A stretch of 64,000 bases of DNA from Thiothrix unzii (lineage in GTDB: Bacteria; Pseudomonadota; Gammaproteobacteria; Thiotrichales; Thiotrichaceae): positions 434,001 through 498,000 of the forward strand of contig NZ_CP072793.1 in assembly GCF_017901175.1 (NCBI RefSeq), written 5' to 3'. Both the position numbers and the translations under genes were made by a program. A model generated the notes under the pieces. That model saw nothing but the letters and a program-made list of their open reading frames with translations. It had not been told where the DNA came from and searched no databases. This document shows positions 1 through 64,000 of the stretch, piece after piece. Within the stretch, counting starts at the first letter, position 1. Each line of letters starts with the position of its first letter.

Positions 1-435
1 GGCGTACAGAAATTACTTTATTTGCCGGAAGCGCATAACGATTTTATTTTCTCGATTTTAGCGGAAGAATTCGGCTTTATCGGTATTTTGGTGGTGTTGG
101 CACTTTACGGTTGGCTGGTGTTACGCGCGTTTGTGATCGGTTTTCAGGCCGATAAAAGCGGTAAACATTTTGGCGCGTATGTAGCTTACGGCATCGGCTT
201 TTGGATGGGGTTTCAGGTGATTCTGCACATCGGGGTGAATCTGGGGATGTTGCCGCCGAAAGGTTTGACCTTGCCGCTGATGAGTTACGGCGGCAGTAGT
301 TTGATGGTGACGTTAATGGCAATGGCGTTATTGATGCGCGTCCACCGTGAAAATTGTGTTGCCCGTTTTGGTTTGCCAGAGCGTAAAGCAACGAATACGC
401 GCAAAGCCGCAACGATAAGGAGAACTAGCGCATGA
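1..435 (+). CDS. ftsW: FtsW, C-terminal part (cut by window start)
   Basis: The reading frame is open from base 1, so only the last 144 residues of this SEDS-family septal peptidoglycan glycosyltransferase are present. The motif PEAHNDFIFSILAEEFGFIG and the later LMSYGGSS loop are hallmarks of FtsW/RodA, and several hydrophobic membrane segments are visible. FtsW polymerises lipid II at the division site together with FtsI. The stop codon overlaps the murG start (ATGA at 432-435), which implies translational coupling, and the order ftsW-murG-murC is the usual one in the dcw cluster. The TTG at 22 is internal, not the true start. Confidence 0.95.
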   Translation, partial: GVQKLLYLPEAHNDFIFSILAEEFGFIGILVVLALYGWLVLRAFVIGFQADKSGKHFGAYVAYGIGFWMGFQVILHIGVNLGMLPPKGLTLPLMSYGGSSLMVTLMAMALLMRVHRENCVARFGLPERKATNTRKAATIRRTSA

Positions 436-1553
436 GCCAGCAACAACGTCCCATTATGATTACAGCCGGTGGCACGGGCGGTCATGTGTACCCCGGTTTA
501 GCCGTGGCACGTGCGTTGATGGCGCAAGGCATTCCGGTGGTGTGGATGGGTACGCGCACTGGCTTGGAAGCACGGATTATTCCAGCGGCTGGTATTGAAG
601 TGGCATGGCTTGATGTCAACGGTTTACGCGGTAAAGGCTGGAAAACCTTGGTGTTGGCTCCGGTGAATTTGGTGCGTGCTTTGGTGCAGTCGGTGCAAAT
701 CATGGTGAAGCACAAACCCGCAGCAGTACTGGGTATGGGCGGTTTTGTTGCAGGCCCCGGTGGTTTGGTAGCGGCGTTATTGGGCAAGCCAGTGGTGATC
801 CACGAGCAAAATGCGGTAGCGGGTTTGACTAATACCCTGCTGTCGTGGGTGGCGCGGCGCGTGTTGGAAGGCTTCCCCGGTACGTTTTCAAACAGTAGCA
901 AAGTCATGGCAACCGGCAATCCGGTACGTTTAGACATTGCTGGTTTGCCCGCACCGTTGGAGCGTTTAGCCGATCGTGATGACCAGCCGATTCACGTCTT
1001 AGTGGTGGGCGGTAGCTTGGGTGCGCAAGCGTTGAACCAAATGGTTCCGCAAGCACTGGCGCAATTACCGCCAGAACAACGTCCGCAGGTACGGCATCAG
1101 GCGGGTGGTAAAAACCTTGAAGATGCGAGTAAGCATTACGCAGCGGCAGGGGTGACGGCGGATGTCACCGCGTTTATTGAAGATATGGCGGAAGCGTATG
1201 CGTGGGCAGATTTGGTGATTTGTCGTGCGGGTGCATTGACCGTGGCGGAATTGGCAGCAGCCGGTGTTGCTGCGCTGTTAGTGCCGTTCCCTCATGCAGT
1301 GGATGATCATCAAACCGCCAATGGCAAATACCTTGCCGATAACGGTGCGGCTTTGCTGGTACAGCAACGTGAGCTAACGCCTGAAAAGTTAGCGGCGATT
1401 TTACAAGATTTGGGAACTGACCGCGTGAAATTGCGCCAAATGAGCATCGCTTCGCGGCAATTGGCGAAACCGTATGCAACCGCTCAGGTAGCGGCGATTT
1501 GCGCAGCTTACGCTGGTTATGACTTCGACAACACAGCAGGGAAACAACAATGA
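432..1553 (+). CDS. murG: MurG, lipid II synthase
   Basis: 373 residues, close to the family size. The protein transfers GlcNAc from UDP-GlcNAc to lipid I on the cytoplasmic face of the membrane, giving lipid II. The N-terminal glycine-rich loop [16 protein letters not shown], the HEQNAVAG segment, the second-domain [10 protein letters not shown] loop and the donor-site [15 protein letters not shown] are all present, as expected for a GT28 enzyme. The start overlaps the ftsW stop by ATGA and the stop overlaps the murC start in the same way, so the gene sits in a tightly coupled operon. Nothing unusual seen. Confidence 0.97.
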
Positions 1554-2983
1554 AAATAGGCAACGACCAGCTCGCTCGGAAACGCATTAGCCGCTTGCAT
1601 TTCATCGGTATCGGTGGCGCAGGAATGGGTGGCATCGCCGAGGTGGTGGCGAATTTGGGCTATACGGTATCAGGTTCGGATTTGTCCGAAAGTGCCATGA
1701 CGCGCCGTTTGGCAGCGTTGGGCGTGACAGTTCATAAAGGCCATACGGCAGAAAATGTCCAAGGCGCGGATGTTATTGTGGTGTCTACTGCGATTGATAG
1801 CCACAACCCGGAAATCGTCGCGGCACGTGAACAACGCATTCCGATTATCCGGCGTGCGGAAATGCTGGCTGAGTTAATGCGCTTCCGCCAAGGCATTGCG
1901 GTAGCAGGTACGCACGGAAAAACCACCACCACAAGCTTGACAACCAGTTTGTTAGTGGAGGGCGGGATGGATCCGACTTACGTGATTGGCGGTAAGTTGA
2001 ATAGTTCCGCGAGCAATTCCAAGTTGGGTACGGGCGAATATTTGGTGGCAGAAGCGGATGAAAGCGATGCTTCGTTCCTGCACTTACAGCCAATGATTGC
2101 TGTCGTGACTAATATTGACGAAGACCATATGTCAACTTATGGCAATGATTTCGCCAAATTGAAGCAGACGTTTATTGAGTTTTTGCACCATTTGCCGTTT
2201 TACGGGCTGGCGGTATTGTGCGTGGATGATGAATACGTGCGTGAAATTTTGCCGCAAGTCAGCCGTCCTATCGTGACTTACGGTATTGATGATGAAGCTG
2301 CGGATGTGAAAGCCACGGATATGCGGTTTGTGGGTACACAAAGCTTGTTTACGGTGCATCGTCCGCGCGGCAAGGCCAGTTTGGATATTACCTTGAACCT
2401 TCCGGGTCGCCATAACGTCTTGAATGCTTTGGCAGCGATTGCTATTGCGACAGAACTGGACGTGGCAGACGAAGCCATTATCGCGGGTTTGCAAAAATTT
2501 GACGGTGTGGGGCGACGTTTCCAACAGTACGGCGATATTAGTTTTGCCGTGGGTAAAAAAGCGACGTTGGTTGATGATTACGGACACCACCCGCGTGAAA
2601 TGAAAGCAACGCTGGATGCGGTGCGTAATGCGTGGCCTGAGCGGCGTTTAGTGCAAATTTTCCAGCCGCACCGTTACACCCGTACCCGCGATTTGTTTGA
2701 AGATTTTGCGCAAGTGTTGTCCGAAACCGATGTATTGGTGCTGATGGATGTGTATGCCGCCAGCGAACAACCGATTCCGGGTGCGGATGGGCGTGCATTA
2801 GCGCGTGCGGTACGGATTCGCGGCAAAGTTGACCCGATTTTCGTAGCCGATGTGGAAGATGTGCCGGGTGTGTTGAAACACATTTTGCAGGATGGTGACA
2901 TTATTTTGACCCAAGGCGCGGGCAGTGTTGGTGGTTTAGCAGCCAGTTTGCCAGAAAAACTCAGCATGAAAGGGGGCGAATAA
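1550..2983 (+). CDS. murC: MurC, UDP-MurNAc-L-alanine ligase
   Basis: 477 residues. It adds L-alanine to UDP-MurNAc with ATP, the first step of stem-peptide synthesis. Seen: the N-terminal [14 protein letters not shown] dinucleotide-type loop, the ATP-binding GTHGKTTTT motif near residue 120, and the [14 protein letters not shown] segment typical of MurC and Mpl. It overlaps murG upstream by ATGA, and its TAA shares one base with the ddl ATG (TAATG). The murB gene that often follows murC in gammaproteobacteria is not here. A second Mur ligase of the same family, mpl, lies at 29701. Confidence 0.97.
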
Positions 2984-3909
2984 TGATTCAAGCGGCAATG
3001 CAGGAAAAATTTGGCAAGGTGGCGGTATTGTTCGGCGGTTGGGCGGCAGAACGCCCTGTGTCCTTGCGTAGTGGCGCGGCGGTGCTGGCAGCGTTGCAGG
3101 CCAGCGGTGTCGATGCGCATGGAATTGATGTTGACCGCGACATTATCAGTGTATTGCAGGCCGGTAATTTTGACCGGGTGTTCAATATTTTGCACGGTGC
3201 GGGCGGCGAAGACGGTGTATTGCAAGGTGCGTTAGAAATTTTAGGTATCCCCTATACCGGCTGCGGCGTAATGGCTTCCGCAATCAGTATGGATAAGCTG
3301 ATGACCAAGCGCGTGTGGGCAGGAGCTGGGTTGCCGACTCCGGCTTACCGGGTGCTGACTGCACAAACCGATTTCGCGGGTGTGGTGGCTGAATTGGGTT
3401 TGCCGTTGATGGTAAAACCGGCGACGGAAGGCTCCAGCATTGGCATGAGCAAAGTGACGCTTGCAGCGGATCTGGAGGGTGCTTACCACAAAGCGGCACA
3501 GTGCAGCGCGGTGGTGATTGCGGAGCAGTGGGTGACTGGCGATGAATATACCGCTGGGATCGTCGCGGGGCAGTCGTTGCCGTTGATTCGCTTGGAAGTG
3601 CCGGGTGAGTTTTACGATTACGAAGCTAAATATTTGCGCGATGACACCCGTTACCATTGCCCTTGCGGACTGGATACAGTGCAAGAGCAGGCAATGCAAG
3701 TCCTCGCACAACAAGCATTCGATGCGGTTGGCGGGCGTGGCTGGGGGCGTGTCGATATGATGCGTGATCAACAAGGTAAAGCGTGGTTAATTGAGGTCAA
3801 TACCAACCCCGGTATGACTGATCACAGCCTCATTCCGATGGGTGCGCGTGCCATTGGTTTGGACTTTAACGCGCTGGTTGTACGTATTTTGGAGACTACT
3901 TTGTCATGA
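2983..3909 (+). CDS. ddl: D-alanine--D-alanine ligase
   Basis: 308 residues, the size of DdlB. An ATP-grasp enzyme that makes D-Ala-D-Ala for MurF. Seen: [19 protein letters not shown] in the N-terminal domain, the [13 protein letters not shown] nucleotide-binding loop, and [15 protein letters not shown], the metal- and ATP-binding signature. The ORF-initial ATG shares a base with the murC stop. A second in-frame ATG seven codons in ([10 protein letters not shown]) is also possible and would fit the family N-terminus better. The stop overlaps the ftsQ start, so the genes are co-transcribed. Confidence 0.96.
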
Positions 3910-4703
3910 CTCAACGTCGTCGCCCTGCACCAAAACGTGCCACTTCAGGCTTTAACCTGAAGCAATTACCTCCACGGTGGTTGAAGTTGGGTGCGGTCGT
4001 GGCTTTGGTCATGGTGGTGCTTGGCGGGGTGCTTGCTGGGCGGACAATGTTGAATAATCCAAAAAACCTGCCCATTAGTCAGATTGATGTTCAAGGTGAC
4101 TTGAAATTTATCAAAGATGAAGAGATGCGCAAGGTTATTGAAAAATACACCCAAACCAATCTGTATTTATTGGATGCGGAAGCGTTGGAAGTGGATTTAG
4201 AAACGCAACCGTGGGTACGCAGTGTGACATTGCGTAAATCATGGCCTGATCGCTTGATAGTGGTGGTAGAAGAACAGCGTCCGCTGGCGTTTTGGGGAAA
4301 AGAGCGGATTATGAATCAATTTGGTGAGTTGTTTACGGCGGAATTGCCGGGAGCCACATTACCAACGCTTTATAGCCCTGAAGATAAGGGGCGGGAAATG
4401 GCGCAACGTTTTATTACCGTGAATGAGTGGTTGCGTGGTTTACCGCTGGAGTTGTCGGAATTGACGGAAGATGCCAGTGGTTCATGGCGTATGAAGCTCA
4501 AGGGCGGCCCTGAAGTATTGATTGGCACAGAAGAACACGAGCGACGGATCGCTCGGTTCAAGGTCGGTTTTCAGCGGGAACTGGCGAGTAAGCTGGGTAA
4601 TGTACGGCGTATTGACCTGCGTTACACCAACGGTTTTGCAGTGGAATGGAGGCAAACCCCGCTCGGCTTGCGGGATTCAGCAGGCGAGAGCCGCAGGAGT
4701 TAA
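3906..4703 (+). CDS. ftsQ: FtsQ, divisome membrane protein
   Basis: 265 residues with the FtsQ layout: a basic cytoplasmic tail, one membrane segment at about residues 27-46, a POTRA domain beginning at [13 protein letters not shown], and the FtsQ beta domain with [18 protein letters not shown] and the EEQRPLAFW strand. FtsQ links early and late divisome proteins in the periplasm and binds FtsB and FtsL. The gene starts in an ATGA overlap with ddl and ends at TAA 4701-4703, immediately against ftsA. Confidence 0.94.
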
Positions 4704-4705
4704 TG

Positions 4706-5947
4706 ATGTCAAAGAAAGCAGAACATGACGTGATCGTGGCACTGGATTTGGGCACTTCAAAAGTGGTTGCCCTTGTCGGTGAAGTTAATGATAACGGGCG
4801 TTTGGGAATCATTGGATTGGGTTCTTACCCGTCACGCGGGATGAAAAAAGGTGTGGTGGTTAATATTGAGTCCACCATCCAGTCGATTCAACGCGCGGTG
4901 GAAGAAGCGGAATTGATGGCAGGCACACAGATTCGCACAGTGTATGTGGGTATCGCAGGTAGCCACGTGCGCAGTTTGAATTCCCACGGCATTGTCGCGA
5001 TTAAAGACAAAGAAGTGACCGAGAGTGATGTGGAACGGGTCATGGATGCGGCGCGTGCGGTGGCTATTCCAGCAGATCAGCGTATTTTGCATGTGTTGCC
5101 ACAAGAATACGTGATTGACCAGCAAGAAGGTATCCGCGAACCCGTGGGAATGTCCGGGGTGCGCTTGGAGGCTAGAGTGCATCTGGTTACGGCGGCACAC
5201 AGCGCGGCGCAAAACCTAGTGAAATGCGTGGAGCGGTGCGGCCTTGCGGTTGAAGACATTATTCTCGAACAGGTGGCTTCCAGTTACGCGGTGCTGGAAG
5301 AGGATGAGAAAGAGTTAGGCGTGTGTTTGGTCGATATTGGCGGCGGAACCAGCGACATTGCGGTGTTTATGAATGGCTCGATTCACCACACAGCAGTTAT
5401 TCCCATTGCAGGTGATCAGGTAACGAATGATATTGCGGTTGCGGTACGTACCCCTACGCAGCACGCCGAAGAAATCAAGATTCGTTACGGACGGGCATTA
5501 CGGCAACTGGTTGATGCGGATGAATTGATTGAAGTGCCGGGTGTAGGCGAGCGGGAACCCCGCAGCCTGTCGGTACAAACCTTAGCGTCGGTGATTGAGC
5601 CGCGTTACGAAGAACTTTTTTCACTCGTTCTGCAAGAGCTGCGGCGTAGCGGTTATGAAGAGCGAATTGGTGCAGGTATCGTGTTAACAGGTGGTTCCTC
5701 CAAAATGCGGGGCGTTCGCGAGTTAGCAGAAGAGGTGTTCCACATGCCGGTGCGAATCGGTATGCCTCGTAATTTAAGTGGCCTGCACGGTGAGGTTGAA
5801 AACCCTATCCATTCCACTGGGGTAGGGCTGCTGTTGTACGGAATGGCGCAGCAGGCTTACGGGACTAAGCGTACTTACGCTACCAATACCGCTTCGTCAG
5901 AAGGGTGGGTAGAACGCTTGAAGAACTGGTTTAACGGTAACTTTTAA
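4706..5947 (+). CDS. ftsA: FtsA, actin-like divisome protein
   Basis: Actin-fold ATPase that anchors FtsZ to the membrane. The start is placed at the second of two consecutive ATGs (4703 and 4706), because AGGAG at 4695-4699 is at good distance from 4706 and the protein then begins [20 protein letters not shown]; the open frame extends upstream to 4646 within ftsQ. Seen: the phosphate-1 loop ALDLGTSK, the phosphate-2 segment [13 protein letters not shown], the adenosine loop [13 protein letters not shown], and a C-terminal amphipathic membrane-targeting helix ending [13 protein letters not shown]. 413 residues, typical of the family. Confidence 0.96.
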
Positions 5948-5964
5948 CAGTCGGAGATACGGGC

Positions 5965-7131
5965 ATGTTTGAACTAATGGACAGTGCAGCCAAAGGTGCT
6001 GCAATCAAGGTAATCGGTGTCGGCGGAGGCGGTGGTAATGCTGTCAAGCACATGCTGGCATCCGGTATCGAAGGCGTTGAATACATTTGCGCGAATACCG
6101 ATTCCCAGGCATTGGCCGGAATTGGCGTTAAAAGCGTGTTGCAGTTGGGTGCATCTTTAACCAAAGGCTTGGGTGCGGGCGCAAACCCAGACATCGGGCG
6201 TGAGTCGGCTATCGAAGACCGTGAACGCATTAAAGAACTGGTCAGTGGTACGGACATGCTGTTCATTACTGCTGGCATGGGTGGTGGTACTGGCACAGGT
6301 GCAGCTCCAGTGATTGCGGAAATTGCCCGTGATATGGGGATTTTGACCGTCGCCGTGGTTACTCGCCCGTTTATTCTGGAAGGTGCACGTCGTAAAAAGT
6401 CTGCCGACGAAGGTATCGCCGAGCTGTACAAGCACGTTGATTCCTTAATCACTATTCCTAACCAAAAGTTGCTGACTTCCTTGGGTAAGAACGTGTCGTT
6501 ACTGTCTGCTTTTGAGGCGGCGAATGATGTGTTACTGAAAGCCGTACAAGGCATCGCTGAGTTGATTACCAGCCCCGGCTTGATCAACGTCGACTTTGCA
6601 GACGTGCGTGCGGTAATGTCAGGTGGTGGTATTACTATGATGGGTTCTGGTGAAGCGCAAGGTGAAGACCGTGCTTCCAAAGCGGCTCAAATGGCGATTT
6701 CCAGCCCGTTACTCGAAGACATCCGTTTGGACGGTTCGCGCGGCATTCTGGTTAGCATCAGTGGCGGCTTGGACATGACCATGCACGAGTTCGAGGAAGT
6801 CGGCTCTGTGGTCGGGCAATTTGCAGCTGATGATGCCAATGTGATTATTGGTACGACCCTGAACCCAGAATTGGGCGACAAGATCCGTGTCACCATCGTC
6901 GCAACCGGTTTGGAAGATGTGGGCAAAGCAGCCGTTGCGCCACCTAAAGCCGTTGAGCATCCTAGTAAAGTCGCACGTTTGCAGCCGGTTCAATTGGAAC
7001 CAGTGCAAAAAGTTGCGGTCGGAGCAGGAAGAGGTCGTTACGACAACGTGTTGGATATTCCAGCTTATGCCCGCCAAGGTGGGGAAAATAATTTGGATAT
7101 TCCTGCGTTCCTGCGCAAACAGGCGGATTAA
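5965..7131 (+). CDS. ftsZ: FtsZ, tubulin-like cell division GTPase
   Basis: 388 residues. It polymerises into the Z ring. Seen: the nucleotide-binding [13 protein letters not shown] loop near the N-terminus, the tubulin signature [15 protein letters not shown], the T7-loop region with [11 protein letters not shown], a short variable linker, and the C-terminal conserved peptide [12 protein letters not shown] that binds FtsA and ZipA. It lies 17 bp behind ftsA and is the last gene of the cluster: a terminator-like hairpin follows at 7169-7200. Confidence 0.98.
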
Positions 7132-7168
7132 TGCACGCCTGATTTTAGTACGTCACAACATGCCCTTG

Positions 7169-7200
7169 GTGGTTGAGGTGTTTTCCCTCAGCCACTTTTT
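7169..7200 (+). terminator. Intrinsic terminator behind ftsZ
   Basis: A 10-bp stem, GTGGTTGAGG (7169-7178) with CCTCAGCCAC (7186-7195) and one G-T pair, is followed by five T. It lies 38 bp after the ftsZ stop and would end the division operon. Confidence 0.8.
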
Positions 7201-7220
7201 ATGGGGTGTTGTTGCGCAGG

Positions 7221-7266
7221 ATCACCTGAAAGTCTGCTTGGGCGAGTGGATTTTCAGGTGATTTTT
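7221..7266 (+). terminator. Second hairpin between ftsZ and lpxC
   Basis: A perfect 11-bp inverted repeat, ATCACCTGAAA (7221-7231) and TTTCAGGTGAT (7252-7262), is followed by a short T run. The 20-base loop is long for a terminator, so it may be a backup terminator or a regulatory hairpin ahead of lpxC. Confidence 0.55.
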
Positions 7267-7365
7267 CGTTTGTGGGGGAAAGTCGTTCAGGCCAGATGTG
7301 TTCAAATCCAATAAAATGCGTCTATTATTAAAAGTAGCGCAGTTAAAATCCTATTCGGGGGCATC

Positions 7366-8283
7366 ATGCTAAGGCAACGGACGATTAAACAAGTAGTCTC
7401 AACTATCGGTATTGGCTTACATTCCGGTAAGAAAGTGTCGATGGCGTTGCGTCCTGCGGCTTCTAACACCGGCATTGTATTCCGGCGTGTGGATATGACC
7501 CCGCCCACTTTGGTGGAGTTGCACCCTGAGCGTGTCGCGGAAACCATGTTGTGTACGGCTCTCGTACAAAACGATGCGAAAGTTGCCACGGTTGAGCATT
7601 TATTATCGGCATTGGCAGCCTTGGGCATTGATAATCTCTATGTCGACTTAGACGCGCCAGAAATCCCTATTATGGATGGCAGTGCCTCGCCTTTCCTGTA
7701 CCTGTTACAGTCGGCAGGCATCGAGGAGTTGATGTCGCCGAAACGCTTTATCCGTATCAAAAAGCCGATTGAAGCCAGTCGTGGTGATGGTTGGGCAAAA
7801 CTACTGCCTTATGACGGTTTTAAGGCCAGTTTTGAGATTGATTTCAACCATCCGGCAGTAAATTCGACGGCGCAATACCTTGAAATTGACTTTTCCCAGC
7901 AAGCGTATGCCAGTGAAATCTCGCGAGCACGTACTTTTGGTTTTATGCGTGATGTCGAAATGTTGCGTTCCCGTAACCTAGGATTGGGCGGTAGTCTGGA
8001 AAATGCCATCGTGTTGGACGATTACCGGGTATTAAACCATGAGGGGTTGCGCTACGGTGATGAGTTTATTCGCCACAAGATTTTGGATGCGATTGGTGAT
8101 TTGTACACCTTGGGTCACGGTATTATTGGTTATTACCAAGCCCACAAGTCAGGGCACGCGATCAATAATTTGCTAGTGCGGGCTTTGCTTCAGCAGCAGG
8201 ATGCGTGGGAAATGGTCACAATGGCAGAAGATAATAAACAACAAGTGATCTTCGGTAACGATTACCTGTTGGCTCCGATCTAA
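7366..8283 (+). CDS. lpxC: LpxC, UDP-3-O-acyl-GlcNAc deacetylase
   Basis: 305 residues. A zinc-dependent deacetylase and the first committed step of lipid A synthesis, so the cell is Gram-negative with LPS. Seen: the zinc-ligand histidine in [16 protein letters not shown], the [20 protein letters not shown] block holding the other zinc ligands (HKxxD), and the late [10 protein letters not shown] segment with the catalytic histidine. It stands alone between ftsZ and secA-region genes as in Pseudomonas. Its stop overlaps the stop of the convergent DUF721 gene by four bases. Confidence 0.97.
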
Positions 8284-8738
8284 AACTGGTTGCGCGGGGT
8301 GTTGGCGGTAGTGACAAGCCGCAGCACACAAGCTTGTAACTCACTATCGGTGATGCCCTGGGCAATGCTGCGCACGACTTGAGCGGCGTTATCGGATAGT
8401 TGGAAACCGTTGTTTTTTTGCACAAAGCTTGCAAACGGTAAACTAATCAATTTAATATGCAGCGCACTAATTTTGAGGTTTAGGCGTTTGCTTAGATGTT
8501 TACCCAGCGTGTTTTGCTGAAACCTAGCTTGCAGTGCAAGATGGGGGTCATCGGTCAAGAGTGTCAGCCGGTGATTTTTCAGTATTGGCCAGATGCGGTT
8601 TTCTGTCGTCAACGACAGAAACTGACTGATCTCCGCCGACAGTTTATCCTGTTGTTCCAGCCTTTCAGCTATTTGTGGATTTATCAAATGGTTGATCTTT
8701 CTCATGCTGTCTATACGTCCATCAGCTACAATAAACAC
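8280..8738 (-). CDS. DUF721 / DciA-like protein
   Basis: 152 residues from a GTG at 8738, or 141 from the ATG at 8705 ([16 protein letters not shown]). No ribosome site decides between them. The pattern (N-terminal helix, then [25 protein letters not shown]) and above all the position between lpxC and the M23 peptidase/secA match the DUF721 protein of Pseudomonas. Proteins of this family (DciA) help load the replicative helicase DnaB in bacteria lacking DnaC. The assignment rests on synteny plus modest similarity recalled from the family. It is convergent with lpxC. Confidence 0.7.
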
Positions 8739-8794
8739 TATTATAAGGATGGCAGCACGTCTAACCTAGTAAGGAAGTTGAGGGATTTACGACT

Positions 8795-9754
8795 GTGAAA
8801 GTAATTTGTTTGAGTGATGACGGTTCGCGCCGTGCGTCATTTAGTCTTCACCCGTGGAAGCATTTGATTATTCCAGCCGGTGTTGTAGCTCTATTGATCA
8901 TAGGGCTTTCCATTAATCAGATGTTGGGTTTGTACCGGCTTGATGCTACCCCCCAGAATGCGTCCTTGTCACAAGGCGAAGCGGGCAAAATGATCTCTGC
9001 CATTGAGCAGCAAATCAGCACCGTAGACCAAATCAAAAAAGCTTACGCGAATTACACCGTGGATGTGGATACCTTGGCGGTACGTCTAGGGTCGTTAGAA
9101 GCAGAAATTGTACGTTTAAACGCACTGGCGAAGCGGGTGGCAGATAAAGCCAAGCTGGACCCGGCAGAGTTTGCCTTGGATCAAAAACCGGGGCGCGGTG
9201 GTTTAGACACCGATCCCGCACCACCAGTGCAGCATTCCACCTCACGTGAGTTGTTGGCGGCTTTTCAGAAAGCGGAAAACGACATCGACCGTCAGCGCGG
9301 TATGATGGCGACGTTGGAACAAATCATGGAAGGCTTGAGTCTACAAGAGGAAGTGCTGCCATCCGGTCGTCCGGTGTTGAGCGGCTATATTTCTTCGGAG
9401 TTTGGCTTCCGGCGTGATCCGTTCAATGGGCGTTACAAAATGCACAAGGGTATTGATTACGCAGGTCCTAGTGGAACGGAGATTCATGCTGTCGGCGGCG
9501 GCGTGGTGTCTTTTGCAGGTAACCGTGGCGATGGTTACGGCAATGTGCTGGAAGTTGATCATGGCGATGGCTTGATAAGCCGTTATGCTCACTTGAGCCG
9601 TTTAGGGGTCAATGAGGGTGCTGTGGTTAAAAAAGGTGATTTGGTGGCTAATATGGGTAGCACGGGGCGTTCTACCGGGCCGCATTTGCATTTGGAAGTG
9701 TTACGCAACGGTGAGCAATTAAACCCGCGCGATTACCTTGGTCATGCCGAGTAA
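8795..9754 (+). CDS. M23-family peptidoglycan endopeptidase
   Basis: 319 residues. A single membrane anchor lies near residues 20-42, followed by a helical, probably coiled-coil stretch to about residue 190, then a complete LytM/M23 domain: HKGIDYAGPSGTEIHAVGGG holds the first zinc ligands (HxxxD), followed by SRYAHLS, and GPHLHLEVLRNG holds the HxH motif. All metal ligands are present, so an active cross-link-cutting enzyme or an envelope-bound regulator of one is likely. Its position just upstream of secA is conserved in pseudomonads. Confidence 0.92.
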   Translation: MKVICLSDDGSRRASFSLHPWKHLIIPAGVVALLIIGLSINQMLGLYRLDATPQNASLSQGEAGKMISAIEQQISTVDQIKKAYANYTVDVDTLAVRLGSLEAEIVRLNALAKRVADKAKLDPAEFALDQKPGRGGLDTDPAPPVQHSTSRELLAAFQKAENDIDRQRGMMATLEQIMEGLSLQEEVLPSGRPVLSGYISSEFGFRRDPFNGRYKMHKGIDYAGPSGTEIHAVGGGVVSFAGNRGDGYGNVLEVDHGDGLISRYAHLSRLGVNEGAVVKKGDLVANMGSTGRSTGPHLHLEVLRNGEQLNPRDYLGHAE

Positions 9755-9814
9755 TTAACATTGCCAAAAATTCACCGTACAGCCAGTTAATCCACTATAT
9801 ACTAGATACACACC

Positions 9815-9861
9815 GTCCGGTGTAGTCATATGCTTGGCATATAACTACAGCCGGACTTTTT
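9815..9861 (+). terminator. Long hairpin between the M23 gene and secA
   Basis: Three stacked stem segments pair almost without a break: GTCCGG/CCGGAC, TGTAGT/ACTACA and ATATGC/GCATAT, with only single-base bulges and a three-base loop, followed by five T. It could end the peptidase transcript, or form an attenuator in the secA leader, since the secA ATG is only 31 bp further on. Confidence 0.75.
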
Positions 9862-9891
9862 CTTTGGACAAGGATACAAGAGAGCAAAACT

Positions 9892-12591
9892 ATGTTGGGT
9901 TCCGTAGCCAGAAAAATTTTTGGCAGCCGCAATGACCGTCTGGTTAAGTCTTATTCCAAACTAGTCAAGAAAATCAACGTACTGGAAGACCAGTGCCGTG
10001 CCTTGTCTGATGCGCAATTAGCGGCTAAGACCGTAGAGTTTCGGGCGCGTTTAGCGCAGGGTGAAGCTTTAGATAATTTATTGCCAGAAGCTTTTGCTGT
10101 GGTGCGTGAAGCAGGGCATCGTACCTTGGGAATGCGTCATTACGATGTACAAATGATTGGTGGCATGGTGTTGCATGACGGTAAAATTGCCGAAATGCGC
10201 ACGGGTGAAGGTAAAACCTTGGTGGCGACGGTAGCTGCATATTTAAATGCGTTACCGGGGCGCGGGATGCACGTCATTACCGTCAATGACTATCTGGCGC
10301 AGCGCGATGCGGCACAGATGGCGCGGTTGTACAGCTTTCTTGGCTTGACCACGGGTGTCATTATTAACGGTTTAAGTTCTGATCAGCGGCGTGAAGCGTA
10401 TGCGGCGGACATTACTTACGGCACAAATAATGAATTCGGCTTCGATTACCTGCGCGACAATATGGCTTTCCGTAAGGAAGACAGGGTGCAGCGTCCGTTG
10501 CATTACGCGATTGTGGACGAAGTTGACTCCATTTTGATTGATGAAGCACGTACCCCGTTGATTATTTCCGGGCCGAGTCACGACGCTTCGCAATTATACA
10601 CCGCGATTAACAGCATTATTCCTCAGTTGACTAAGCAGCTCGAAGAAGAGGGCGAAGGCGATTATTCCGTCGACGAGAAAGCGCGTCAGGTGTACTTAAC
10701 TGAGTCCGGGCAAGAGCGTATTGAGCAGTTACTGACTGCCGCGAAGATTTTGCCGGAAGGTCAAGGTTTATACGATACGGTGAGCATTAGCGTGCTGCAC
10801 CACTTGAATGCGGGTTTGCGGGCGCACGTGTTATTCCAGCGTAACGTGGATTACATTGTGCGCGATGGCAAAATCATCATCGTCGATGAGTTTACTGGGC
10901 GTACCATGCCGGGTCGGCGTTGGTCTGAAGGCTTACATCAAGCGATTGAAGCTAAAGAAGAAGTCGAAATTCAGGCTGAAAACCAGACGTTGGCTTCCAT
11001 TACTTTCCAGAACTATTTCCGTTTGTACGAAAAGCTGTCAGGTATGACCGGTACGGCGGATACCGAAGCCTTTGAATTGCAGCAAATTTACGGTTTGGAA
11101 GTGGTGGTTATTCCAACCCATCGTCCGATGATTCGTAAAGATGCCAATGACTTGGTGTTCTTGACGGCTGAAGAAAAATACGAAGCTATCATTAAAGAAA
11201 TTCAAACCGAAGTGGAAAAAGGTCGCCCGATATTGGTGGGTACGGCTTCGATTGATACTTCGGAATTGGTTTCTGACAAGCTAAAGGCTCTGCGGATTCC
11301 GCATGAAGTCCTCAATGCGAAACAACATGAGCGTGAAGCACACATTGTTGCGAACGCAGGGCGACCCGGTGCGGTAACGATTGCCACCAACATGGCTGGT
11401 CGCGGTACGGACATCGTGTTAGGCGGTAGTTTAGAAGAAGAGTTACGTCAATTAGCTGCGCCAAATCCTGAAGCGGAACAGAAAATCCGTGCGTTGTGGC
11501 AAAAACGCCATGATGCGGTGGTTGCTTCTGGTGGTTTACACATTTTGGGCACTGAACGCCACGAATCGCGCCGGATCGACAATCAGTTGCGCGGGCGTTC
11601 CGGTCGTCAGGGTGACCCCGGTTCTTCACGTTTCTTCTTGTCGCTCGAAGACACCCTCATGCGTATTTTTGCCTCTGAGCGAGTCAAGGGCATGATGCAG
11701 CGTTTGGGGATGGAAAAAGGCCAAGCGATTGAAGCGGGTTTGGTTTCCAAGTCGATTGAAAATGCGCAGCGTAAGGTGGAAGCGCACAACTACGATATTC
11801 GTAAGCATTTGCTCGAATACGATGACGTGGCAAATGACCAGCGTAAAGTCATTTATGGGCAGCGCAATGAGTTGCTGGAAGCCGATGACATCGCTGACAT
11901 GATTGCGAATATTCGTGAAGACGTGGCGGACACCATGTTCTCGGCGCATATTCCAGCGGGTAGTATTGACGAGCAATGGGATCTTGACGGTCTTTACAAG
12001 CAGCTTTATACCGATTTTGGTTTGGATTTGCCGATTAAACAGTGGTTGGCAACTGAAAAGAATTTGTACGAAGAAACCTTGCGTGATCGTATCCAAGAGC
12101 AAGTGGCTGCGGTATTGACCAACAAAGAGGAAATGATTTCCGCGCCGAATATGCGTCGTTTGGAACGTGACGTGATGTTGCATGTGCTGGATACCGAGTG
12201 GAAAGAACACTTGGCAGCAATGGACTATTTGCGCCAAAGCGTGGGCTTGCGTGGTTATGCGCAGAAAAACCCCAAGCAAGAATACAAGCGTGAAGCGTTT
12301 GAAATGTTCGAGCAATTGCTGGAGCGCATCAAACACGATGTAATTGCTTTCCTGATGCGGATTCAATTACAAGAACCGCAAGCAGCAATAGCGGAATTGG
12401 AAACTCACCCAGAGCAGCCAATGCAGTTTACTCACGCGGATGCGGGTAGCGTATTGGCAGATGATGAAGTGGTAGATGCCGTTGTGGGTGACGATACCTT
12501 TAAACGCGAAGGCGATAAAGTTGGGCGCAATGACCTGTGCCCGTGCGGTTCCGGCAAGAAATACAAGCATTGCCACGGTAAGTTGAGTTAA
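9892..12591 (+). CDS. secA: SecA, preprotein translocase ATPase
   Basis: 899 residues, full length. This motor drives unfolded preproteins through SecYEG. Seen: Walker A in [20 protein letters not shown], Walker [17 protein letters not shown], the second nucleotide-binding domain with [15 protein letters not shown] and [15 protein letters not shown], and the C-terminal zinc-binding, SecB-interacting tail [15 protein letters not shown]. It is followed 25 bp later by argJ, as in Pseudomonas. The many secreted proteins in the second half of the window would depend on it. Confidence 0.98.
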
Positions 12592-12616
12592 GCATCGACG
12601 AGTTGGAGTAGGTAAT

Positions 12617-13825
12617 ATGGCAGTCAATTTACAAGCACCTGAAACGTTATTGCCTGTTGCGGGCGTGCGTTTAGCATCGGTTAACGCCGGTATCCGTTAC
12701 AAAAACCGTAACGATTTGTTATTGATTGAGTTGGAAAACGGTAGCCATACCGCAGCGGTTTTTACCCGTAATGCGTTTTGTGCTGCACCAGTTCATGTTT
12801 GCCGCAGCCATTTACAACACTCCAGTCCACGTTATTTGTTGGTCAATGCGGGCAATGCGAATGCCGGTACGGGTGAGCAAGGAATGCAGGCGGCGCGTGA
12901 ATGTTGCGAGCAACTCGCCGAACAAGGTGAATGCTGGGCCGAACAAGTCCTGCCATTTTCTACCGGCGTGATTGGAATGCAGCTCCCGGTGGAAAAAATT
13001 ACGGCCGCATTGCCGCAAGCTTTAGCGCAATTAGACGAAAACGGTTGGATGGATGCTTCGCGCACCATTATGACTACCGATACCGTGGCGAAAGCGATCA
13101 GCCGTCAGGTGGAAATCTTTGGCGAAACCATCACAATTACGGGTATTGCTAAGGGTGCAGGGATGATTCACCCCAATATGGCAACCATGTTGGCGTATGT
13201 GGCGACTGATGCATTGCTGGAAAAAGAGACTTTACAGCGGGTCTTGAATACGGTGGTTGAAGAAACTTTCAACTGCATCACTGTCGATGGCGACACTTCT
13301 ACCAATGATTCTTTGGTGGTTATGGCGACGGGTAGTTCCGGCGTTTATGTGGGTGGCGCGGGTTTGGCAATATTCCAGCAAGCATTGCAGGAAGTGTGCT
13401 TGTACCTTGCTCAGGCGATTATTCGTGATGGCGAAGGCGCAACAAAATTTATCAGTATTGATGTGCAAGGTGCGGCTACCCGTGCCGAAGCCCGTGTGGT
13501 GGGAAATACTGTCGCGCTGTCGCCGTTGGTGAAAACGGCGTTGTTCGCCAGTGACCCTAACTGGGGGCGTATTCTTGCCGCAGTTGGTCGTAGCCATGTG
13601 GACGATTTAGCCGTTGATCGCATCAGCATTTGGCTGGGTGAAACCGTGTTAATCGTCAATGGCGAGCCTGCGCCTAGTTACCAAGAAGCATTGGGTGCGG
13701 CAGAAATGCGCCGCGATGAAATCACCATTCGCATTGATTTAGGGCGTGGTGAAGCCTCTGCAACCACTTGGACGTGCGATTTCTCTTACGATTACGTCAA
13801 AATCAACGCTGAATACCGCAGTTAA
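12617..13825 (+). CDS. argJ: ArgJ, glutamate N-acetyltransferase / amino-acid acetyltransferase
   Basis: 402 residues. ArgJ moves the acetyl group from N-acetylornithine to glutamate, closing the arginine-synthesis cycle; some versions also use acetyl-CoA. The self-cleavage site is clear in KGAGMIHPNMATMLA, where the threonine of ATML becomes the nucleophile of the beta chain. Other family blocks are VNAGNANAGTG and TVDGDTSTND. The ATG follows a GGAG site. The final A of its TAA stop is also the first base of the next gene's ATG. Confidence 0.96.
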   Translation: MAVNLQAPETLLPVAGVRLASVNAGIRYKNRNDLLLIELENGSHTAAVFTRNAFCAAPVHVCRSHLQHSSPRYLLVNAGNANAGTGEQGMQAARECCEQLAEQGECWAEQVLPFSTGVIGMQLPVEKITAALPQALAQLDENGWMDASRTIMTTDTVAKAISRQVEIFGETITITGIAKGAGMIHPNMATMLAYVATDALLEKETLQRVLNTVVEETFNCITVDGDTSTNDSLVVMATGSSGVYVGGAGLAIFQQALQEVCLYLAQAIIRDGEGATKFISIDVQGAATRAEARVVGNTVALSPLVKTALFASDPNWGRILAAVGRSHVDDLAVDRISIWLGETVLIVNGEPAPSYQEALGAAEMRRDEITIRIDLGRGEASATTWTCDFSYDYVKINAEYRS

Positions 13826-14772
13826 TGAACGAACCGCTTTATGTGGTTGCGGCGGTGATTCGCGGTGATGATGGCAGAATTTTATTAGCGCAACGCCCCA
13901 GCAATAAACACCAAGGTGGCAAGTGGGAGTTTCCAGGCGGCAAATTAGAAGTCGGTGAAACTCCGTTGCAGGCATTGGGGCGCGAATTGCACGAAGAACT
14001 GGGCATTACCCCGCTACAAGCTCAACCTCTGATTAAAGTGCGTTACACCTATCCCGAACGCAGTGTATTGCTCGATGTTTGGGAGGTTACTGCTTTTGAA
14101 GGCATTCCGCACGGTTGTGAAGGTCAGCCAGTCGCGTGGTTTACCGCAGCGCAATTACCCACTTTAGAATTTCCGGCGGCGAATGCACCGATTGTGACGG
14201 CGGCATTATTGCCCGCTCAGTATCTAATTACCCCTGAACCTGAAGACTTCTCCGCCTTTTTACTGCGTTTGGAGACCTGTTTGCAGGCGGGTGTACGTTT
14301 GGTGCAGTTTCGCGCCAAATCACTGGACTCGTCCGCGTATCTGGCTTTAGCGCAAGATGTGATTGCGCTGACGCACGCTTATCAGGGAAAGGTGATTGTC
14401 AATGCGCCACCTCTGGCGATAGCGGCAGCAGATGGGGTGCATTTAACCAGTCGGCAATTGCAGCAACCATCTGATGACATCCTTAAGCTGCGTTTGCCGG
14501 GGCAATGGTTGTCGGCGGCTTGTCATAATGCGCAAGAGTTAGTACAAGCTGCTACATTGGGTGTGGATTTTGCGCTGCTTGCACCGGTACTGCCCACCGC
14601 GACACACCCGAATGCGCCAACGTTAGGCTGGGATGCTTTTCAGGAGTTGGCAGATGCGGTGAATTTCCCAGTATACGCGCTGGGTGGTTTGAATGTTGCT
14701 GACCTAGCTATCGCACGCCGACACGGCGGGCAGGGAATCGCTGCCATCCGAGGGTTATGGGGTGTGGTTTAA
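13825..14772 (+). CDS. Nudix hydrolase fused to a ThiE-like domain
   Basis: 315 residues in two domains. Residues 1-130 form a MutT-type Nudix domain; the Nudix box GGKLEVGETPLQALGRELHEELG (too long to be chance, residues 31-54) has every catalytic glutamate. MutT removes 8-oxo-dGTP from the nucleotide pool. Residues 135-315 resemble thiamine-phosphate synthase, with VQFRAKSLD, DGVHLTSRQLQ, LLAPVLPTATHP and the phosphate loop VYALGGL. The INDR segment of true ThiE reads VNAPPLA here, so thiamine synthesis by this domain is doubtful. The same fusion follows argJ in pseudomonads. Its stop overlaps that of the convergent DUF465 gene. Confidence 0.9.
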   Translation: MNEPLYVVAAVIRGDDGRILLAQRPSNKHQGGKWEFPGGKLEVGETPLQALGRELHEELGITPLQAQPLIKVRYTYPERSVLLDVWEVTAFEGIPHGCEGQPVAWFTAAQLPTLEFPAANAPIVTAALLPAQYLITPEPEDFSAFLLRLETCLQAGVRLVQFRAKSLDSSAYLALAQDVIALTHAYQGKVIVNAPPLAIAAADGVHLTSRQLQQPSDDILKLRLPGQWLSAACHNAQELVQAATLGVDFALLAPVLPTATHPNAPTLGWDAFQELADAVNFPVYALGGLNVADLAIARRHGGQGIAAIRGLWGVV

Positions 14773-14972
14773 GCGGGCTGATCAGGGATGAGCTGGCTGT
14801 TAATCCGTGAAATCATGTCTTTCAACAGTAACTTGCGTTTTTTCATGCGCGTGGCCTTAAACTGATCGTGATCAGCTTGGGCTTGTAATTGCGCAATGGC
14901 TTCATCCAACTCCCGATGCTCTTGCATCAGTGTTGCTAGTTGTTGGTGAAGCATTTCCGTATCTTGGTGCAT
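14769..14972 (-). CDS. DUF465 (YdcH-like) small protein
   Basis: 67 residues, almost entirely helical. The pattern HRELDEAIAQLQAQADHD followed by MKKRKLLLKDMISRI matches the DUF465/YdcH family, whose members are short two-helix proteins of unknown role. It lies five bases downstream of the DEAD-box-like gene on the same strand and is probably co-transcribed with it. Confidence 0.8.
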   Translation of the reverse strand: MHQDTEMLHQQLATLMQEHRELDEAIAQLQAQADHDQFKATRMKKRKLLLKDMISRINSQLIPDQPA

Positions 14973-14976
14973 GGTC

Positions 14977-16605
14977 TTATTGCGTCACAATTCGGCGTTT
15001 TTCTTTGTAACGAATCACCACTTTTTTATCATCTGCGGCTTTATCGCCAGCAGGTTGCTGTGGTGCGTAATTGGGTTTTTCCCAGCTACCGATTTCGTAA
15101 GAGCCGCCATTGTCACGGCGTGCGCCTGTGTTAGGACGCGGATTATTGTGGTAAGGGCGTGGTGCTTCACCGCCGCCGCCGCCACCGTCAGTGCGTTTGC
15201 GCTGCGCTCCGCCATTAAGACGACCGTAAGGACCTTTGCGTTGTTGACGCGGATCGGCACTTCCGGCGGCGGCTTGACGATCATCAGGTGGACGTTGTTC
15301 TGGGTTGCGCCCTTGGCTGGGATTATGGTTGCTGCGCCCTTGTTGGTTGGGAGCGTTGCGTCCATTGCTTGCACCGTGTTGGCGCGAACCACCGCGTGCT
15401 GCGCCGCCACCTTGATTGCGTTGCCCGCGTCCGTCGTTATCACGATGGCTACGCGGTGAGCGCACTGTCGGCGTGAAGCTACCGGAGGTGTGTTCCAGTG
15501 GTGCAAGTCCGGGCAGGTTGCATTGTTCAATCGAATCGCCTAGTGATTCTTCGATTAATTTCAGGTTTTCGCGTTCGCGTGGCAATACGACTGCAATGAC
15601 AGCTTCTTCGCGGGTAGCCGTGGCGAGGTCACGTAAGCGTGCTTCGTAATCTTCCACTTTCGCCGGTAACTCGAAGTTAATGACGTGTTCATCGCCGCGT
15701 AATTGCGGGGTAAGCCCATCTTGGTCAGCGTAAATCAAAATTGGGCTGGTTTCACCGTTGCGCTCATCCGCCGGAATATCCGCCGCTACGTCTGCGCTAT
15801 GCCCATGATTACTCAGGCTTTCTGCTAAAGCTTTGGCGACTTTGCTGGTAATCGTGAAAATAACAGTGGGTTCACCGGCAAATTCATCCAGCAAATGATC
15901 CATTAACGCGATTTTGTGAGTGTAATCGTCAGCAAGGTGCACGACTTGCGGAATTTGCAGTAAAGGATTGCGGTCGTCTTCAATCTCTAATTCTTCCGCA
16001 CCCGCTAAAATCGTGCGGGCGTACCCGGCGATGTCATCTTCTTTACGCACAAACGCAATAATCGGGCATTCAGAAGAGCGTTCGGAGAGAATTTTATTAA
16101 TCAGCCCGTGCAAGCCCTTGTGATAAATCGCGCTCAGGTCGTCAATAATCAGCATTTCCAGCTTGGAAAAGTCGGCTTTGTTATTATCGACCAAATCATT
16201 TAAACGCCCGGGTGTGGCAATCATTAAATCCAAAGGGCGGCGTAACAAGCGCATTTGCGGTTGATATGGGCGACCACTGACAATAAAACCGGAGCGAATT
16301 TGCTGCCCATCACCTAATAAACGCTTGATGGTGTAATTAATCTGATTCACCCGGTCACGGCGTGAGGTCAGGATTAAAACACGCGCGTGGCGATGTTCTT
16401 CCAAAGGATTACCCAGCACATGATTCATGGCGGGAATCAGGAACGCACCTGTTTTGCCGGAAGCAGATTGCGTCCAAATGATAACGCTTTTATGCGCCGT
16501 CATAAGGGGTATCAACTGCTTTTGCAGCTCAGTCGGATTTTCGTAACCAGCCGCCTCGATGGTAGCTGCGAATGTTTCGTTAAGACCTAGTTCTGAGAAC
16601 GACAA
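14977..16605 (-). CDS. DEAD-box helicase-like protein with degenerate motifs
   Basis: 542 residues from a TTG start preceded by GGGAG. The fold is that of DEAD-box RNA helicases: a Q-motif-like start (FSELGLNETF, GYENPTELQKQ), motif I as SASGKT (residues 47-52), and TPGR at 131-134. Key catalytic motifs are lost: motif II DEAD reads DDLS (155-158), motif III SAT is absent, and motif VI HRIGRTGR is replaced by YEARLRDLAT. Residues from about 365 form a Gly/Arg/Asn/Gln-rich disordered tail typical of RNA-binding proteins. It may bind RNA without unwinding it. It stands alone apart from the small DUF465 gene behind it. Confidence 0.85.
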   Translation of the reverse strand: MSFSELGLNETFAATIEAAGYENPTELQKQLIPLMTAHKSVIIWTQSASGKTGAFLIPAMNHVLGNPLEEHRHARVLILTSRRDRVNQINYTIKRLLGDGQQIRSGFIVSGRPYQPQMRLLRRPLDLMIATPGRLNDLVDNNKADFSKLEMLIIDDLSAIYHKGLHGLINKILSERSSECPIIAFVRKEDDIAGYARTILAGAEELEIEDDRNPLLQIPQVVHLADDYTHKIALMDHLLDEFAGEPTVIFTITSKVAKALAESLSNHGHSADVAADIPADERNGETSPILIYADQDGLTPQLRGDEHVINFELPAKVEDYEARLRDLATATREEAVIAVVLPRERENLKLIEESLGDSIEQCNLPGLAPLEHTSGSFTPTVRSPRSHRDNDGRGQRNQGGGAARGGSRQHGASNGRNAPNQQGRSNHNPSQGRNPEQRPPDDRQAAAGSADPRQQRKGPYGRLNGGAQRKRTDGGGGGGEAPRPYHNNPRPNTGARRDNGGSYEIGSWEKPNYAPQQPAGDKAADDKKVVIRYKEKRRIVTQ

Positions 16606-16811
16606 GACACGTACTCCCCGTCTGTAATGGGTGAGAGTGATTTAAAAAAGTGAAGGCAACTGCCACACTGGACAAGGACGAACCAGCAACGCTACCCACA
16701 TCAACTTTCCAAAAACCCGTATTTATGACTCGAATGAATGCATGGGTATATTGGATAAAATTATTATATCTGTTGCGTATAGTCAACGAGTATAAACCTT
16801 TTGTGGTAATT

Positions 16812-18173
16812 TTACATCACTGCTTGAACGGCTTTTTCCAATCGTGAAACTGCCTCAACGGTGATTCCTTCAATCGGCTGCCTTGGTTGGTTTCCCTTGG
16901 GCACAATAGCGCGGCGGAAACCGTGCTTGGCAGCTTCCCGTAATCTTTCCTCACCGTTTGGAACGGGGCGAATTTCGCCCGCCAGTCCAACCTCTCCGAA
17001 AACCACCAGATCAGCAGGTAAAGGACGATTGCGGAAACTTGAGAGTGCCGCTAGCAACAATGGTAAATCAGCGGCGGTTTCTGAAATCTTAACGCCGCCC
17101 ACAATATTGATAAAAACATCCTGATCAAACATCGAAATACCGCCGTGGCGGTGCAATACGGCTAATAACATCGCAAGACGGTTTTGTTCCAGTCCCAACG
17201 TGACCCGTCGGGGCGCATTGCCGTGACTTTGATCGACCAATGCTTGCATCTCGACCATGAGCGGACGTGTGCCTTCGCGCGTCACCATAATCACGCTGCC
17301 GGAGACCGGTTCGTCATGGCGTGACAGGAAAATGGCAGAAGGATTGCTCACTCCTTTGAGGCCGTGCTCGGTCATGGCGAATACGCCGAGTTCGTTGACC
17401 GCGCCGAAACGGTTTTTCACCGCGCGTAAAATGCGGTAACGCCCGCCGGGGTCGCCTTCAAAATATAGCACGGTGTCAACCATGTGCTCCAGCACGCGCG
17501 GGCCTGCAAGCGTCCCTTCTTTGGTAACGTGTCCGACAAGAAACATTGTAGTCTGGGTTTGTTTGGCAAAACGTACCAATTTCGCTGCCGCTTCACGGAT
17601 TTGGCTGACTGAGCCGGGTGCCGATTGCAAGTGATCGGTGAAAATGGTTTGAATCGAGTCGATTACCATTAGTCCCGGTTTTTCTTTCGCGGCTAAATTG
17701 AGAATATTTTCGACGCATGTTTCGGTGAGCAAGCGCAAACGGTCGGTGGGTAAGCCTAGGCGTTTTGCACGTAAGCCCACTTGTTGCAACGATTCTTCCC
17801 CGGTGACGTAGAGGCTGTCGAGCGCGGTCAGTTCGGTGAGGGTTTGCAATAAAATCGTGGATTTGCCGATGCCGGGGTCGCCACCCATCAAGATAACCGA
17901 GCCAGCAACCAAACCACCACCCAAAACACGATCCAGTTCTGCTTGTTGGGTGGGGATGCGCGGACTTTCGTGCAAACTGACTTCTTGCAACGAGCGAATG
18001 ACTGCCTGCTCGCCGGTATAATTGCCGGTGCGTTCTGTTACTTGCTTACTGGTGGGAAGGTTCAGGCTTTCTTCGAGGGTATTCCACGCGCCACAATCGC
18101 TGCATTGCCCGCTCCACTTACTGTGAAGGCAGCCGCAAGCAGAACAATGGTATTGAAGTTTGGCTTTACTCAT
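16812..18173 (-). CDS. radA: RadA, DNA repair branch-migration ATPase
   Basis: 453 residues. Seen: N-terminal zinc finger CSACGCLHSKWSGQCSDCG, Walker A GGDPGIGKSTI, Walker B LMVIDSIQTI, the RadA-specific KNRFG motif (KNRFGAVNELG), and a C-terminal Lon-protease-like domain with GLAGEIRPV. RadA promotes branch migration during recombination and repair. The start overlaps the end of the CNNM gene by eight bases, so it is the third gene of a ypjD-corB-radA unit. Confidence 0.97.
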   Translation of the reverse strand: MSKAKLQYHCSACGCLHSKWSGQCSDCGAWNTLEESLNLPTSKQVTERTGNYTGEQAVIRSLQEVSLHESPRIPTQQAELDRVLGGGLVAGSVILMGGDPGIGKSTILLQTLTELTALDSLYVTGEESLQQVGLRAKRLGLPTDRLRLLTETCVENILNLAAKEKPGLMVIDSIQTIFTDHLQSAPGSVSQIREAAAKLVRFAKQTQTTMFLVGHVTKEGTLAGPRVLEHMVDTVLYFEGDPGGRYRILRAVKNRFGAVNELGVFAMTEHGLKGVSNPSAIFLSRHDEPVSGSVIMVTREGTRPLMVEMQALVDQSHGNAPRRVTLGLEQNRLAMLLAVLHRHGGISMFDQDVFINIVGGVKISETAADLPLLLAALSSFRNRPLPADLVVFGEVGLAGEIRPVPNGEERLREAAKHGFRRAIVPKGNQPRQPIEGITVEAVSRLEKAVQAVM

Positions 18174-19455
18174 CGTCTTCCGTGGTCGCGCGTTGGATGC
18201 GGGGGTGAATAATCAGGGTTTTAACCGCGTTATTGCGGGTTTTGCGAATTTCCATCGGGTAGTCGTCTATCAATACGGTCATGCCGGGTACGGGGATGGA
18301 TTCCAGATATTCCAGTATTAGTCCATTGATTGTATTGGCTTCTTCGGATGCGAAGTGACTGCCTATCTGGCGGTTGACTTCGCGAATTGGCATGGAGCCG
18401 TCTACCCAATAACTGCCATCGTCAAGTTGCTGGATTTCGCGGGTTTGGTTGCTGGGTACAGTAGAAAATTCGCCCACGATTTCTTCTAAAATATCTTCCA
18501 GTGCGATAAGGCCGAGAATTTCACCGTATTCATCAACCACCAAGGCAATCCGGCGGCTTTCCTCTTGGAAGTTTAGCAGTTGTTGCGTCAAGCTGGTGCT
18601 TTCTGGAATAAAATAAGCAGGGCGGATAATGGCCTCAAAGCGTTCCCGATCCAGATGTCCATCCCGAAACAGCGGTAATAATTTGCGCAAGTGTACAAAA
18701 CCAAGCACATTGTCTAAATTTTCGCTGTAAATCAACAGTCGGGTAAAATTACTGTTGATGATTTGCTCTTCAAGCTCGTTCCAGTCGTCATTGATGTCCA
18801 GCCCCTGTAACTGGCTGCGTGGAATCATAATATCGCTAACGGTGGTGCTTTCCATGTCCATCACCCGTAACAGCATATCGAGATGCGATTGCGGAATGTG
18901 TGTACCAGCCGAGCTAACCACGGTGCGCAATTCCTCGTGGCTCAATGCCACCCGGTTAGCATCATCATTACGTGCACCAAAAAGGCGCAAAATGCCGTTG
19001 GTAAACAGATTGAGTAACCAAACAAAAGGCCACATGACTTTCATTAGGGTGGCGTAAATGCGTGCAGCCACAAATGCAATACGTTCGGGGTACATTGCCC
19101 CTAAAGTTTTAGGGGTTATTTCCCCAAAAATCAGCAGCAGGAATGTCAGTATACCCGTAGCAATCGCTAATCCGGCATCCCCGAATACGCGCAAACCCAA
19201 CAGCGTGGCGAGCTGCGTAATCAAGATGTTAACGAAATTGTTGCCTAGTAGAATCAGGCTGATTAAACGATCCGGCTTTGCCAGTAATTTTTGTGCAAGC
19301 CGCGCCCCGGTATGTCCTTTTTCTGCTTGGTGTTTGAGTTTATAGCGGTTTAACGACATCAAGGCGGTTTCTGAGCCGGAAAAAAATGCCGAAAGCGAAA
19401 ACAAGATCAATAGCGCAAAAATCAAAATACCTAGGGGAATGTCGTTAATATTCAC
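18166..19455 (-). CDS. CNNM/CorB-type transporter with CBS domains
   Basis: 429 residues. Residues 1-150 form the DUF21/CNNM membrane domain with FFSGSETALMSLNRYKL and the GEITPKTLG motif. Two CBS domains follow (around 200-320, including MIPRSQLQGLDI and IALVVDEYGEILGLI), then a CorC_HlyC domain at the C-terminus. The family exports or regulates Mg2+ and other divalent cations. Its start overlaps the YpjD stop by ATGA. The ypjD-corB pair next to ffh is the E. coli arrangement, supporting the name CorB/YfjD. Confidence 0.92.
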   Translation of the reverse strand: MNINDIPLGILIFALLILFSLSAFFSGSETALMSLNRYKLKHQAEKGHTGARLAQKLLAKPDRLISLILLGNNFVNILITQLATLLGLRVFGDAGLAIATGILTFLLLIFGEITPKTLGAMYPERIAFVAARIYATLMKVMWPFVWLLNLFTNGILRLFGARNDDANRVALSHEELRTVVSSAGTHIPQSHLDMLLRVMDMESTTVSDIMIPRSQLQGLDINDDWNELEEQIINSNFTRLLIYSENLDNVLGFVHLRKLLPLFRDGHLDRERFEAIIRPAYFIPESTSLTQQLLNFQEESRRIALVVDEYGEILGLIALEDILEEIVGEFSTVPSNQTREIQQLDDGSYWVDGSMPIREVNRQIGSHFASEEANTINGLILEYLESIPVPGMTVLIDDYPMEIRKTRNNAVKTLIIHPRIQRATTEDDE

Positions 19456-20285
19456 GATGATTTTACCAAGAACTCCAGCACAAATTTACTGCCAAAAAAC
19501 GCCAGCATCAAAATGAAGAATCCGCTAAGTGTCCAGCGAATCGCAATACGTCCGCGCCAGCCATACCGCCAATGTCCTGCCAGCAGGGTAGCAAACACGA
19601 GCAATGCAATGATGGATAACACCGTTTTATGGACAAGGTGCTGGCTGAAAAGATTGTCAACATACAGCGCACCACTGAGCAGCCCCGCGCTCAGTAGCAT
19701 AACCCCAAGCAGGATCAACTTGAACAATAAGGCTTCCATATCCAGCAATGGCGGTAAAGTGCGAATCAGACCACCGGGATTGTGATTGTGTAAGTGCTTG
19801 TTTTGCCATGCCAGTAACAGAGCTTGCAGTGCGGCTAGGGTTAACATGCTGTAGGCCAGCAGTGAAGTGAAAATATGTACGCCTAAGCCGTTGCGTAAAT
19901 CCAACGCTGCGCTATTTCCCTCATTTATCAACGGTAACAGCATGGCTGATAGTGTGAACGGTACAACGAAAATTCCGAGTGTCTCCAGCGGGCGGCGCAA
20001 CATCGTAATAAACAGCAAGACGCTGCACAGCCACATGACGATGGAGCTTGCGCGTGCAAAGTCGATAGTGATTCCAGGTGTCTGCGAAATGGCGTGCAGA
20101 ATTGTCCAGCCGTGCATACCCAGTGCCAATAGCCACACGACTATCAGTAATTGACGGTATTCCTGCGGCTGTCCTTGTAAGCGGTTGCGTAACCGCACTC
20201 CGATTAACAGCCACGTCGCCAACCACGCCAGCATGGCGAGCAAATTCGGGATGGCAAACAAGTTAAACGTTATTATCATTGTCAA
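19452..20285 (-). CDS. ypjD: YpjD-like cytochrome c assembly-family membrane protein
   Basis: 277 residues with about eight membrane segments. The central part, HIFTSLLAYSMLTLAALQAL, is the typical core of the CcsA/CcmC heme-handling family to which E. coli YpjD belongs. The role of YpjD is not settled. It is divergent from ffh, with about 120 bp between them that must hold both promoters, and leads the ypjD-corB-radA unit. ATG codons at 20285 and 20279 are both possible starts. Confidence 0.88.
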   Translation of the reverse strand: MTMIITFNLFAIPNLLAMLAWLATWLLIGVRLRNRLQGQPQEYRQLLIVVWLLALGMHGWTILHAISQTPGITIDFARASSIVMWLCSVLLFITMLRRPLETLGIFVVPFTLSAMLLPLINEGNSAALDLRNGLGVHIFTSLLAYSMLTLAALQALLLAWQNKHLHNHNPGGLIRTLPPLLDMEALLFKLILLGVMLLSAGLLSGALYVDNLFSQHLVHKTVLSIIALLVFATLLAGHWRYGWRGRIAIRWTLSGFFILMLAFFGSKFVLEFLVKSS

Positions 20286-20407
20286 CGGGTTTCGTGTGTT
20301 AGCTCTTGAGATGTTACGTGAAACGTACCCTTTCGGGAACGCATTCGTTTTTGCTTTAATGCTATGATAGCAATTTGTGCCTGAATGGGACTAGAAAGAA
20401 GTCAAAC

Positions 20408-21790
20408 ATGTTTGAGAATTTAAGTGAACGTCTTTCGCAGACGGTAAAAAAATTGCGTGGTCAGGCACGACTGACCGATGACAACATCAAAGATGCCTTA
20501 CGTGATGTACGTATGGCGTTACTGGAAGCGGATGTCGCGCTCCCAGTGGTGCGTGAATTCACTAATAAGGTGCGGGAACGCGCGATTGGGCAAGAGGTCT
20601 TAGAAAGTCTCAGCCCCGGGCAAGCCCTGATCAAGGTGGTGAATGACGAATTGGTAGCCATTATGGGCAAGGCCAACGAAACCTTGTCATTGAATGCCCA
20701 GCCACCGGCTGTCATCTTGATGGCAGGTTTACAAGGTGCTGGTAAAACCACCACTGTCGGTAAATTGACCCGTTTCCTGAAGGAACGCCAAAACAAGTCG
20801 GTGATGGTCGCCAGTTGTGACGTGTATCGTCCGGCGGCGATTAAGCAGTTAGAAACAATTGCCACTCAAACGGGCGGGGTTTTCTTCCCCAGCGAAGTTG
20901 CACAGCGTCCGGTCGATATTGCCAAAGCAGCGGTGGCGCAGGCCAAGCTGAAATACATGGATGTGCTGATCATTGATACGGCAGGGCGTTTACACGTTGA
21001 TGCTGAGATGATGGCTGAAATTCAGGCGATTCACGCCGCTGTTAACCCGATAGAAACCCTGTTCGTCGTTGATAGCATGACCGGGCAAGATGCGGCGAAT
21101 ACGGCTAAAGCGTTTGGTGATGCCTTGCCATTGACGGGCGTAGTGCTGACTAAGGCTGATGGTGATGCGCGTGGTGGTGCGGCATTATCAGTGCGTCATG
21201 TTACCGGTAAGCCCATCAAGTTTATCGGGATGGGTGAAAAGCTGGATGCGCTGGAACCGTTTTATCCTGACCGCATGGCCTCGCGTATTTTGGGCATGGG
21301 CGACGTTCTCAGCCTGATCGAGGAAGCCCAGCGCAACGTTGACCACAAGAAAGCCCAAGCCCTCGCAAAGAAACTTAACAAGGGTAAAGGCTTCGATTTT
21401 GAAGATTTGCGTGAACAAATGACGCAAATGTTAAAAATGGGTGGTGTTGCTGGTTTGTTAGACAAGCTGCCGGGTATGGGAAATTTGCCCGCTGGGGTCA
21501 AAGATCAGGCTAACGACAAAGAAATTCGACGCATGATCGCGATTATTAACTCCATGACAGTGGCAGAAAGGCGTAACCCGGATCTGATTAAATCCGGCCG
21601 CAAACGTAGGATTGCTGCGGGTTGTGGCCTGCAAGTACAGGATGTTAACCGCTTGCTGAAGCAGCATTTGCAGATGAGCAAAGCCATGAAGCAGTTTTCC
21701 AAAGGCGGGATGCGAAAATTGATGAGCGGACTCAAAGGAAAGCTCCCGCCGGGGGGCGGATTTCCCCCCATGGGTGGATTTCCTGGGTAA
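20408..21790 (+). CDS. ffh: Ffh, signal recognition particle protein
   Basis: 460 residues from the ATG at 20408 (MFENLSERLSQTVKKLRGQ); the open frame reaches back to 20375 but the family starts here. Seen: GTPase motifs GLQGAGKTTTVGKL, DTAGRLHVDAEMM and TKADGDARGG, and the methionine-rich M domain from about residue 330, ending in a Gly/Pro-rich tail. Ffh with 4.5S RNA directs membrane proteins to SecYEG. In most relatives rpsP lies directly downstream; here a 4.1-kb stretch of envelope genes intervenes. Confidence 0.97.
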   Translation: MFENLSERLSQTVKKLRGQARLTDDNIKDALRDVRMALLEADVALPVVREFTNKVRERAIGQEVLESLSPGQALIKVVNDELVAIMGKANETLSLNAQPPAVILMAGLQGAGKTTTVGKLTRFLKERQNKSVMVASCDVYRPAAIKQLETIATQTGGVFFPSEVAQRPVDIAKAAVAQAKLKYMDVLIIDTAGRLHVDAEMMAEIQAIHAAVNPIETLFVVDSMTGQDAANTAKAFGDALPLTGVVLTKADGDARGGAALSVRHVTGKPIKFIGMGEKLDALEPFYPDRMASRILGMGDVLSLIEEAQRNVDHKKAQALAKKLNKGKGFDFEDLREQMTQMLKMGGVAGLLDKLPGMGNLPAGVKDQANDKEIRRMIAIINSMTVAERRNPDLIKSGRKRRIAAGCGLQVQDVNRLLKQHLQMSKAMKQFSKGGMRKLMSGLKGKLPPGGGFPPMGGFPG

Positions 21791-22018
21791 ATTTCTGCGG
21801 TTTTTTAGTGTTTTTAGGCTTACTTCGTCATGTTTGTCATAAGTGGGGTTTGCCTGTTGAATTATCTAGTTGTATGATGCGCATCGTCCAGAGGTTCCAC
21901 GTGATAGGCATGACAGGGGTTGTTGTGCCGAAAACTGGATATGCCCTTTAATGTTCCGGGTTGGTTTTGATCCGGTTCAAGATTCCCTTTTTTTTGTTAA
22001 TCGTGAGAGAGTTTGACT

Positions 22019-22282
22019 ATGAACATGAAATCACAAATCGCTATCGCTGGCCTGCTGTTCGCTGGTCTGCTGGCTTCTGGTTGCAGCCAACAACAAGCTG
22101 CTGGTGAGCAATCTACTGGTTCCGCACAGCAAACTGCTGAAGCTGCTCCTGCTGCTACCGCTCCTGTTGCTCCTGCTGCAAAAGCTCCAATGGTTCCTAA
22201 AGTAAAAGCTAAAGGCAACTACAAGGGCCCAGTCGCACAAGACGCTGCTGCTGCTGCTGCTATGCAACAGTACAAGAAGTAA
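22019..22282 (+). CDS. Small lipoprotein with C-terminal KAKGNYKG motif, copy 1
   Basis: 87 residues. A signal peptide ends in the lipobox LLASGC with Cys22. Choosing the ATG at 22019 puts the cysteine at residue 22 as in both paralogs, which supports this start over the upstream TTG. The middle is Ala/Pro/Gln-rich and looks disordered. The end, VPKVKAKGNYKGPVAQD followed by MQQYKK, recurs in the next two genes. I do not recognise the family. Followed by a terminator, so it can be expressed separately. Confidence 0.85.
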   Translation: MNMKSQIAIAGLLFAGLLASGCSQQQAAGEQSTGSAQQTAEAAPAATAPVAPAAKAPMVPKVKAKGNYKGPVAQDAAAAAAMQQYKK

Positions 22283-22318
22283 TTCTTGTGGGGTTAGCCA
22301 TCCTCGGATGGCCTATCC

Positions 22319-22353
22319 AAAGCCTCTTGCTTTACGGCAAGGGGCTTTTTTTT
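22319..22353 (+). terminator. Terminator behind lipoprotein 1
   Basis: Stem AAAGCCTCTTGC with GCAAGGGGCTTT (one G-T pair), then eight T. A separate small hairpin, GCCATC/GATGGC, sits just upstream at 22297-22312. Confidence 0.88.
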
Positions 22354-22505
22354 ATCCGTTGAATAGGAAAGTTTTACCGTTTATCGGCGATTAGTGCGGA
22401 TTTGTACTAGATTATAAGGCGTGTGTGAGTGAGGTGGGACATCCTTGCTTGCACTCAGATAACTTTTTCTGAACATACGTTCTTTTATGAAATGAGGCCA
22501 AAGCC

Positions 22506-22808
22506 ATGGAATTAAAGTCAAAATTGACAATTGCCACTCTGCTAGTTGCAGGTTTATTTGCTACAGGTTGTAGCCAACAGCAGTCAGCGGGCAGCCAACA
22601 AACTGCATCCAGCCAACAAACAGCAGCACCTGAAACGCCGGTTCAACGTCCGCCGGTACAGCGTCCGCCTGCTCAACGTCCACCTGTTCAACGCCCACCC
22701 GCAATGCCACCTATTAAAGTTCCGCCAATTAAAGCAAAAGGCAACTATAAGGGTGCTGTGCAGATGGATCAGTCTTCCCGTGGCATGATGCAACAGTATC
22801 AACGCTAA
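22506..22808 (+). CDS. Small lipoprotein with C-terminal KAKGNYKG motif, copy 2
   Basis: 100 residues. Lipobox LFATGC with Cys22, then SQQQ as in copy 1. The middle is a run of short Pro/Arg/Gln repeats (VQRPP, VQRPP, AQRPP, VQRPP) that should be extended and positively charged. The C-terminus IKAKGNYKGAVQMD followed by MMQQYQR matches the paralogs. An unrecognised family, clearly duplicated in tandem. It has its own terminator. Confidence 0.85.
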   Translation: MELKSKLTIATLLVAGLFATGCSQQQSAGSQQTASSQQTAAPETPVQRPPVQRPPAQRPPVQRPPAMPPIKVPPIKAKGNYKGAVQMDQSSRGMMQQYQR

Positions 22809-22826
22809 GGTTTGACCTAAGCATTC

Positions 22827-22861
22827 AAAACCCTTATCGGTAACGGTAGGGGTTTTTTTTT
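22827..22861 (+). terminator. Terminator behind lipoprotein 2
   Basis: Stem AAAACCCTTATCG with CGGTAGGGGTTTT (two G-T pairs), loop GTAA, then a run of T to 22861. Confidence 0.88.
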
Positions 22862-23072
22862 GAAAGTGTGTTGCAACATGCTTCTTTTTGGTGCTTATTA
22901 GTGATTTTGATTAATCCATGCGATTGGTGGAGTTTTTAAAAGAAATTTCCCTGTTATTGTCGGTTTTTATGGAAAACCGTGCTAAATTTATTTTTGTGTC
23001 AGGCAAGAAAAGTCAGAATTCTTTGCTACACTCTGAAATGCTTTCCCTTAAACAACGAAAGAGATCAATACG

Positions 23073-23462
23073 ATGAAAATCAAATCCCAACTCACTCTCG
23101 CAGCGATTATCGTTGCTGGTATGTTTGCGACGGGCTGTCAGCAAATGCAACAAACCGCTGGCGGCTCAAGCCAGCAGACTGCTTCTACCGATGGTGGCAG
23201 CACAGGTGGTAGCACCGCAGGTCAAGCGTGCGATCCAAAATCAGATAAAAATTGCCACCAGCATCCAGAAGCACCGGATTGTGCTATGAGCAAATGGCAC
23301 AGCCACCCTTACAAAGATCCAGGCCATAAGCACACTTACGGTTGCTTGGCAGGCGCGAAGCAGAAAGTTGTTGTGCCACAAGTGAAAGCTAAAGGGAACT
23401 ACAAAGGTCCAGTCGCTATTGACGACGCTTCTAAGGCTACCATGCAGCAATACCAGAAGTAA
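23073..23462 (+). CDS. Small lipoprotein with C-terminal KAKGNYKG motif, copy 3 (Cys/His-rich)
   Basis: 129 residues. Lipobox MFATGC with Cys22. Unlike its paralogs, its middle (about residues 49-93) is rich in Cys and His: CDPKSDKNCHQH, then APDCAMSKWHSHPYKD, then GHKHTYGC, a plausible metal site or a pair of disulfides. The C-terminus VKAKGNYKGPVAIDD followed by MQQYQK is the shared family motif. Function unknown. An inverted repeat CGGTTTT/AAAACCG lies about 100 bp upstream (22961-22979). Confidence 0.85.
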   Translation: MKIKSQLTLAAIIVAGMFATGCQQMQQTAGGSSQQTASTDGGSTGGSTAGQACDPKSDKNCHQHPEAPDCAMSKWHSHPYKDPGHKHTYGCLAGAKQKVVVPQVKAKGNYKGPVAIDDASKATMQQYQK

Positions 23463-23513
23463 TCTAGGCTATTACTAGGTTTCTTGTTGGTATGACAAAT
23501 ACGATATTTGTCC

Positions 23514-23548
23514 AAATGCCCAATTGTTAATCAGTTGGGCATTTTTTT
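23514..23548 (+). terminator. Terminator behind lipoprotein 3
   Basis: Perfect 10-bp stem AAATGCCCAA / TTGGGCATTT followed by T residues. Confidence 0.88.
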
Positions 23549-23671
23549 GGTTGAAATCCCGCGTAATGCACTCTAACCTAGTCATCGCGTTGTGCGGGTA
23601 GTGTGTCTTCTTTTGCGCCTGCATCAATGTTGCCCTAGCGCGTTTACTAAATTTTTTATCAAGTTGTAGCC

Positions 23672-24910
23672 ATGAAAAGAATATTCAGTTTGTTTTGTGT
23701 ATTACTTGCCCTGCTAACTTTCTTGCCATCCACTGCCTCAGCAGATGTGTGGGCGGAAGAGAATCAATGGGATGATCTGTGGGAAGGGCGTTATCGCCAA
23801 TGGGTGAGAACTAACTGGAAAGATGATATTTTCATGGATCCTTCCAAGCCTGTTTACTACAAATACGAAAACGATTGCGCGGATGCGGTTTATGCCATGC
23901 GGTTGATTTTCGCATTTGAACACCGTCTGCCCTTCGTGATTAATAACCGCGATAAAGCTGGACAGGTCGTTAGTAATCGCATGAAGACGTGGGATAATTT
24001 GTCACCTCCGCAACGTGTGCGCCGTTTCATGGATTATGTTGGCGATATGACCAGTAGTGAATCCTTGCGTAACGACACCTATCCTGTTGCTTTAAATGAT
24101 ATTCAGCCGGGTGACGTGTATGTCGCGCCGGGCGTGCATTCCTACCAAATTGTTGAAGTAACAGATGCTGGTATCGCTGAGGTCATGGCCTCAACTACGC
24201 CTAAACAAGCGCGTTATTTATTGCGTACTCCCTCTTTCCCATTCTACGTGCCTGAAGATAAGCGTTTGGGTGATGGTTATCGCCGTTTCAAACAGCCACA
24301 GAATCTTGGTAAGCCTGCATCAGCGCAGCCGGGGTATAGTGAAGAGCAGTTCCGTTTGGCGGCTGAGTTGAACTTCGATTACGTGGCATTTACCGATATT
24401 ATTTCCAAAAAATTAGGTAAGCGTGAAGAAAAACCCGATGAAAAAACCATGCGTTTATTGCTTGCCCTGTGTATGTACGCGAATGACCGTAGCGTCTACG
24501 TTTACGATGCGCTGTGGTATTTGCAGAAAATTCGTGGCGAAGGTCGTCGTTGTATGAATGCACGTGAGTATGATGATCACTCCACACCTGGTCGTGACAA
24601 GCGTTTGAAAATGTTCTTTGACTCCATTCGTCGCCACTTGGATCGAGTTGGTCGGTTTGATAGTCGTTCACAGCCTGCACGTTGGGCAAAGGCAGTATTC
24701 TCTAACGATCAGCCGCCACAATCAGAAATGAAGCATTTGAATGATTTCTGTATGGTGCAAATGACGTTGGGTGAAGAGTATTACATGACCTTACGTGAGT
24801 TACGTCAAAACGTGGATGCAGGTTCGCTGAGTTCTGATCCTAATGCCCCGTTACCATTCCGTTGGGGTGTAGTGAAAGAACCGTTCCGTGCAGAATGCCC
24901 AACTTATTAA
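23672..24910 (+). CDS. Secreted protein with NlpC/P60-like Cys-His arrangement
   Basis: 412 residues. Signal peptide with cleavage probably after TASA (residue 24). I do not recognise the family. The segment NDCADAVYAMRLIF (Cys69) followed about 85 residues later by GDVYVAPGVHSYQIVEV (His156) has the order of a papain-like NlpC/P60 or CHAP domain, which would make this a periplasmic amidase or peptidase acting on cell wall; that is inference. The remaining 240 residues are helical and unassigned. It follows the lipoprotein trio and precedes a second protein of similar logic. Confidence 0.7.
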   Translation: MKRIFSLFCVLLALLTFLPSTASADVWAEENQWDDLWEGRYRQWVRTNWKDDIFMDPSKPVYYKYENDCADAVYAMRLIFAFEHRLPFVINNRDKAGQVVSNRMKTWDNLSPPQRVRRFMDYVGDMTSSESLRNDTYPVALNDIQPGDVYVAPGVHSYQIVEVTDAGIAEVMASTTPKQARYLLRTPSFPFYVPEDKRLGDGYRRFKQPQNLGKPASAQPGYSEEQFRLAAELNFDYVAFTDIISKKLGKREEKPDEKTMRLLLALCMYANDRSVYVYDALWYLQKIRGEGRRCMNAREYDDHSTPGRDKRLKMFFDSIRRHLDRVGRFDSRSQPARWAKAVFSNDQPPQSEMKHLNDFCMVQMTLGEEYYMTLRELRQNVDAGSLSSDPNAPLPFRWGVVKEPFRAECPTY

Positions 24911-25040
24911 GCTTGGGTATCATTTGGGATGGTTAGACTCAGTGCTAACGCTGAATATACAACTATTATTAGATGGCGTTTCTTGAAGGTCTCTTTTTAT
25001 TGAGTGTAGTGTTTCAGTTGCATAAGCAAGAGAGGGGTAG

Positions 25041-25748
25041 ATGAGAAGTCTGTCTGGTGTCAGTTTGGCAATGTTGGTGGTTAGCACTGTAGTCTTGGGC
25101 AATATTAGTGGTTGTTCAACACAAAGTTCGGATAGTGGTCATTCGTTTAACATGAAACGCTCCCCGTCGGCTAAGCAGGGTTTAGCCACGCCGGAACGTT
25201 TATCGTATGCAGCTTTAGACCGGCTGCGACACCGTGTTGTATACGATGGTCGTTACATTCCCATTGGTTATCCGAATGGGGATGTTCCGCAAAATGTTGG
25301 GGTATGTACGGATACGGTGATTCGTTCCTACCGTAAGTTGGGGGTCGATCTTCAGCGTTTGGTGCATGAAGATATGTCGCGCAATTTTTATTCTTACCCG
25401 AACTTGCCAAAGTGGGGTTTGAATGCGCCGGATCCTAATATTGATCATCGCCGGGTACATAATCTGAAGGCGTTTTTCACTCGCCACGGGGCACGGGTTC
25501 CTGTGAGTGCTAATCCGCGTGACTATCGCCCCGGTGATTTGGTGACGTGGAATCTTGGTGGTGATCAAGAGCATATTGGTATTATCGTTGATCGTAAATC
25601 GACCGCAGATCCTGATCGTCCTTTGGTGGTGCATAACATTGCCGAAGGTGAGAAGATTGAAGATGTGCTGTTCCAGATGCCTATTAGCGGTCACTACCGT
25701 TATTTCCCGCGCTCCAGTCGGGGTATGAAGTACGCATCAGCACGTTGA
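25041..25748 (+). CDS. DUF1287 lipoprotein (YijF-like)
   Basis: 235 residues. A lipobox-like NISGC places the lipid cysteine at residue 25. The rest fits DUF1287: VCTDTVIRSYRKLGVDLQ (Cys89), LVHEDMSRNFYSYP, PNIDHRRVHNL, DYRPGDLVTWNLGGDQEH and HIGIIVDR (His178). Members have the NlpC/P60-type fold with Cys and His in catalytic positions; the substrate is unknown. E. coli YijF belongs here. It is followed by a terminator ahead of the ribosomal operon. Confidence 0.85.
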   Translation: MRSLSGVSLAMLVVSTVVLGNISGCSTQSSDSGHSFNMKRSPSAKQGLATPERLSYAALDRLRHRVVYDGRYIPIGYPNGDVPQNVGVCTDTVIRSYRKLGVDLQRLVHEDMSRNFYSYPNLPKWGLNAPDPNIDHRRVHNLKAFFTRHGARVPVSANPRDYRPGDLVTWNLGGDQEHIGIIVDRKSTADPDRPLVVHNIAEGEKIEDVLFQMPISGHYRYFPRSSRGMKYASAR

Positions 25749-25774
25749 TGTGTAGTTAATCCTTCTGTCTTGCC

Positions 25775-25803
25775 AAGCCTCCGCTTAAGTCGGGGGCTTT
25801 TTT
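25775..25803 (+). terminator. Terminator behind DUF1287 gene
   Basis: Stem AAGCCTCCG / CGGGGGCTT with one G-T pair, loop of seven, then T residues to 25803. Confidence 0.88.
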
Positions 25804-25827
25804 CTTTCCTAAGAATGTAATCAATAC

Positions 25828-25855
25828 TTCACTTTTTCTGAAATTAACGTACAAT
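25828..25855 (+). promoter_or_regulatory. Likely promoter of the rpsP operon
   Basis: TTCACT at 25828-25833 and TACAAT at 25850-25855 with a 16-bp spacer, between the preceding terminator and rpsP. Matches to the sigma-70 consensus are good at -10 and moderate at -35. Confidence 0.5.
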
Positions 25856-25918
25856 TCCGCGTTTACTTCGGGGTGGGTAGACTGCCCTATGTTAACGGTA
25901 TTATTTTAAGGTTTTGTA

Positions 25919-26173
25919 ATGGTCAACATTCGTCTGGCAAGAGGCGGCGCGAAAAAGCGTCCTTTCTATCACATCGTTGTAAGCGATAAGCGTAAGCCAC
26001 GTGACAGTGGTTATATTGAGCGTATTGGTTACTTTAACCCGGTTGCCCGTGGTCAAGAAGTGCGTCTGCACATTGAGCAGGATCGTGCAACTTATTGGCT
26101 GGGTTGTGGCGCACAGCCGACAGAACGTGTTGCCAAGCTGTTGAAAGAAACGGCAGAGCAGGCAGCGGCTTAA
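25919..26173 (+). CDS. rpsP: 30S ribosomal protein S16
   Basis: 84 residues, the usual length. [20 protein letters not shown] and the [14 protein letters not shown] block are diagnostic of S16. First gene of the conserved rpsP-rimM-trmD-rplS operon, with rimM only three bases downstream. Confidence 0.98.
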
Positions 26174-26176
26174 CCC

Positions 26177-26683
26177 ATGTCCCAGCCGGACATGATTATA
26201 CTAGGTAAGATTGCCGGTGTTTTCGGTGTTAAAGGTTGGGTGAAGGTCTTTTCACACACTGAACAGCGTGATGGCATTTTAGGGTATAACCCTTGGTTTT
26301 TGCGTATTGCGGGTGAGTGGCAGGTTTTCAAAGTATTGGTTGGTCAAGCACAAGGTAAAATCCTTGTGGCTCAGTTGCAGGGCATTGATACGCGCGAACA
26401 AGCAGAGCGTTTGTTAGGGTGTGAAATTGCCATTCCACGTGAGCAGTTACAGAGCTTGCGCGACGGTGAGTATTATTGGGCAGACCTGAAAGGTATGCGT
26501 GTTGTGACTGACACGGATGTTGATTTCGGGGTGGTGGATGCATTGTTTGAAACCGGAGCCAATGATGTCATGGTCGTGAACGGTGAGCGGGAGCGTTTAG
26601 TTCCTTGGATTATGGGTGATGTTATTAAGTCGGTGTCATTAGATGACCGCATCATTGTGGTGGACTGGGATCCCGACTTTTAA
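26177..26683 (+). CDS. rimM: RimM, 16S rRNA processing factor
   Basis: 168 residues. Assists maturation of the 30S head and binds S19. Seen: N-terminal LGKIAGVFGVKGWVKVFSHT and the C-terminal PRC-barrel part with EYYWADLKGMRVV and LVPWIMGDVIKSV. The stop TAA is immediately followed by the trmD ATG, so the pair is translationally linked. Confidence 0.97.
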   Translation: MSQPDMIILGKIAGVFGVKGWVKVFSHTEQRDGILGYNPWFLRIAGEWQVFKVLVGQAQGKILVAQLQGIDTREQAERLLGCEIAIPREQLQSLRDGEYYWADLKGMRVVTDTDVDFGVVDALFETGANDVMVVNGERERLVPWIMGDVIKSVSLDDRIIVVDWDPDF

Positions 26684-27439
26684 ATGACCATGCGTTTTGA
26701 TGTCATTACGCTGTTTCCTGCTTTAGTTAATGCGGTGGTTGAAAGCGGCGTTACGGGTAGGGCAGTGGAGCGCGACATTATCAGCTTGCATTCATGGAAT
26801 CCGCGTGATTATGCGCAGGATGTTCATCGTACCGTAGACGACCGACCGTATGGCGGTGGGCCGGGAATGGTGATGAAGGCGGATTGTTTGCTTCAGGCAA
26901 TACGCGATATTCGTCGGGAAAATCCGGGGAAGGTCGTTTACCTGAGTCCGCAAGGTCGGCTTCTGAATCAAGCGATGGTGAGCGAGTTGGCAGCACAGAC
27001 AGGGTTGATCTTGTTGTGTGGACGTTACGAAGGGATTGATGAGCGTGTTATCGCGCTGGAAGTCGATCTGGAGTGCTCAGTAGGTGACTACGTGTTAAGC
27101 GGTGGTGAACTGGGTGCGATGGTGTTGATTGATGCTGTTACCCGCTTATTACCGGGGGCATTAGGTCATGCCGAGTCTGCCGCTCAGGATTCTTTTTTTG
27201 ACGGATTGTTGGATTGCCCGCATTATACTCGACCAGAAAATTTGGAAGGTTTAGTGGCTCCCGCCGTTTTGAAAAGTGGCAACCATGCCGATATTGCCCG
27301 CTGGCGTAAAAAGCAAGCCTTGGGTAGAACTTGGCAACGTAGGCCAGAGTTGTTACAGGCGCGACAGTTAACGGACAGTGAGCGTGTGCTGCTGGACGAG
27401 TACATAAACGAGTTAGATAGAAGTACAGAACTTCATTAG
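26684..27439 (+). CDS. trmD: TrmD, tRNA (guanine37-N1)-methyltransferase
   Basis: 251 residues. Methylates G37 of tRNAs reading CNN codons, preventing frameshifts. Seen: [41 protein letters not shown] and the trefoil-knot SAM site with [23 protein letters not shown] at 26684 or at 26690 (MRFDV) could start it. Confidence 0.98.
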
Positions 27440-27448
27440 AGGATTATC

Positions 27449-27793
27449 ATGAGCACGATTATTCAGCAGCTTGAACAAGAGCAAATGACGAAAGTTATCC
27501 CCGCGTTTAATCCGGGTGATACAGTCATCGTTCAAGTACGGGTTAAAGAAGGCGATAAAGAGCGTCAACAGGCATACGAAGGCGTTGTTATCGCCAAGCG
27601 TAATCGTGGTCTGAACTCTGCTTTCACAGTACGTAAAATGTCTTACGGTGAAGGTGTTGAGCGTGTTTTCCAAACATACAGCAACAGCATCGCCAGCATT
27701 GAAGTAAAACGTAGCGGTGATGTACGCCGTGCGAAGTTGTACTACCTGCGTGGTCGTACTGGTAAGTCTGCGCGTATCAAAGAAAAACTCTGA
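27449..27793 (+). CDS. rplS: 50S ribosomal protein L19
   Basis: 114 residues. [38 protein letters not shown]-type sequence, then [16 protein letters not shown] and the end [19 protein letters not shown] identify L19, which sits at the 30S-50S interface. Last gene of the operon; a terminator follows. Confidence 0.98.
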
Positions 27794-27815
27794 TTCTGCT
27801 GTCATGGCAGGGAGG

Positions 27816-27845
27816 CCGGTAATGCTGTTTTGGCTTACCGGTTTT
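27816..27845 (+). terminator. Terminator behind rplS
   Basis: Stem CCGGTAA / TTACCGG around a 12-base loop, followed by TTTT. Confidence 0.75.
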
Positions 27846-27872
27846 ACCTTCATTTAGCTGAGGGTTTGAATA

Positions 27873-29684
27873 ATGGAACTCCTCGGTCTTCCAGTACAAA
27901 GCAGTGTATTAGTCTACGGATTACTCGCCGTTGCCCTATTACTTCCGCTTGCTGTTTGGTTTATTTCCCGACAGCGTTCTCGTGCCCGTTTGCAATGGGC
28001 GCAATACAGTGTCTTGTCTTACGTTTTAACGGATACGTTAGAAGCGGCGGTGCTCGTGGATGCACGGGGTATTGTTGATTTCGTCAATCCGGCTGCCGAA
28101 AAAATCCTTAAATACAAATTACGCAGTGCGCGCGGCAAGCATTTCAGCGAATTATTCACCTTAGTTAATCCCGTTACCTTAGAATCTATGGTATGGCTTA
28201 ATGCGGCGCAAGGCGATGTCCGCCCACAATCAGGCCATGCTTTGCTCAATGCCTCGGGAATTAATGCCTTACAAGTGTCCTACACAGTGCGCCCGTTTGT
28301 GTATACGGATACCCAGCAACCGCTGTATTTATTGTTGTTGCGTGACCAAACCGAATTGTACGCACTGCAATTGCGTTTAGATCACTTGGAAATGCACGAT
28401 CAACAAACCATGTTGTTAAACAGCAAGAGTTTTGAATCGCGTTTAAAAGTGGCTATTGATCAGGTGCGTCAGCATGGCGTTAAACACGTTTTCTGTTTGG
28501 TGTCGATGGATCAGTTCAAACTCGTGAATGATACGCTGGGGCATAGTGCAGGGGATGTGTTGATTGAACGTATTTCGCGCATTCTTAAAGAAGAAGTGGA
28601 TCCGCGTCGTGATGTGTTGGCGCGTTTGGGCGGTGATGAGTTCGGTATTTTATTCCAAGAAAGCGAACCGGCGGTTGCTGCACGTGCCACGGAACAAATT
28701 CGTCAGCGTTTAGAAAATTACGAATTTGAGTGGAATAAAACACGTCATCAAGTTACTGCCAGTATTGCTTTTGTGCCTTTATACAAAACATTAGGTACGC
28801 CGAATCGGGTGCTGTCAGTAGCCGATGCCGCGTGTCGGGTAGCTAAGGATAAGGGTGGTAATCGCATCCATATCTATAAGCCGAATGACCAGGAAATTCT
28901 CAAACACCGTGGCAATATGGTATGGCTGGGGCGTTTGAAAAAAGCTTTTGAAGGCGGTAATTTCCGTTTGGTAGCCCAGCCTATTCATCTGTTAGAACCG
29001 CAAGCCTTCAAACGGCCGTTTACGCATTACGAAGTGCTGATTCGGCTTTATGATGAAAATAATCAGCCGATTTCCCCCGATGAATTTATTCCTGCCGCTG
29101 AATATTATTCGATGATGCCGCGTTTGGACCGTTGGGTAGTGCGGAATTTATTGCAAGCTTTGCAGGAAATTACCCAAAAAGTGCCGCGCCCGGTATTTGC
29201 GATTAATCTATCAGGGCAGAGCTTGGATGAACCTGATTTCTTGCCATTCGTGCTGGAAGAAATTCGTCAGGCGGGTATCAGTCCGGCAATGTTGTGTTTT
29301 GAAATCACTGAGCGGGTGGCGATTCACAATGTGGAACTGGCACAAAAATTCATTGAAACCCTAAAAGGCTTGGGTTGCAGTTTTTCCTTGGATGACTTCG
29401 GCACAGGGGTAAGCTCTTTTAGCTACTTGAAGACTTTGGCGGTCGATTATTTAAAAATTGATGGTAGCTTTATCAAAGACATTGCCACTGATGGTATCGC
29501 CGAGGCAATGGTGCGTTCAGTTAATCAGGTTGGGCATTTGATGGGCATACAGGTGATTGCAGAGTATGTCGAAAATGAACAAATTATCGGGATTTTGCGC
29601 GACATTGGTGTGGATTACGGGCAAGGTTACGGCATTTCCAAGCCATTGCCATTGGCTGAAGTGATTCAACGTCATACCCTGTAA
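27873..29684 (+). CDS. PAS-GGDEF-EAL cyclic-di-GMP enzyme
   Basis: 603 residues. One N-terminal membrane segment (about 12-32), a PAS-like domain (about 45-150), a GGDEF domain with intact LARLGGDEFGILF (GGDEF near residue 253), and an EAL domain in which EAL reads EVL (near 387) but FEITERVAI, SLDDFGTG, YLKIDGSFI, VIAEYVEN and DYGQGYGISKPLP are kept. Both making and breaking c-di-GMP are therefore possible. The inhibitory-site RxxD is not complete ahead of GGDEF (PRRD). c-di-GMP governs attachment, which fits a genome rich in surface proteins. It lies directly upstream of mpl. Confidence 0.93.
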   Translation: MELLGLPVQSSVLVYGLLAVALLLPLAVWFISRQRSRARLQWAQYSVLSYVLTDTLEAAVLVDARGIVDFVNPAAEKILKYKLRSARGKHFSELFTLVNPVTLESMVWLNAAQGDVRPQSGHALLNASGINALQVSYTVRPFVYTDTQQPLYLLLLRDQTELYALQLRLDHLEMHDQQTMLLNSKSFESRLKVAIDQVRQHGVKHVFCLVSMDQFKLVNDTLGHSAGDVLIERISRILKEEVDPRRDVLARLGGDEFGILFQESEPAVAARATEQIRQRLENYEFEWNKTRHQVTASIAFVPLYKTLGTPNRVLSVADAACRVAKDKGGNRIHIYKPNDQEILKHRGNMVWLGRLKKAFEGGNFRLVAQPIHLLEPQAFKRPFTHYEVLIRLYDENNQPISPDEFIPAAEYYSMMPRLDRWVVRNLLQALQEITQKVPRPVFAINLSGQSLDEPDFLPFVLEEIRQAGISPAMLCFEITERVAIHNVELAQKFIETLKGLGCSFSLDDFGTGVSSFSYLKTLAVDYLKIDGSFIKDIATDGIAEAMVRSVNQVGHLMGIQVIAEYVENEQIIGILRDIGVDYGQGYGISKPLPLAEVIQRHTL

Positions 29685-29700
29685 ATCAAAAAGGATAAGC

Positions 29701-31050
29701 ATGAAAATTCATATTCTGGGTATTTGCGGCACATTTATGGGCGGTATTGCCTTATTAGCACGGGCGCAAGGCCATGAAGTAACGGGTGCGGATAGCAATG
29801 TTTACCCACCGATGAGTACCATGCTGGCAGAGCAGGGTGTCGCGATTATACCGGGGTATTTGCCGCAAGATTTACCGGCGGATGCGGATGCCATTGTGGT
29901 CGGCAATGTGATGAAGCGCGGCTTAGATGTGGTGGAACACATGCTCGATCACAACTTGCCTTATACGTCGGGGCCGCAGTGGTTAGGCGAGCAGATTTTG
30001 CGCGAACGCTGGGTGTTAGCGGTTGCCGGAACCCATGGTAAAACTACCACCGCGAGTATGTTGGCGTGGATTCTGGAATACGCAGGTTTGCAGCCCGGTT
30101 TTTTAATCGGTGGTGTGCCAGAAAATTTTGGGGTGTCAGCGCGTTTGGGTGAATCTCCGTTTTTCGTGGTGGAAGCGGATGAATACGACACTGCATTTTT
30201 CGATAAACGTTCTAAATTTGTGCATTATCACCCGCGCACCGTTATTTTAAATAATCTTGAATACGATCATGCGGATATTTTCCCGGATGTGCAGGCGATT
30301 AAAACCCAGTTTCATCATTTAATGCGCACGGTTCCCAGTAGCGGTTTGGCAGTGGTGAATGGTGGCGATGCGCACCTCAAAGAAACCTTGGCGATGGGTT
30401 GCTGGACTCCAGTGGAAACGTTTGCGGATGGCGATTGGCGCGCACACTATTTGCAGGCGGATGGCAGTGAATTTCAGGTGTTTTTCAAAGAACAGGCGCA
30501 AGGCGTGGTACGTTGGGAGTTGCTGGGCGAACACAATGTAAACAATGCGTTGGCGGCGATTGCGGCGGCGCGTCATGCAGGTGTGCCGGTTGCTCATGCG
30601 GTCGAAGCATTGGCGGCGTTTAAAGGTGTGAAACGGCGGATGCAATTGCGTGGTGTGGTGCGCGATGTGGCGGTTTACGACGATTTTGCGCATCACCCGA
30701 CCGCGATTACTACCACCTTGGCGGGATTGCGGGCAAAAGTGGGTGCGGCACGGATTATTGCCTTGCTGGAACCGCGTTCCAATACCATGCGGATGGGGAC
30801 GCACAAGGCGCAATTGGCAACGGCGTTGCAGGCGGCTGACGTGGTGCTGCTGTATCAACCGCAAGGTTTGGGCTGGGATTTAGCGGATGTGGTGGCGCAA
30901 ATCGGTGAAAAAGCCCAATTAGTGCAAGATATTGATGCCTTGGCGACGCAAGTGGCGCAACTAGCGGGAGCGGGAGACCATATTCTGGTTATGAGTAATG
31001 GCGGTTTCGGCGGCATCCATGACAAGCTATTGGCGGGATTGGCTGAATAG
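29701..31050 (+). CDS. mpl: Mpl, UDP-MurNAc:tripeptide ligase
   Basis: 449 residues. Recycles the cell-wall tripeptide by joining it to UDP-MurNAc. Seen: MKIHILGICGTFMGGIALLA, ATP loop [43 protein letters not shown] and DDFAHHPTAITTT, which together separate Mpl from MurC. Start ATG follows AAAGGA. Probably translated with ubiX, which begins nine bases after its stop. Confidence 0.96.
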   Translation: MKIHILGICGTFMGGIALLARAQGHEVTGADSNVYPPMSTMLAEQGVAIIPGYLPQDLPADADAIVVGNVMKRGLDVVEHMLDHNLPYTSGPQWLGEQILRERWVLAVAGTHGKTTTASMLAWILEYAGLQPGFLIGGVPENFGVSARLGESPFFVVEADEYDTAFFDKRSKFVHYHPRTVILNNLEYDHADIFPDVQAIKTQFHHLMRTVPSSGLAVVNGGDAHLKETLAMGCWTPVETFADGDWRAHYLQADGSEFQVFFKEQAQGVVRWELLGEHNVNNALAAIAAARHAGVPVAHAVEALAAFKGVKRRMQLRGVVRDVAVYDDFAHHPTAITTTLAGLRAKVGAARIIALLEPRSNTMRMGTHKAQLATALQAADVVLLYQPQGLGWDLADVVAQIGEKAQLVQDIDALATQVAQLAGAGDHILVMSNGGFGGIHDKLLAGLAE

Positions 31051-31059
31051 GGATTTGTT

Positions 31060-31662
31060 TTGACCATTACACTGATTATGACCGGGGCATCTGGGGCGCA
31101 ATACGGTTTGCGCTTGCTGGAGTGTTTGCTCCGCGCGGGGCATCGGGTGTATTTGCTGCTGTCGCGTCCGGCGCAAATCGTGGTGAATATGGAAACTGAG
31201 CACCGTTTGCCGGGGCGTGCGAGTGAAATTCAGGCGTATTTTACCCAGTTGTACGCTGCGCAACCGGATCAATTGCAGGTATTTGAGCGCGAACAATGGA
31301 CAGCACCCATCGCCAGCGGCAGTGCGGTGGCGGATGCGACGGTAGTTTGCCCGTGTACCACGGGTACGCTTTCCGCGATTGCCTGTGGTAGCAGCCGCAA
31401 CTTGATTGAGCGGGCGGCGGATGTGACCTTGAAGGAGCGCAAAAAGCTGATCTTGGTAGTGCGCGAAACCCCGTTTTCCGAGATTCATCTGGAAAACATG
31501 CTGAAACTGGCGCGGATGGGGGTTATTATCATGCCTGCCAATCCGGGCTTTTATAACCGCCCACAGAGCGTTGAGCAACTGGTGGATTTCATGGTGGCGC
31601 GGGTACTCGATCATCTGGGGCTTGCCCACGAATTAATGCCCCGTTGGGGCGAACCAACTTAA
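31060..31662 (+). CDS. ubiX: UbiX, flavin prenyltransferase
   Basis: 200 residues. Makes prenylated FMN, the cofactor of UbiD in ubiquinone synthesis. The TTG at 31060 is taken as start because the family needs the first beta strand (TITLIMTGASGAQYGLRLLE) that the next ATG at 31078 would remove, and AGGGA lies just upstream. Seen: IASGSAVADATVVCPCTTGT and LVVRETPFSEIHLENMLKL, RMGVIIMPANPGFYNRP. The family is well conserved in this part. Confidence 0.93.
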   Translation: MTITLIMTGASGAQYGLRLLECLLRAGHRVYLLLSRPAQIVVNMETEHRLPGRASEIQAYFTQLYAAQPDQLQVFEREQWTAPIASGSAVADATVVCPCTTGTLSAIACGSSRNLIERAADVTLKERKKLILVVRETPFSEIHLENMLKLARMGVIIMPANPGFYNRPQSVEQLVDFMVARVLDHLGLAHELMPRWGEPT

Positions 31663-31683
31663 ATTTTATATAAGGAACTAGCT

Positions 31684-32058
31684 ATGGCGACTGAAGAAAT
31701 TACCTCGCAAACGTTCGAGGAAACCATCACCCAGAATGACATCGTGATTATCGACTTCTGGGCTCCTTGGTGTGGGCCATGCCGTTCTTTCGCACCGATT
31801 TATGAAAAGGTTTCAGAAAACCATTCTGACATCGTGTTTGCTAAGGTGAATACTGAAGAAGAGCAAGATCTGGCAGAACATTTCCAGATCCGTTCGATTC
31901 CTACGCTGATGATTTTCCGCGAGCAAGTGGTGTTATTCGCACAGCCGGGCATGTTGAGCGAAAGCCAGTTGGAGCAAGTGATTACGCAGGTGCGCAGTTT
32001 GGATATGGCGAAAGTTCACGCGGACATCGCCGCAGAAGAAGCGCAGCCACAGTCTTAA
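31684..32058 (+). CDS. Thioredoxin
   Basis: 124 residues with the active site WAPWCGPC (Cys30 and Cys33) and the cis-proline loop IRSIPTLMIF. A cytoplasmic protein disulfide reductase; no signal peptide. Slightly longer than TrxA of E. coli because of a C-terminal helical extension rich in Ala and Glu. It stands alone between ubiX and a terminator. Confidence 0.93.
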   Translation: MATEEITSQTFEETITQNDIVIIDFWAPWCGPCRSFAPIYEKVSENHSDIVFAKVNTEEEQDLAEHFQIRSIPTLMIFREQVVLFAQPGMLSESQLEQVITQVRSLDMAKVHADIAAEEAQPQS

Positions 32059-32090
32059 GCGTTAGGGTTAGACTCGCGTTTATTGAAAAG

Positions 32091-32113
32091 AGCCGGATTC
32101 GTTCCGGCTTTTT
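32091..32113 (+). terminator. Terminator behind thioredoxin gene
   Basis: Stem AGCCGGA / TCCGGCT with a five-base loop, followed by T residues. Very similar to the hairpin at 33162-33184 on the far side of the toxin-antitoxin pair. Confidence 0.85.
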
Positions 32114-32144
32114 ATTGGGGGTAATGGTGGGTAAACTCCGCTTG

Positions 32145-32651
32145 TTACTCCCCCGCAGATTTTAATGCTAACTCAATCACCGTTTGAGAGAGGTAGTAAC
32201 CTGATGCACGAAGTGATTCCAGCAAGGGGCGAGCTTGGGGTATCAGTCCTAAGCGAGCAGCGGTTGCAATAATACCTGCGCTGCCGATCAGTTCCAGTGA
32301 GAGATTTTGAGCGGCGGCACGCCCTTTGGCTTCATCAATGACTAAACGGGGTGTGTGTCTGTTACGTTGATATTCTAATGCCAGTAAAATAGAGCTTCTT
32401 TCTCCCGGATCAAGCCATTCCAAGTGTGTGCCGTCATTATCACTGGGTGAATGGCAGACTTGCAGCCATCCTTCCTGAATGGCTGCTCTGATCGCTACTG
32501 AGTCCGCAAAGTTTCCACCCGATAACACTTCTTGTTGAACAATTTCCGTCATCACAACATCGGTAAATATTTCACGTAACAGGTGAAGGTGTTGAATCCG
32601 TGCGAGTGCAATCAAGGGGCTTGCGTCAGCAATAACAACCACGGGCTTCAT
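32145..32651 (-). CDS. DUF3368 PIN-like toxin
   Basis: 168 residues. The N-terminal VVVIADASPLIALARIQHL, a later LDPGERSSILLALE block with acidic residues, and RLVIDEAKGRAAAQ correspond to the DUF3368 family, relatives of PIN ribonucleases, and acidic residues suited to metal binding are kept. DUF3368 genes are normally second in a toxin-antitoxin operon, as here: its ATG overlaps the antitoxin stop by ATGA. RNase activity is family inference. Confidence 0.8.
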   Translation of the reverse strand: MKPVVVIADASPLIALARIQHLHLLREIFTDVVMTEIVQQEVLSGGNFADSVAIRAAIQEGWLQVCHSPSDNDGTHLEWLDPGERSSILLALEYQRNRHTPRLVIDEAKGRAAAQNLSLELIGSAGIIATAARLGLIPQARPLLESLRASGYYLSQTVIELALKSAGE

Positions 32652-33022
32652 GCAGCTTCTAGCTTCGACTTTTCTTGATGTTCCTGAACGAGTTTTTCAA
32701 TCATCAGGGCTTCGGTTTCGGCTTCTTGTGTCGAATAATCGACGACAGGGATACCCATCGCTGAAACTATGGATAACATTTCTGAGAGCGACTTTCCTGC
32801 GACTTTTGCGGCTGCGGAAATAGAAAGTAGCTTGTCTCGAAACAATGCCACACCCAGCACTAATTGCACTTGTGCGAGGTTGGGTATGCCAGAAAGTTGC
32901 TCCATACTAACCAATAAGGAGTCTGGCTTATCACGGTTTGTGACCATTACCAGCCCATTCTTGGCTTCACGCAAAGCGACGGAGGGATTGGCTTTTAATT
33001 GACGTATATTAACAACTTGCAT
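32648..33022 (-). CDS. Antitoxin with Phd-like and UPF0175-like parts
   Basis: 124 residues. Residues 1-45 (VVNIRQLKANPSVALREAKN, then a VTNRDKPDSLLV strand) look like a Phd/YefM DNA-binding domain. Residues 55-100 (VALFRDKLLSISAAAKVAGK, then SEMLSIVSAMGIPVVDY) look like UPF0175, the usual partner of DUF3368. The combination in one protein explains both DNA binding and toxin pairing. GAGAG precedes the ATG. Probably autoregulated. Confidence 0.75.
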   Translation of the reverse strand: MQVVNIRQLKANPSVALREAKNGLVMVTNRDKPDSLLVSMEQLSGIPNLAQVQLVLGVALFRDKLLSISAAAKVAGKSLSEMLSIVSAMGIPVVDYSTQEAETEALMIEKLVQEHQEKSKLEAA

Positions 33023-33161
33023 CGTGTTCTCTCATGATGTAGGAACAATGGTCTCGAATATAGCACTGTTAAGCTGCATTCTCCAGCTTTCATCATGGCC
33101 TCTGAAAGCGTTGCTGATTCATTCAGGCAGCGTTTAGCTATTAGTACCGTTTATCGGAAAT

Positions 33162-33184
33162 GCCGGGTTCGCTCCGGCTTTTTT
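33162..33184 (+). terminator. Hairpin upstream of the giant gene
   Basis: Stem GCCGG / CCGGC with a seven-base loop followed by six T. On the plus strand it has no obvious gene to terminate, since thioredoxin has its own terminator 1 kb upstream; it may have become separated by insertion of the toxin-antitoxin pair. Confidence 0.6.
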
Positions 33185-33278
33185 ATGCCCACCAGTTTGA
33201 AACTATGGGACAATATTCGAGTATATAAAAAATCTTAATGCTGGCTGACTGATAAAACGATAAGAACAGGGGTTCCTC

Positions 33279-35321
33279 ATGTCTCATCCTCCTTCCTCGC
33301 TTGGGTTGCGCATCCTTTGGCTGTGCTTAATCTTGCTACTACTTCCTGCGTTGGCGAATGCTGCGCCGAGCGTCACTATTGGCAGATTTGGTCCCGGTAC
33401 GATTGATGGTACTGCACCATTCAAGGTTTTGGGTGCTTGCGCTGATGATGCTGATCAAGATATTGACGGCGAGGACTGCGGTGAAAGCAACGGCGTGGTG
33501 CGTACCCAAGATTCGGTGAGCCACATTTGGTCGATTACCGCTGATGGCTATGTTCCCGGTGCGCCTAATTTAAAGAATGTGGTGCTGGAGCAAATTATCA
33601 AGCCGAGCACGAATGCAGTCGTTCAATTTGATAGCTTGCCAGTTGCCTGTACCCCTAAAGCTGGTGGGGGGAGTAAACCTGCATCTGGTATTGTGGATAA
33701 CGGAAATGGCAGTTGGAAGTTAACCTGTAACCTTGGTGAATTCAGTGAAGGTCAGCAGAAGTCACTGACGGTTAACGTGAAAATTTCAGGTAAGTCATGG
33801 AACGGATCAGATTATATCTCTAGTCAGCGGGTCTATTCGGTCGCGGATGACGGCGTTACTGAGAATGCGGCAGGTGCTTCCTATGCTGATGTTGGCCCCA
33901 TTAAGATTTCAGCACAGCCTGCTTATGACTTGGTGCACTCTATTAATACCACGCACGGTTTTTATAATGCGGATACGGGGGTGCGTGCTGTTAAAGACTT
34001 GAACGGTGATGGCGTTATTAATACTGCGGACAACGAAGCAGGTTATTACACCTATAGCTTAATTCGTTTGGCGGCTGCCAGAAAAACGGGTATTGAGGCA
34101 GTTACCCAGCCGATTGAGTTTAAAGATACCTTTAAGGCGACAGCATTAGCCGAGAATGGCGCAGATTTTCCGTTAGAGTTTTATGTCACAGAATGTAGAG
34201 ATAACCCCTCGCAATGGGGTGGTGAAGTATTTGGTAGCAAAAGCTATTACTCTTCGTTTGATAACTATTCTTATAAATACCATGCGTTGAATTCTGGAAC
34301 TTGTCAGTTGGTACGAGATACTCCGGCTGATCCGACCTCTGTAGCGTTTACCGCAACGTTAAATAATGTTGATTTATCCGGTACGCATTACCCGGCTTTA
34401 GGTTTTGGTGGTGTTGATTATTCAGCGGGCCCTTATTATGCCGCTGATTACCGCGTGCAGTTTTTCATCCCTTTCCGTTCGATTGATATGACCGACGGGG
34501 TGATGAATGACCAAGGTAGTGTTTATCTGTCCAGTGTATTGAGTGGCTTTGACCCGCAGAGTATGTCAGGTGTCTCGAACTACGGTACAGATGTCGAGCC
34601 AGGGTACGATGGGGCACAAATGAATGGGTTACGCGGCAATAACCGTTTAGGCCCCACACAATATTTATTAACAGTTGCCGGTAGTTTTGATAAGCGGAAT
34701 GTCAAGAATGTCGATAACTCGGTGACTAATTACATTCATACTAGCCCATCGTCTTATCATGGCGGTGACGGTGAAATGGAGCCGGAGCAAGCATATGCTG
34801 GTTTTGTGTACTTTTTGAATAATGGTACGAAAGCCCTGCAAAATCCAGTAGCTTGCGATGTGTTTGATAATACTGTGCAACGCTTGACTGATCGTAGTGA
34901 CACGGGTGGCACGGCTACGCCGGGTACTTATGCGTATGTGGGTACGTATGCACCTAATGGTTTTGACTACCGTAATTATGTGGTGGAGTATGCACACATT
35001 GATTTGACGGGTGATGACCCGATTGATCGCAACCACGATGGCACAACGGATTATGATATTACTACGGGACGTTACCGAGGGGATTGGAGCAAAGCGCGTG
35101 CCGCACGTTGTGATGATGCCGCACCTACTGGTGGTTGGTTTACTGATCCGAGTCAAGTTCCGGGTGGTATTGATAACGTTAACGCAGCCCGCGCCCGCTT
35201 GAGTGACACTGCAAAAGCGGCTGGAATTGCATTTGACCCTGGGCATCAAATACGTTTTGCCGTACCTTTAAAAACTGATGTTACGCAGTCCGACCTCTCC
35301 TCGACTATATTTCAGGTATGA
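33279..35321 (+). pseudogene. Giant IPTL-CTERM surface protein, N-terminal fragment
   Basis: Start ATG preceded by AGGGG; signal peptide residues 1-30 ending ALANA. Residues to 665 are a DUF11-like beta-sandwich region without SdrD repeats. After codon 665 (aaa, 35271-35273) the frame enters the insertion sequence, adds 15 foreign residues and stops at TGA 35319-35321, giving a 680-residue secreted fragment with no anchor. Together with 36389-53302 this is one gene: joining 35273 to 36389 restores VPLK-IRDK in frame and a protein of 6302 residues. The fragment could still be secreted, but would lack repeats and sorting signal. Confidence 0.92.
35269..35273. repeat. Target site duplication TAAAA, left copy
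   Basis: TAAAA directly before the left inverted repeat matches 36384-36388 directly after the right one. An alternative reading moves the boundary by one base, but only this one gives a five-base duplication that also restores the reading frame. Confidence 0.85.
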
Positions 35322-36383
35322 ATCAAACACGTCTTGACCTCTACACCGACTACCTGACCGTGACCTTTGGCTACGCCACAGCAACGGGTTTATCCCAATT
35401 ATTGGACGGCGAAATTAGCCACGATGCGATCAGTCGTTTTCTTTCGGGAGATGAGTACACCTCGAAAGACCTGTGGAAACAGGTAAAAAAGACCGTCAGG
35501 GAGGTCGAATCAGCCGATGGCATCCTGATCATCGACGATACGGTGCAAGAAAAGCCCTACATGGACGAAAACGATCTAATTTGTTGGCATTACGACCACT
35601 GCAAAGGGCGTAATATCAAGGGAATCAACTTGTTAAACTGTCTATATCATAGCAATGGTGCATCCATTCCTGTTGCATTTGAACTGATACGGAAACCGTT
35701 CCGTTTCTGTGACATCAATACACGCCAAGAAAAGCGGTGCAGCGATGTCACCAAAAATGAGCAAATGCGCTCCATGATTGACACCTGCATTCAAAACCAA
35801 CTGACATTTTCATGGGTGTTGAGCGACATTTGGTTCGCCTCCGCCGAGAATATGGAACACATCAAGGAGAAACGGCAAAAGGACTTCATTATGGCATTGA
35901 AAAGTAACCGATTAGTGGCATTGAGCGAAGTAGACAGCAAGGCAAAACGTTACACACGACTCGACCAATTGGTATGGACAGAACAAAAAGCCATCAAGGG
36001 CTGGTTGAAGGGGCTAACCTTCCCCGTCAAGCTCGCCCGGCAAGTCTTTACGAACAAAGACGGCAGCAGCGGCATTTTGTATCTGGTCTGTAGCCGCTTG
36101 GCAGCAGAGTGGGACGAAATCACGACAACCTACCAAAAACGGTGGAAAGTCGAGGTCTTCCATAAATCGCTCAAATCCAATGCTGCCTTTGCGAAATCCC
36201 CTGCCCACACCGCTAAAACACAAGCGAATCACTTATTCGCCTCCATCGTCGCCGTCTTCAAAATGGAGTGTTTGACCATCAGCAAGCATCTTAACCACTT
36301 TGCCTTGCGTTCAAAGCTCTACGCCAAGGCAATTCGGGGCGCTTTTGATGAGCTACAGGTGCTTAGGGCTGCGTAACATCAGT
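35274..36383 (+). mobile_element. Insertion sequence, 1110 bp, probably IS701 family (ISAba11-like)
   Basis: Perfect 15-bp terminal inverted repeats, ACTGATGTTACGCAG at 35274-35288 and its complement at 36369-36383 (16 bp if the adjacent A/T is counted), enclose a single transposase gene and are flanked by TAAAA on both sides. Size, single 352-codon transposase and five-base duplication resemble ISAba11-type members of the IS701 family; that family name is from memory and not checked. Ends, gene and duplication are all intact, so the element looks recently active. Confidence 0.93.
35318..36376 (+). CDS. DDE transposase of the insertion sequence
   Basis: 352 residues, apparently complete. Catalytic acids: LIIDDTVQEKP (Asp73 or Asp74), WVLSDIWFAS, and the YQKRWKVEVFHKSLK block whose glutamate completes DDE. 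WHYDHCKGRNIKGINLL is typical of this transposase group. Its ATG overlaps the stop of the interrupted host frame (ATGA at 35318-35321), so ribosomes translating the giant gene fragment could re-initiate on it. The stop lies inside the right inverted repeat. Confidence 0.93.
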   Translation: MNQTRLDLYTDYLTVTFGYATATGLSQLLDGEISHDAISRFLSGDEYTSKDLWKQVKKTVREVESADGILIIDDTVQEKPYMDENDLICWHYDHCKGRNIKGINLLNCLYHSNGASIPVAFELIRKPFRFCDINTRQEKRCSDVTKNEQMRSMIDTCIQNQLTFSWVLSDIWFASAENMEHIKEKRQKDFIMALKSNRLVALSEVDSKAKRYTRLDQLVWTEQKAIKGWLKGLTFPVKLARQVFTNKDGSSGILYLVCSRLAAEWDEITTTYQKRWKVEVFHKSLKSNAAFAKSPAHTAKTQANHLFASIVAVFKMECLTISKHLNHFALRSKLYAKAIRGAFDELQVLRAA

Positions 36384-36388
36384 TAAAA
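36384..36388. repeat. Target site duplication TAAAA, right copy
   Basis: Second copy of the five-base duplication; the interrupted gene resumes at 36389 with ATT CGC GAT. Confidence 0.85.
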
Positions 36389-38842
36389 ATTCGCGATAAA
36401 TTCTATTCAGGATCTTATGCAGGACAAACCATTCCGGTCGGAACGGTTGCAGCTAACTTTGGTGGGGTACGTTCCGATAACTGGGCATCAGGGTGGACAG
36501 CGCGTAACTACGATGCAGCACCGGAAACCGGGCATACTGATGGCGACCGCGTTACCATTTCGCGCATTAAAATCACGCTGGATTCTGAATCATTAGAGCC
36601 AAAAGCGATACAGGGCAACACTGCAAACACCTTGGCGGGTAGTCAAATTGTTTGGAAGGTGAATACAGCGGTGCAATCCACCTTGGCAAAACCCTCGGCA
36701 GCAGAAAACCTACAAATTATTGACGAATTGCCGCCGGAAGCCTCTTATAACGGTAGTTGTACTGCTGCTCAAACAGGAGGTACACCACCCAGTTTGGTAG
36801 AATACAATAAAGACCGTTATGGTAATGCCAAACTCGGTTACACACGTTTGTTGTGGAATTTTGGCAATGTCACCGCGAACACGATTATTCCGCCACGTAT
36901 TTTCTGTACAGATACTGATCCGCTTGCGCCGCACGGCACATCGGTTGTCAATTATGCTGAAATCCGTGCCGATAATGTGATTACTGCACTGTCCGCACGT
37001 TCAGACACTCACTCGATTCGTTTGGAACAAACTGGCTCAATTCAGGTTGCCAAGAAAGTGGATATGCCACTGGATGACCTGGATGATGATCAGGTATACA
37101 CATTGTCTTGGGCAAACTTTGCACCTGCATTCAAGATCAATAAGCCGACCATTATTGATGTGTTGCCATTTATGTCCGGCGATGGTGATGGCGCGGATGC
37201 GAAATCTGCGCGTACTCCGGCTTCCAATTTCCACGGTAAATTGACGCTGACGGCTGCCCCGACAATCACATGGTTGGATGGTAACTCGCCAACTGGTGCT
37301 GATCCTTTCCCGACCTTGGGTGATTGGTTTTACAGCTCTGACGCACCGGAAACGATTAATTACAATCCTGATGACAATGCGACTGAAGCCACTACGAAAT
37401 GGTGTTTGGAATCGGCATTTGGTACATCAGGTTGTCCTGCTAATTTTGCAGCAGTCACCGCGTTGAAATTTGTTTCCCATTATGACTTGGAAAAAGATGG
37501 CAATCCACGCAAAGGGATGACAGCACAGTTTACCCTGCAAGCAGGCGACACGACTGATCCTAATTCTGCGAATGCAAATAAACCGGGTGATATTTACACC
37601 AACCGTTTTGCGTTTGACACCACTTCCATTGACCCGCCGCAATTCCTGCGTTCCAACAATGTGTCGGTGCAAGTGGCTGCGTATTCCATTGGTGACTTCA
37701 TTTTTGCTGATAATAACCAAAATGGTATGTATGACGCGGGTGTGGATGCGCCTGCGCCGGATGGCGTAACCGTCGATTTGTATAACAGTGCGGATAAGAA
37801 AATTGCTACCACTACGACGGGTGTGGTCGGTGCAGGACGGTTCTTGTTCCAGCCACTGTCTTCAGGCAGTTATTACGTCAAAATTCCAGCAAGCCAATTC
37901 CAAACCGGCGGCAAGTTGTTTGGTTGGAAAACCGGTCTGTTGTCAGAAGATGCGAAAGAAGCTGACGATAAAAACGAAGCTGTTGACCAACACGGTTACA
38001 GCGTCAGCGGCGTGACCAGCAGTGGCGTGCGTACCGGTTTGATTGAATTGTCTGCAAACCCGCCACCACCGGGCGGCGTACCTACCGGTAATGAACCAAC
38101 GGGTGATAATGCGCAGCCAATTGCCGACCCAACCGGCGACGACTTTTCCAACCTGACACTCGACATCGCATTGATTCCGCCTCCGTCCAGCTTGGGCGAT
38201 ACGGTGTGGAACGACATTAACCAAAACGGTATTCAGGACGTGGGTGAGCAAGGGCTTTCCAATGTGCTGGTGAAATTGCTGAATAAGTCCGGCGTGGAAC
38301 TGAAAAACGTGCGTACCGATGGCGCGGGTAAATACGTGTTTACCGAACTCGCGGGTGGTGAATATTTCGTGGAAGTCGTGAAACCGACTGGCTACTTCGG
38401 TTCGCCAAAAGACCAACTGGCTGATGATCTCGCCGATAGTGATGTGGATGCGGCAACAGGTCGTACCGCGCTGATTACTTTGGGTGTCGGGGTCAATCTG
38501 GTCGACGTGGATGCAGGTTTGTATAAAGCGGCGGGTATTGGCGATCGTGTGTGGTTGGATAGCAACGCGGACGGTAAGCAAGACCCGACTGAAACTACCA
38601 ATCTGGCGAATGTTACCGTGGTGCTGAAAAGCGGTACGGATGCGGTATTAGCAACCACCACCACCGATGCTAACGGTAACTATTTGTTCAGCGGTTTAAA
38701 GCCCGGTTTCTACAAAGTCGATATTGAGGAAACCGATGCTGATTTGGTGGGTTATTCCCTGACCAGTAACAATGATCCGCACAGCGTTACCTTGGCAGAA
38801 GGCCAAGCGTATGTGGATGCTGACTTTGGCTTCATTAATTAC

Positions 38843-41587
38843 GCCTCTGTGGGTGATTTAGTGTGGGAAGACCTCAACGGTAACGGCTTACAAGACGCGG
38901 GTGAACCGGGTGTGGCTGGTGTCGTGGTGCGCTTGCTGGATAAAACCGGCGCGACAGTGGTTAAAACCACAACGACTGACGCAAACGGGCTGTATTTGTT
39001 CAGCAGCGTTTTGCCGGGTGAATACTTGGTGGAATTTGCTAAACCGGCGGCCTATAAGGGGTTCGTTACTGCTGATCAAGGTGCTGATAACGCCAAAGAT
39101 TCTGATGTGAATGTGTCAACGGGTCGTACTTCTTCCTTTGTTCTGGCGGGTGCAACCAATCTGCGTGACATAGACGCGGGCTTGTATAAAGCGGCTAACC
39201 TCGGCGATACCTTGTGGTTTGATGCCGATGCGGACGGGGTGCAAGATGTCAACGAAGTCGGGGTTTCCGGTGTACGTGTGACCTTGACCGGGACGCGCGG
39301 TGATGGTGTGGCACTGACAGCAGTGGATACCAATACCGATGCTACTGGTAAATACGCTTTTACCGATCTGTATCCGGGTAATTACAGCGTTAAATTCAAT
39401 ATCGCGGCGAATATGAAGTTCACCCTGCAAGATCAGGCGGGTGATGATGCGGCGGATAGCGACGTGGTTCCTGCTACTGGTTTGGTAAGCGCGACGCTGA
39501 TTTCTGGTGCAAGCAACACTACGCTGGATGCCGGGGTATTGCCTGCCACCGTCAGTGGTCGGGTGTGGAGCGATAACAATACGCACAACAGCATTGACGA
39601 CGACGGCGTGGAAAATGGCGTGGTCGGTGTTACCGTCAATTTGATGGATGCTGCTACCGGCAAAGTCGTTGCCACTACCACCAGTGGTGTGAATGGTGCT
39701 TACTCGTTCACGGGCGTATTGCCGGGTAACTATAAAGTGCAAGTGCTGCAACCTGCCAATATGGAATTCGTATTGAAGGATGAAGGCGGTAACGACACTA
39801 AAGACAGTGACGTAGACCCAGCAAATGGCACCAGCCACAGCTTCCCGGTTGCTTCCGGTGACGCGATTGTGGATGTCGATGCAGGGATTAAACCGGGTTC
39901 GTTAGGCGACCGGGTGTGGTTAGACCTCAACGGCAATAACTTGCAGGATAGCGGTGAACCGGGCGTGCCTAATGTTGTGGTGAATTTGCTCGATGGCACG
40001 AATGCGGTGGTGGCAACACAAACCACGGATGCTACCGGCTTCTACAATTTCGCTGCCCTGTTGCCGGGTAATTACACCGTGCAATTTGTGCCACCCGCAG
40101 GCATGACCTTGGTGGGCGCAAATCAAGGCAAGGACGATACCCTCGATTCCGACCCGGCTGGTGATGGCAAAGTTGCTGTAACCGTCGTTTCCGGCGTGGG
40201 TAATCAAACCGTGGATGCGGGCATTGTGCCTGCGAAACTGGGTGATTACGTGTGGTTGGATAGCAACGGCGACGGCAAGCAAGATGCAGGTGAACCGCCG
40301 GTTGTAGGCATGACGGTGAAACTGTTGGATAAACTCGGTGCGCCAGTATTGGATGCGGGTGGCAATGCCATGACCGCTACCACGGATGCGGCGGGCAAAT
40401 ACCAATTCAGTGTATTGCCGGGTGAGTACAGCGTGAAATTTGTGTTGCCAGCCAATGCAGCCTTCACCCAAAAGAACCAAGGTGCGGCGGATAAGGATTC
40501 CGATGCTGATATTACGACGGGTGTAACCGCTGTCGTGACGGTAGCTTCGGGGGCGGATAATCCAACGCTGGACGCTGGTTTGGCAACGGCACGGATTAGC
40601 GGTGCGGTGATTAAAGACGCGAACGCTAATGGCGTAAAAGATGCGGGTGAAGTCGGCATTGCAGGCGTAACCGTTACCCTGAGCGGGGTTGATGCGCTGG
40701 GTCATAGCGTGAATGCAACTGCTACCACCGATGCGAACGGTGCGTACAACTTTGCGGTATTGCCGGGAACTTACACCCTCAAAGAAACCAATCCGGTTGA
40801 TTACCTGTCCAGCGGCAGCATTGCCGGAACTGCGATAGGTGCAGCAGTGGTGTCGGTGGATGAATTAACCACGCCAGTACCGGGTGGTGGTGTTTCTGCC
40901 AACAACGATTTCTTGGATTACCACATCGGTAGCATTGCGGGGCAAGTGCGCCATGATGCGGATTACGATGCAAGCCTGACAGATACGGATGAAGGCATTG
41001 CCGGTGTCACGATTACTCTGTTTACCGATCCGAATAACGACGGCAATCCGGCTGATGGCGTAAGTGTGGCGACGGCGACGACTAACGCTACCGGCAATTA
41101 CCTGTTTAGTGCAGTGAAACCGGGCAGTTACGTCATTGTTGAAACGGATTTGGATAAATGGGAATCAACGGCGGACATTCAAGCGGCAAACGATAACCGC
41201 ATTGCGCTGGCGTTGGCTTCCGGTCAAGACAGTATCGGTAACGATTACCTCGATGCCAAACGTAAAGGCAGCTTGAGCGGTGTGGTGTGGACAGATGCGA
41301 GCAGCAATGGCGCACGTGATGCGGGCGAAACAGCGTTAGCGAATGTCACAGTGTTGGTGCTGGATTCAGCGGGTAATACCGTAGCCACGTTGACCACACT
41401 GGCGAATGGTTCGTACCGTGCGGATAACTTACCGCCGGGAACCTATAGCGTGAAAGTCACCACGGCGACGTTGCCAGCCGGTGTATTGCAAACGGCTGAC
41501 CCTGACGCACTCAAAGATCACCAGACTTCAGCGGCAGTGAATGCCGGTGCGGAAACCAGCGGTTTGGATTTTGGTTACGTGGGTAGT
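38843..41587 (+). repeat. Super-repeat 1 (eight domains, 2745 bp)
   Basis: Starts at ASVGDLVWEDLNGNG and holds eight SdrD_B-like domains in the order SVGDLVW, NLGDTLW, VSGRVW, LGDRVW, LGDYVW, ISGAV, IAGQV, LSGVVW. The same order recurs in the following units. Confidence 0.88.
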
Positions 41588-44329
41588 GCCAGCGTTGGTG
41601 ATCGGGTGTGGGAAGACCTCAACGGTAACGGTGAGCAGGACGCGAATGAAAACGGTGTTGCCGGTGTAACGGTGCGCTTGTTGAACAGCGCGGGTGACAC
41701 GGTGATTAAAACCACCACCACTGACGTGAACGGTGAATACCTGTTTACGCACCTTGCGCCGGGCGATTATCAGATTGAGTTTGCGAAACCAGAAACCTTC
41801 AGCGGTTTTGTGACTGCCAAACAGGGCGGGGATACTGCGAAAGATTCCGATGCGGATTTGCTGACCGGGCGCACTGCGGTATTTACCTTGGCGGGCGGTG
41901 CAGCACCACGCGATGTGGATGCAGGTTTGTATAAAGCCGCTAACCTTGGCGATACCTTGTGGTTCGATGCAGATGGTGATGGCAAGCAAGACGTAAACGA
42001 AGCGGGCATGGCTGCGACGACGGTTACATTGACCGGTACACGCGGTGATGGTACGGCAATCACTGCCACCGATGTCACTACTGATGCAGCGGGTAATTAT
42101 CGCTTTAGCAACCTGTATCCGGGTACTTACAGCGTGAAATTCAACCTGCCAGCAGGCATGGGCTTTACCCTGCAAGATCAAGGTGCGGACGATAGCTTGG
42201 ATAGCGACGTAGCCGCAGCCGGTACAGTTTCCGCCACCTTAAAATCAGGTGAAACCAATTTGACACTGGATGCCGGGGTACGCCCAGCCAGTATTAGCGG
42301 TCGGGTGTGGAGTGATAACAATACCCCCAACAGCATTGACGATGACGGTGCGGAAAACGGCGTAGTTGGGGTAACGGTTAACTTACTTGATGCTACCAGC
42401 GGTAAAGTCATTGCTACTACCACCAGTGGTGCGGATGGCGTTTACACCTTCACTGGCGTAGTGCCGGGTAATTACAGCGTGCAAGTGCTGCAACCTGCCA
42501 ATATGGAATTCGTCCTCAAAGACGAAGGCGGTAACGACACCAAAGACAGCGACGTAGACCCTGCGAACGGCACTAGCCACAGCTTCCCGGTTGCTTCCGG
42601 CGATGCGATTGTGGATGTCGACGCGGGGATTAAATCCGGCTCTTTGGGCGACCGCGTGTGGTTGGATCTCAACGGCAATAACCTGCAAGACAGCGGCGAA
42701 CCGGGCGTGCCTAACGTTACCGTGAAATTGCTCGATGGCACCAATAAGGTTGTTGACACCAAAACTACCGATGCTTCCGGCTTCTACAACTTCGCAGCCG
42801 TTTTACCGGGTAATTACACCGTGCAGTTTGAAACCCCGGCAGGCATGACGCTGGTGGGTGCAAATCAAGGCACGGATGACACATTGGATTCCGACCCTTC
42901 CGGCGATGGCAAAGTCGCGGTAACAGTGGTTTCCGGTGTGGGTAATCAAACCGTGGACGCAGGTGTTGTGCCAGCGAAACTGGGCGATTACGTGTGGCTG
43001 GATACCAATGGCGATGGCAAGCAAGACGCGGGCGAACCGCCTGTTGCAGGCATTACCGTAGCATTGCTGGATAAAGCCGGTGCGCCCGTATTGGATGTTG
43101 CGGGTAATGCGGTAACAACGCTGACCGATGCAGCGGGTAAATATCAGTTTGTGGTATTGCCGGGTGAATACAGCGTGAAGTTTACCTTGCCAACCGGCGC
43201 GGCATTTACGCAGGCGGCGCAAGGTACAGCCGAACAGGATTCCAACGCGGATACCACCACCGGCAGCACGACCAGCGTTACCTTGGCTTCGGGCGCAAGC
43301 GATCAAACCTTGGATGCAGGTTTAGCTCCGGCACGCATTAGTGGTACGGTGCTGAAAGATCTCAATGCCAACGGCGTGAAAGACAGCGGCGAAACCGGTA
43401 TTGCAGGTGTAACCATTACCCTGACGGGTGTGGATGCGTTAGGCCAGCCAGTCACCGCGACAGCGACGACCGATGCTAACGGCGTATACAGCTTTGCAGT
43501 ATTGCCGGGAACTTACACCCTCAAGGAAACCACGCCTGTGGATTACCTCTCCAGCGGTAGTTTGGCAGGTTCGGCAACGGGTGCGGCGATTGTTAACGAA
43601 GATGAATTGACCACACCAGCAGTGGGTGGCGCAACTTCCGAACACAATGACTTCCTCGATTACCGCGTGGGCAGCATTGCGGGTCAGGTGCGTAATGACA
43701 GCGATTATGACGGCAGCTTTGCTGATGCCGATGCGGGTATCGCTGGTGTCACGATTACGTTGTTTACCGACCCTGATGGCAACGGCGATCCGGCGGATGG
43801 TGTCAATGTTGGCACAGCAACTACCAATAGCGCGGGCAGCTACGTGTTTAACGCAGTGAAACCGGGCAATTATGTAGTCGTGGAAACCGACCTTGAGCAG
43901 TGGGCTTCCACCGCCGATATTCAAGGTGGTAACGATAACCGCATTCCGTTGGCGTTGGCTTCGGCACAAACCAGCACGGGTAATGATTTCCTCGATGCGC
44001 AACAAAAAGGCAGCTTGAGCGGTGTAGTGTGGACAGATGCAAAACCGGACGGGATGCGTGAGCCGACCGAAACCGGTTTAGCCAATATCAAGGTATTGGT
44101 GCTGGATGCTGACGGTAAGACCGTGGCTACCCTGCAAACTACGCCAGACGGTGCGTACAAAGCCGAAGGTTTGCCACCCGGTAAATACAGCGTGAAAGTG
44201 GATGCCACCACGTTGCCAGCCGGTGTATTGCAAACCGCTGATCCTGACGCACTCAAAGATCATCAGACTGCTACGACAGTAACCGCAGGCGCGGAAACTA
44301 GCGGGTTGGATTTTGGTTACGTGGGTGCT
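41588..44329 (+). repeat. Super-repeat 2 (eight domains, 2742 bp)
   Basis: Begins ASVGDRVWEDLNGNG, with the same eight domain types in the same order as unit 1. Some stretches are identical in protein to unit 1 but differ at many synonymous sites. Confidence 0.88.
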
Positions 44330-47089
44330 GCGGCCTTGGGTGACAAGGTGTGGGATGACCTCAACGCTAACGGCTTGCAAGACGCGGGTGAACCGGGTGT
44401 GGCAGGCGTGACCGTGCATTTGCTGGATGCCAGCGGCATGAATATTCTCAAAACCACCACCACGACTAGCGCGGGGCTGTACCGTTTTGAACAATTGTTG
44501 CCGGGTGATTACCGTGTTGAATTTAAGAAACCGGAAACTTATGCAGGCTTTGTAGCGGCAGATGTTGCCCCGGATGAAGCTGCTGATTCCGATGCGGTTG
44601 ATATTCAAGCGGTAGCAGGTGCGGTCAATGGACGTACTGCGGTAATTACTTTGGCGGGTGGCGCGAATCTACTCGACGTGGATGCGGGTCTGTATAAATA
44701 CGCCAGCATCGGCGATGTGGTGTGGTTTGACAGTAACGGCGATGGCATTCAGCAAGCGTCTGAAACCGGTGTGTCGGGTGTGACGGTGACGTTGGGCGGT
44801 AAGTTGGGCAATGGCAATGATGTGCCACCACAAGCAGCGCAAACCGATGCGAACGGCAAATACCAGTTCAGCAACTTGTATCCGGGTGCTTATGACGTTG
44901 TGTTCACGTTACCGACGGGAATGGCGTTTACCACCCAAGACGAAGGTACAGATTTGATCGACAGTGACGCGGCAGCCGATGGCAAAGCCAGCGTTACGCT
45001 CAAGTCTGGTGAAAACAACCAAAGCATTGATGCAGGCGTGCAACCGGCTACCGTAACAGGGCGTGTTTGGACTGACAGCAATACCGCTAATGGCGTGGAA
45101 GATGCTCCAGAAACGGGTGTGATTGGTGTCAGTGTGAGCTTGATTAACACCGCCACCCAAGCGGTTGTGGCAACCACTACCACAGGTGCGGATGGCGTTT
45201 ACACCTTTACGGGCGTATTGCCGGGTAGCTACCAAGTGCAGGTGCAAGAGCCAGCGAACATGGGCTTTGTGGAACAAGACAAAGGCGGCGATGATGTCAA
45301 AGACAGCGATGTTGGCGTGGAAGATGGTAAGAGCCATACCTTTAACGTTGCTTCCGGCACGACTGTCAGTGACGTAGACGCGGGGATTGCAGCCGGTGCG
45401 TTGGGCGACCGCGTGTGGCTGGATCTCAACGGCAATAACTTGCAAGACAGCGGTGAACCGGGCGTTGCCAACGTGGTGGTGAATTTGTTGGATAGCAAGG
45501 GTGCAACCGTCGATACCCAAACTACCGATGCGAATGGTTTCTACAACTTTGCAGCGGTACAACCGGGTGATTACAGCGTGAAATTTGTGCCACCTACCGG
45601 TATGACTTTTGTAACTGCGAAACAAGGCACAGACACCACGCTGGATTCCGATCCGGCAGCGGATGGCGAAGTGAAAGTGACGGTGATTTCCGGTGTAGGT
45701 AATCAAACCGTGGATGCGGGGATTGTGCCTGCCAAACTCGGTGATTACGTGTGGCTGGATTTGAACGGTGACGGTACGCAAGGCGCGGGTGAGCCTGCGG
45801 TTGCGGGTGTTACGGTTAACTTGCTGGATAAAGAAAGCAATCCGGTGAAAGACGCGGGCGGTAATCCATTAACCGCGTTGACGGACGCTACCGGTAAATA
45901 CCAGTTCACGGTATTGCCGGGTGAATACCGCGTTGAGTTTGTATTGCCGGATTTGGCAGCGTTTACCAAGCTCAAACAGGGTGCGAATCCAGCCGCCGAT
46001 TCGGATGCGGATTTGACCACAGGTATTACCGCAGCGGTAACAGTGGTTTCCGGTGACAATCATCAGGATTTGGATGCTGGTTTACCGCCAGCCGTCGTGT
46101 CTGGTTACGTGATTGAAGACACTAATGCTGATGGCAACTTGGATGCGGCTGAAACTGCACTGAAGAACGTGACAGTAACGTTGACTGGCACGGATGTCTT
46201 CGGTACGCCAGTGACCGCAACCACCACTACCAATGATAACGGTGAATACAGCTTCACGGTTCCGGCAGGGAATTACACGCTGGTAGCGACTAATCTGGTG
46301 GATTACCTCTCCAGCGGTAGCCAGCCGGGGACAGCAACCGGGGCAGCCGTGGTGAATGCGGATACCTTGACTACGCCAGTGAGCAGCGGTGGTAAATCGG
46401 AAAACAACAACTTCTTCGATTACCGCGTGGGCAGCATTGCGGGTCAGGTACGTAATGACCTTAACTACAATGGCAACCCAGCCGATACTGACAATGGTAT
46501 TGGTGGGGTAACTATTACCCTGTTTACTGACCCAGACGGCAATGGTGACAGCAGCGATGGCGTGCAAGTGGCGAAAACCGCTACCGACAGCGAAGGTCGT
46601 TACCTGTTCACTAACCTGAAACCACAAAATTATGTGGTGGTGGAAGCGGACTTGGCTAAGTGGCAATCCACTTTTGACGTGACCGCGCCTAATGACAATA
46701 AGGTGTTGGTGGTATTGGCTTCGGCACAAAATAGCACGGGTAATGATTTCCTTGATGCATTGCAAAAAGGCACATTGACCGGCGTAGTGTGGACAGACAG
46801 CGATACCGACGGGATACGTGACCCTGACGAAGCATTGCTGGCAAACATTACGGTTACTGTGGTGAATGCTGCGGGTGAAACGGTTGCGACGCTGACAACG
46901 GGCGCGGATGGTGTGTATACCGCAGCGGATTTGCCGCCGGGTGATTATACCGTGAAGGTTGACCCAACGAGCTTGGCAGCAGGTACGCAGCAAACCGGCG
47001 ATCCTGATGGTTTGTTTGATCATCAGACACCAGCGGAAGTGTTGCCGATGCAAACCACTAGCGGTCTGGACTTTGGTTACATTGGTTTA
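44330..47089 (+). repeat. Super-repeat 3 (eight domains, 2760 bp)
   Basis: Begins AALGDKVWDDLNANG; same domain order, more diverged than units 1 and 2. Confidence 0.85.
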
Positions 47090-49819
47090 GTGTCGGTGGG
47101 CGATAAAGTTTGGCACGACCTCAATGCTAACGGGGTGCAGGATGCGGAAGAGCCGGGTCTGGCAGGTGTGATGGTTACGCTTTACCGCGACGTGAATGCA
47201 GACGGTGTGGCGCAAGCAACTGAGCAGGTCAAAGCCAGCTTTACTGCAACCAATGGTGAATACCGCTTTGAGCAATTGTTGCCACTGGATTACCTCGTGA
47301 CCTTTAGCTTGCCGGATGGCTATCAGCGCAGCCTTGCCCAGCAGGGTGATGATACGGCGTTGGATTCCAATGCTAATGCTAGCGGTGTGGCTGCGGTGAG
47401 CTTGAAATCAGGTTCTTCAACGGCGGTGGATGCGGGTTACTACCAGTTGGGCAGTATCGGCGACTACGTGTGGTTGGATGTTAACGAAGATGGTATTCAA
47501 AACGCTAAAGAACCAGCGATTGTGGGTCTGGAAGTGCAATTGCTCAATAAAGCAAGTGAAGTGGTAGCGACTACCACCACCAATGCGGAAGGGCAGTACC
47601 TGTTCAATAACAAGATTCCGGGCGATTACAGCGTCAAGTTTGTGACACCGGAGGGCATTGTCCTGACCAAAACGGCACAAGGCGATAACCGTGCGGCGGA
47701 TTCTGATCCGGCAGCGAATGGCAGTGCCTTGGTAACATTGGTTTCCGGGCAGCACTTGCGTGATACGGATGCGGGCATTTTGCCAGCCGCGATTAGCGGT
47801 CGGGTATGGATTGACCGCAATGCGAATGCGCAGGATGACACGGAATCCGGTGTGGTCGGTGTCAGCGTGAAACTGGTGGATGTAAAAACCGGTGAAATGG
47901 TGGCGACGACTACCACAGGTTCGGAAGGCCAATACAGCTTTAGCGGTATCTTGCCGGGTGAATACCGTGTGGAAATTACCCAGCCTGCCAATATGAAGTT
48001 TGTTACTCCTGATACCGGTGGTGACGATGCAGTGGATTCCGATGTGCAAATCGCCGACGGTCATAGCCCTAACTTTGTGCTGAAATCGACCGATAGCGTG
48101 ACCAACCTTGACGCGGGTATTGAACCTGGCGGCTTGGGTGATCGTGTGTGGGTTGATGAAAACCTCGACGGAATACAGGACGCTGGCGAACTCGGTTTGG
48201 CAAATGTGACGGTTAACCTGCTGGATAGCAGCGGTAAAACGGTGCTGACGCAAACCACGGATGCCAACGGTTTCTACAACTTTACCGGGGTATTGCCGGG
48301 TGAATACCGCGTGCAAGTGGTATTGCCGGAAGGTGCGCAATTTACTGCAACCGACCGTGGTACTGACGACGATCTGGATTCCGATGTTGATGCGGCTGGG
48401 AATGTGGCAGTGACTGTGGTTTCCACCGTCGGCAATCAAAGTGTGGATGCGGGCGTAAAACCTGCGCTGATTTCGGGCGCGGTGTTGGACGATCTGAACG
48501 CCAATGGGGTGCAAGACGCTAACGAACCAGTGGTTGCTGGTGTGGTGATTACGCTGACCGGTACGGATTTGCTGGGTAATCCTGTGATTAAAACCACGAC
48601 TACCGCTGCGGATGGCACGTACAGCTTTATTGTGCCGCCGGGTACTTACAGCATCACTGAAACCACCCCTGACGGTGCGGTTTCCACCGGTAGCGAAGCC
48701 GGAACCCAAGGCAGTACTGTGGTAAGCATGGATGTGGTGAGCGTAGTGGTGACCAGTGGTCAAACTTCCACGCAAAACGACTTCCTGAATTACCAGCCAG
48801 CCAGTATCAGTGGGCAAGTGCGTAATGACATCGACGCTGATGCTGCATTCGCAGATCTGGAAAGTGGGGTGGCCAATGTCAGCGTAACCTTGTGGCAAGG
48901 CGACACCCAAATTGGTACGCCGACAACGACGGATGCGAACGGGTTCTATACCTTTACAGGCTTGAAACCGGGTGTTTACAGCGTGCGTGCAACCGATCTC
49001 GACGGCTGGATTTCCACCGCTGATGTGGAAGGTGCGAACGACAACCAAATCAACGTAACCGTAGCCTCTGGCGAAGACAAACTGGCGCAGGATTTCCTCG
49101 ATAGCGGTTTGGGTAGCATTGGCGATACCGTGTGGTTGGATGCCAATGAAAATGCATTGCAAGACCCGAACGAAGTGGGTATCAGCGGCATTACGGTGGT
49201 GTTGTCCGGTGCGGATGGCGCAGGTCTGGCGGTGAATGCAACCACTACGACCGATGCTAACGGCAAATACAACTTTGCTGGGTTGAAGCCGGGTGTTTAC
49301 ACCGTGGAGTTCACATTACCTGAAGGAATGCAGTTGGTTCCGGCAGCGCAAGGTGCGGCACGCGAGTTGGATTCCGACCCGGATATGATCAGCCGTAAAG
49401 CGACTATTACCCTGTTGTCGGGTGAGCAAAACCGTGATCTGGATGCGGGTGTTGCACCAGCAATCTTGATGGGTTTTGCATGGGAAGACACCGATGGTAA
49501 TGGTCAGGCTGATCCGTTTGAGCCGATTTTGCCGGGCGTGGGGGTGACGGTGTTCACTGACCCTAACGGTGATGGCGATCCGGCGGATGGTGTGGCGGTA
49601 GCGACAACGACGACCAACCCTAATGGTGAATACGAAGTGGCTGGTTTGTTGCCGGGAGCTTACGTTGTGGTGGTGAATCCGCCAGCAACCTACACACTGG
49701 TGGCACAAGACCAAGGCAATGACGATGGCGTGGATAGCGATATTCGTCCTAACCTGAGTGTGCCAGTGACCTTGGTATCGGCTGACATCAGCAGTGTGGA
49801 TGCGGGCTTCTACCGTGCG
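47090..49819 (+). repeat. Super-repeat 4 (eight domains, 2730 bp, shuffled end)
   Basis: Begins VSVGDKVWHDLNANG. Eight domains, but one (the LGDYVW type that should follow LGDRVW) appears in second place and the last two (SIGDTVW, LMGFAW) are of altered type, so the order has been rearranged. Confidence 0.75.
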
Positions 49820-52276
49820 GGTGGCTTCGGCAATCGCGTGTGGCTGGACGTTAACGCCAATGGTGTTCAGGATGAAAGTGAACCTTCAGTACGTGATGTG
49901 ACGCTGGTATTGCTGGATAACGCGGGTAATCCGGTGATGCGTCCGGCGGTTGATCAAGAACCACCAATGCCTTACCGCGTAGTGAGCGACGTGAACGGTT
50001 TGTACCAGTTCACAGGCTTGTTACCGGGTAAGTATCAGGTGCAACTGGAAGACATGACGGGCTTTGTGTTTACCCAAACCGATGCTGGTGCAGACGATGC
50101 GAAGGATAGCGATACCAATGCTAACGGCCGCATGACTGCATTAGTAACCTCGGATGGCTTTAACGACACAGTAGACGCAGGGGTATTGCCTGCCAGTGTG
50201 ACCGGGCGCGTGTGGCTTGACCACAGTGCCAGCAACGGCACGGATGATGGCCTGTACGATGAGCCGGGCGCGGTGGGGATTACGGTTAACTTGCTGGATA
50301 AAAACGGCACTATCGTAGACACAACCACGACAGGCGCGGATGGCATTTACCACTTCACTGGCGTATTGCCGGGTGAATACCGTGTCGCGTTCGTGATGCC
50401 GGAAACCCTGAAGCTGGTGGAGAAAGGTGTGGGTGAAGACTTGGCGGTGGATTCTGACGCTGATCCTGAAACCGGGTTGACTGATGCGTTTACCGTGACT
50501 TCGACCAATACCATTACTAATCTGGATGCCGGTGTTGTTGCCGGGGCATTGGGTGATCGGGTCTGGACTGACCTCAATGAAAATGGAATGCAGGACGAGG
50601 GCGAGCCGGGTGTTGCTGGCATTACCGTGAAGCTGATTAATGCCAAAGGTAAAACGATGGATACTCAGGTAACGGATGCCAGCGGTTTCTACGCTTTCCG
50701 TGACGTGGCTCCGGCGACTTACAGCGTGCAATTCGTGGTTGGTGCATTGAAACTGACTGCTGCCCAGCAAGGTGAAGACCGTGCAACCGATTCCAACGCT
50801 GATCCGGCAACGGGGATAGCAACGGTAACGGTGGGTTCCGGTACGTCAGGTGATCAAACTATCGACGCGGGTATTTTGCCTGCCAAGATCGGCGATTACG
50901 TGTGGCTGGATAGCAATCGCAACGGCATTCAGGACGAGGGTGAAACACCACTGGCTAACGTCAGCGTTACCCTGCTGAATGAAGACGGCGGTTTTGTGGC
51001 AGCGACGACCACTGATGCCCAAGGCAAATACCAGTTTGCCGTGCCAGAAGGTAAATACAGCATTCAAGTGGTGTCGCTGGACAGCAGCTTTACCCCGGCA
51101 AAACAGGGTGAAGATCGCGCTCTCGACTCCGATGTGGATGCTTCCGGTACAAGTCCGCTGCAAGCTTACCTGTCTGGTTCGCTGAATGACGCGGTGGATG
51201 TGGGCATTACCCCAGCGGTAATCAGCGGTAAAGTGCTGAATGACCTGTGGGCAAATGGCACGATTGAGCCGGAAGATGGCGGCCTTGGTGGGGTAACGAT
51301 TACCGTGACAGGCACGGATAGCTTCGGTAATCCGGTAACGATGACCACGACTACGGGTGAAGATGGCAGTTATCAATTGCTGGTTCCACCGGGTACTTAC
51401 ACCGTGAGCGTTACCCATAAGCCCGGTTTTGTGGCAACAGGCAGCACCCCAGCAACCACTGACGGTAGTGTGGTAATTGACCACGAACACCTGACGGTCG
51501 TAGTGAAAAGTGGCTCGGATGCGAAAGATGCTAGCTTCTTGGCTTACGATCCGTCCACTTGGGTGGCTCCAGCCGGTAAGGTCATTGACGACCACAACCA
51601 CGATACCCAAGCAGGTGTCACTGAACGTGGTTTGGTGGGTGTGAGTGTGGCCTTGTACACCGACCCGAATGGTGATAGTGATCCGGCGGATGGTCGTTTG
51701 CTGGAAACCGTGCTGACGGATGTCAGCGGTACGTTTACCTTTGCGAAAGTACCGCCCGGTCGTTACCTGCTGGTGGAAACTGATCCGGCAAATTATGAGT
51801 CTACCGCTGACAGCGCGGACAAGAATGACAACCGGATTCCGTTTACCTTGGTGGCAAGTGAAGCACCGCAAGGGTTGATGTTCCTCGATGCTGAACCGAA
51901 AGGTAGCCTGACAGGGTATGTCCGTCCTGATCCTGAGCGTAAGGGTGATTTGACCCAAGCCAGTGGCGGTATCGCTGGTGTCACGCTGGAGTTGTTCACC
52001 GATCCTGATGGTAATGGCGACCCGTCTGATGGTGTGCGGATTGCAACGGTGGTAACGGATGCAGACGGGCGTTATGCCTTTGATGAAGTCATTACCGGTC
52101 ATTACGTCATCGTCGAGAAGGATAAACCGGCGCACATTTCCACGGCTGATCGTTCAGAAGGCAACGATAACCGCATTCCGGTGCTGGTATCGGTGGCAGA
52201 CGGTAAAAACACCTGCACCTTGCCGGATGGTAATGTGGGTTGTACCGGGCTGGACTTTCTTGATAGCGCACTGAAA
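49820..52276 (+). repeat. Super-repeat 5 (seven domains, about 2457 bp)
   Basis: Begins GGFGNRVWLDVNANG. Seven domains; the second type of the full unit (NLGDTLW) is missing and the sixth is degenerate (begins GKVIDDHNHD). The end is set at the last DFLDS segment. Confidence 0.72.
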
Positions 52277-53321
52277 AGCGAGATCAAATTGCTGAAAACC
52301 GCTTACCAAGGCCACGACGCAGGTGCGAAATGTGGTACGGATGCGGCAACCAGCGAGTTGAGCATCGTTGACATCGACAAGGACAAGCAGGAAAACGTGA
52401 CTTACTGCTTCGAGATTACCAATCCGGGTGAAACTGGCTTGGCACAAATCGCACTGGTCGATAACACGCTGAATCTGACTGCTGCACAGCTTAAGCCGCT
52501 GGGTACTGTACCGACTTCGTTAGTACCGCTGAGTAAGGATGCAAATGCGCGGATTCGTTACTACTACGAACACCGTATTACCACCAGCTTGGTGAATACC
52601 GCGACAGTCACCGCGAAACCGGTGTTGGAAGACGGTACGGTGTTTGATGCGGAGCTGAATGCACAAGATGAAAGCACGGCGAAACTGCACTTCATCTTTG
52701 ATCCGCCGAGTGCTTACAAAACCGTTACCGCTACCGGCGATTACGTGATGTTGTGGCAAATGGTGTGGATCAATAGCAGCAGCGACAGCGTAGCTAAGGT
52801 CAAGGTCTACGACGGTGTACCGGAAGGTACGCACTACGCGGCAATGTCTGCGGGTGAGTTTGTCAGTGCGGACGGTGTTTACTGTGAAGCGCGTGGCACA
52901 TCCGTTACTGAAACGTGTAAGTACGAAGCTCCAAGTGCCGATTACCCACGTGGTCGGGTGATTTGGATCGGTACGATTGGCGCGGATGTGGGTAATGTCA
53001 CCGAGGCTACGGCGGCGAACGAAGTGGTCATCCGCTTCTACAGTATGCTCGACAAAGCAGGTGAACAGCAGACCATTTCCAACCAAGCGCATTCAAGCTG
53101 GGATTTGGACGGCGACGGTAAACCGGAGTACGACGACATCACTACCGACAATGGCGGTACGGATGATCCGAACGATACTACCGACATCTCGCTGGGTTCT
53201 GCGGCGCAAATCCCGACTTTGGGTGAGTGGAGCTTGCTATTCCTGAGTTTGCTGATGGTGTGGGTGGCCTTTGGCTACCAACGCCGGGGGCGCAAAGGCT
53301 AAGTAAGTGTAACTGGCAATG

Positions 53322-53345
53322 AAGGCTCCTTCGGGAGCCTTTTTT
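53322..53345 (+). terminator. Terminator behind the giant gene
   Basis: Perfect 8-bp stem AAGGCTCC / GGAGCCTT with TTCG tetraloop and a T run, 19 bp after the stop. Confidence 0.92.
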
Positions 53346-53363
53346 AATGGAGAGAAGATGCAA

Positions 53364-55109
53364 TTAACGTTTAAAACGCGCAGTTACCGGATAAGGGAAC
53401 ACATCTTCGTACTGACCTGCGCGGATGCGTGTTTGTTTGTCCTGCCAATATTTAGCACTTAATAAATCCTTGTGGTGCTTCAAAAATGTCTTACGAATCC
53501 GTGGGTTTGCCAGCAAGAATGTGCCGAACTCTTCCGGGAATACATCGTTGGGTTCGATGGAATACCAAGGTTCTGAGCGGAATTCGTCTTCAGGGAAACG
53601 TGGCGGTGGAATCTTGCGGAAATTGCATTCCGTCATATAGCTAATTTCATCGTAGTCGTAAAACACCACGCGCCCTAACTGCGTTACCCCAAAGTTTTTG
53701 TAAAGGAAATCACCGGGGAAAATATTCGTGCCAGCCAATTGTTTAATCGCCATGCCGTAATCTTCGATGACTTTTTCTAATTGCTCATCATTAGCGGTTT
53801 CAATAAACATATTCAGCGGAATCATGCGCCGTTCAAGGTAAATATGGCGGAACACCACATTACCGTCTTCGTAACTCATGCTGCTGGCACAGGTATCTTG
53901 CAGCTCTTGCAATAATTCCGGGGAGAACCGTGCTGTCGGCAACGCCACCATTGAGTATTCCAGCATATCCGCCATGCGTCCTACGCGGTCATGGCGTTTA
54001 ACCAGTTGATACTTTTCCTCAACCACTTTACGGGTAAATTCCTTTTGCGGGGCAAATTTATCCTTAATAATTTTAAACACATACGGGTAAGAGGGCAGGG
54101 TGAATACCATCATCACCATGCCGCGAATACCGGGTGCAACCACGAATTGATCCGTGGAATGTTTTAAATGGTGCAAAAAATCGCGGTAAAATGTGGACTT
54201 GCCTTGTTTGTGCAACCCCAGCGCGGAATACAGCTCCGAGGTATTACGGCGCGGCAATAAATTTTGCAGGAATGACACCACCGCAGAAGGCACTTGATGC
54301 GGCATCATAAAATACGCCTGTGAATAACTGAACACCACCGACAGGGCTTTTTCCCCCAGCAATAAGGTGTCGATGTATAAACCACCGTTTTCGTTATTCA
54401 AAATAGGCAGGCAAAAAGGAATCTCTTCCCGCCCATTGATCATGCGCCCCACAATATAAGCCGCCTTATTACGGAAAAACGGGCTGCGAATCACCGCTAA
54501 TTGGAAATTGAGCTGCGCTTTACGGTTCGCTTTATTGCGATAGTGCCGCACAATGGTTTTGTAAATATTGCGTAAATCACGCCCCAAATCTTCAAAGGGC
54601 AGCGCAAAGCCCGCATTCTCCAAAATCTGCGCAATGCTTTCCCGCAACCCGATGACACCGGGGTAATAGGCGATGTAGCTGGCTTCTTCGGAGTCAATGT
54701 ATTCCGTCGAAATTGAGCTACGCAGGAAAATGAAATGGTTGGTGTAATACTGGCGCGGAAATTGGCGGCAAAAGACCGAGTTATAAAACGTTTCTGCCAA
54801 TTCCGGTTGTTGGTGATCCAATAACATACGGATGTAGCAATGCTTTACTTCCTGCCACAGCTTTAGATCAAGGGTTTTGACCTCGTACAAATCACGCACC
54901 ATCGCGACGGTTTCCGCAATGCGGCGGTCGTACAACACAATGCGTTCCCGCGAAGCCAGTTGCACCGCCTGCCAGTCTGCGGCTTCAAAGCGTTTGATGG
55001 CATCCACGGTAATGCGCTGGAAGATTTCAAAGTGGCGGTTAAAACCTTGCAAGATGGTAGTGGCAATGCCACGCGCCAGTTGGTTGCTGTGTAAGGAAAG
55101 CTCTGACAT
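53364..55109 (-). CDS. aceK: AceK, isocitrate dehydrogenase kinase/phosphatase
   Basis: 581 residues, the family's size. Switches isocitrate dehydrogenase off or on and so splits carbon between TCA cycle and glyoxylate shunt. Seen: APGIRGMVMMVFTLPSYPYV with FKIIKDKFAPQK, the kinase nucleotide site, VFYDYDEISYMTECNFRKIP with catalytic and metal-binding acids, and the N-terminal regulatory domain. It is not next to aceA or aceB here, unlike E. coli, and converges on the giant gene's terminator. Confidence 0.96.
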   Translation of the reverse strand: MSELSLHSNQLARGIATTILQGFNRHFEIFQRITVDAIKRFEAADWQAVQLASRERIVLYDRRIAETVAMVRDLYEVKTLDLKLWQEVKHCYIRMLLDHQQPELAETFYNSVFCRQFPRQYYTNHFIFLRSSISTEYIDSEEASYIAYYPGVIGLRESIAQILENAGFALPFEDLGRDLRNIYKTIVRHYRNKANRKAQLNFQLAVIRSPFFRNKAAYIVGRMINGREEIPFCLPILNNENGGLYIDTLLLGEKALSVVFSYSQAYFMMPHQVPSAVVSFLQNLLPRRNTSELYSALGLHKQGKSTFYRDFLHHLKHSTDQFVVAPGIRGMVMMVFTLPSYPYVFKIIKDKFAPQKEFTRKVVEEKYQLVKRHDRVGRMADMLEYSMVALPTARFSPELLQELQDTCASSMSYEDGNVVFRHIYLERRMIPLNMFIETANDEQLEKVIEDYGMAIKQLAGTNIFPGDFLYKNFGVTQLGRVVFYDYDEISYMTECNFRKIPPPRFPEDEFRSEPWYSIEPNDVFPEEFGTFLLANPRIRKTFLKHHKDLLSAKYWQDKQTRIRAGQYEDVFPYPVTARFKR

Positions 55110-55444
55110 GGCTGCACAAACCTTAGTAAAACGCTAAAGGATGCGCTTGATACTACAAGATATGGTTGTGCATCGCAACAAATGAGCGTTTGTCCCATCA
55201 GTAACGGCACTAAAAAGTTACAAAATTATTATTTTTGAAACAAATAAGTTTCTTTTGTGCGAAAGTTAAATATAAATGTTGCGGATGTGTAAGTGCAACT
55301 AACTAATTTAAAACAATAAACCGCGCATCGTAAACAAGTGAATTAAGGATGGGCGGTGTTGTGTGCCGGATAAAATAAATGTTATTTTTTGTCTACGGAA
55401 ATAAAGCCGGAATAGCAAAATTTAATAACAACTGGGTTACAACT
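55110..55444. other. 335-bp AT-rich intergenic region
   Basis: Divergent region between aceK and the small secreted protein gene. It must hold both promoters. I see no gene, no recognisable riboswitch, and only a weak hairpin (GAAAC at 55237-55241 with GTTTC at 55248-55252). Base composition is clearly richer in A and T than the flanking genes. Confidence 0.6.
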
Positions 55445-55930
55445 ATGAATATCAAAACCAAATTCGCAAGCCTTCTGATCGCTGGTACATTGGCAATTTC
55501 TGCCGCTGCTGCTTTTGCTGCTGACAAAGGCCCGCTGCAAATCGCCATGAATGCCTACGCCATCTCCACCGATGCGCAAGGCAATGAAGTGGCTACTGCC
55601 ACTAAAGAAGTTGATCGTAAGTCCACTGTTGAATTCCGTGCTGTTTACAAAAACAACAGTGCTGATGAGCTGTCCAATGTGATGGTGGTCGGGCCGATTC
55701 CTAAAACCACCGAATACCAAGCTGACACTGCCCACGCCCCGGTAGACGCAGCGTTTGAAGTGAGCATTGACGGCGGCAAAACCTTTGAAGGTGAGCCAGT
55801 CAAGCGCATGGTGGAAAACGTTGAAACGATTATCCCCGCTTCCCAATACACCCACGTGCGCTGGATGCCAACAGAAGGCATTCCGGGCAATGCGGAGCAA
55901 GTGTACAGCTACCGCGTTAAGGTGAAATAA
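55445..55930 (+). CDS. Small secreted DUF11-like protein
   Basis: 161 residues from the ATG at 55445; the frame is open from 55379 but only this start gives a clean signal peptide (MNIKTKFASLLIAGTLAISA, cleavage near AFA, residue 25). The mature part is a single beta-sandwich of DUF11 type: VEFRAVYKNNSADELSNVMV, then VGPIPKTTEYQADT and the end VRWMPTEGIPGNAEQVYSYR. No lipid or membrane anchor. It heads the group of secreted genes that continues with two lectin-domain proteins. Confidence 0.8.
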   Translation: MNIKTKFASLLIAGTLAISAAAAFAADKGPLQIAMNAYAISTDAQGNEVATATKEVDRKSTVEFRAVYKNNSADELSNVMVVGPIPKTTEYQADTAHAPVDAAFEVSIDGGKTFEGEPVKRMVENVETIIPASQYTHVRWMPTEGIPGNAEQVYSYRVKVK

Positions 55931-55998
55931 GTTCCCCGTAGGGGCGTATCGAATACGCCTTTTCTCCTAATCATAAAAAACCAATGAGAGTCAAAACC

Positions 55999-57360
55999 AT
56001 GTTTAAAATGAAACCCATCGCGAGTTCCATCGCACTGTCGCTGATGACAGGCATTGCTGTTGCTGCTGCTCCCGGTGGCGCAATCCTGCAAAACAAAGTC
56101 ATTGCCACCTACAGCGACATTGGCGGCAAAACTTACACTGCTGAATCCAACATTGTTGAAATCAGTATCCGCGAAGTGCGCACTGCAACCTTGACCATCA
56201 CGTCCGGTGCAGAGCAACAAGTGGCGATGATCCCATCCAGCAAGGTCTACAGCGTCCACACCTTAACCAACAACGGTAACGTTTCTGAAACCTACACACT
56301 GGCGGCGGCTAACGTCACAGGCAGCGATGACAGCCTTGATGCAGCCACGCTGAAAGTTTACCTTGATGCCAACGGCAATGGTGTGCTGGATTCTGGCGAA
56401 ACAACACCCATCACGTCTACCACCTTGGCGGCGGGCGCATCGGCTAAGTTGATTGTGGAAAGCGTGTTGCCTGCGGCTGTCGCGCTCAGTGACAAATTAA
56501 ACGTAACCTTGGACGCTACGGATTCCAAAGGTACTGCGGCTGCCAGCACCAATACGGTCAAGATCACGTTCAAAAATAGCAATGTCAGCTATACCCCGGT
56601 CATTTGGGAACAAGCGGCGGGCGGCAACTGCCATGCTTACGCAGGGGTCAATAAAGCACTGTCGTATTTGCCAGCAAAGGCTGATGCAGAAGCGTCGATG
56701 TTCAATGGTAAAATGGGGCATTTGGCAACCATTACCAGTGCAGCAGAGAATACTTTTGTCAAAAATGCCGTCAATAGTAACAACAATAACTACTGGATTG
56801 GTGCAAAACGTACAGGTGGTGCTACCTCGCCATTTGCATGGGTAACGGGTGAGGCATTCTCTTATACCAACTGGATGTCAGGACAACCTGACAATGCAGG
56901 GGAAGATGCACTTGCTTGGCGGTATGACGGCGTATGGCACGACGTAACGAGCAGCGCATCAGCATTTTACGTCATCGAGTTTGATATTGACTGCCCACTG
57001 CCAGCGGTAGCGGTTGAACTAGAAGGTGCAAAAGACATCGCCTGTGATGGCACGGCAGATACGGCTTTTGGTACAGCGAAGTTGGAAGATATGTATTCCG
57101 GTGAGTGTGCAATCCTGCGTAGCCGCGCTACTAACAACGGCAAATCGCTCGCTAAGAATGTGCTGCTGAACTACACCGTGCCGACTTACGCTAGCTATCT
57201 CACCGGCTCAATCAAGTTTGATGGCACAGATCAAACCGATGCAGTAGACGAGGATGCAGGCAAATATGATGCATCTACCAAGCGTGTGTCTGTGTTGGCG
57301 GGTGATTTGGCAGTGGATGCAACTAGCCCATATGCGCAGTTCAGTGTGAAGATCGACTAA
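55999..57360 (+). CDS. Secreted protein with C-type-lectin-like domain, copy 1
   Basis: 453 residues from ATG 55999; 55984 is a possible earlier start, but the paralog begins MFKLKP and both have GAGAG upstream. Signal peptide to about residue 23. Residues 28-195 are a DUF11-like region with a calcium-loop pattern YLDANGNGVLDSGE. Residues 200-332 form a C-type-lectin-like domain: WEQAAGGNCHAY, WIGAKR, YTNWMSGQPDNAGED, and WHDVTSSAS, with the QPD motif (296-299) that in animal lectins goes with galactose-type sugars. Residues 335-453 form a second beta-sandwich. Sugar binding is inferred. Confidence 0.82.
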   Translation: MFKMKPIASSIALSLMTGIAVAAAPGGAILQNKVIATYSDIGGKTYTAESNIVEISIREVRTATLTITSGAEQQVAMIPSSKVYSVHTLTNNGNVSETYTLAAANVTGSDDSLDAATLKVYLDANGNGVLDSGETTPITSTTLAAGASAKLIVESVLPAAVALSDKLNVTLDATDSKGTAAASTNTVKITFKNSNVSYTPVIWEQAAGGNCHAYAGVNKALSYLPAKADAEASMFNGKMGHLATITSAAENTFVKNAVNSNNNNYWIGAKRTGGATSPFAWVTGEAFSYTNWMSGQPDNAGEDALAWRYDGVWHDVTSSASAFYVIEFDIDCPLPAVAVELEGAKDIACDGTADTAFGTAKLEDMYSGECAILRSRATNNGKSLAKNVLLNYTVPTYASYLTGSIKFDGTDQTDAVDEDAGKYDASTKRVSVLAGDLAVDATSPYAQFSVKID

Positions 57361-57375
57361 TAAATACCAAGAAAC

Positions 57376-57478
57376 CCCTCACCCCCTAGCCCCCTCTCCC
57401 GCCTAGCGGTAGAGGGGGAACAGGAGAATCCCCCCTTCTTAAGCCCCTCTACCTCTGGGAGAGGGGTTGGGGTGAGGG
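57376..57478. repeat. Palindromic 103-bp intergenic repeat, copy 1
   Basis: Begins CCCTCACCCCCTAGCCCCCT and ends GGGGTTGGGGTGAGGG, so the ends pair and inner arms (CCCTCTCCC with GGGAGAGGGG, CCGC region around AGCGGTAGAGGGGG) can form a long structure. Nearly the same sequence recurs at 58956-59057. Such GC-rich palindromic repeats are common in proteobacteria. Confidence 0.9.
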
Positions 57479-57528
57479 CACGCTTAAAACCACAAACCCA
57501 ACAATATAAAAAATAGAGAGTCATAGAA

Positions 57529-58950
57529 ATGTTCAAATTAAAACCCCTCGCAAGTGCGATTACCTTGTCATTGGTAACAGGCATTGCGGTTGCTGCTGCG
57601 CCCGGTGGCGCAATTCTGCAAAACAAAGTCATTGCTACCTACAGCGACATTGGCGGCAAAACTTACTCTGCCGAATCCAACATCGTTGAAATCAGCATCC
57701 GCGAAGTGCGTAAAGCCACCTTGACCATCACGCAAGGTGCAGAGCAACAAGTGGCGATGATTCCTTCCAGCAAGGTTTACAGCGTCCACACCTTAACCAA
57801 TAACGGTAACGTTTCTGAAACGTTTGCACTGGCAGCGGCCAACCTCACAGACGGTGTTGATACGCTGGATGCTACTGCGGTGAAAATTTACCTTGATGCC
57901 AACGGCAATGGTGTGCTGGATTCTGGCGAAACAACACCTATCACGTCCACCACCTTGGCGGCGGGCGCGTCGGCTAAGTTGATCGTGGAAAGCGTGTTGC
58001 CTGCGGCAATAGCCGTTGATGACGTATTAAAAGTGAGCTTGGATGCCACGGATTCTAAAGGGAATACGGCTTCTAGCACCAGTGCTGATGGGAGTCCTGA
58101 TCTTACCGACAACACTGCCACCATCACTTTCAAAGATACTAACGTTGACTTCACTCCAGTTATTTGGGAGCAAGCAGCAGGTGGTAACTGTCATGCGTAT
58201 GGCGTGGTTAAGAAGAACTTAAGTTGGTGGGATTCACTCGCAGACTCTGACAAATATATCTATAACGGTAAGCGCGGGCGTTTAGTAACCATCGCCAGCG
58301 CACAGGAAAATGCATTTGTCCTGAACGTGGCTAAAGCTCAAAATTCTGGAACATTGTTCATCGGTGGTGGCCGTAAAGTTGGTGGTGGAGCGTTCTTCTG
58401 GGCGAAACCCGGCGTTGCGCAGGCCGCTTGGGATGAGCCATTTGCCTACACTAACTGGAGTACCGCGCAACCGGACAACTCTGCTGGTGCCGAAGCTCAA
58501 ACAGAGATGTATACCGACGGTAGATGGAATGATATTGCCAGCTCAGCTAATAAAGGCTACCTGATTGAATTTGAGATTGACTGCCCACTGCCAAGTGTTG
58601 CGGTAGAGCTGGAAGGTGCGAAAGACGTGGCGTGTGACGGTGAAGCGGATGGTGCTTTCGGCACTGAACGTTTGGCTGAAATGGATTCAGGGCAGTGCGC
58701 GATCTTGCGTACCCGCGCTACGAATGGCGGCAAATCCTTAGCGAAAGGTGTAGATCTGCATTACAGCCTTCCGCAATATGCCTCTTATGTAGCGAATTCA
58801 TTGACATTCGGCGGTGCGGCGAAAACCGATGCAGCGGGTGACGATGAAGGCAAATACGACGCTACCCTGAAGAAAATCATGGTTAATGCGGGTGATTTGG
58901 CAGTCGGTGCAACTAGCCCGAATGCGCAGTTCAGTGTGAAGATCGACTAA
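57529..58950 (+). CDS. Secreted protein with C-type-lectin-like domain, copy 2
   Basis: 473 residues. A tandem paralog of the gene at 55999: the first 160 residues differ at only about 19 positions, including identical signal-peptide end and the YLDANGNGVLDSGE loop. The lectin-like domain (about 210-352) has diverged strongly and carries FIGGGRKVGGGAFFWAK, YTNWSTAQPDNSAG (QPD at 314-316) and RWNDIASSA, with the full WND motif of calcium-binding lectins. The C-terminal sandwich is again similar. It is followed by the same palindromic repeat as copy 1. Confidence 0.82.
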   Translation: MFKLKPLASAITLSLVTGIAVAAAPGGAILQNKVIATYSDIGGKTYSAESNIVEISIREVRKATLTITQGAEQQVAMIPSSKVYSVHTLTNNGNVSETFALAAANLTDGVDTLDATAVKIYLDANGNGVLDSGETTPITSTTLAAGASAKLIVESVLPAAIAVDDVLKVSLDATDSKGNTASSTSADGSPDLTDNTATITFKDTNVDFTPVIWEQAAGGNCHAYGVVKKNLSWWDSLADSDKYIYNGKRGRLVTIASAQENAFVLNVAKAQNSGTLFIGGGRKVGGGAFFWAKPGVAQAAWDEPFAYTNWSTAQPDNSAGAEAQTEMYTDGRWNDIASSANKGYLIEFEIDCPLPSVAVELEGAKDVACDGEADGAFGTERLAEMDSGQCAILRTRATNGGKSLAKGVDLHYSLPQYASYVANSLTFGGAAKTDAAGDDEGKYDATLKKIMVNAGDLAVGATSPNAQFSVKID

Positions 58951-58955
58951 AAAGA

Positions 58956-59057
58956 CCCTCACCCCCTAGCCCCCTCTCCCGCCAAGCGGTAGAGGGGGAA
59001 CAGGAGAACTCCCCTTCTTAAGCCCCTCTACCTCTGGGAGAGGGGTTGGGGTGAGGG
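58956..59057. repeat. Palindromic 102-bp intergenic repeat, copy 2
   Basis: Same element as 57376-57478 with a handful of changes (GCCAAGCGG for GCCTAGCGG, one base shorter in the C run). Both copies lie a few bases behind a lectin-domain gene stop codon, in the same orientation. Confidence 0.9.
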
Positions 59058-59081
59058 TTTATTAATATGGCGGACGATAAC

Positions 59082-59111
59082 TTACATCACTATAATAATT
59101 ACATCATGTAA
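59082..59111 (+). promoter_or_regulatory. Probable promoter-operator of the vapBC pair
   Basis: A consensus -10 TATAAT (59091-59096) is flanked by direct repeats TTACATCA (59082-59089 and 59099-59106); the second is part of the near-palindrome TTACATCATGTAA (59099-59111). This is the arrangement expected if the antitoxin-toxin complex represses its own promoter. Confidence 0.6.
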
Positions 59112-59128
59112 TGTTAGGAGACTACGCC

Positions 59129-59383
59129 ATGCACAGAACGCAAGTTTCGCTGGAGGATAAGCAGTACCGCAACCTGCAACGCTACGCCAAACTCAAGAAC
59201 CGCAGCATTTCCGCTGTTATTCGTGAGTTGTTAGATGCACATATTCCCGTTGCGGCACAACCCAAAGGGGCAGAAAACCCACTGCTCGCACTGAAAGGCG
59301 TTGTGTCTGGGAAAGGGAAGACGACAGGCAGAAACCACAACGATTTTCTATACACGCATGAAAAACGTTGGAACGAGGATTAA
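59129..59383 (+). CDS. Ribbon-helix-helix antitoxin (VapB-like)
   Basis: 84 residues from ATG 59129, preceded by TAGGAG; the longer frame from 59111 would overlap the operator. The N-terminus RTQVSLEDKQYRNLQRYAKL with KNRSISAVIRELLDAHI is a typical ribbon-helix-helix DNA-binding domain. The rest is a flexible tail for toxin binding. The toxin gene begins two bases after its stop. Confidence 0.85.
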   Translation: MHRTQVSLEDKQYRNLQRYAKLKNRSISAVIRELLDAHIPVAAQPKGAENPLLALKGVVSGKGKTTGRNHNDFLYTHEKRWNED

Positions 59384-59385
59384 CC

Positions 59386-59793
59386 ATGCAGCACATTTTG
59401 GTTGATACAGGTGCATGGTATGCCTACATGGATAAAGATGACCCAGACCATGAGCGGGTCGCTGAAGTGCTGGAAGCACACTATCCGTTACTACTGACAA
59501 CGGATTTTATTGCAGATGAAGCATTGACCTTGCTGCGTTATCGGGCGGGTCGAAATGCCGCTGTCCGGTTTGGCGAGTTGCTGTATTCAGGCACACTTTG
59601 TCGTCTTGAGTACATCACCAAAGCTGATCAACAGAAGGCTTGGGCATTGTTCCTGAAATACAGTGACCATTGTTTCAGCTTTACAGACTGCACCAGCTTT
59701 ATTGTGACGCAACGCCTCCAGATTGGAACGGCGATTGCCATTGATAGTGATTTTCGCGCTTACGGGCTGCACTGCTTACCAGTCAACCCCTAA
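59386..59793 (+). CDS. PIN-domain toxin (VapC-like)
   Basis: 135 residues from ATG 59386. The PIN fold acids are all visible: ILVDTGAWYAYMD, FIADEALTLLRYRAG, SFTDCTSFIVTQR and AIDSDFRAYG. PIN toxins are Mg2+-dependent ribonucleases, often cutting tRNA or rRNA. Pairing with the ribbon-helix-helix gene upstream makes a type II toxin-antitoxin system. It lies among surface-protein genes, with no mobile element next to it. Confidence 0.87.
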   Translation: MQHILVDTGAWYAYMDKDDPDHERVAEVLEAHYPLLLTTDFIADEALTLLRYRAGRNAAVRFGELLYSGTLCRLEYITKADQQKAWALFLKYSDHCFSFTDCTSFIVTQRLQIGTAIAIDSDFRAYGLHCLPVNP

Positions 59794-59865
59794 AAAATAA
59801 TAGTCGCAGCTGACAAACCCAATCCGCCGTGACAACAAAACAATAATAAAAACAGGTAGAGTGTC

Positions 59866-62800
59866 ATGCCGCAGTTACCCCAAGCACTGCCGCGTTCCCT
59901 GATGCCGATGTTGCTCATGGCAGCGAACGCATCAGCCGCTGTAGAAGTCAGCGCACCGATGACGGTGCAATACACCGATCCTGCTACTCAGCAGGTGCTG
60001 GTCAATGAATCCCAAGCTGTGACTTTAACGGTCACAGAAAGCAAACCCGTTGCCAAAGAAACTGCGACGACGCAGCCATTGGCACTAAGCCTCGATGCCA
60101 GCCAGCGCGAAGCCGAAGTGGGCGATGTGCTGACGTTTACTTTCAGCTTTGCCAACCACACGGGCGCAACCCTGCCGTATTACCGGATCAACACCCGTCT
60201 TGCGCAAGGTTTCAAGCTGGTGGACGGTTCAGTGCGCTTGGATGGTGGTGCGTTTAGCGGTGTGACCGATCTTGGTAACGGGCGTTACAGCTTTGAACTG
60301 AACGAGCTGGCGGCGGAACAGGTGCGCACTTTAACCTACGTTGTGCGTGTAACTGCCAGCAGCAACGACGACAATATCAGCACTGCTTACGCCAGCGCGA
60401 CCCGTGCCGATAACATCACCTTGTCTTCTGCTACGGTGCAAGCCAAAGTCAAGCGGCTGCGTAATGGCGTATTGTCAGACGAAGGCGCGATTTTCGGTAA
60501 AGTCAGTTTCCCCGCTGAATGCGCTCCCAACAAAAAAGACGCTGCCTTGCTGCCTATCGGTGGGGTGCGCATTTATCTGGAAGACGGGCGTTACGCCATC
60601 ACCGATAAAACCGGGGATTTCAACTTCCACGCGGTCAAACCGGGGATGCATACCGTCAAACTCGACAGCCTCACGTTACCCAAAGGCACGGGTTTGCGCG
60701 TCACTTCCAATCAGCAAGCGGGTGAAGCGTCCAGCCATTTCGCGGAAATGCCCGATGGCGGTTTCAAGCGTGTTGATTTCAGCGCGGAATGCCCTAAACA
60801 AGACGCGGCAAAAGTGTTTGCTGCCGTCAAAAAATTTAACGAAAAACTCACCGACAGCGATGTGTTTGAGCAGGGCGAACGCAAAGTTTCCCCTGATTTC
60901 ATTGGCCCGTTGTTAGAGGACGAAGCCAAATCAGCGGCAACAACGGTGGAAGAAGAAAAGCCGTGGGCATCGCGTGATGCCATCAAGGATGTCAGCAAAG
61001 AAGCGGTCGGTAACGGTGCATGGTTATGGCCTAAGCAAAACACCAGCACTGACGGGCGTTTCATGGCGGCATTGCCGTTGGCTTCCACCGCCGTGACATT
61101 GTATGTCAATGGCAACGCGATTCCCGAAACCCAGTTGGGCGAACAACTAGGTGATGAAGCCAAGCAAGTGCAAGTCGCAAGCTGGTACGGTGTGACGCTG
61201 AAAAAAGGTGAAAACACCGTCGAAGTGCGCAGCAAAGACGCTGCTGGCAAAGAAACGGTTGCCTTGAAATCCACCTTCATCAACCCCGGACGGGGCGCAC
61301 ATCTCGAAATTACCCCGGAACAGGACGAACTCCCCGCCGATGGTGGCGTATCCAAAGTACCGCTCAAGGTGCGCATTGTCGATGAAAACGGCAACCTTGC
61401 CGCTGGCGATTACTACCTGACGTTGGAAGCTTCCGATGGGCGTTGGGCTGAACCCGACATCCAAGATTCCACCCCCGGTCATCAGGTAATGATCCGTAAC
61501 GGCGAAGGCGTGGTGCATTTACGCAGCTCGCACCGCACCGGCAAAGTCCGGGTTAAAGTGACTTCGGAACAGATGACGGGCGAATCCAAACTGGCGCAGG
61601 TGGTGTATATGCGCCCGCTGATTGCTACGGGTTATCTGGACATCAGCGCACATGACGGCGACATTGCCGACAAAAAATTGACAGGCGAAGGCAAGGTGTT
61701 CCTCAAAGGCAAGATCAAGGGCGGCTTACACCTGACCTTTGCCTACGATAGCACCAAGGAAAATGATGACACTTACAATTACAGTGCTTACCTGAAAGAC
61801 GAATACGACAGCAGTTACGCCCCCGCTCGTGGCGATGGCTCGATCCGTGACCAAGAAGCCCGCAGCAAGGACAAGGTATACGTCAAGCTGGAAAAGGGGC
61901 AACACAGCGTCATGTACGGCGATTACGAAGTCGACAGTTCTGACGCAGGCATGAGCAATGAAACCGCGCAACTGGATTTGGCGCGGGATGCACGTTACCT
62001 GACGGGCGCGGCAGCACATTACGGCGACAAAGATACCGAAGTGGATGTGTTCGCGGCGAAACAGGACAACCGCCGCTTTGTGCAAGTGCTGCCCGGTAAC
62101 GGTACGAGCATGAATTTCCGCGTGGGGCAGGGCGACATCCTCGCCAATAGCGCGGTGATCGAGTTGTTGGTGCGCGATAAAAACAATCCCGGCTTGACGC
62201 TTTCTAGCACCACTTTGCAACGGGTGACGGATTACACCTTGGATGATGTATCGGGTGATTTGCGTTTCCACCGCGTCATTCCGACTTACGATGACAACTT
62301 GAATCCGGTGTTTGTGCGGGTTAGCTACGACCGTGAGCAGGCGGAGGGCGAGCAAGATTACTTGGTTTCCGGGGTGCGGATTAAGCGTGCTATTAGCGAA
62401 ACCGTCAGTGTTGGCGGCAGTTACACCAAGGATTCACACCCGACCGACGGGCATACCCTGTCTGGCGTGTATGCAGATTACCAGCCCGACAAGGATACCC
62501 GCGTCAGCGTCAGCAGCGCACAAATGCAGCACAATGACGACGCGGAAGGCGGCAATGCTTACCGGGTGCAAGCCAGCCACCGCTGGTCAAAGGAAGCAAA
62601 TACCTCCGTCACCCTAGCGCAAGCCGACAAAGGCTTTACCAACAGTGGCGCAGGGATTGGTTCAGACCGCCGCGAAGCGCGGATTGACCACACCCAGCAA
62701 CTCAACAAAGACACCGATTTAAAGCTGGAAGGTATCCATTCCGAAAACATCAGCACCGAAACTTTGCATCAAGCGGTCGGCGCACGCGCTGAAACCCGCG

Positions 62801-64000
62801 TTGGTGAATGGCGCGTTGCAGGTGGGTTACGCCATATCGAACAGCAAGTGGGCGAAGAATCGTCTTCCCGCGATACCGCATTGATTGCCGCGAAACGTAA
62901 TATCAAAGTGTTTGGTCGTGGCGGGCGGATACGGGGTGAATACGAGCAGGACATCCGCGATTCCGCCTTTAATCACCTGTCAGCCGATGCAGAATTGCTG
63001 GTGGGTAAAGATTCCTCCGTTTACGCCAAATACGATAACGGCAACGATATGCTCGGCACTTCCGGTTTGTCGGATGAGCAACGCCGCAGCGTGGTCAGCG
63101 TTGGTGCGAAAACCAAAGTCAAACAAACCACCGAACTGTATTCCGAATACCGCTCCGAAGGTTTGTTCAGTGACACCGATATGATCAATGCTGAAACCGC
63201 TACCGGGGTCAAAGGCAACTATGTGGTGGACAAAAACCTCACCATCAGCCCCGCGTTGGAAGTGGTCAAAGTCAATGAAGGCGAAGTTTTGGAAAATGCT
63301 ACCGCTGTCTCCGTTGCAGTGGATGACAAGCGCGACCCCGACCGCCAGAAATACCTGAAAGTGGAAACCCGCAACGGCGATAAGCGCGATTATTACGCGG
63401 TCAAAGGCAGTTACGTTGCCAAAATGAGCGAAGACTGGACGGGTGTGGTGCGCAATGACTTACACAAAGAATCCAGTTCCGTCGGTGCAGATTTCAGTAA
63501 TACCTTAACTGTCGGTGCAGCACATCGCCCCGCAGGTGAAGGCAAATTTAACAGCCAGTATATGTATCAGTGGAAAGCCGACGATGTGGAAGGCACGGCT
63601 GGCGACCGCAATACCCACATTGCCTCCGCTTGGAAAAATTTCCGTATGGACAACGGCACGGAACTTTCTGGGCGTGCCGCTGGTAAAGTGCAAACCACGA
63701 AACTGGATAACGGTGAAAGCATCACCACCAAAACCGCGCTGGCGGATGCCAGTGTCAGCGTGCCTTTCTCTGACAAAATTGACGGGGAATTGCGTGGCGG
63801 TATTCTGAGCAGCGGTGGTGCAACCCGCTATTCCGCCGGGGCGGGTGTCAACATGACGGTGGCAGACGACTGGCGGGCAGGCGTAGGCTACAACTTCAAA
63901 GGTTTCACCGACAAAGACCTCGACCCCGGCAAGAAAAATGCTGACGGGGTGTATGTGCGTTTGCAAGCCAAAATCGGCGAAACCCTATTCAAGGCAATTC
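59866..64000 (+). CDS. Large exported protein with DUF11-like and barrel-like regions (cut by window end)
   Basis: ATG at 59866 behind AGGTAGAG opens a frame of 1378 codons that is still open at the window end. A short signal-like start (MPQLPQALPRSLMPMLLMAA, NASA cleavage) is followed by a DUF11-like domain (LSLDASQREAEVGDVLTFTF), a carboxypeptidase-regulatory-like module (GVRIYLEDGRYAITDKTGD), Ig-like segments (LYVNGNAIPE; LKVRIVDENGNLAAG), then from about residue 570 long alternating beta sequence (such as YVKLEKGQHSVMYGDYEVD and SSTTLQRVTDYTLDDVSGDL) that resembles an outer-membrane barrel. Function unknown; an outer-membrane anchor or secretion partner for the neighbouring surface proteins is possible. 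Confidence 0.85.
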   Translation, partial: MPQLPQALPRSLMPMLLMAANASAAVEVSAPMTVQYTDPATQQVLVNESQAVTLTVTESKPVAKETATTQPLALSLDASQREAEVGDVLTFTFSFANHTGATLPYYRINTRLAQGFKLVDGSVRLDGGAFSGVTDLGNGRYSFELNELAAEQVRTLTYVVRVTASSNDDNISTAYASATRADNITLSSATVQAKVKRLRNGVLSDEGAIFGKVSFPAECAPNKKDAALLPIGGVRIYLEDGRYAITDKTGDFNFHAVKPGMHTVKLDSLTLPKGTGLRVTSNQQAGEASSHFAEMPDGGFKRVDFSAECPKQDAAKVFAAVKKFNEKLTDSDVFEQGERKVSPDFIGPLLEDEAKSAATTVEEEKPWASRDAIKDVSKEAVGNGAWLWPKQNTSTDGRFMAALPLASTAVTLYVNGNAIPETQLGEQLGDEAKQVQVASWYGVTLKKGENTVEVRSKDAAGKETVALKSTFINPGRGAHLEITPEQDELPADGGVSKVPLKVRIVDENGNLAAGDYYLTLEASDGRWAEPDIQDSTPGHQVMIRNGEGVVHLRSSHRTGKVRVKVTSEQMTGESKLAQVVYMRPLIATGYLDISAHDGDIADKKLTGEGKVFLKGKIKGGLHLTFAYDSTKENDDTYNYSAYLKDEYDSSYAPARGDGSIRDQEARSKDKVYVKLEKGQHSVMYGDYEVDSSDAGMSNETAQLDLARDARYLTGAAAHYGDKDTEVDVFAAKQDNRRFVQVLPGNGTSMNFRVGQGDILANSAVIELLVRDKNNPGLTLSSTTLQRVTDYTLDDVSGDLRFHRVIPTYDDNLNPVFVRVSYDREQAEGEQDYLVSGVRIKRAISETVSVGGSYTKDSHPTDGHTLSGVYADYQPDKDTRVSVSSAQMQHNDDAEGGNAYRVQASHRWSKEANTSVTLAQADKGFTNSGAGIGSDRREARIDHTQQLNKDTDLKLEGIHSENISTETLHQAVGARAETRVGEWRVAGGLRHIEQQVGEESSSRDTALIAAKRNIKVFGRGGRIRGEYEQDIRDSAFNHLSADAELLVGKDSSVYAKYDNGNDMLGTSGLSDEQRRSVVSVGAKTKVKQTTELYSEYRSEGLFSDTDMINAETATGVKGNYVVDKNLTISPALEVVKVNEGEVLENATAVSVAVDDKRDPDRQKYLKVETRNGDKRDYYAVKGSYVAKMSEDWTGVVRNDLHKESSSVGADFSNTLTVGAAHRPAGEGKFNSQYMYQWKADDVEGTAGDRNTHIASAWKNFRMDNGTELSGRAAGKVQTTKLDNGESITTKTALADASVSVPFSDKIDGELRGGILSSGGATRYSAGAGVNMTVADDWRAGVGYNFKGFTDKDLDPGKKNADGVYVRLQAKIGETLFKAI

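Follow-up and report, generated by a model that had tools for sequence, protein, structure and literature searches.

An insertion element within a giant fibrillar-adhesin-like gene of Thiothrix unzii

In Thiothrix unzii, a bacterium of the Thiothrix group, an ISAba11-type IS701 element has very probably inactivated a giant gene for a fibrillar-adhesin-like protein by jumping into it once, recently and essentially at random, with no dedicated switch involved. The gene lies in a window of 64,000 nucleotides from contig NZ_CP072793.1, within which all coordinates below are counted; all features are on the + strand. The element would have transposed into an intact gene, within an exchangeable head region. 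The 5′ part left behind could give no more than an exported fragment of 680 residues that lacks the stalk and the sorting tail, and the 3′ part, without an export signal, is probably not made. The gene's function would be newly lost, either throughout the population or in some of its members. On this account the split gene is an ordinary recent transposon hit and the strain naturally lacks a surface protein of 6300 residues that is intact in relatives, which helps to probe the role of such proteins in filamentous sulfur bacteria. The exchange of the head between species may be the more useful part, as it marks the likely ligand-binding region.

The split gene and its insertion element

The 5′ part of the giant gene (33279..35273, codons 1–665) is open from the ATG at 33279, has homologues in relatives, and ends with codon 665 (AAA, 35271–35273). 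As it stands, this frame runs 15 codons into the element and stops at 35319–35321, giving 680 aa. The 3′ part (36389..53302, 5637 codons plus stop) is open in the same phase, and its single stop is the terminal one, with none inside the 5637 codons. The earlier description of a 6302-residue gene split by an element is thereby borne out: both sides of the element carry an open frame in one phase, and the two parts add up to 665 + 5637 codons, or 18.9 kb. Each flank of the insertion site is present once in the assembly. Neighbors of the giant gene include C-type lectin genes; a diversity-generating retroelement serving these was considered and set aside. The genome has one match to the reverse transcriptase family PF00078, ∼400 kb off.

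Comparison of copies places the element, an IS701/ISAba11-type insertion sequence of 1108 bp, at 35275..36382, between two 7-bp target duplications TTAAAAA (left copy 35268..35274, right copy 36383..36389). Its ends read CTGATGTTACGCAG...CTGCGTAACATCAG, with terminal inverted repeats that pair at 16 of 17 bases. The earlier note had given 1110 bp and a TAAAA repeat, a reading that assigns one base of each TTAAAAA copy to the element; either way 1115 bases drop out and the junction is identical, so the junction stands while the element size and the duplication are corrected. The transposase gene (35318..36376, 352 aa; Pfam DDE_5, PF13546) scores 357.7 bits against the IS701_2 model NF049921 (cut-off 250), which identifies an IS701-type DDE transposase, and falls below the cut-offs of the other IS701 models NF033540 and NF049999. 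Over its full length the protein is 53% identical to the product of a plasmid gene annotated “group ISAba11 transposase” (CP024913).

Seven copies of the element, the present one and six others, occur in the genome with 0 differences over 1108 bp each. They occupy seven different targets, so that no single preferred return site emerges. An exact 7-bp duplication surrounds six of the seven, and four of these six duplications start with TTA; the targets otherwise share little beyond a T-rich start. Exact 7-bp duplications also flank all four copies examined in two relatives (two of nine matches in G001, two of two in G006), bringing the count to 10 of 11 copies examined overall. The literature searched on the element family did not yield its usual target-duplication length. 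In the closest intact homologue, that of G010, the counterparts of the two flanks directly adjoin (17625/17624 of L023). Because exact duplications accompany 10 of the 11 copies and the flanks adjoin in G010, the 7-bp duplication is no product of chance. Two further copies in the same genome split a metY-like gene (metabolic) and zapE (encoding a cell-division protein), both of which are in phase across the element and continuous in family profiles.

Selection, recency, and competing readings

Homologues of the giant gene were found in 7 of the 16 genus genomes, T. unzii included; an initial scan of genome contigs gave none, and its repeat with alignment gave 18 loci. The earlier note had made its reading depend on an intact gene in related genomes, and such a gene is present as one uninterrupted frame in five relatives, spanning 5456–6391 codons stop to stop; Thiothrix lacustris DSM 21227 is one relative with an intact gene. 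The dN/dS ratio is 0.064 over 5167 codons of the stalk in comparison with G003, and 0.080 and 0.051 for the first and second head parts in comparison with G010. These ratios of 0.05–0.08 indicate that both gene parts evolved under strong purifying selection, a signal that has built up since divergence from the G003 tract and is not placeable after the insertion. A decayed gene was rejected on the low dN/dS together with the stop-free 3′ part.

The copy in G003 is itself broken into several frames, with DNA identity of 96–100% in bins 38189–38563 and 96.8% over the whole stalk, which contains 22 frame-breaking gaps. Deletions at CCGGG/CCCGG sites affect 16 of 69 sites in the stalk and 0 of 18 upstream. 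Just downstream of the gene there are 16 phase-breaking gaps and deletions at 5 of 11 such sites, while the rest of the ∼40-kb tract resembling the T. unzii genome has 3 of 47 sites deleted and the region beyond the tract 0 of 40. Natural decay was set aside as the explanation of this copy, given the concentration of deletions at this motif, although not all frame breaks fall there. Sequence error is the likely cause; real decay in this relative could also account for the breaks, and G003 may be a strain mixture.

The proposal that the insertion is recent gains support from the seven identical copies, the lack of any stop in the 5637 downstream codons, and the low dN/dS of both parts. Gene conversion could account for some of the identity among the copies. 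The earlier note had concluded from the open frame that the insertion is recent, reversible, or confined to part of the population; the frame is indeed open, but taken by itself this carries less weight than the note gave it. In the 3′ part a stop arises from only 2.6% of single-base changes, so that a stop-free frame limits neutral divergence to no better than ∼0.7%, or ∼0.2% with frameshifts set at 0.08 per substitution.

An on/off switch for the surface protein, also proposed earlier, found no support. It would require precise excision at a useful rate, such that some of the cells produce the costly protein. The well-preserved downstream frame, the perfect 7-bp duplication bounding the element, and precedents elsewhere in IS492 and IS256 are all in keeping with such reversible phase variation, but recency explains the sequence equally well, the seven copies sit in seven targets, two of the others split genes without a surface role, and the flanks are single. 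A dedicated switch was rejected, as no second junction, second head copy, or preferred insertion site was found in the genome. Phase switching is thus unlikely, and an ordinary knockout is the likelier reading.

It is very unlikely that the assembly joined or mixed strains, so that the insertion is unreal or carried by only a fraction of the sequenced cells. With its 8 contigs the genome would allow this, yet the target duplication is exact at both element ends, each of the six further copies has its own flanks, the contig holding the window is 3.58 Mb long, and the listed completeness and contamination of the genome are 100% and 0.95%. An old inactivation after which the 3′ part was retained in a separate role, such as a stalk protein starting at the internal TTG at 36632, is hardly credible. 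A 5556-aa frame is open from that codon and the stalk carries a strong purifying signal; against this, inspection by eye showed no export signal where the 3′ part begins, the dN/dS signal cannot be assigned to the time after insertion, and the seven identical element copies argue for recency.

Protein architecture and head exchange between species

The first 30 codons (33279..33368) form a signal-peptide-like region, recognized by eye and kept between species pairs with differing heads. The exchangeable head, delimited by identity tables and DNA profiles, follows in two parts on either side of the element (33369..35267 and 36389..37690), its approximate end being taken from the G010/G001 border at +3300. 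The stalk (37691..53209, start approximate) comprises ∼43 SdrD_B-like domains, counted as 21 + 22 matched stretches, with related beta-sandwich matches and then a C-terminal region. An IPTL-CTERM sorting domain (53210..53287; TIGR04174, 32.2 bits, cut-off 20.5; PF18203) completes the protein, and XrtH scores above cut-off in all 16 genus genomes, T. unzii included, and in 0 of 14 control genomes.

Residues 1–664 have no Pfam or NCBIfam match, and the second head part has no Pfam match. A structure model of residues 1–664 (mean pLDDT 76.2) is mostly beta-sandwich, and its residues 27–211 lie near the CLIPPER domain 9ifr (Z 10.6, rmsd 2.8, 123 aligned; rank 24 among the matches listed). Foldseek matches listed for the head include antigen I/II, integrins, and pilins, with TM of 0.10–0.17 by query; these indicate a beta-sandwich only, and no ligand is assigned from them. 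Scans with the NCBIfam whole-protein models covered two pieces, of 800 and 1000 residues, which scored 147.7 and 193 bits for SdrD (cut-off 2500) and 125.9 and 157.2 bits for SdrC (cut-off 1700); the giant protein is not classed as SdrD here. The predicted signal peptide, head, SdrD_B repeats, and IPTL-CTERM tail together make the protein fibrillar-adhesin-like.

The exchanged head is ∼1065 residues long, and the element sits within it. In two, perhaps three, close species pairs the flanks and stalk are similar, the heads share ∼50% protein identity, and the borders are abrupt. In 150-bp bins, G010 and G001 are 92–99% identical in DNA before the ATG, 53–71% from +150 to +3300, and 95–100% after that (to +6000). 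For G015 and G011 the corresponding values are 90–100% upstream (last bin 81%), 47–74% from +150 to +3150, and 73–94% beyond. The pairs G010+G001, G015+G011, and G000+G003 each come out together in trees of mpl, of the next gene upstream, and of the C-terminus, whereas the head tree rejects all three pairs (AU p ≤ 3.2e-5 in every rejecting tree test). A tree of the first repeats grouped two of the three, with G015+G011 undecided (p 0.27). The long branch of G003 in the head tree was flagged by the program, and the case for exchange was rested on G010/G001 and G015/G011, the G003 pair being left out as a possible strain mixture.

These profiles and trees indicate that the head is swapped between species while flanks and stalk stay, most likely because the signal-peptide region and the earliest stalk repeats recombine. 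For close species they suggest that binding specificity may be traded while the stalk remains the same. It is quite possible, if somewhat short of an even chance, that the Thiothrix group has one giant XrtH-sorted adhesin locus whose ∼1065-residue head is an inter-species cassette with crossovers in those two regions. Specificity would then change while the 4400–5300-residue stalk stays, and insertions would be passing “off” alleles, replaceable by exchange. No paper on this gene or on Thiothrix head exchange was among the matches listed in a search that covered mainly open-access journals.

Comparison with known systems

Insertion-sequence phase variation of surface genes is exemplified by IS492 in Pseudoalteromonas and IS256 in staphylococci. 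The present element resembles these cases in lying within a surface gene with a clean duplication and differs in showing no sign in the assembly of excision, of both states, or of a site preference for the giant gene. It is like the ISAba11 group of IS701 in its DDE transposase, which exceeds the NF049921 cut-off and has a 53% identical ISAba11-group relative, and in its length of ∼1.1 kb; set beside that group, it has a 7-bp duplication, often starting with TTA. ISAba11 reportedly disrupts genes in Acinetobacter, as the present element does here (PMC7326120).

Fibrillar adhesins share with the giant protein its great length, an N-terminal region without a Pfam match, SdrD_B stalk repeats, and a C-terminal sorting signal (PMC9210967, PMC8286594). 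The differences are that this protein is from a Gram-negative bacterium, relies on IPTL-CTERM/XrtH rather than a Gram-positive wall anchor, and has ∼6300 residues, with adhesion being putative. Adhesins are described as arising by domain shuffling in which binding domains are joined to different stalks (PMC10952558). Recombination likewise alters modules of the long adhesin BadA of Bartonella henselae, a within-species reshuffling in a trimeric autotransporter (PMC8859334). In contrast to both, the exchange in Thiothrix concerns orthologues of close species at one locus, where flanks and stalk are kept and the whole head differs with sharp borders.

A giant adhesin-like gene and its surroundings

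In the 3.72 Mb genome of Thiothrix unzii (G000, 8 contigs; window G000:C2:434001-498000), an adhesin-like gene at 33279-53302 is split by an insertion element. The frame is open from the ATG at 33279 to codon 665 without a stop and continues in phase from 36389 through 5637 open codons to the stop at 53300-53302, confirming the split gene of 6302 residues proposed in an earlier note. The 5′ part is matched in 14 of 57 genomes searched (G000 counted), including 7 of the 16 in the genus group. Strong C-terminal matches occur in the same seven genus genomes; those in an eighth, G009, are all weak. The intact gene that the earlier note proposed looking for was found as one frame in five relatives (codons from stop to stop: G010, 6391; G015, 6390; G014, 5456; G011, 5483; G001, 5469); in a sixth, G003, it is broken into several frames. 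Sequences matching both insertion flanks are directly adjacent in G010. The insertion thus makes G000 a natural knockout for this giant adhesin-like protein.

Residues 1-664 are without a match in Pfam or NCBIfam, and the second part of the head (the first ~1065 residues, which contain the insertion site) is without one in Pfam. The remainder carries 21 + 22 SdrD_B stretches, counted in two separate pieces so that one domain may have been lost or double-counted at the cut, and an IPTL-CTERM sorting domain. IPTL-CTERM proteins are handled by XrtH, which was found above cut-off in 16/16 genus genomes and 0/14 controls, with one control matching below cut-off. Residues 1-664 were modeled as mostly beta-sandwich (mean pLDDT 76.2, pTM 0.66), and the predicted fold of residues 27-211 resembles the CLIPPER domain of a Gram-negative fibrillar adhesin (Z 10.6, rmsd 2.8, 123 aligned), with 23 other matches, mostly integrins, scoring higher. 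This architecture suggests an adhesin function. Elsewhere in the genome, a 4880-codon frame (L096, G000:C2 around 1794191) weakly resembles the C-terminal region (29%, E 3.4e-5).

Upstream of the locus lie, in this order, a GGDEF-EAL protein gene (27873-29684), mpl, and a UbiX-like gene; the GGDEF-EAL gene and mpl adjoin the adhesin locus in 5/6 relatives compared. Downstream are two adjacent genes with C-type lectin domains (55984-57360 and 57529-58950); stretches of each are about 83-85% identical in DNA to the other gene's counterpart in G003. They are followed by a long open frame from 59866 to beyond the window end at 64000 (>1378 codons; DUF11 above cut-off, a weak GH2_C5 match).

The element, its age, and a possible switch

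Comparison of seven copies within G000 placed the element at 35275 to 36382 (1108 bp). Its transposase matches NCBIfam IS701_2, and a plasmid-borne relative is annotated as ISAba11 group. The truncated adhesin frame ends in a stop codon that overlaps the transposase start (ATGA, 35318-35321), and the two could thus be translationally coupled in this copy. A 7-bp target duplication, TTAAAAA, flanks the giant-gene copy; exact duplications accompany six of the seven copies (the others TTAATCA, TTCATCA, TTATGTG, TAATGTG, and TTATGAT), four of the six starting with TTA, and also the four copies examined in two relatives. Only L004 (G000:C4:15521-16629) has none among the seven; it lies directly after a truncated serine-protease-like frame, which makes a rearrangement or deletion there likely. 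Two copies interrupt an O-acetylhomoserine sulfhydrylase (metY-like) gene (L001) and zapE (L002). Both genes stay in phase across the insertion once one duplication is discounted, and the parts are continuous in their family profiles (positions 1-361 and 361-420 of 425; 1-304 and 303-344 of 344). Another (L007) lies directly before a GntR-type regulator frame. Among the 16 genus genomes searched, seven (G000 counted) contain some match, G001 and G006 have full-length copies at 93-94% identity, and G010, whose head is most similar, has no match.

All seven G000 copies are identical across 1108 bp, which by the rule of three bounds their divergence at ~3/7756 = 0.0004 per site, assuming star-like spread. 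The earlier note had called the insertion recent, and this is supported, although its argument from the stop-free frame is the weaker one. No stop interrupts the 5637 codons, but only 1336 of 50,733 possible single-base changes (2.6%) would create one, so that neutral divergence is bounded only at 0.0067 per site (0.0017 if frameshifts are assumed at 0.08 per substitution). The identity of the copies is the stronger evidence. An on/off switch by the element, also suggested in that note, is possible but unsupported, and it is unlikely because the copies are scattered through the genome, as expected of an ordinary active element.

The G003 tract and selection on both gene parts

The G003 stalk, the SdrD_B-like repeat region following the head, belongs to a ~40 kb tract (window coordinate ~38,190 to ~80,000; seen in L032, L062, L107, and L108, which lie in G003:C1 105000-174900) that is 94-98% like G000 against a background of 83-91% and starts near the head/stalk border. 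Many one-base losses lie near the giant gene; CCGGG/CCCGG sites show losses at 16/69 in the stalk, 5/11 just downstream, 3/47 further on, 0/18 upstream, and 0/40 beyond the tract. Two origins are possible for the tract: a genuine import that ends on the left at the head/stalk border, or the mixing of strains in the assembly. A second aceK (85%) is present elsewhere in G003.

Over 5167 stalk codons, gap-touched codons excluded, 406 synonymous and 87 nonsynonymous changes separate G000 from the G003 tract (dN/dS 0.064). This value is independent of import or mixture, though G003 errors would raise it. The two head parts gave 0.080 (658 codons) and 0.051 (436 codons) against G010; synonymous divergence is close to 0.9 in these comparisons, a range in which the method is imprecise. 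These low ratios indicate that purifying selection acted strongly on both gene parts across the spans compared.

Head types and species pairs

The position of the insertion within the head led to a pattern beyond the sight of the earlier note. Compared in pieces of 166-200 residues, the G000 head shares 82-95% identity with G010 and 40-56% with G003; between residues ~1066 and ~1266 the identity switches, most later pieces being 95-100% identical to G003 and 50-76% to G010. Five later pieces (B2001 to B2801) reach only 55-87% to G003 in this search because frame breaks in G003 let other repeats win; the whole stalk DNA is 96.8% identical. For the first 30 residues, residues 31-650, and the last 340, identities are 100/49/98% (G000-G003), 90/55/98% (G010-G001), and 83/54/89% (G015-G011). 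One head type comprises G000, G010, and G015 (66-89%), another G001, G011, and G014 (84-87%), and the G003 head stands alone at 48-49% to all others.

Borders in the DNA profiles (150-bp bins) are sharp. For G010/G001, identity falls from 92-99% ahead of the ATG to 53-71% between +150 and +3300 and then returns to 95-100%. For G015/G011, the upstream bins are at 90-100%, apart from the last one at 81%; identity is 47-74% between +150 and +3150 and 73-94% thereafter. The control gene aceK is 95.4% (G010-G001) and 97.9% (G015-G011) identical, so divergence between the heads far exceeds that between the species; in G015-G011 the stalk, too, exceeds aceK in divergence. G010 and G015 have a block of ~900 residues, near residue 3200, that the three genomes with a G001-type head lack, so that across the five intact genes (L023, L026, L029, L030, L031) stalk length tracks head type, even though the stalks show the opposite pairing in other respects.

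G000+G003, G010+G001, and G015+G011 come out as pairs in the trees built from mpl, from the gene next upstream, and from the C-terminus (G014 is missing from the first two trees, neither gene lying within the stretch taken). The head tree, in which the G003 branch is long, instead unites G000 with G010 and G015, and G001 with G011 and G014; it rejects all three species pairs (AU p 8.9e-6, 1.7e-5, and 4e-61, in the order given above). Of the three pairs, two are recovered in the first-repeats tree, where G015+G011 stays unresolved (p 0.27). These comparisons indicate that the head is exchanged between species, a reading that rests on G010/G001 and G015/G011, as the G003 tract may be an import or a mixture. 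Domain shuffling in adhesins is already known (PMC10952558).
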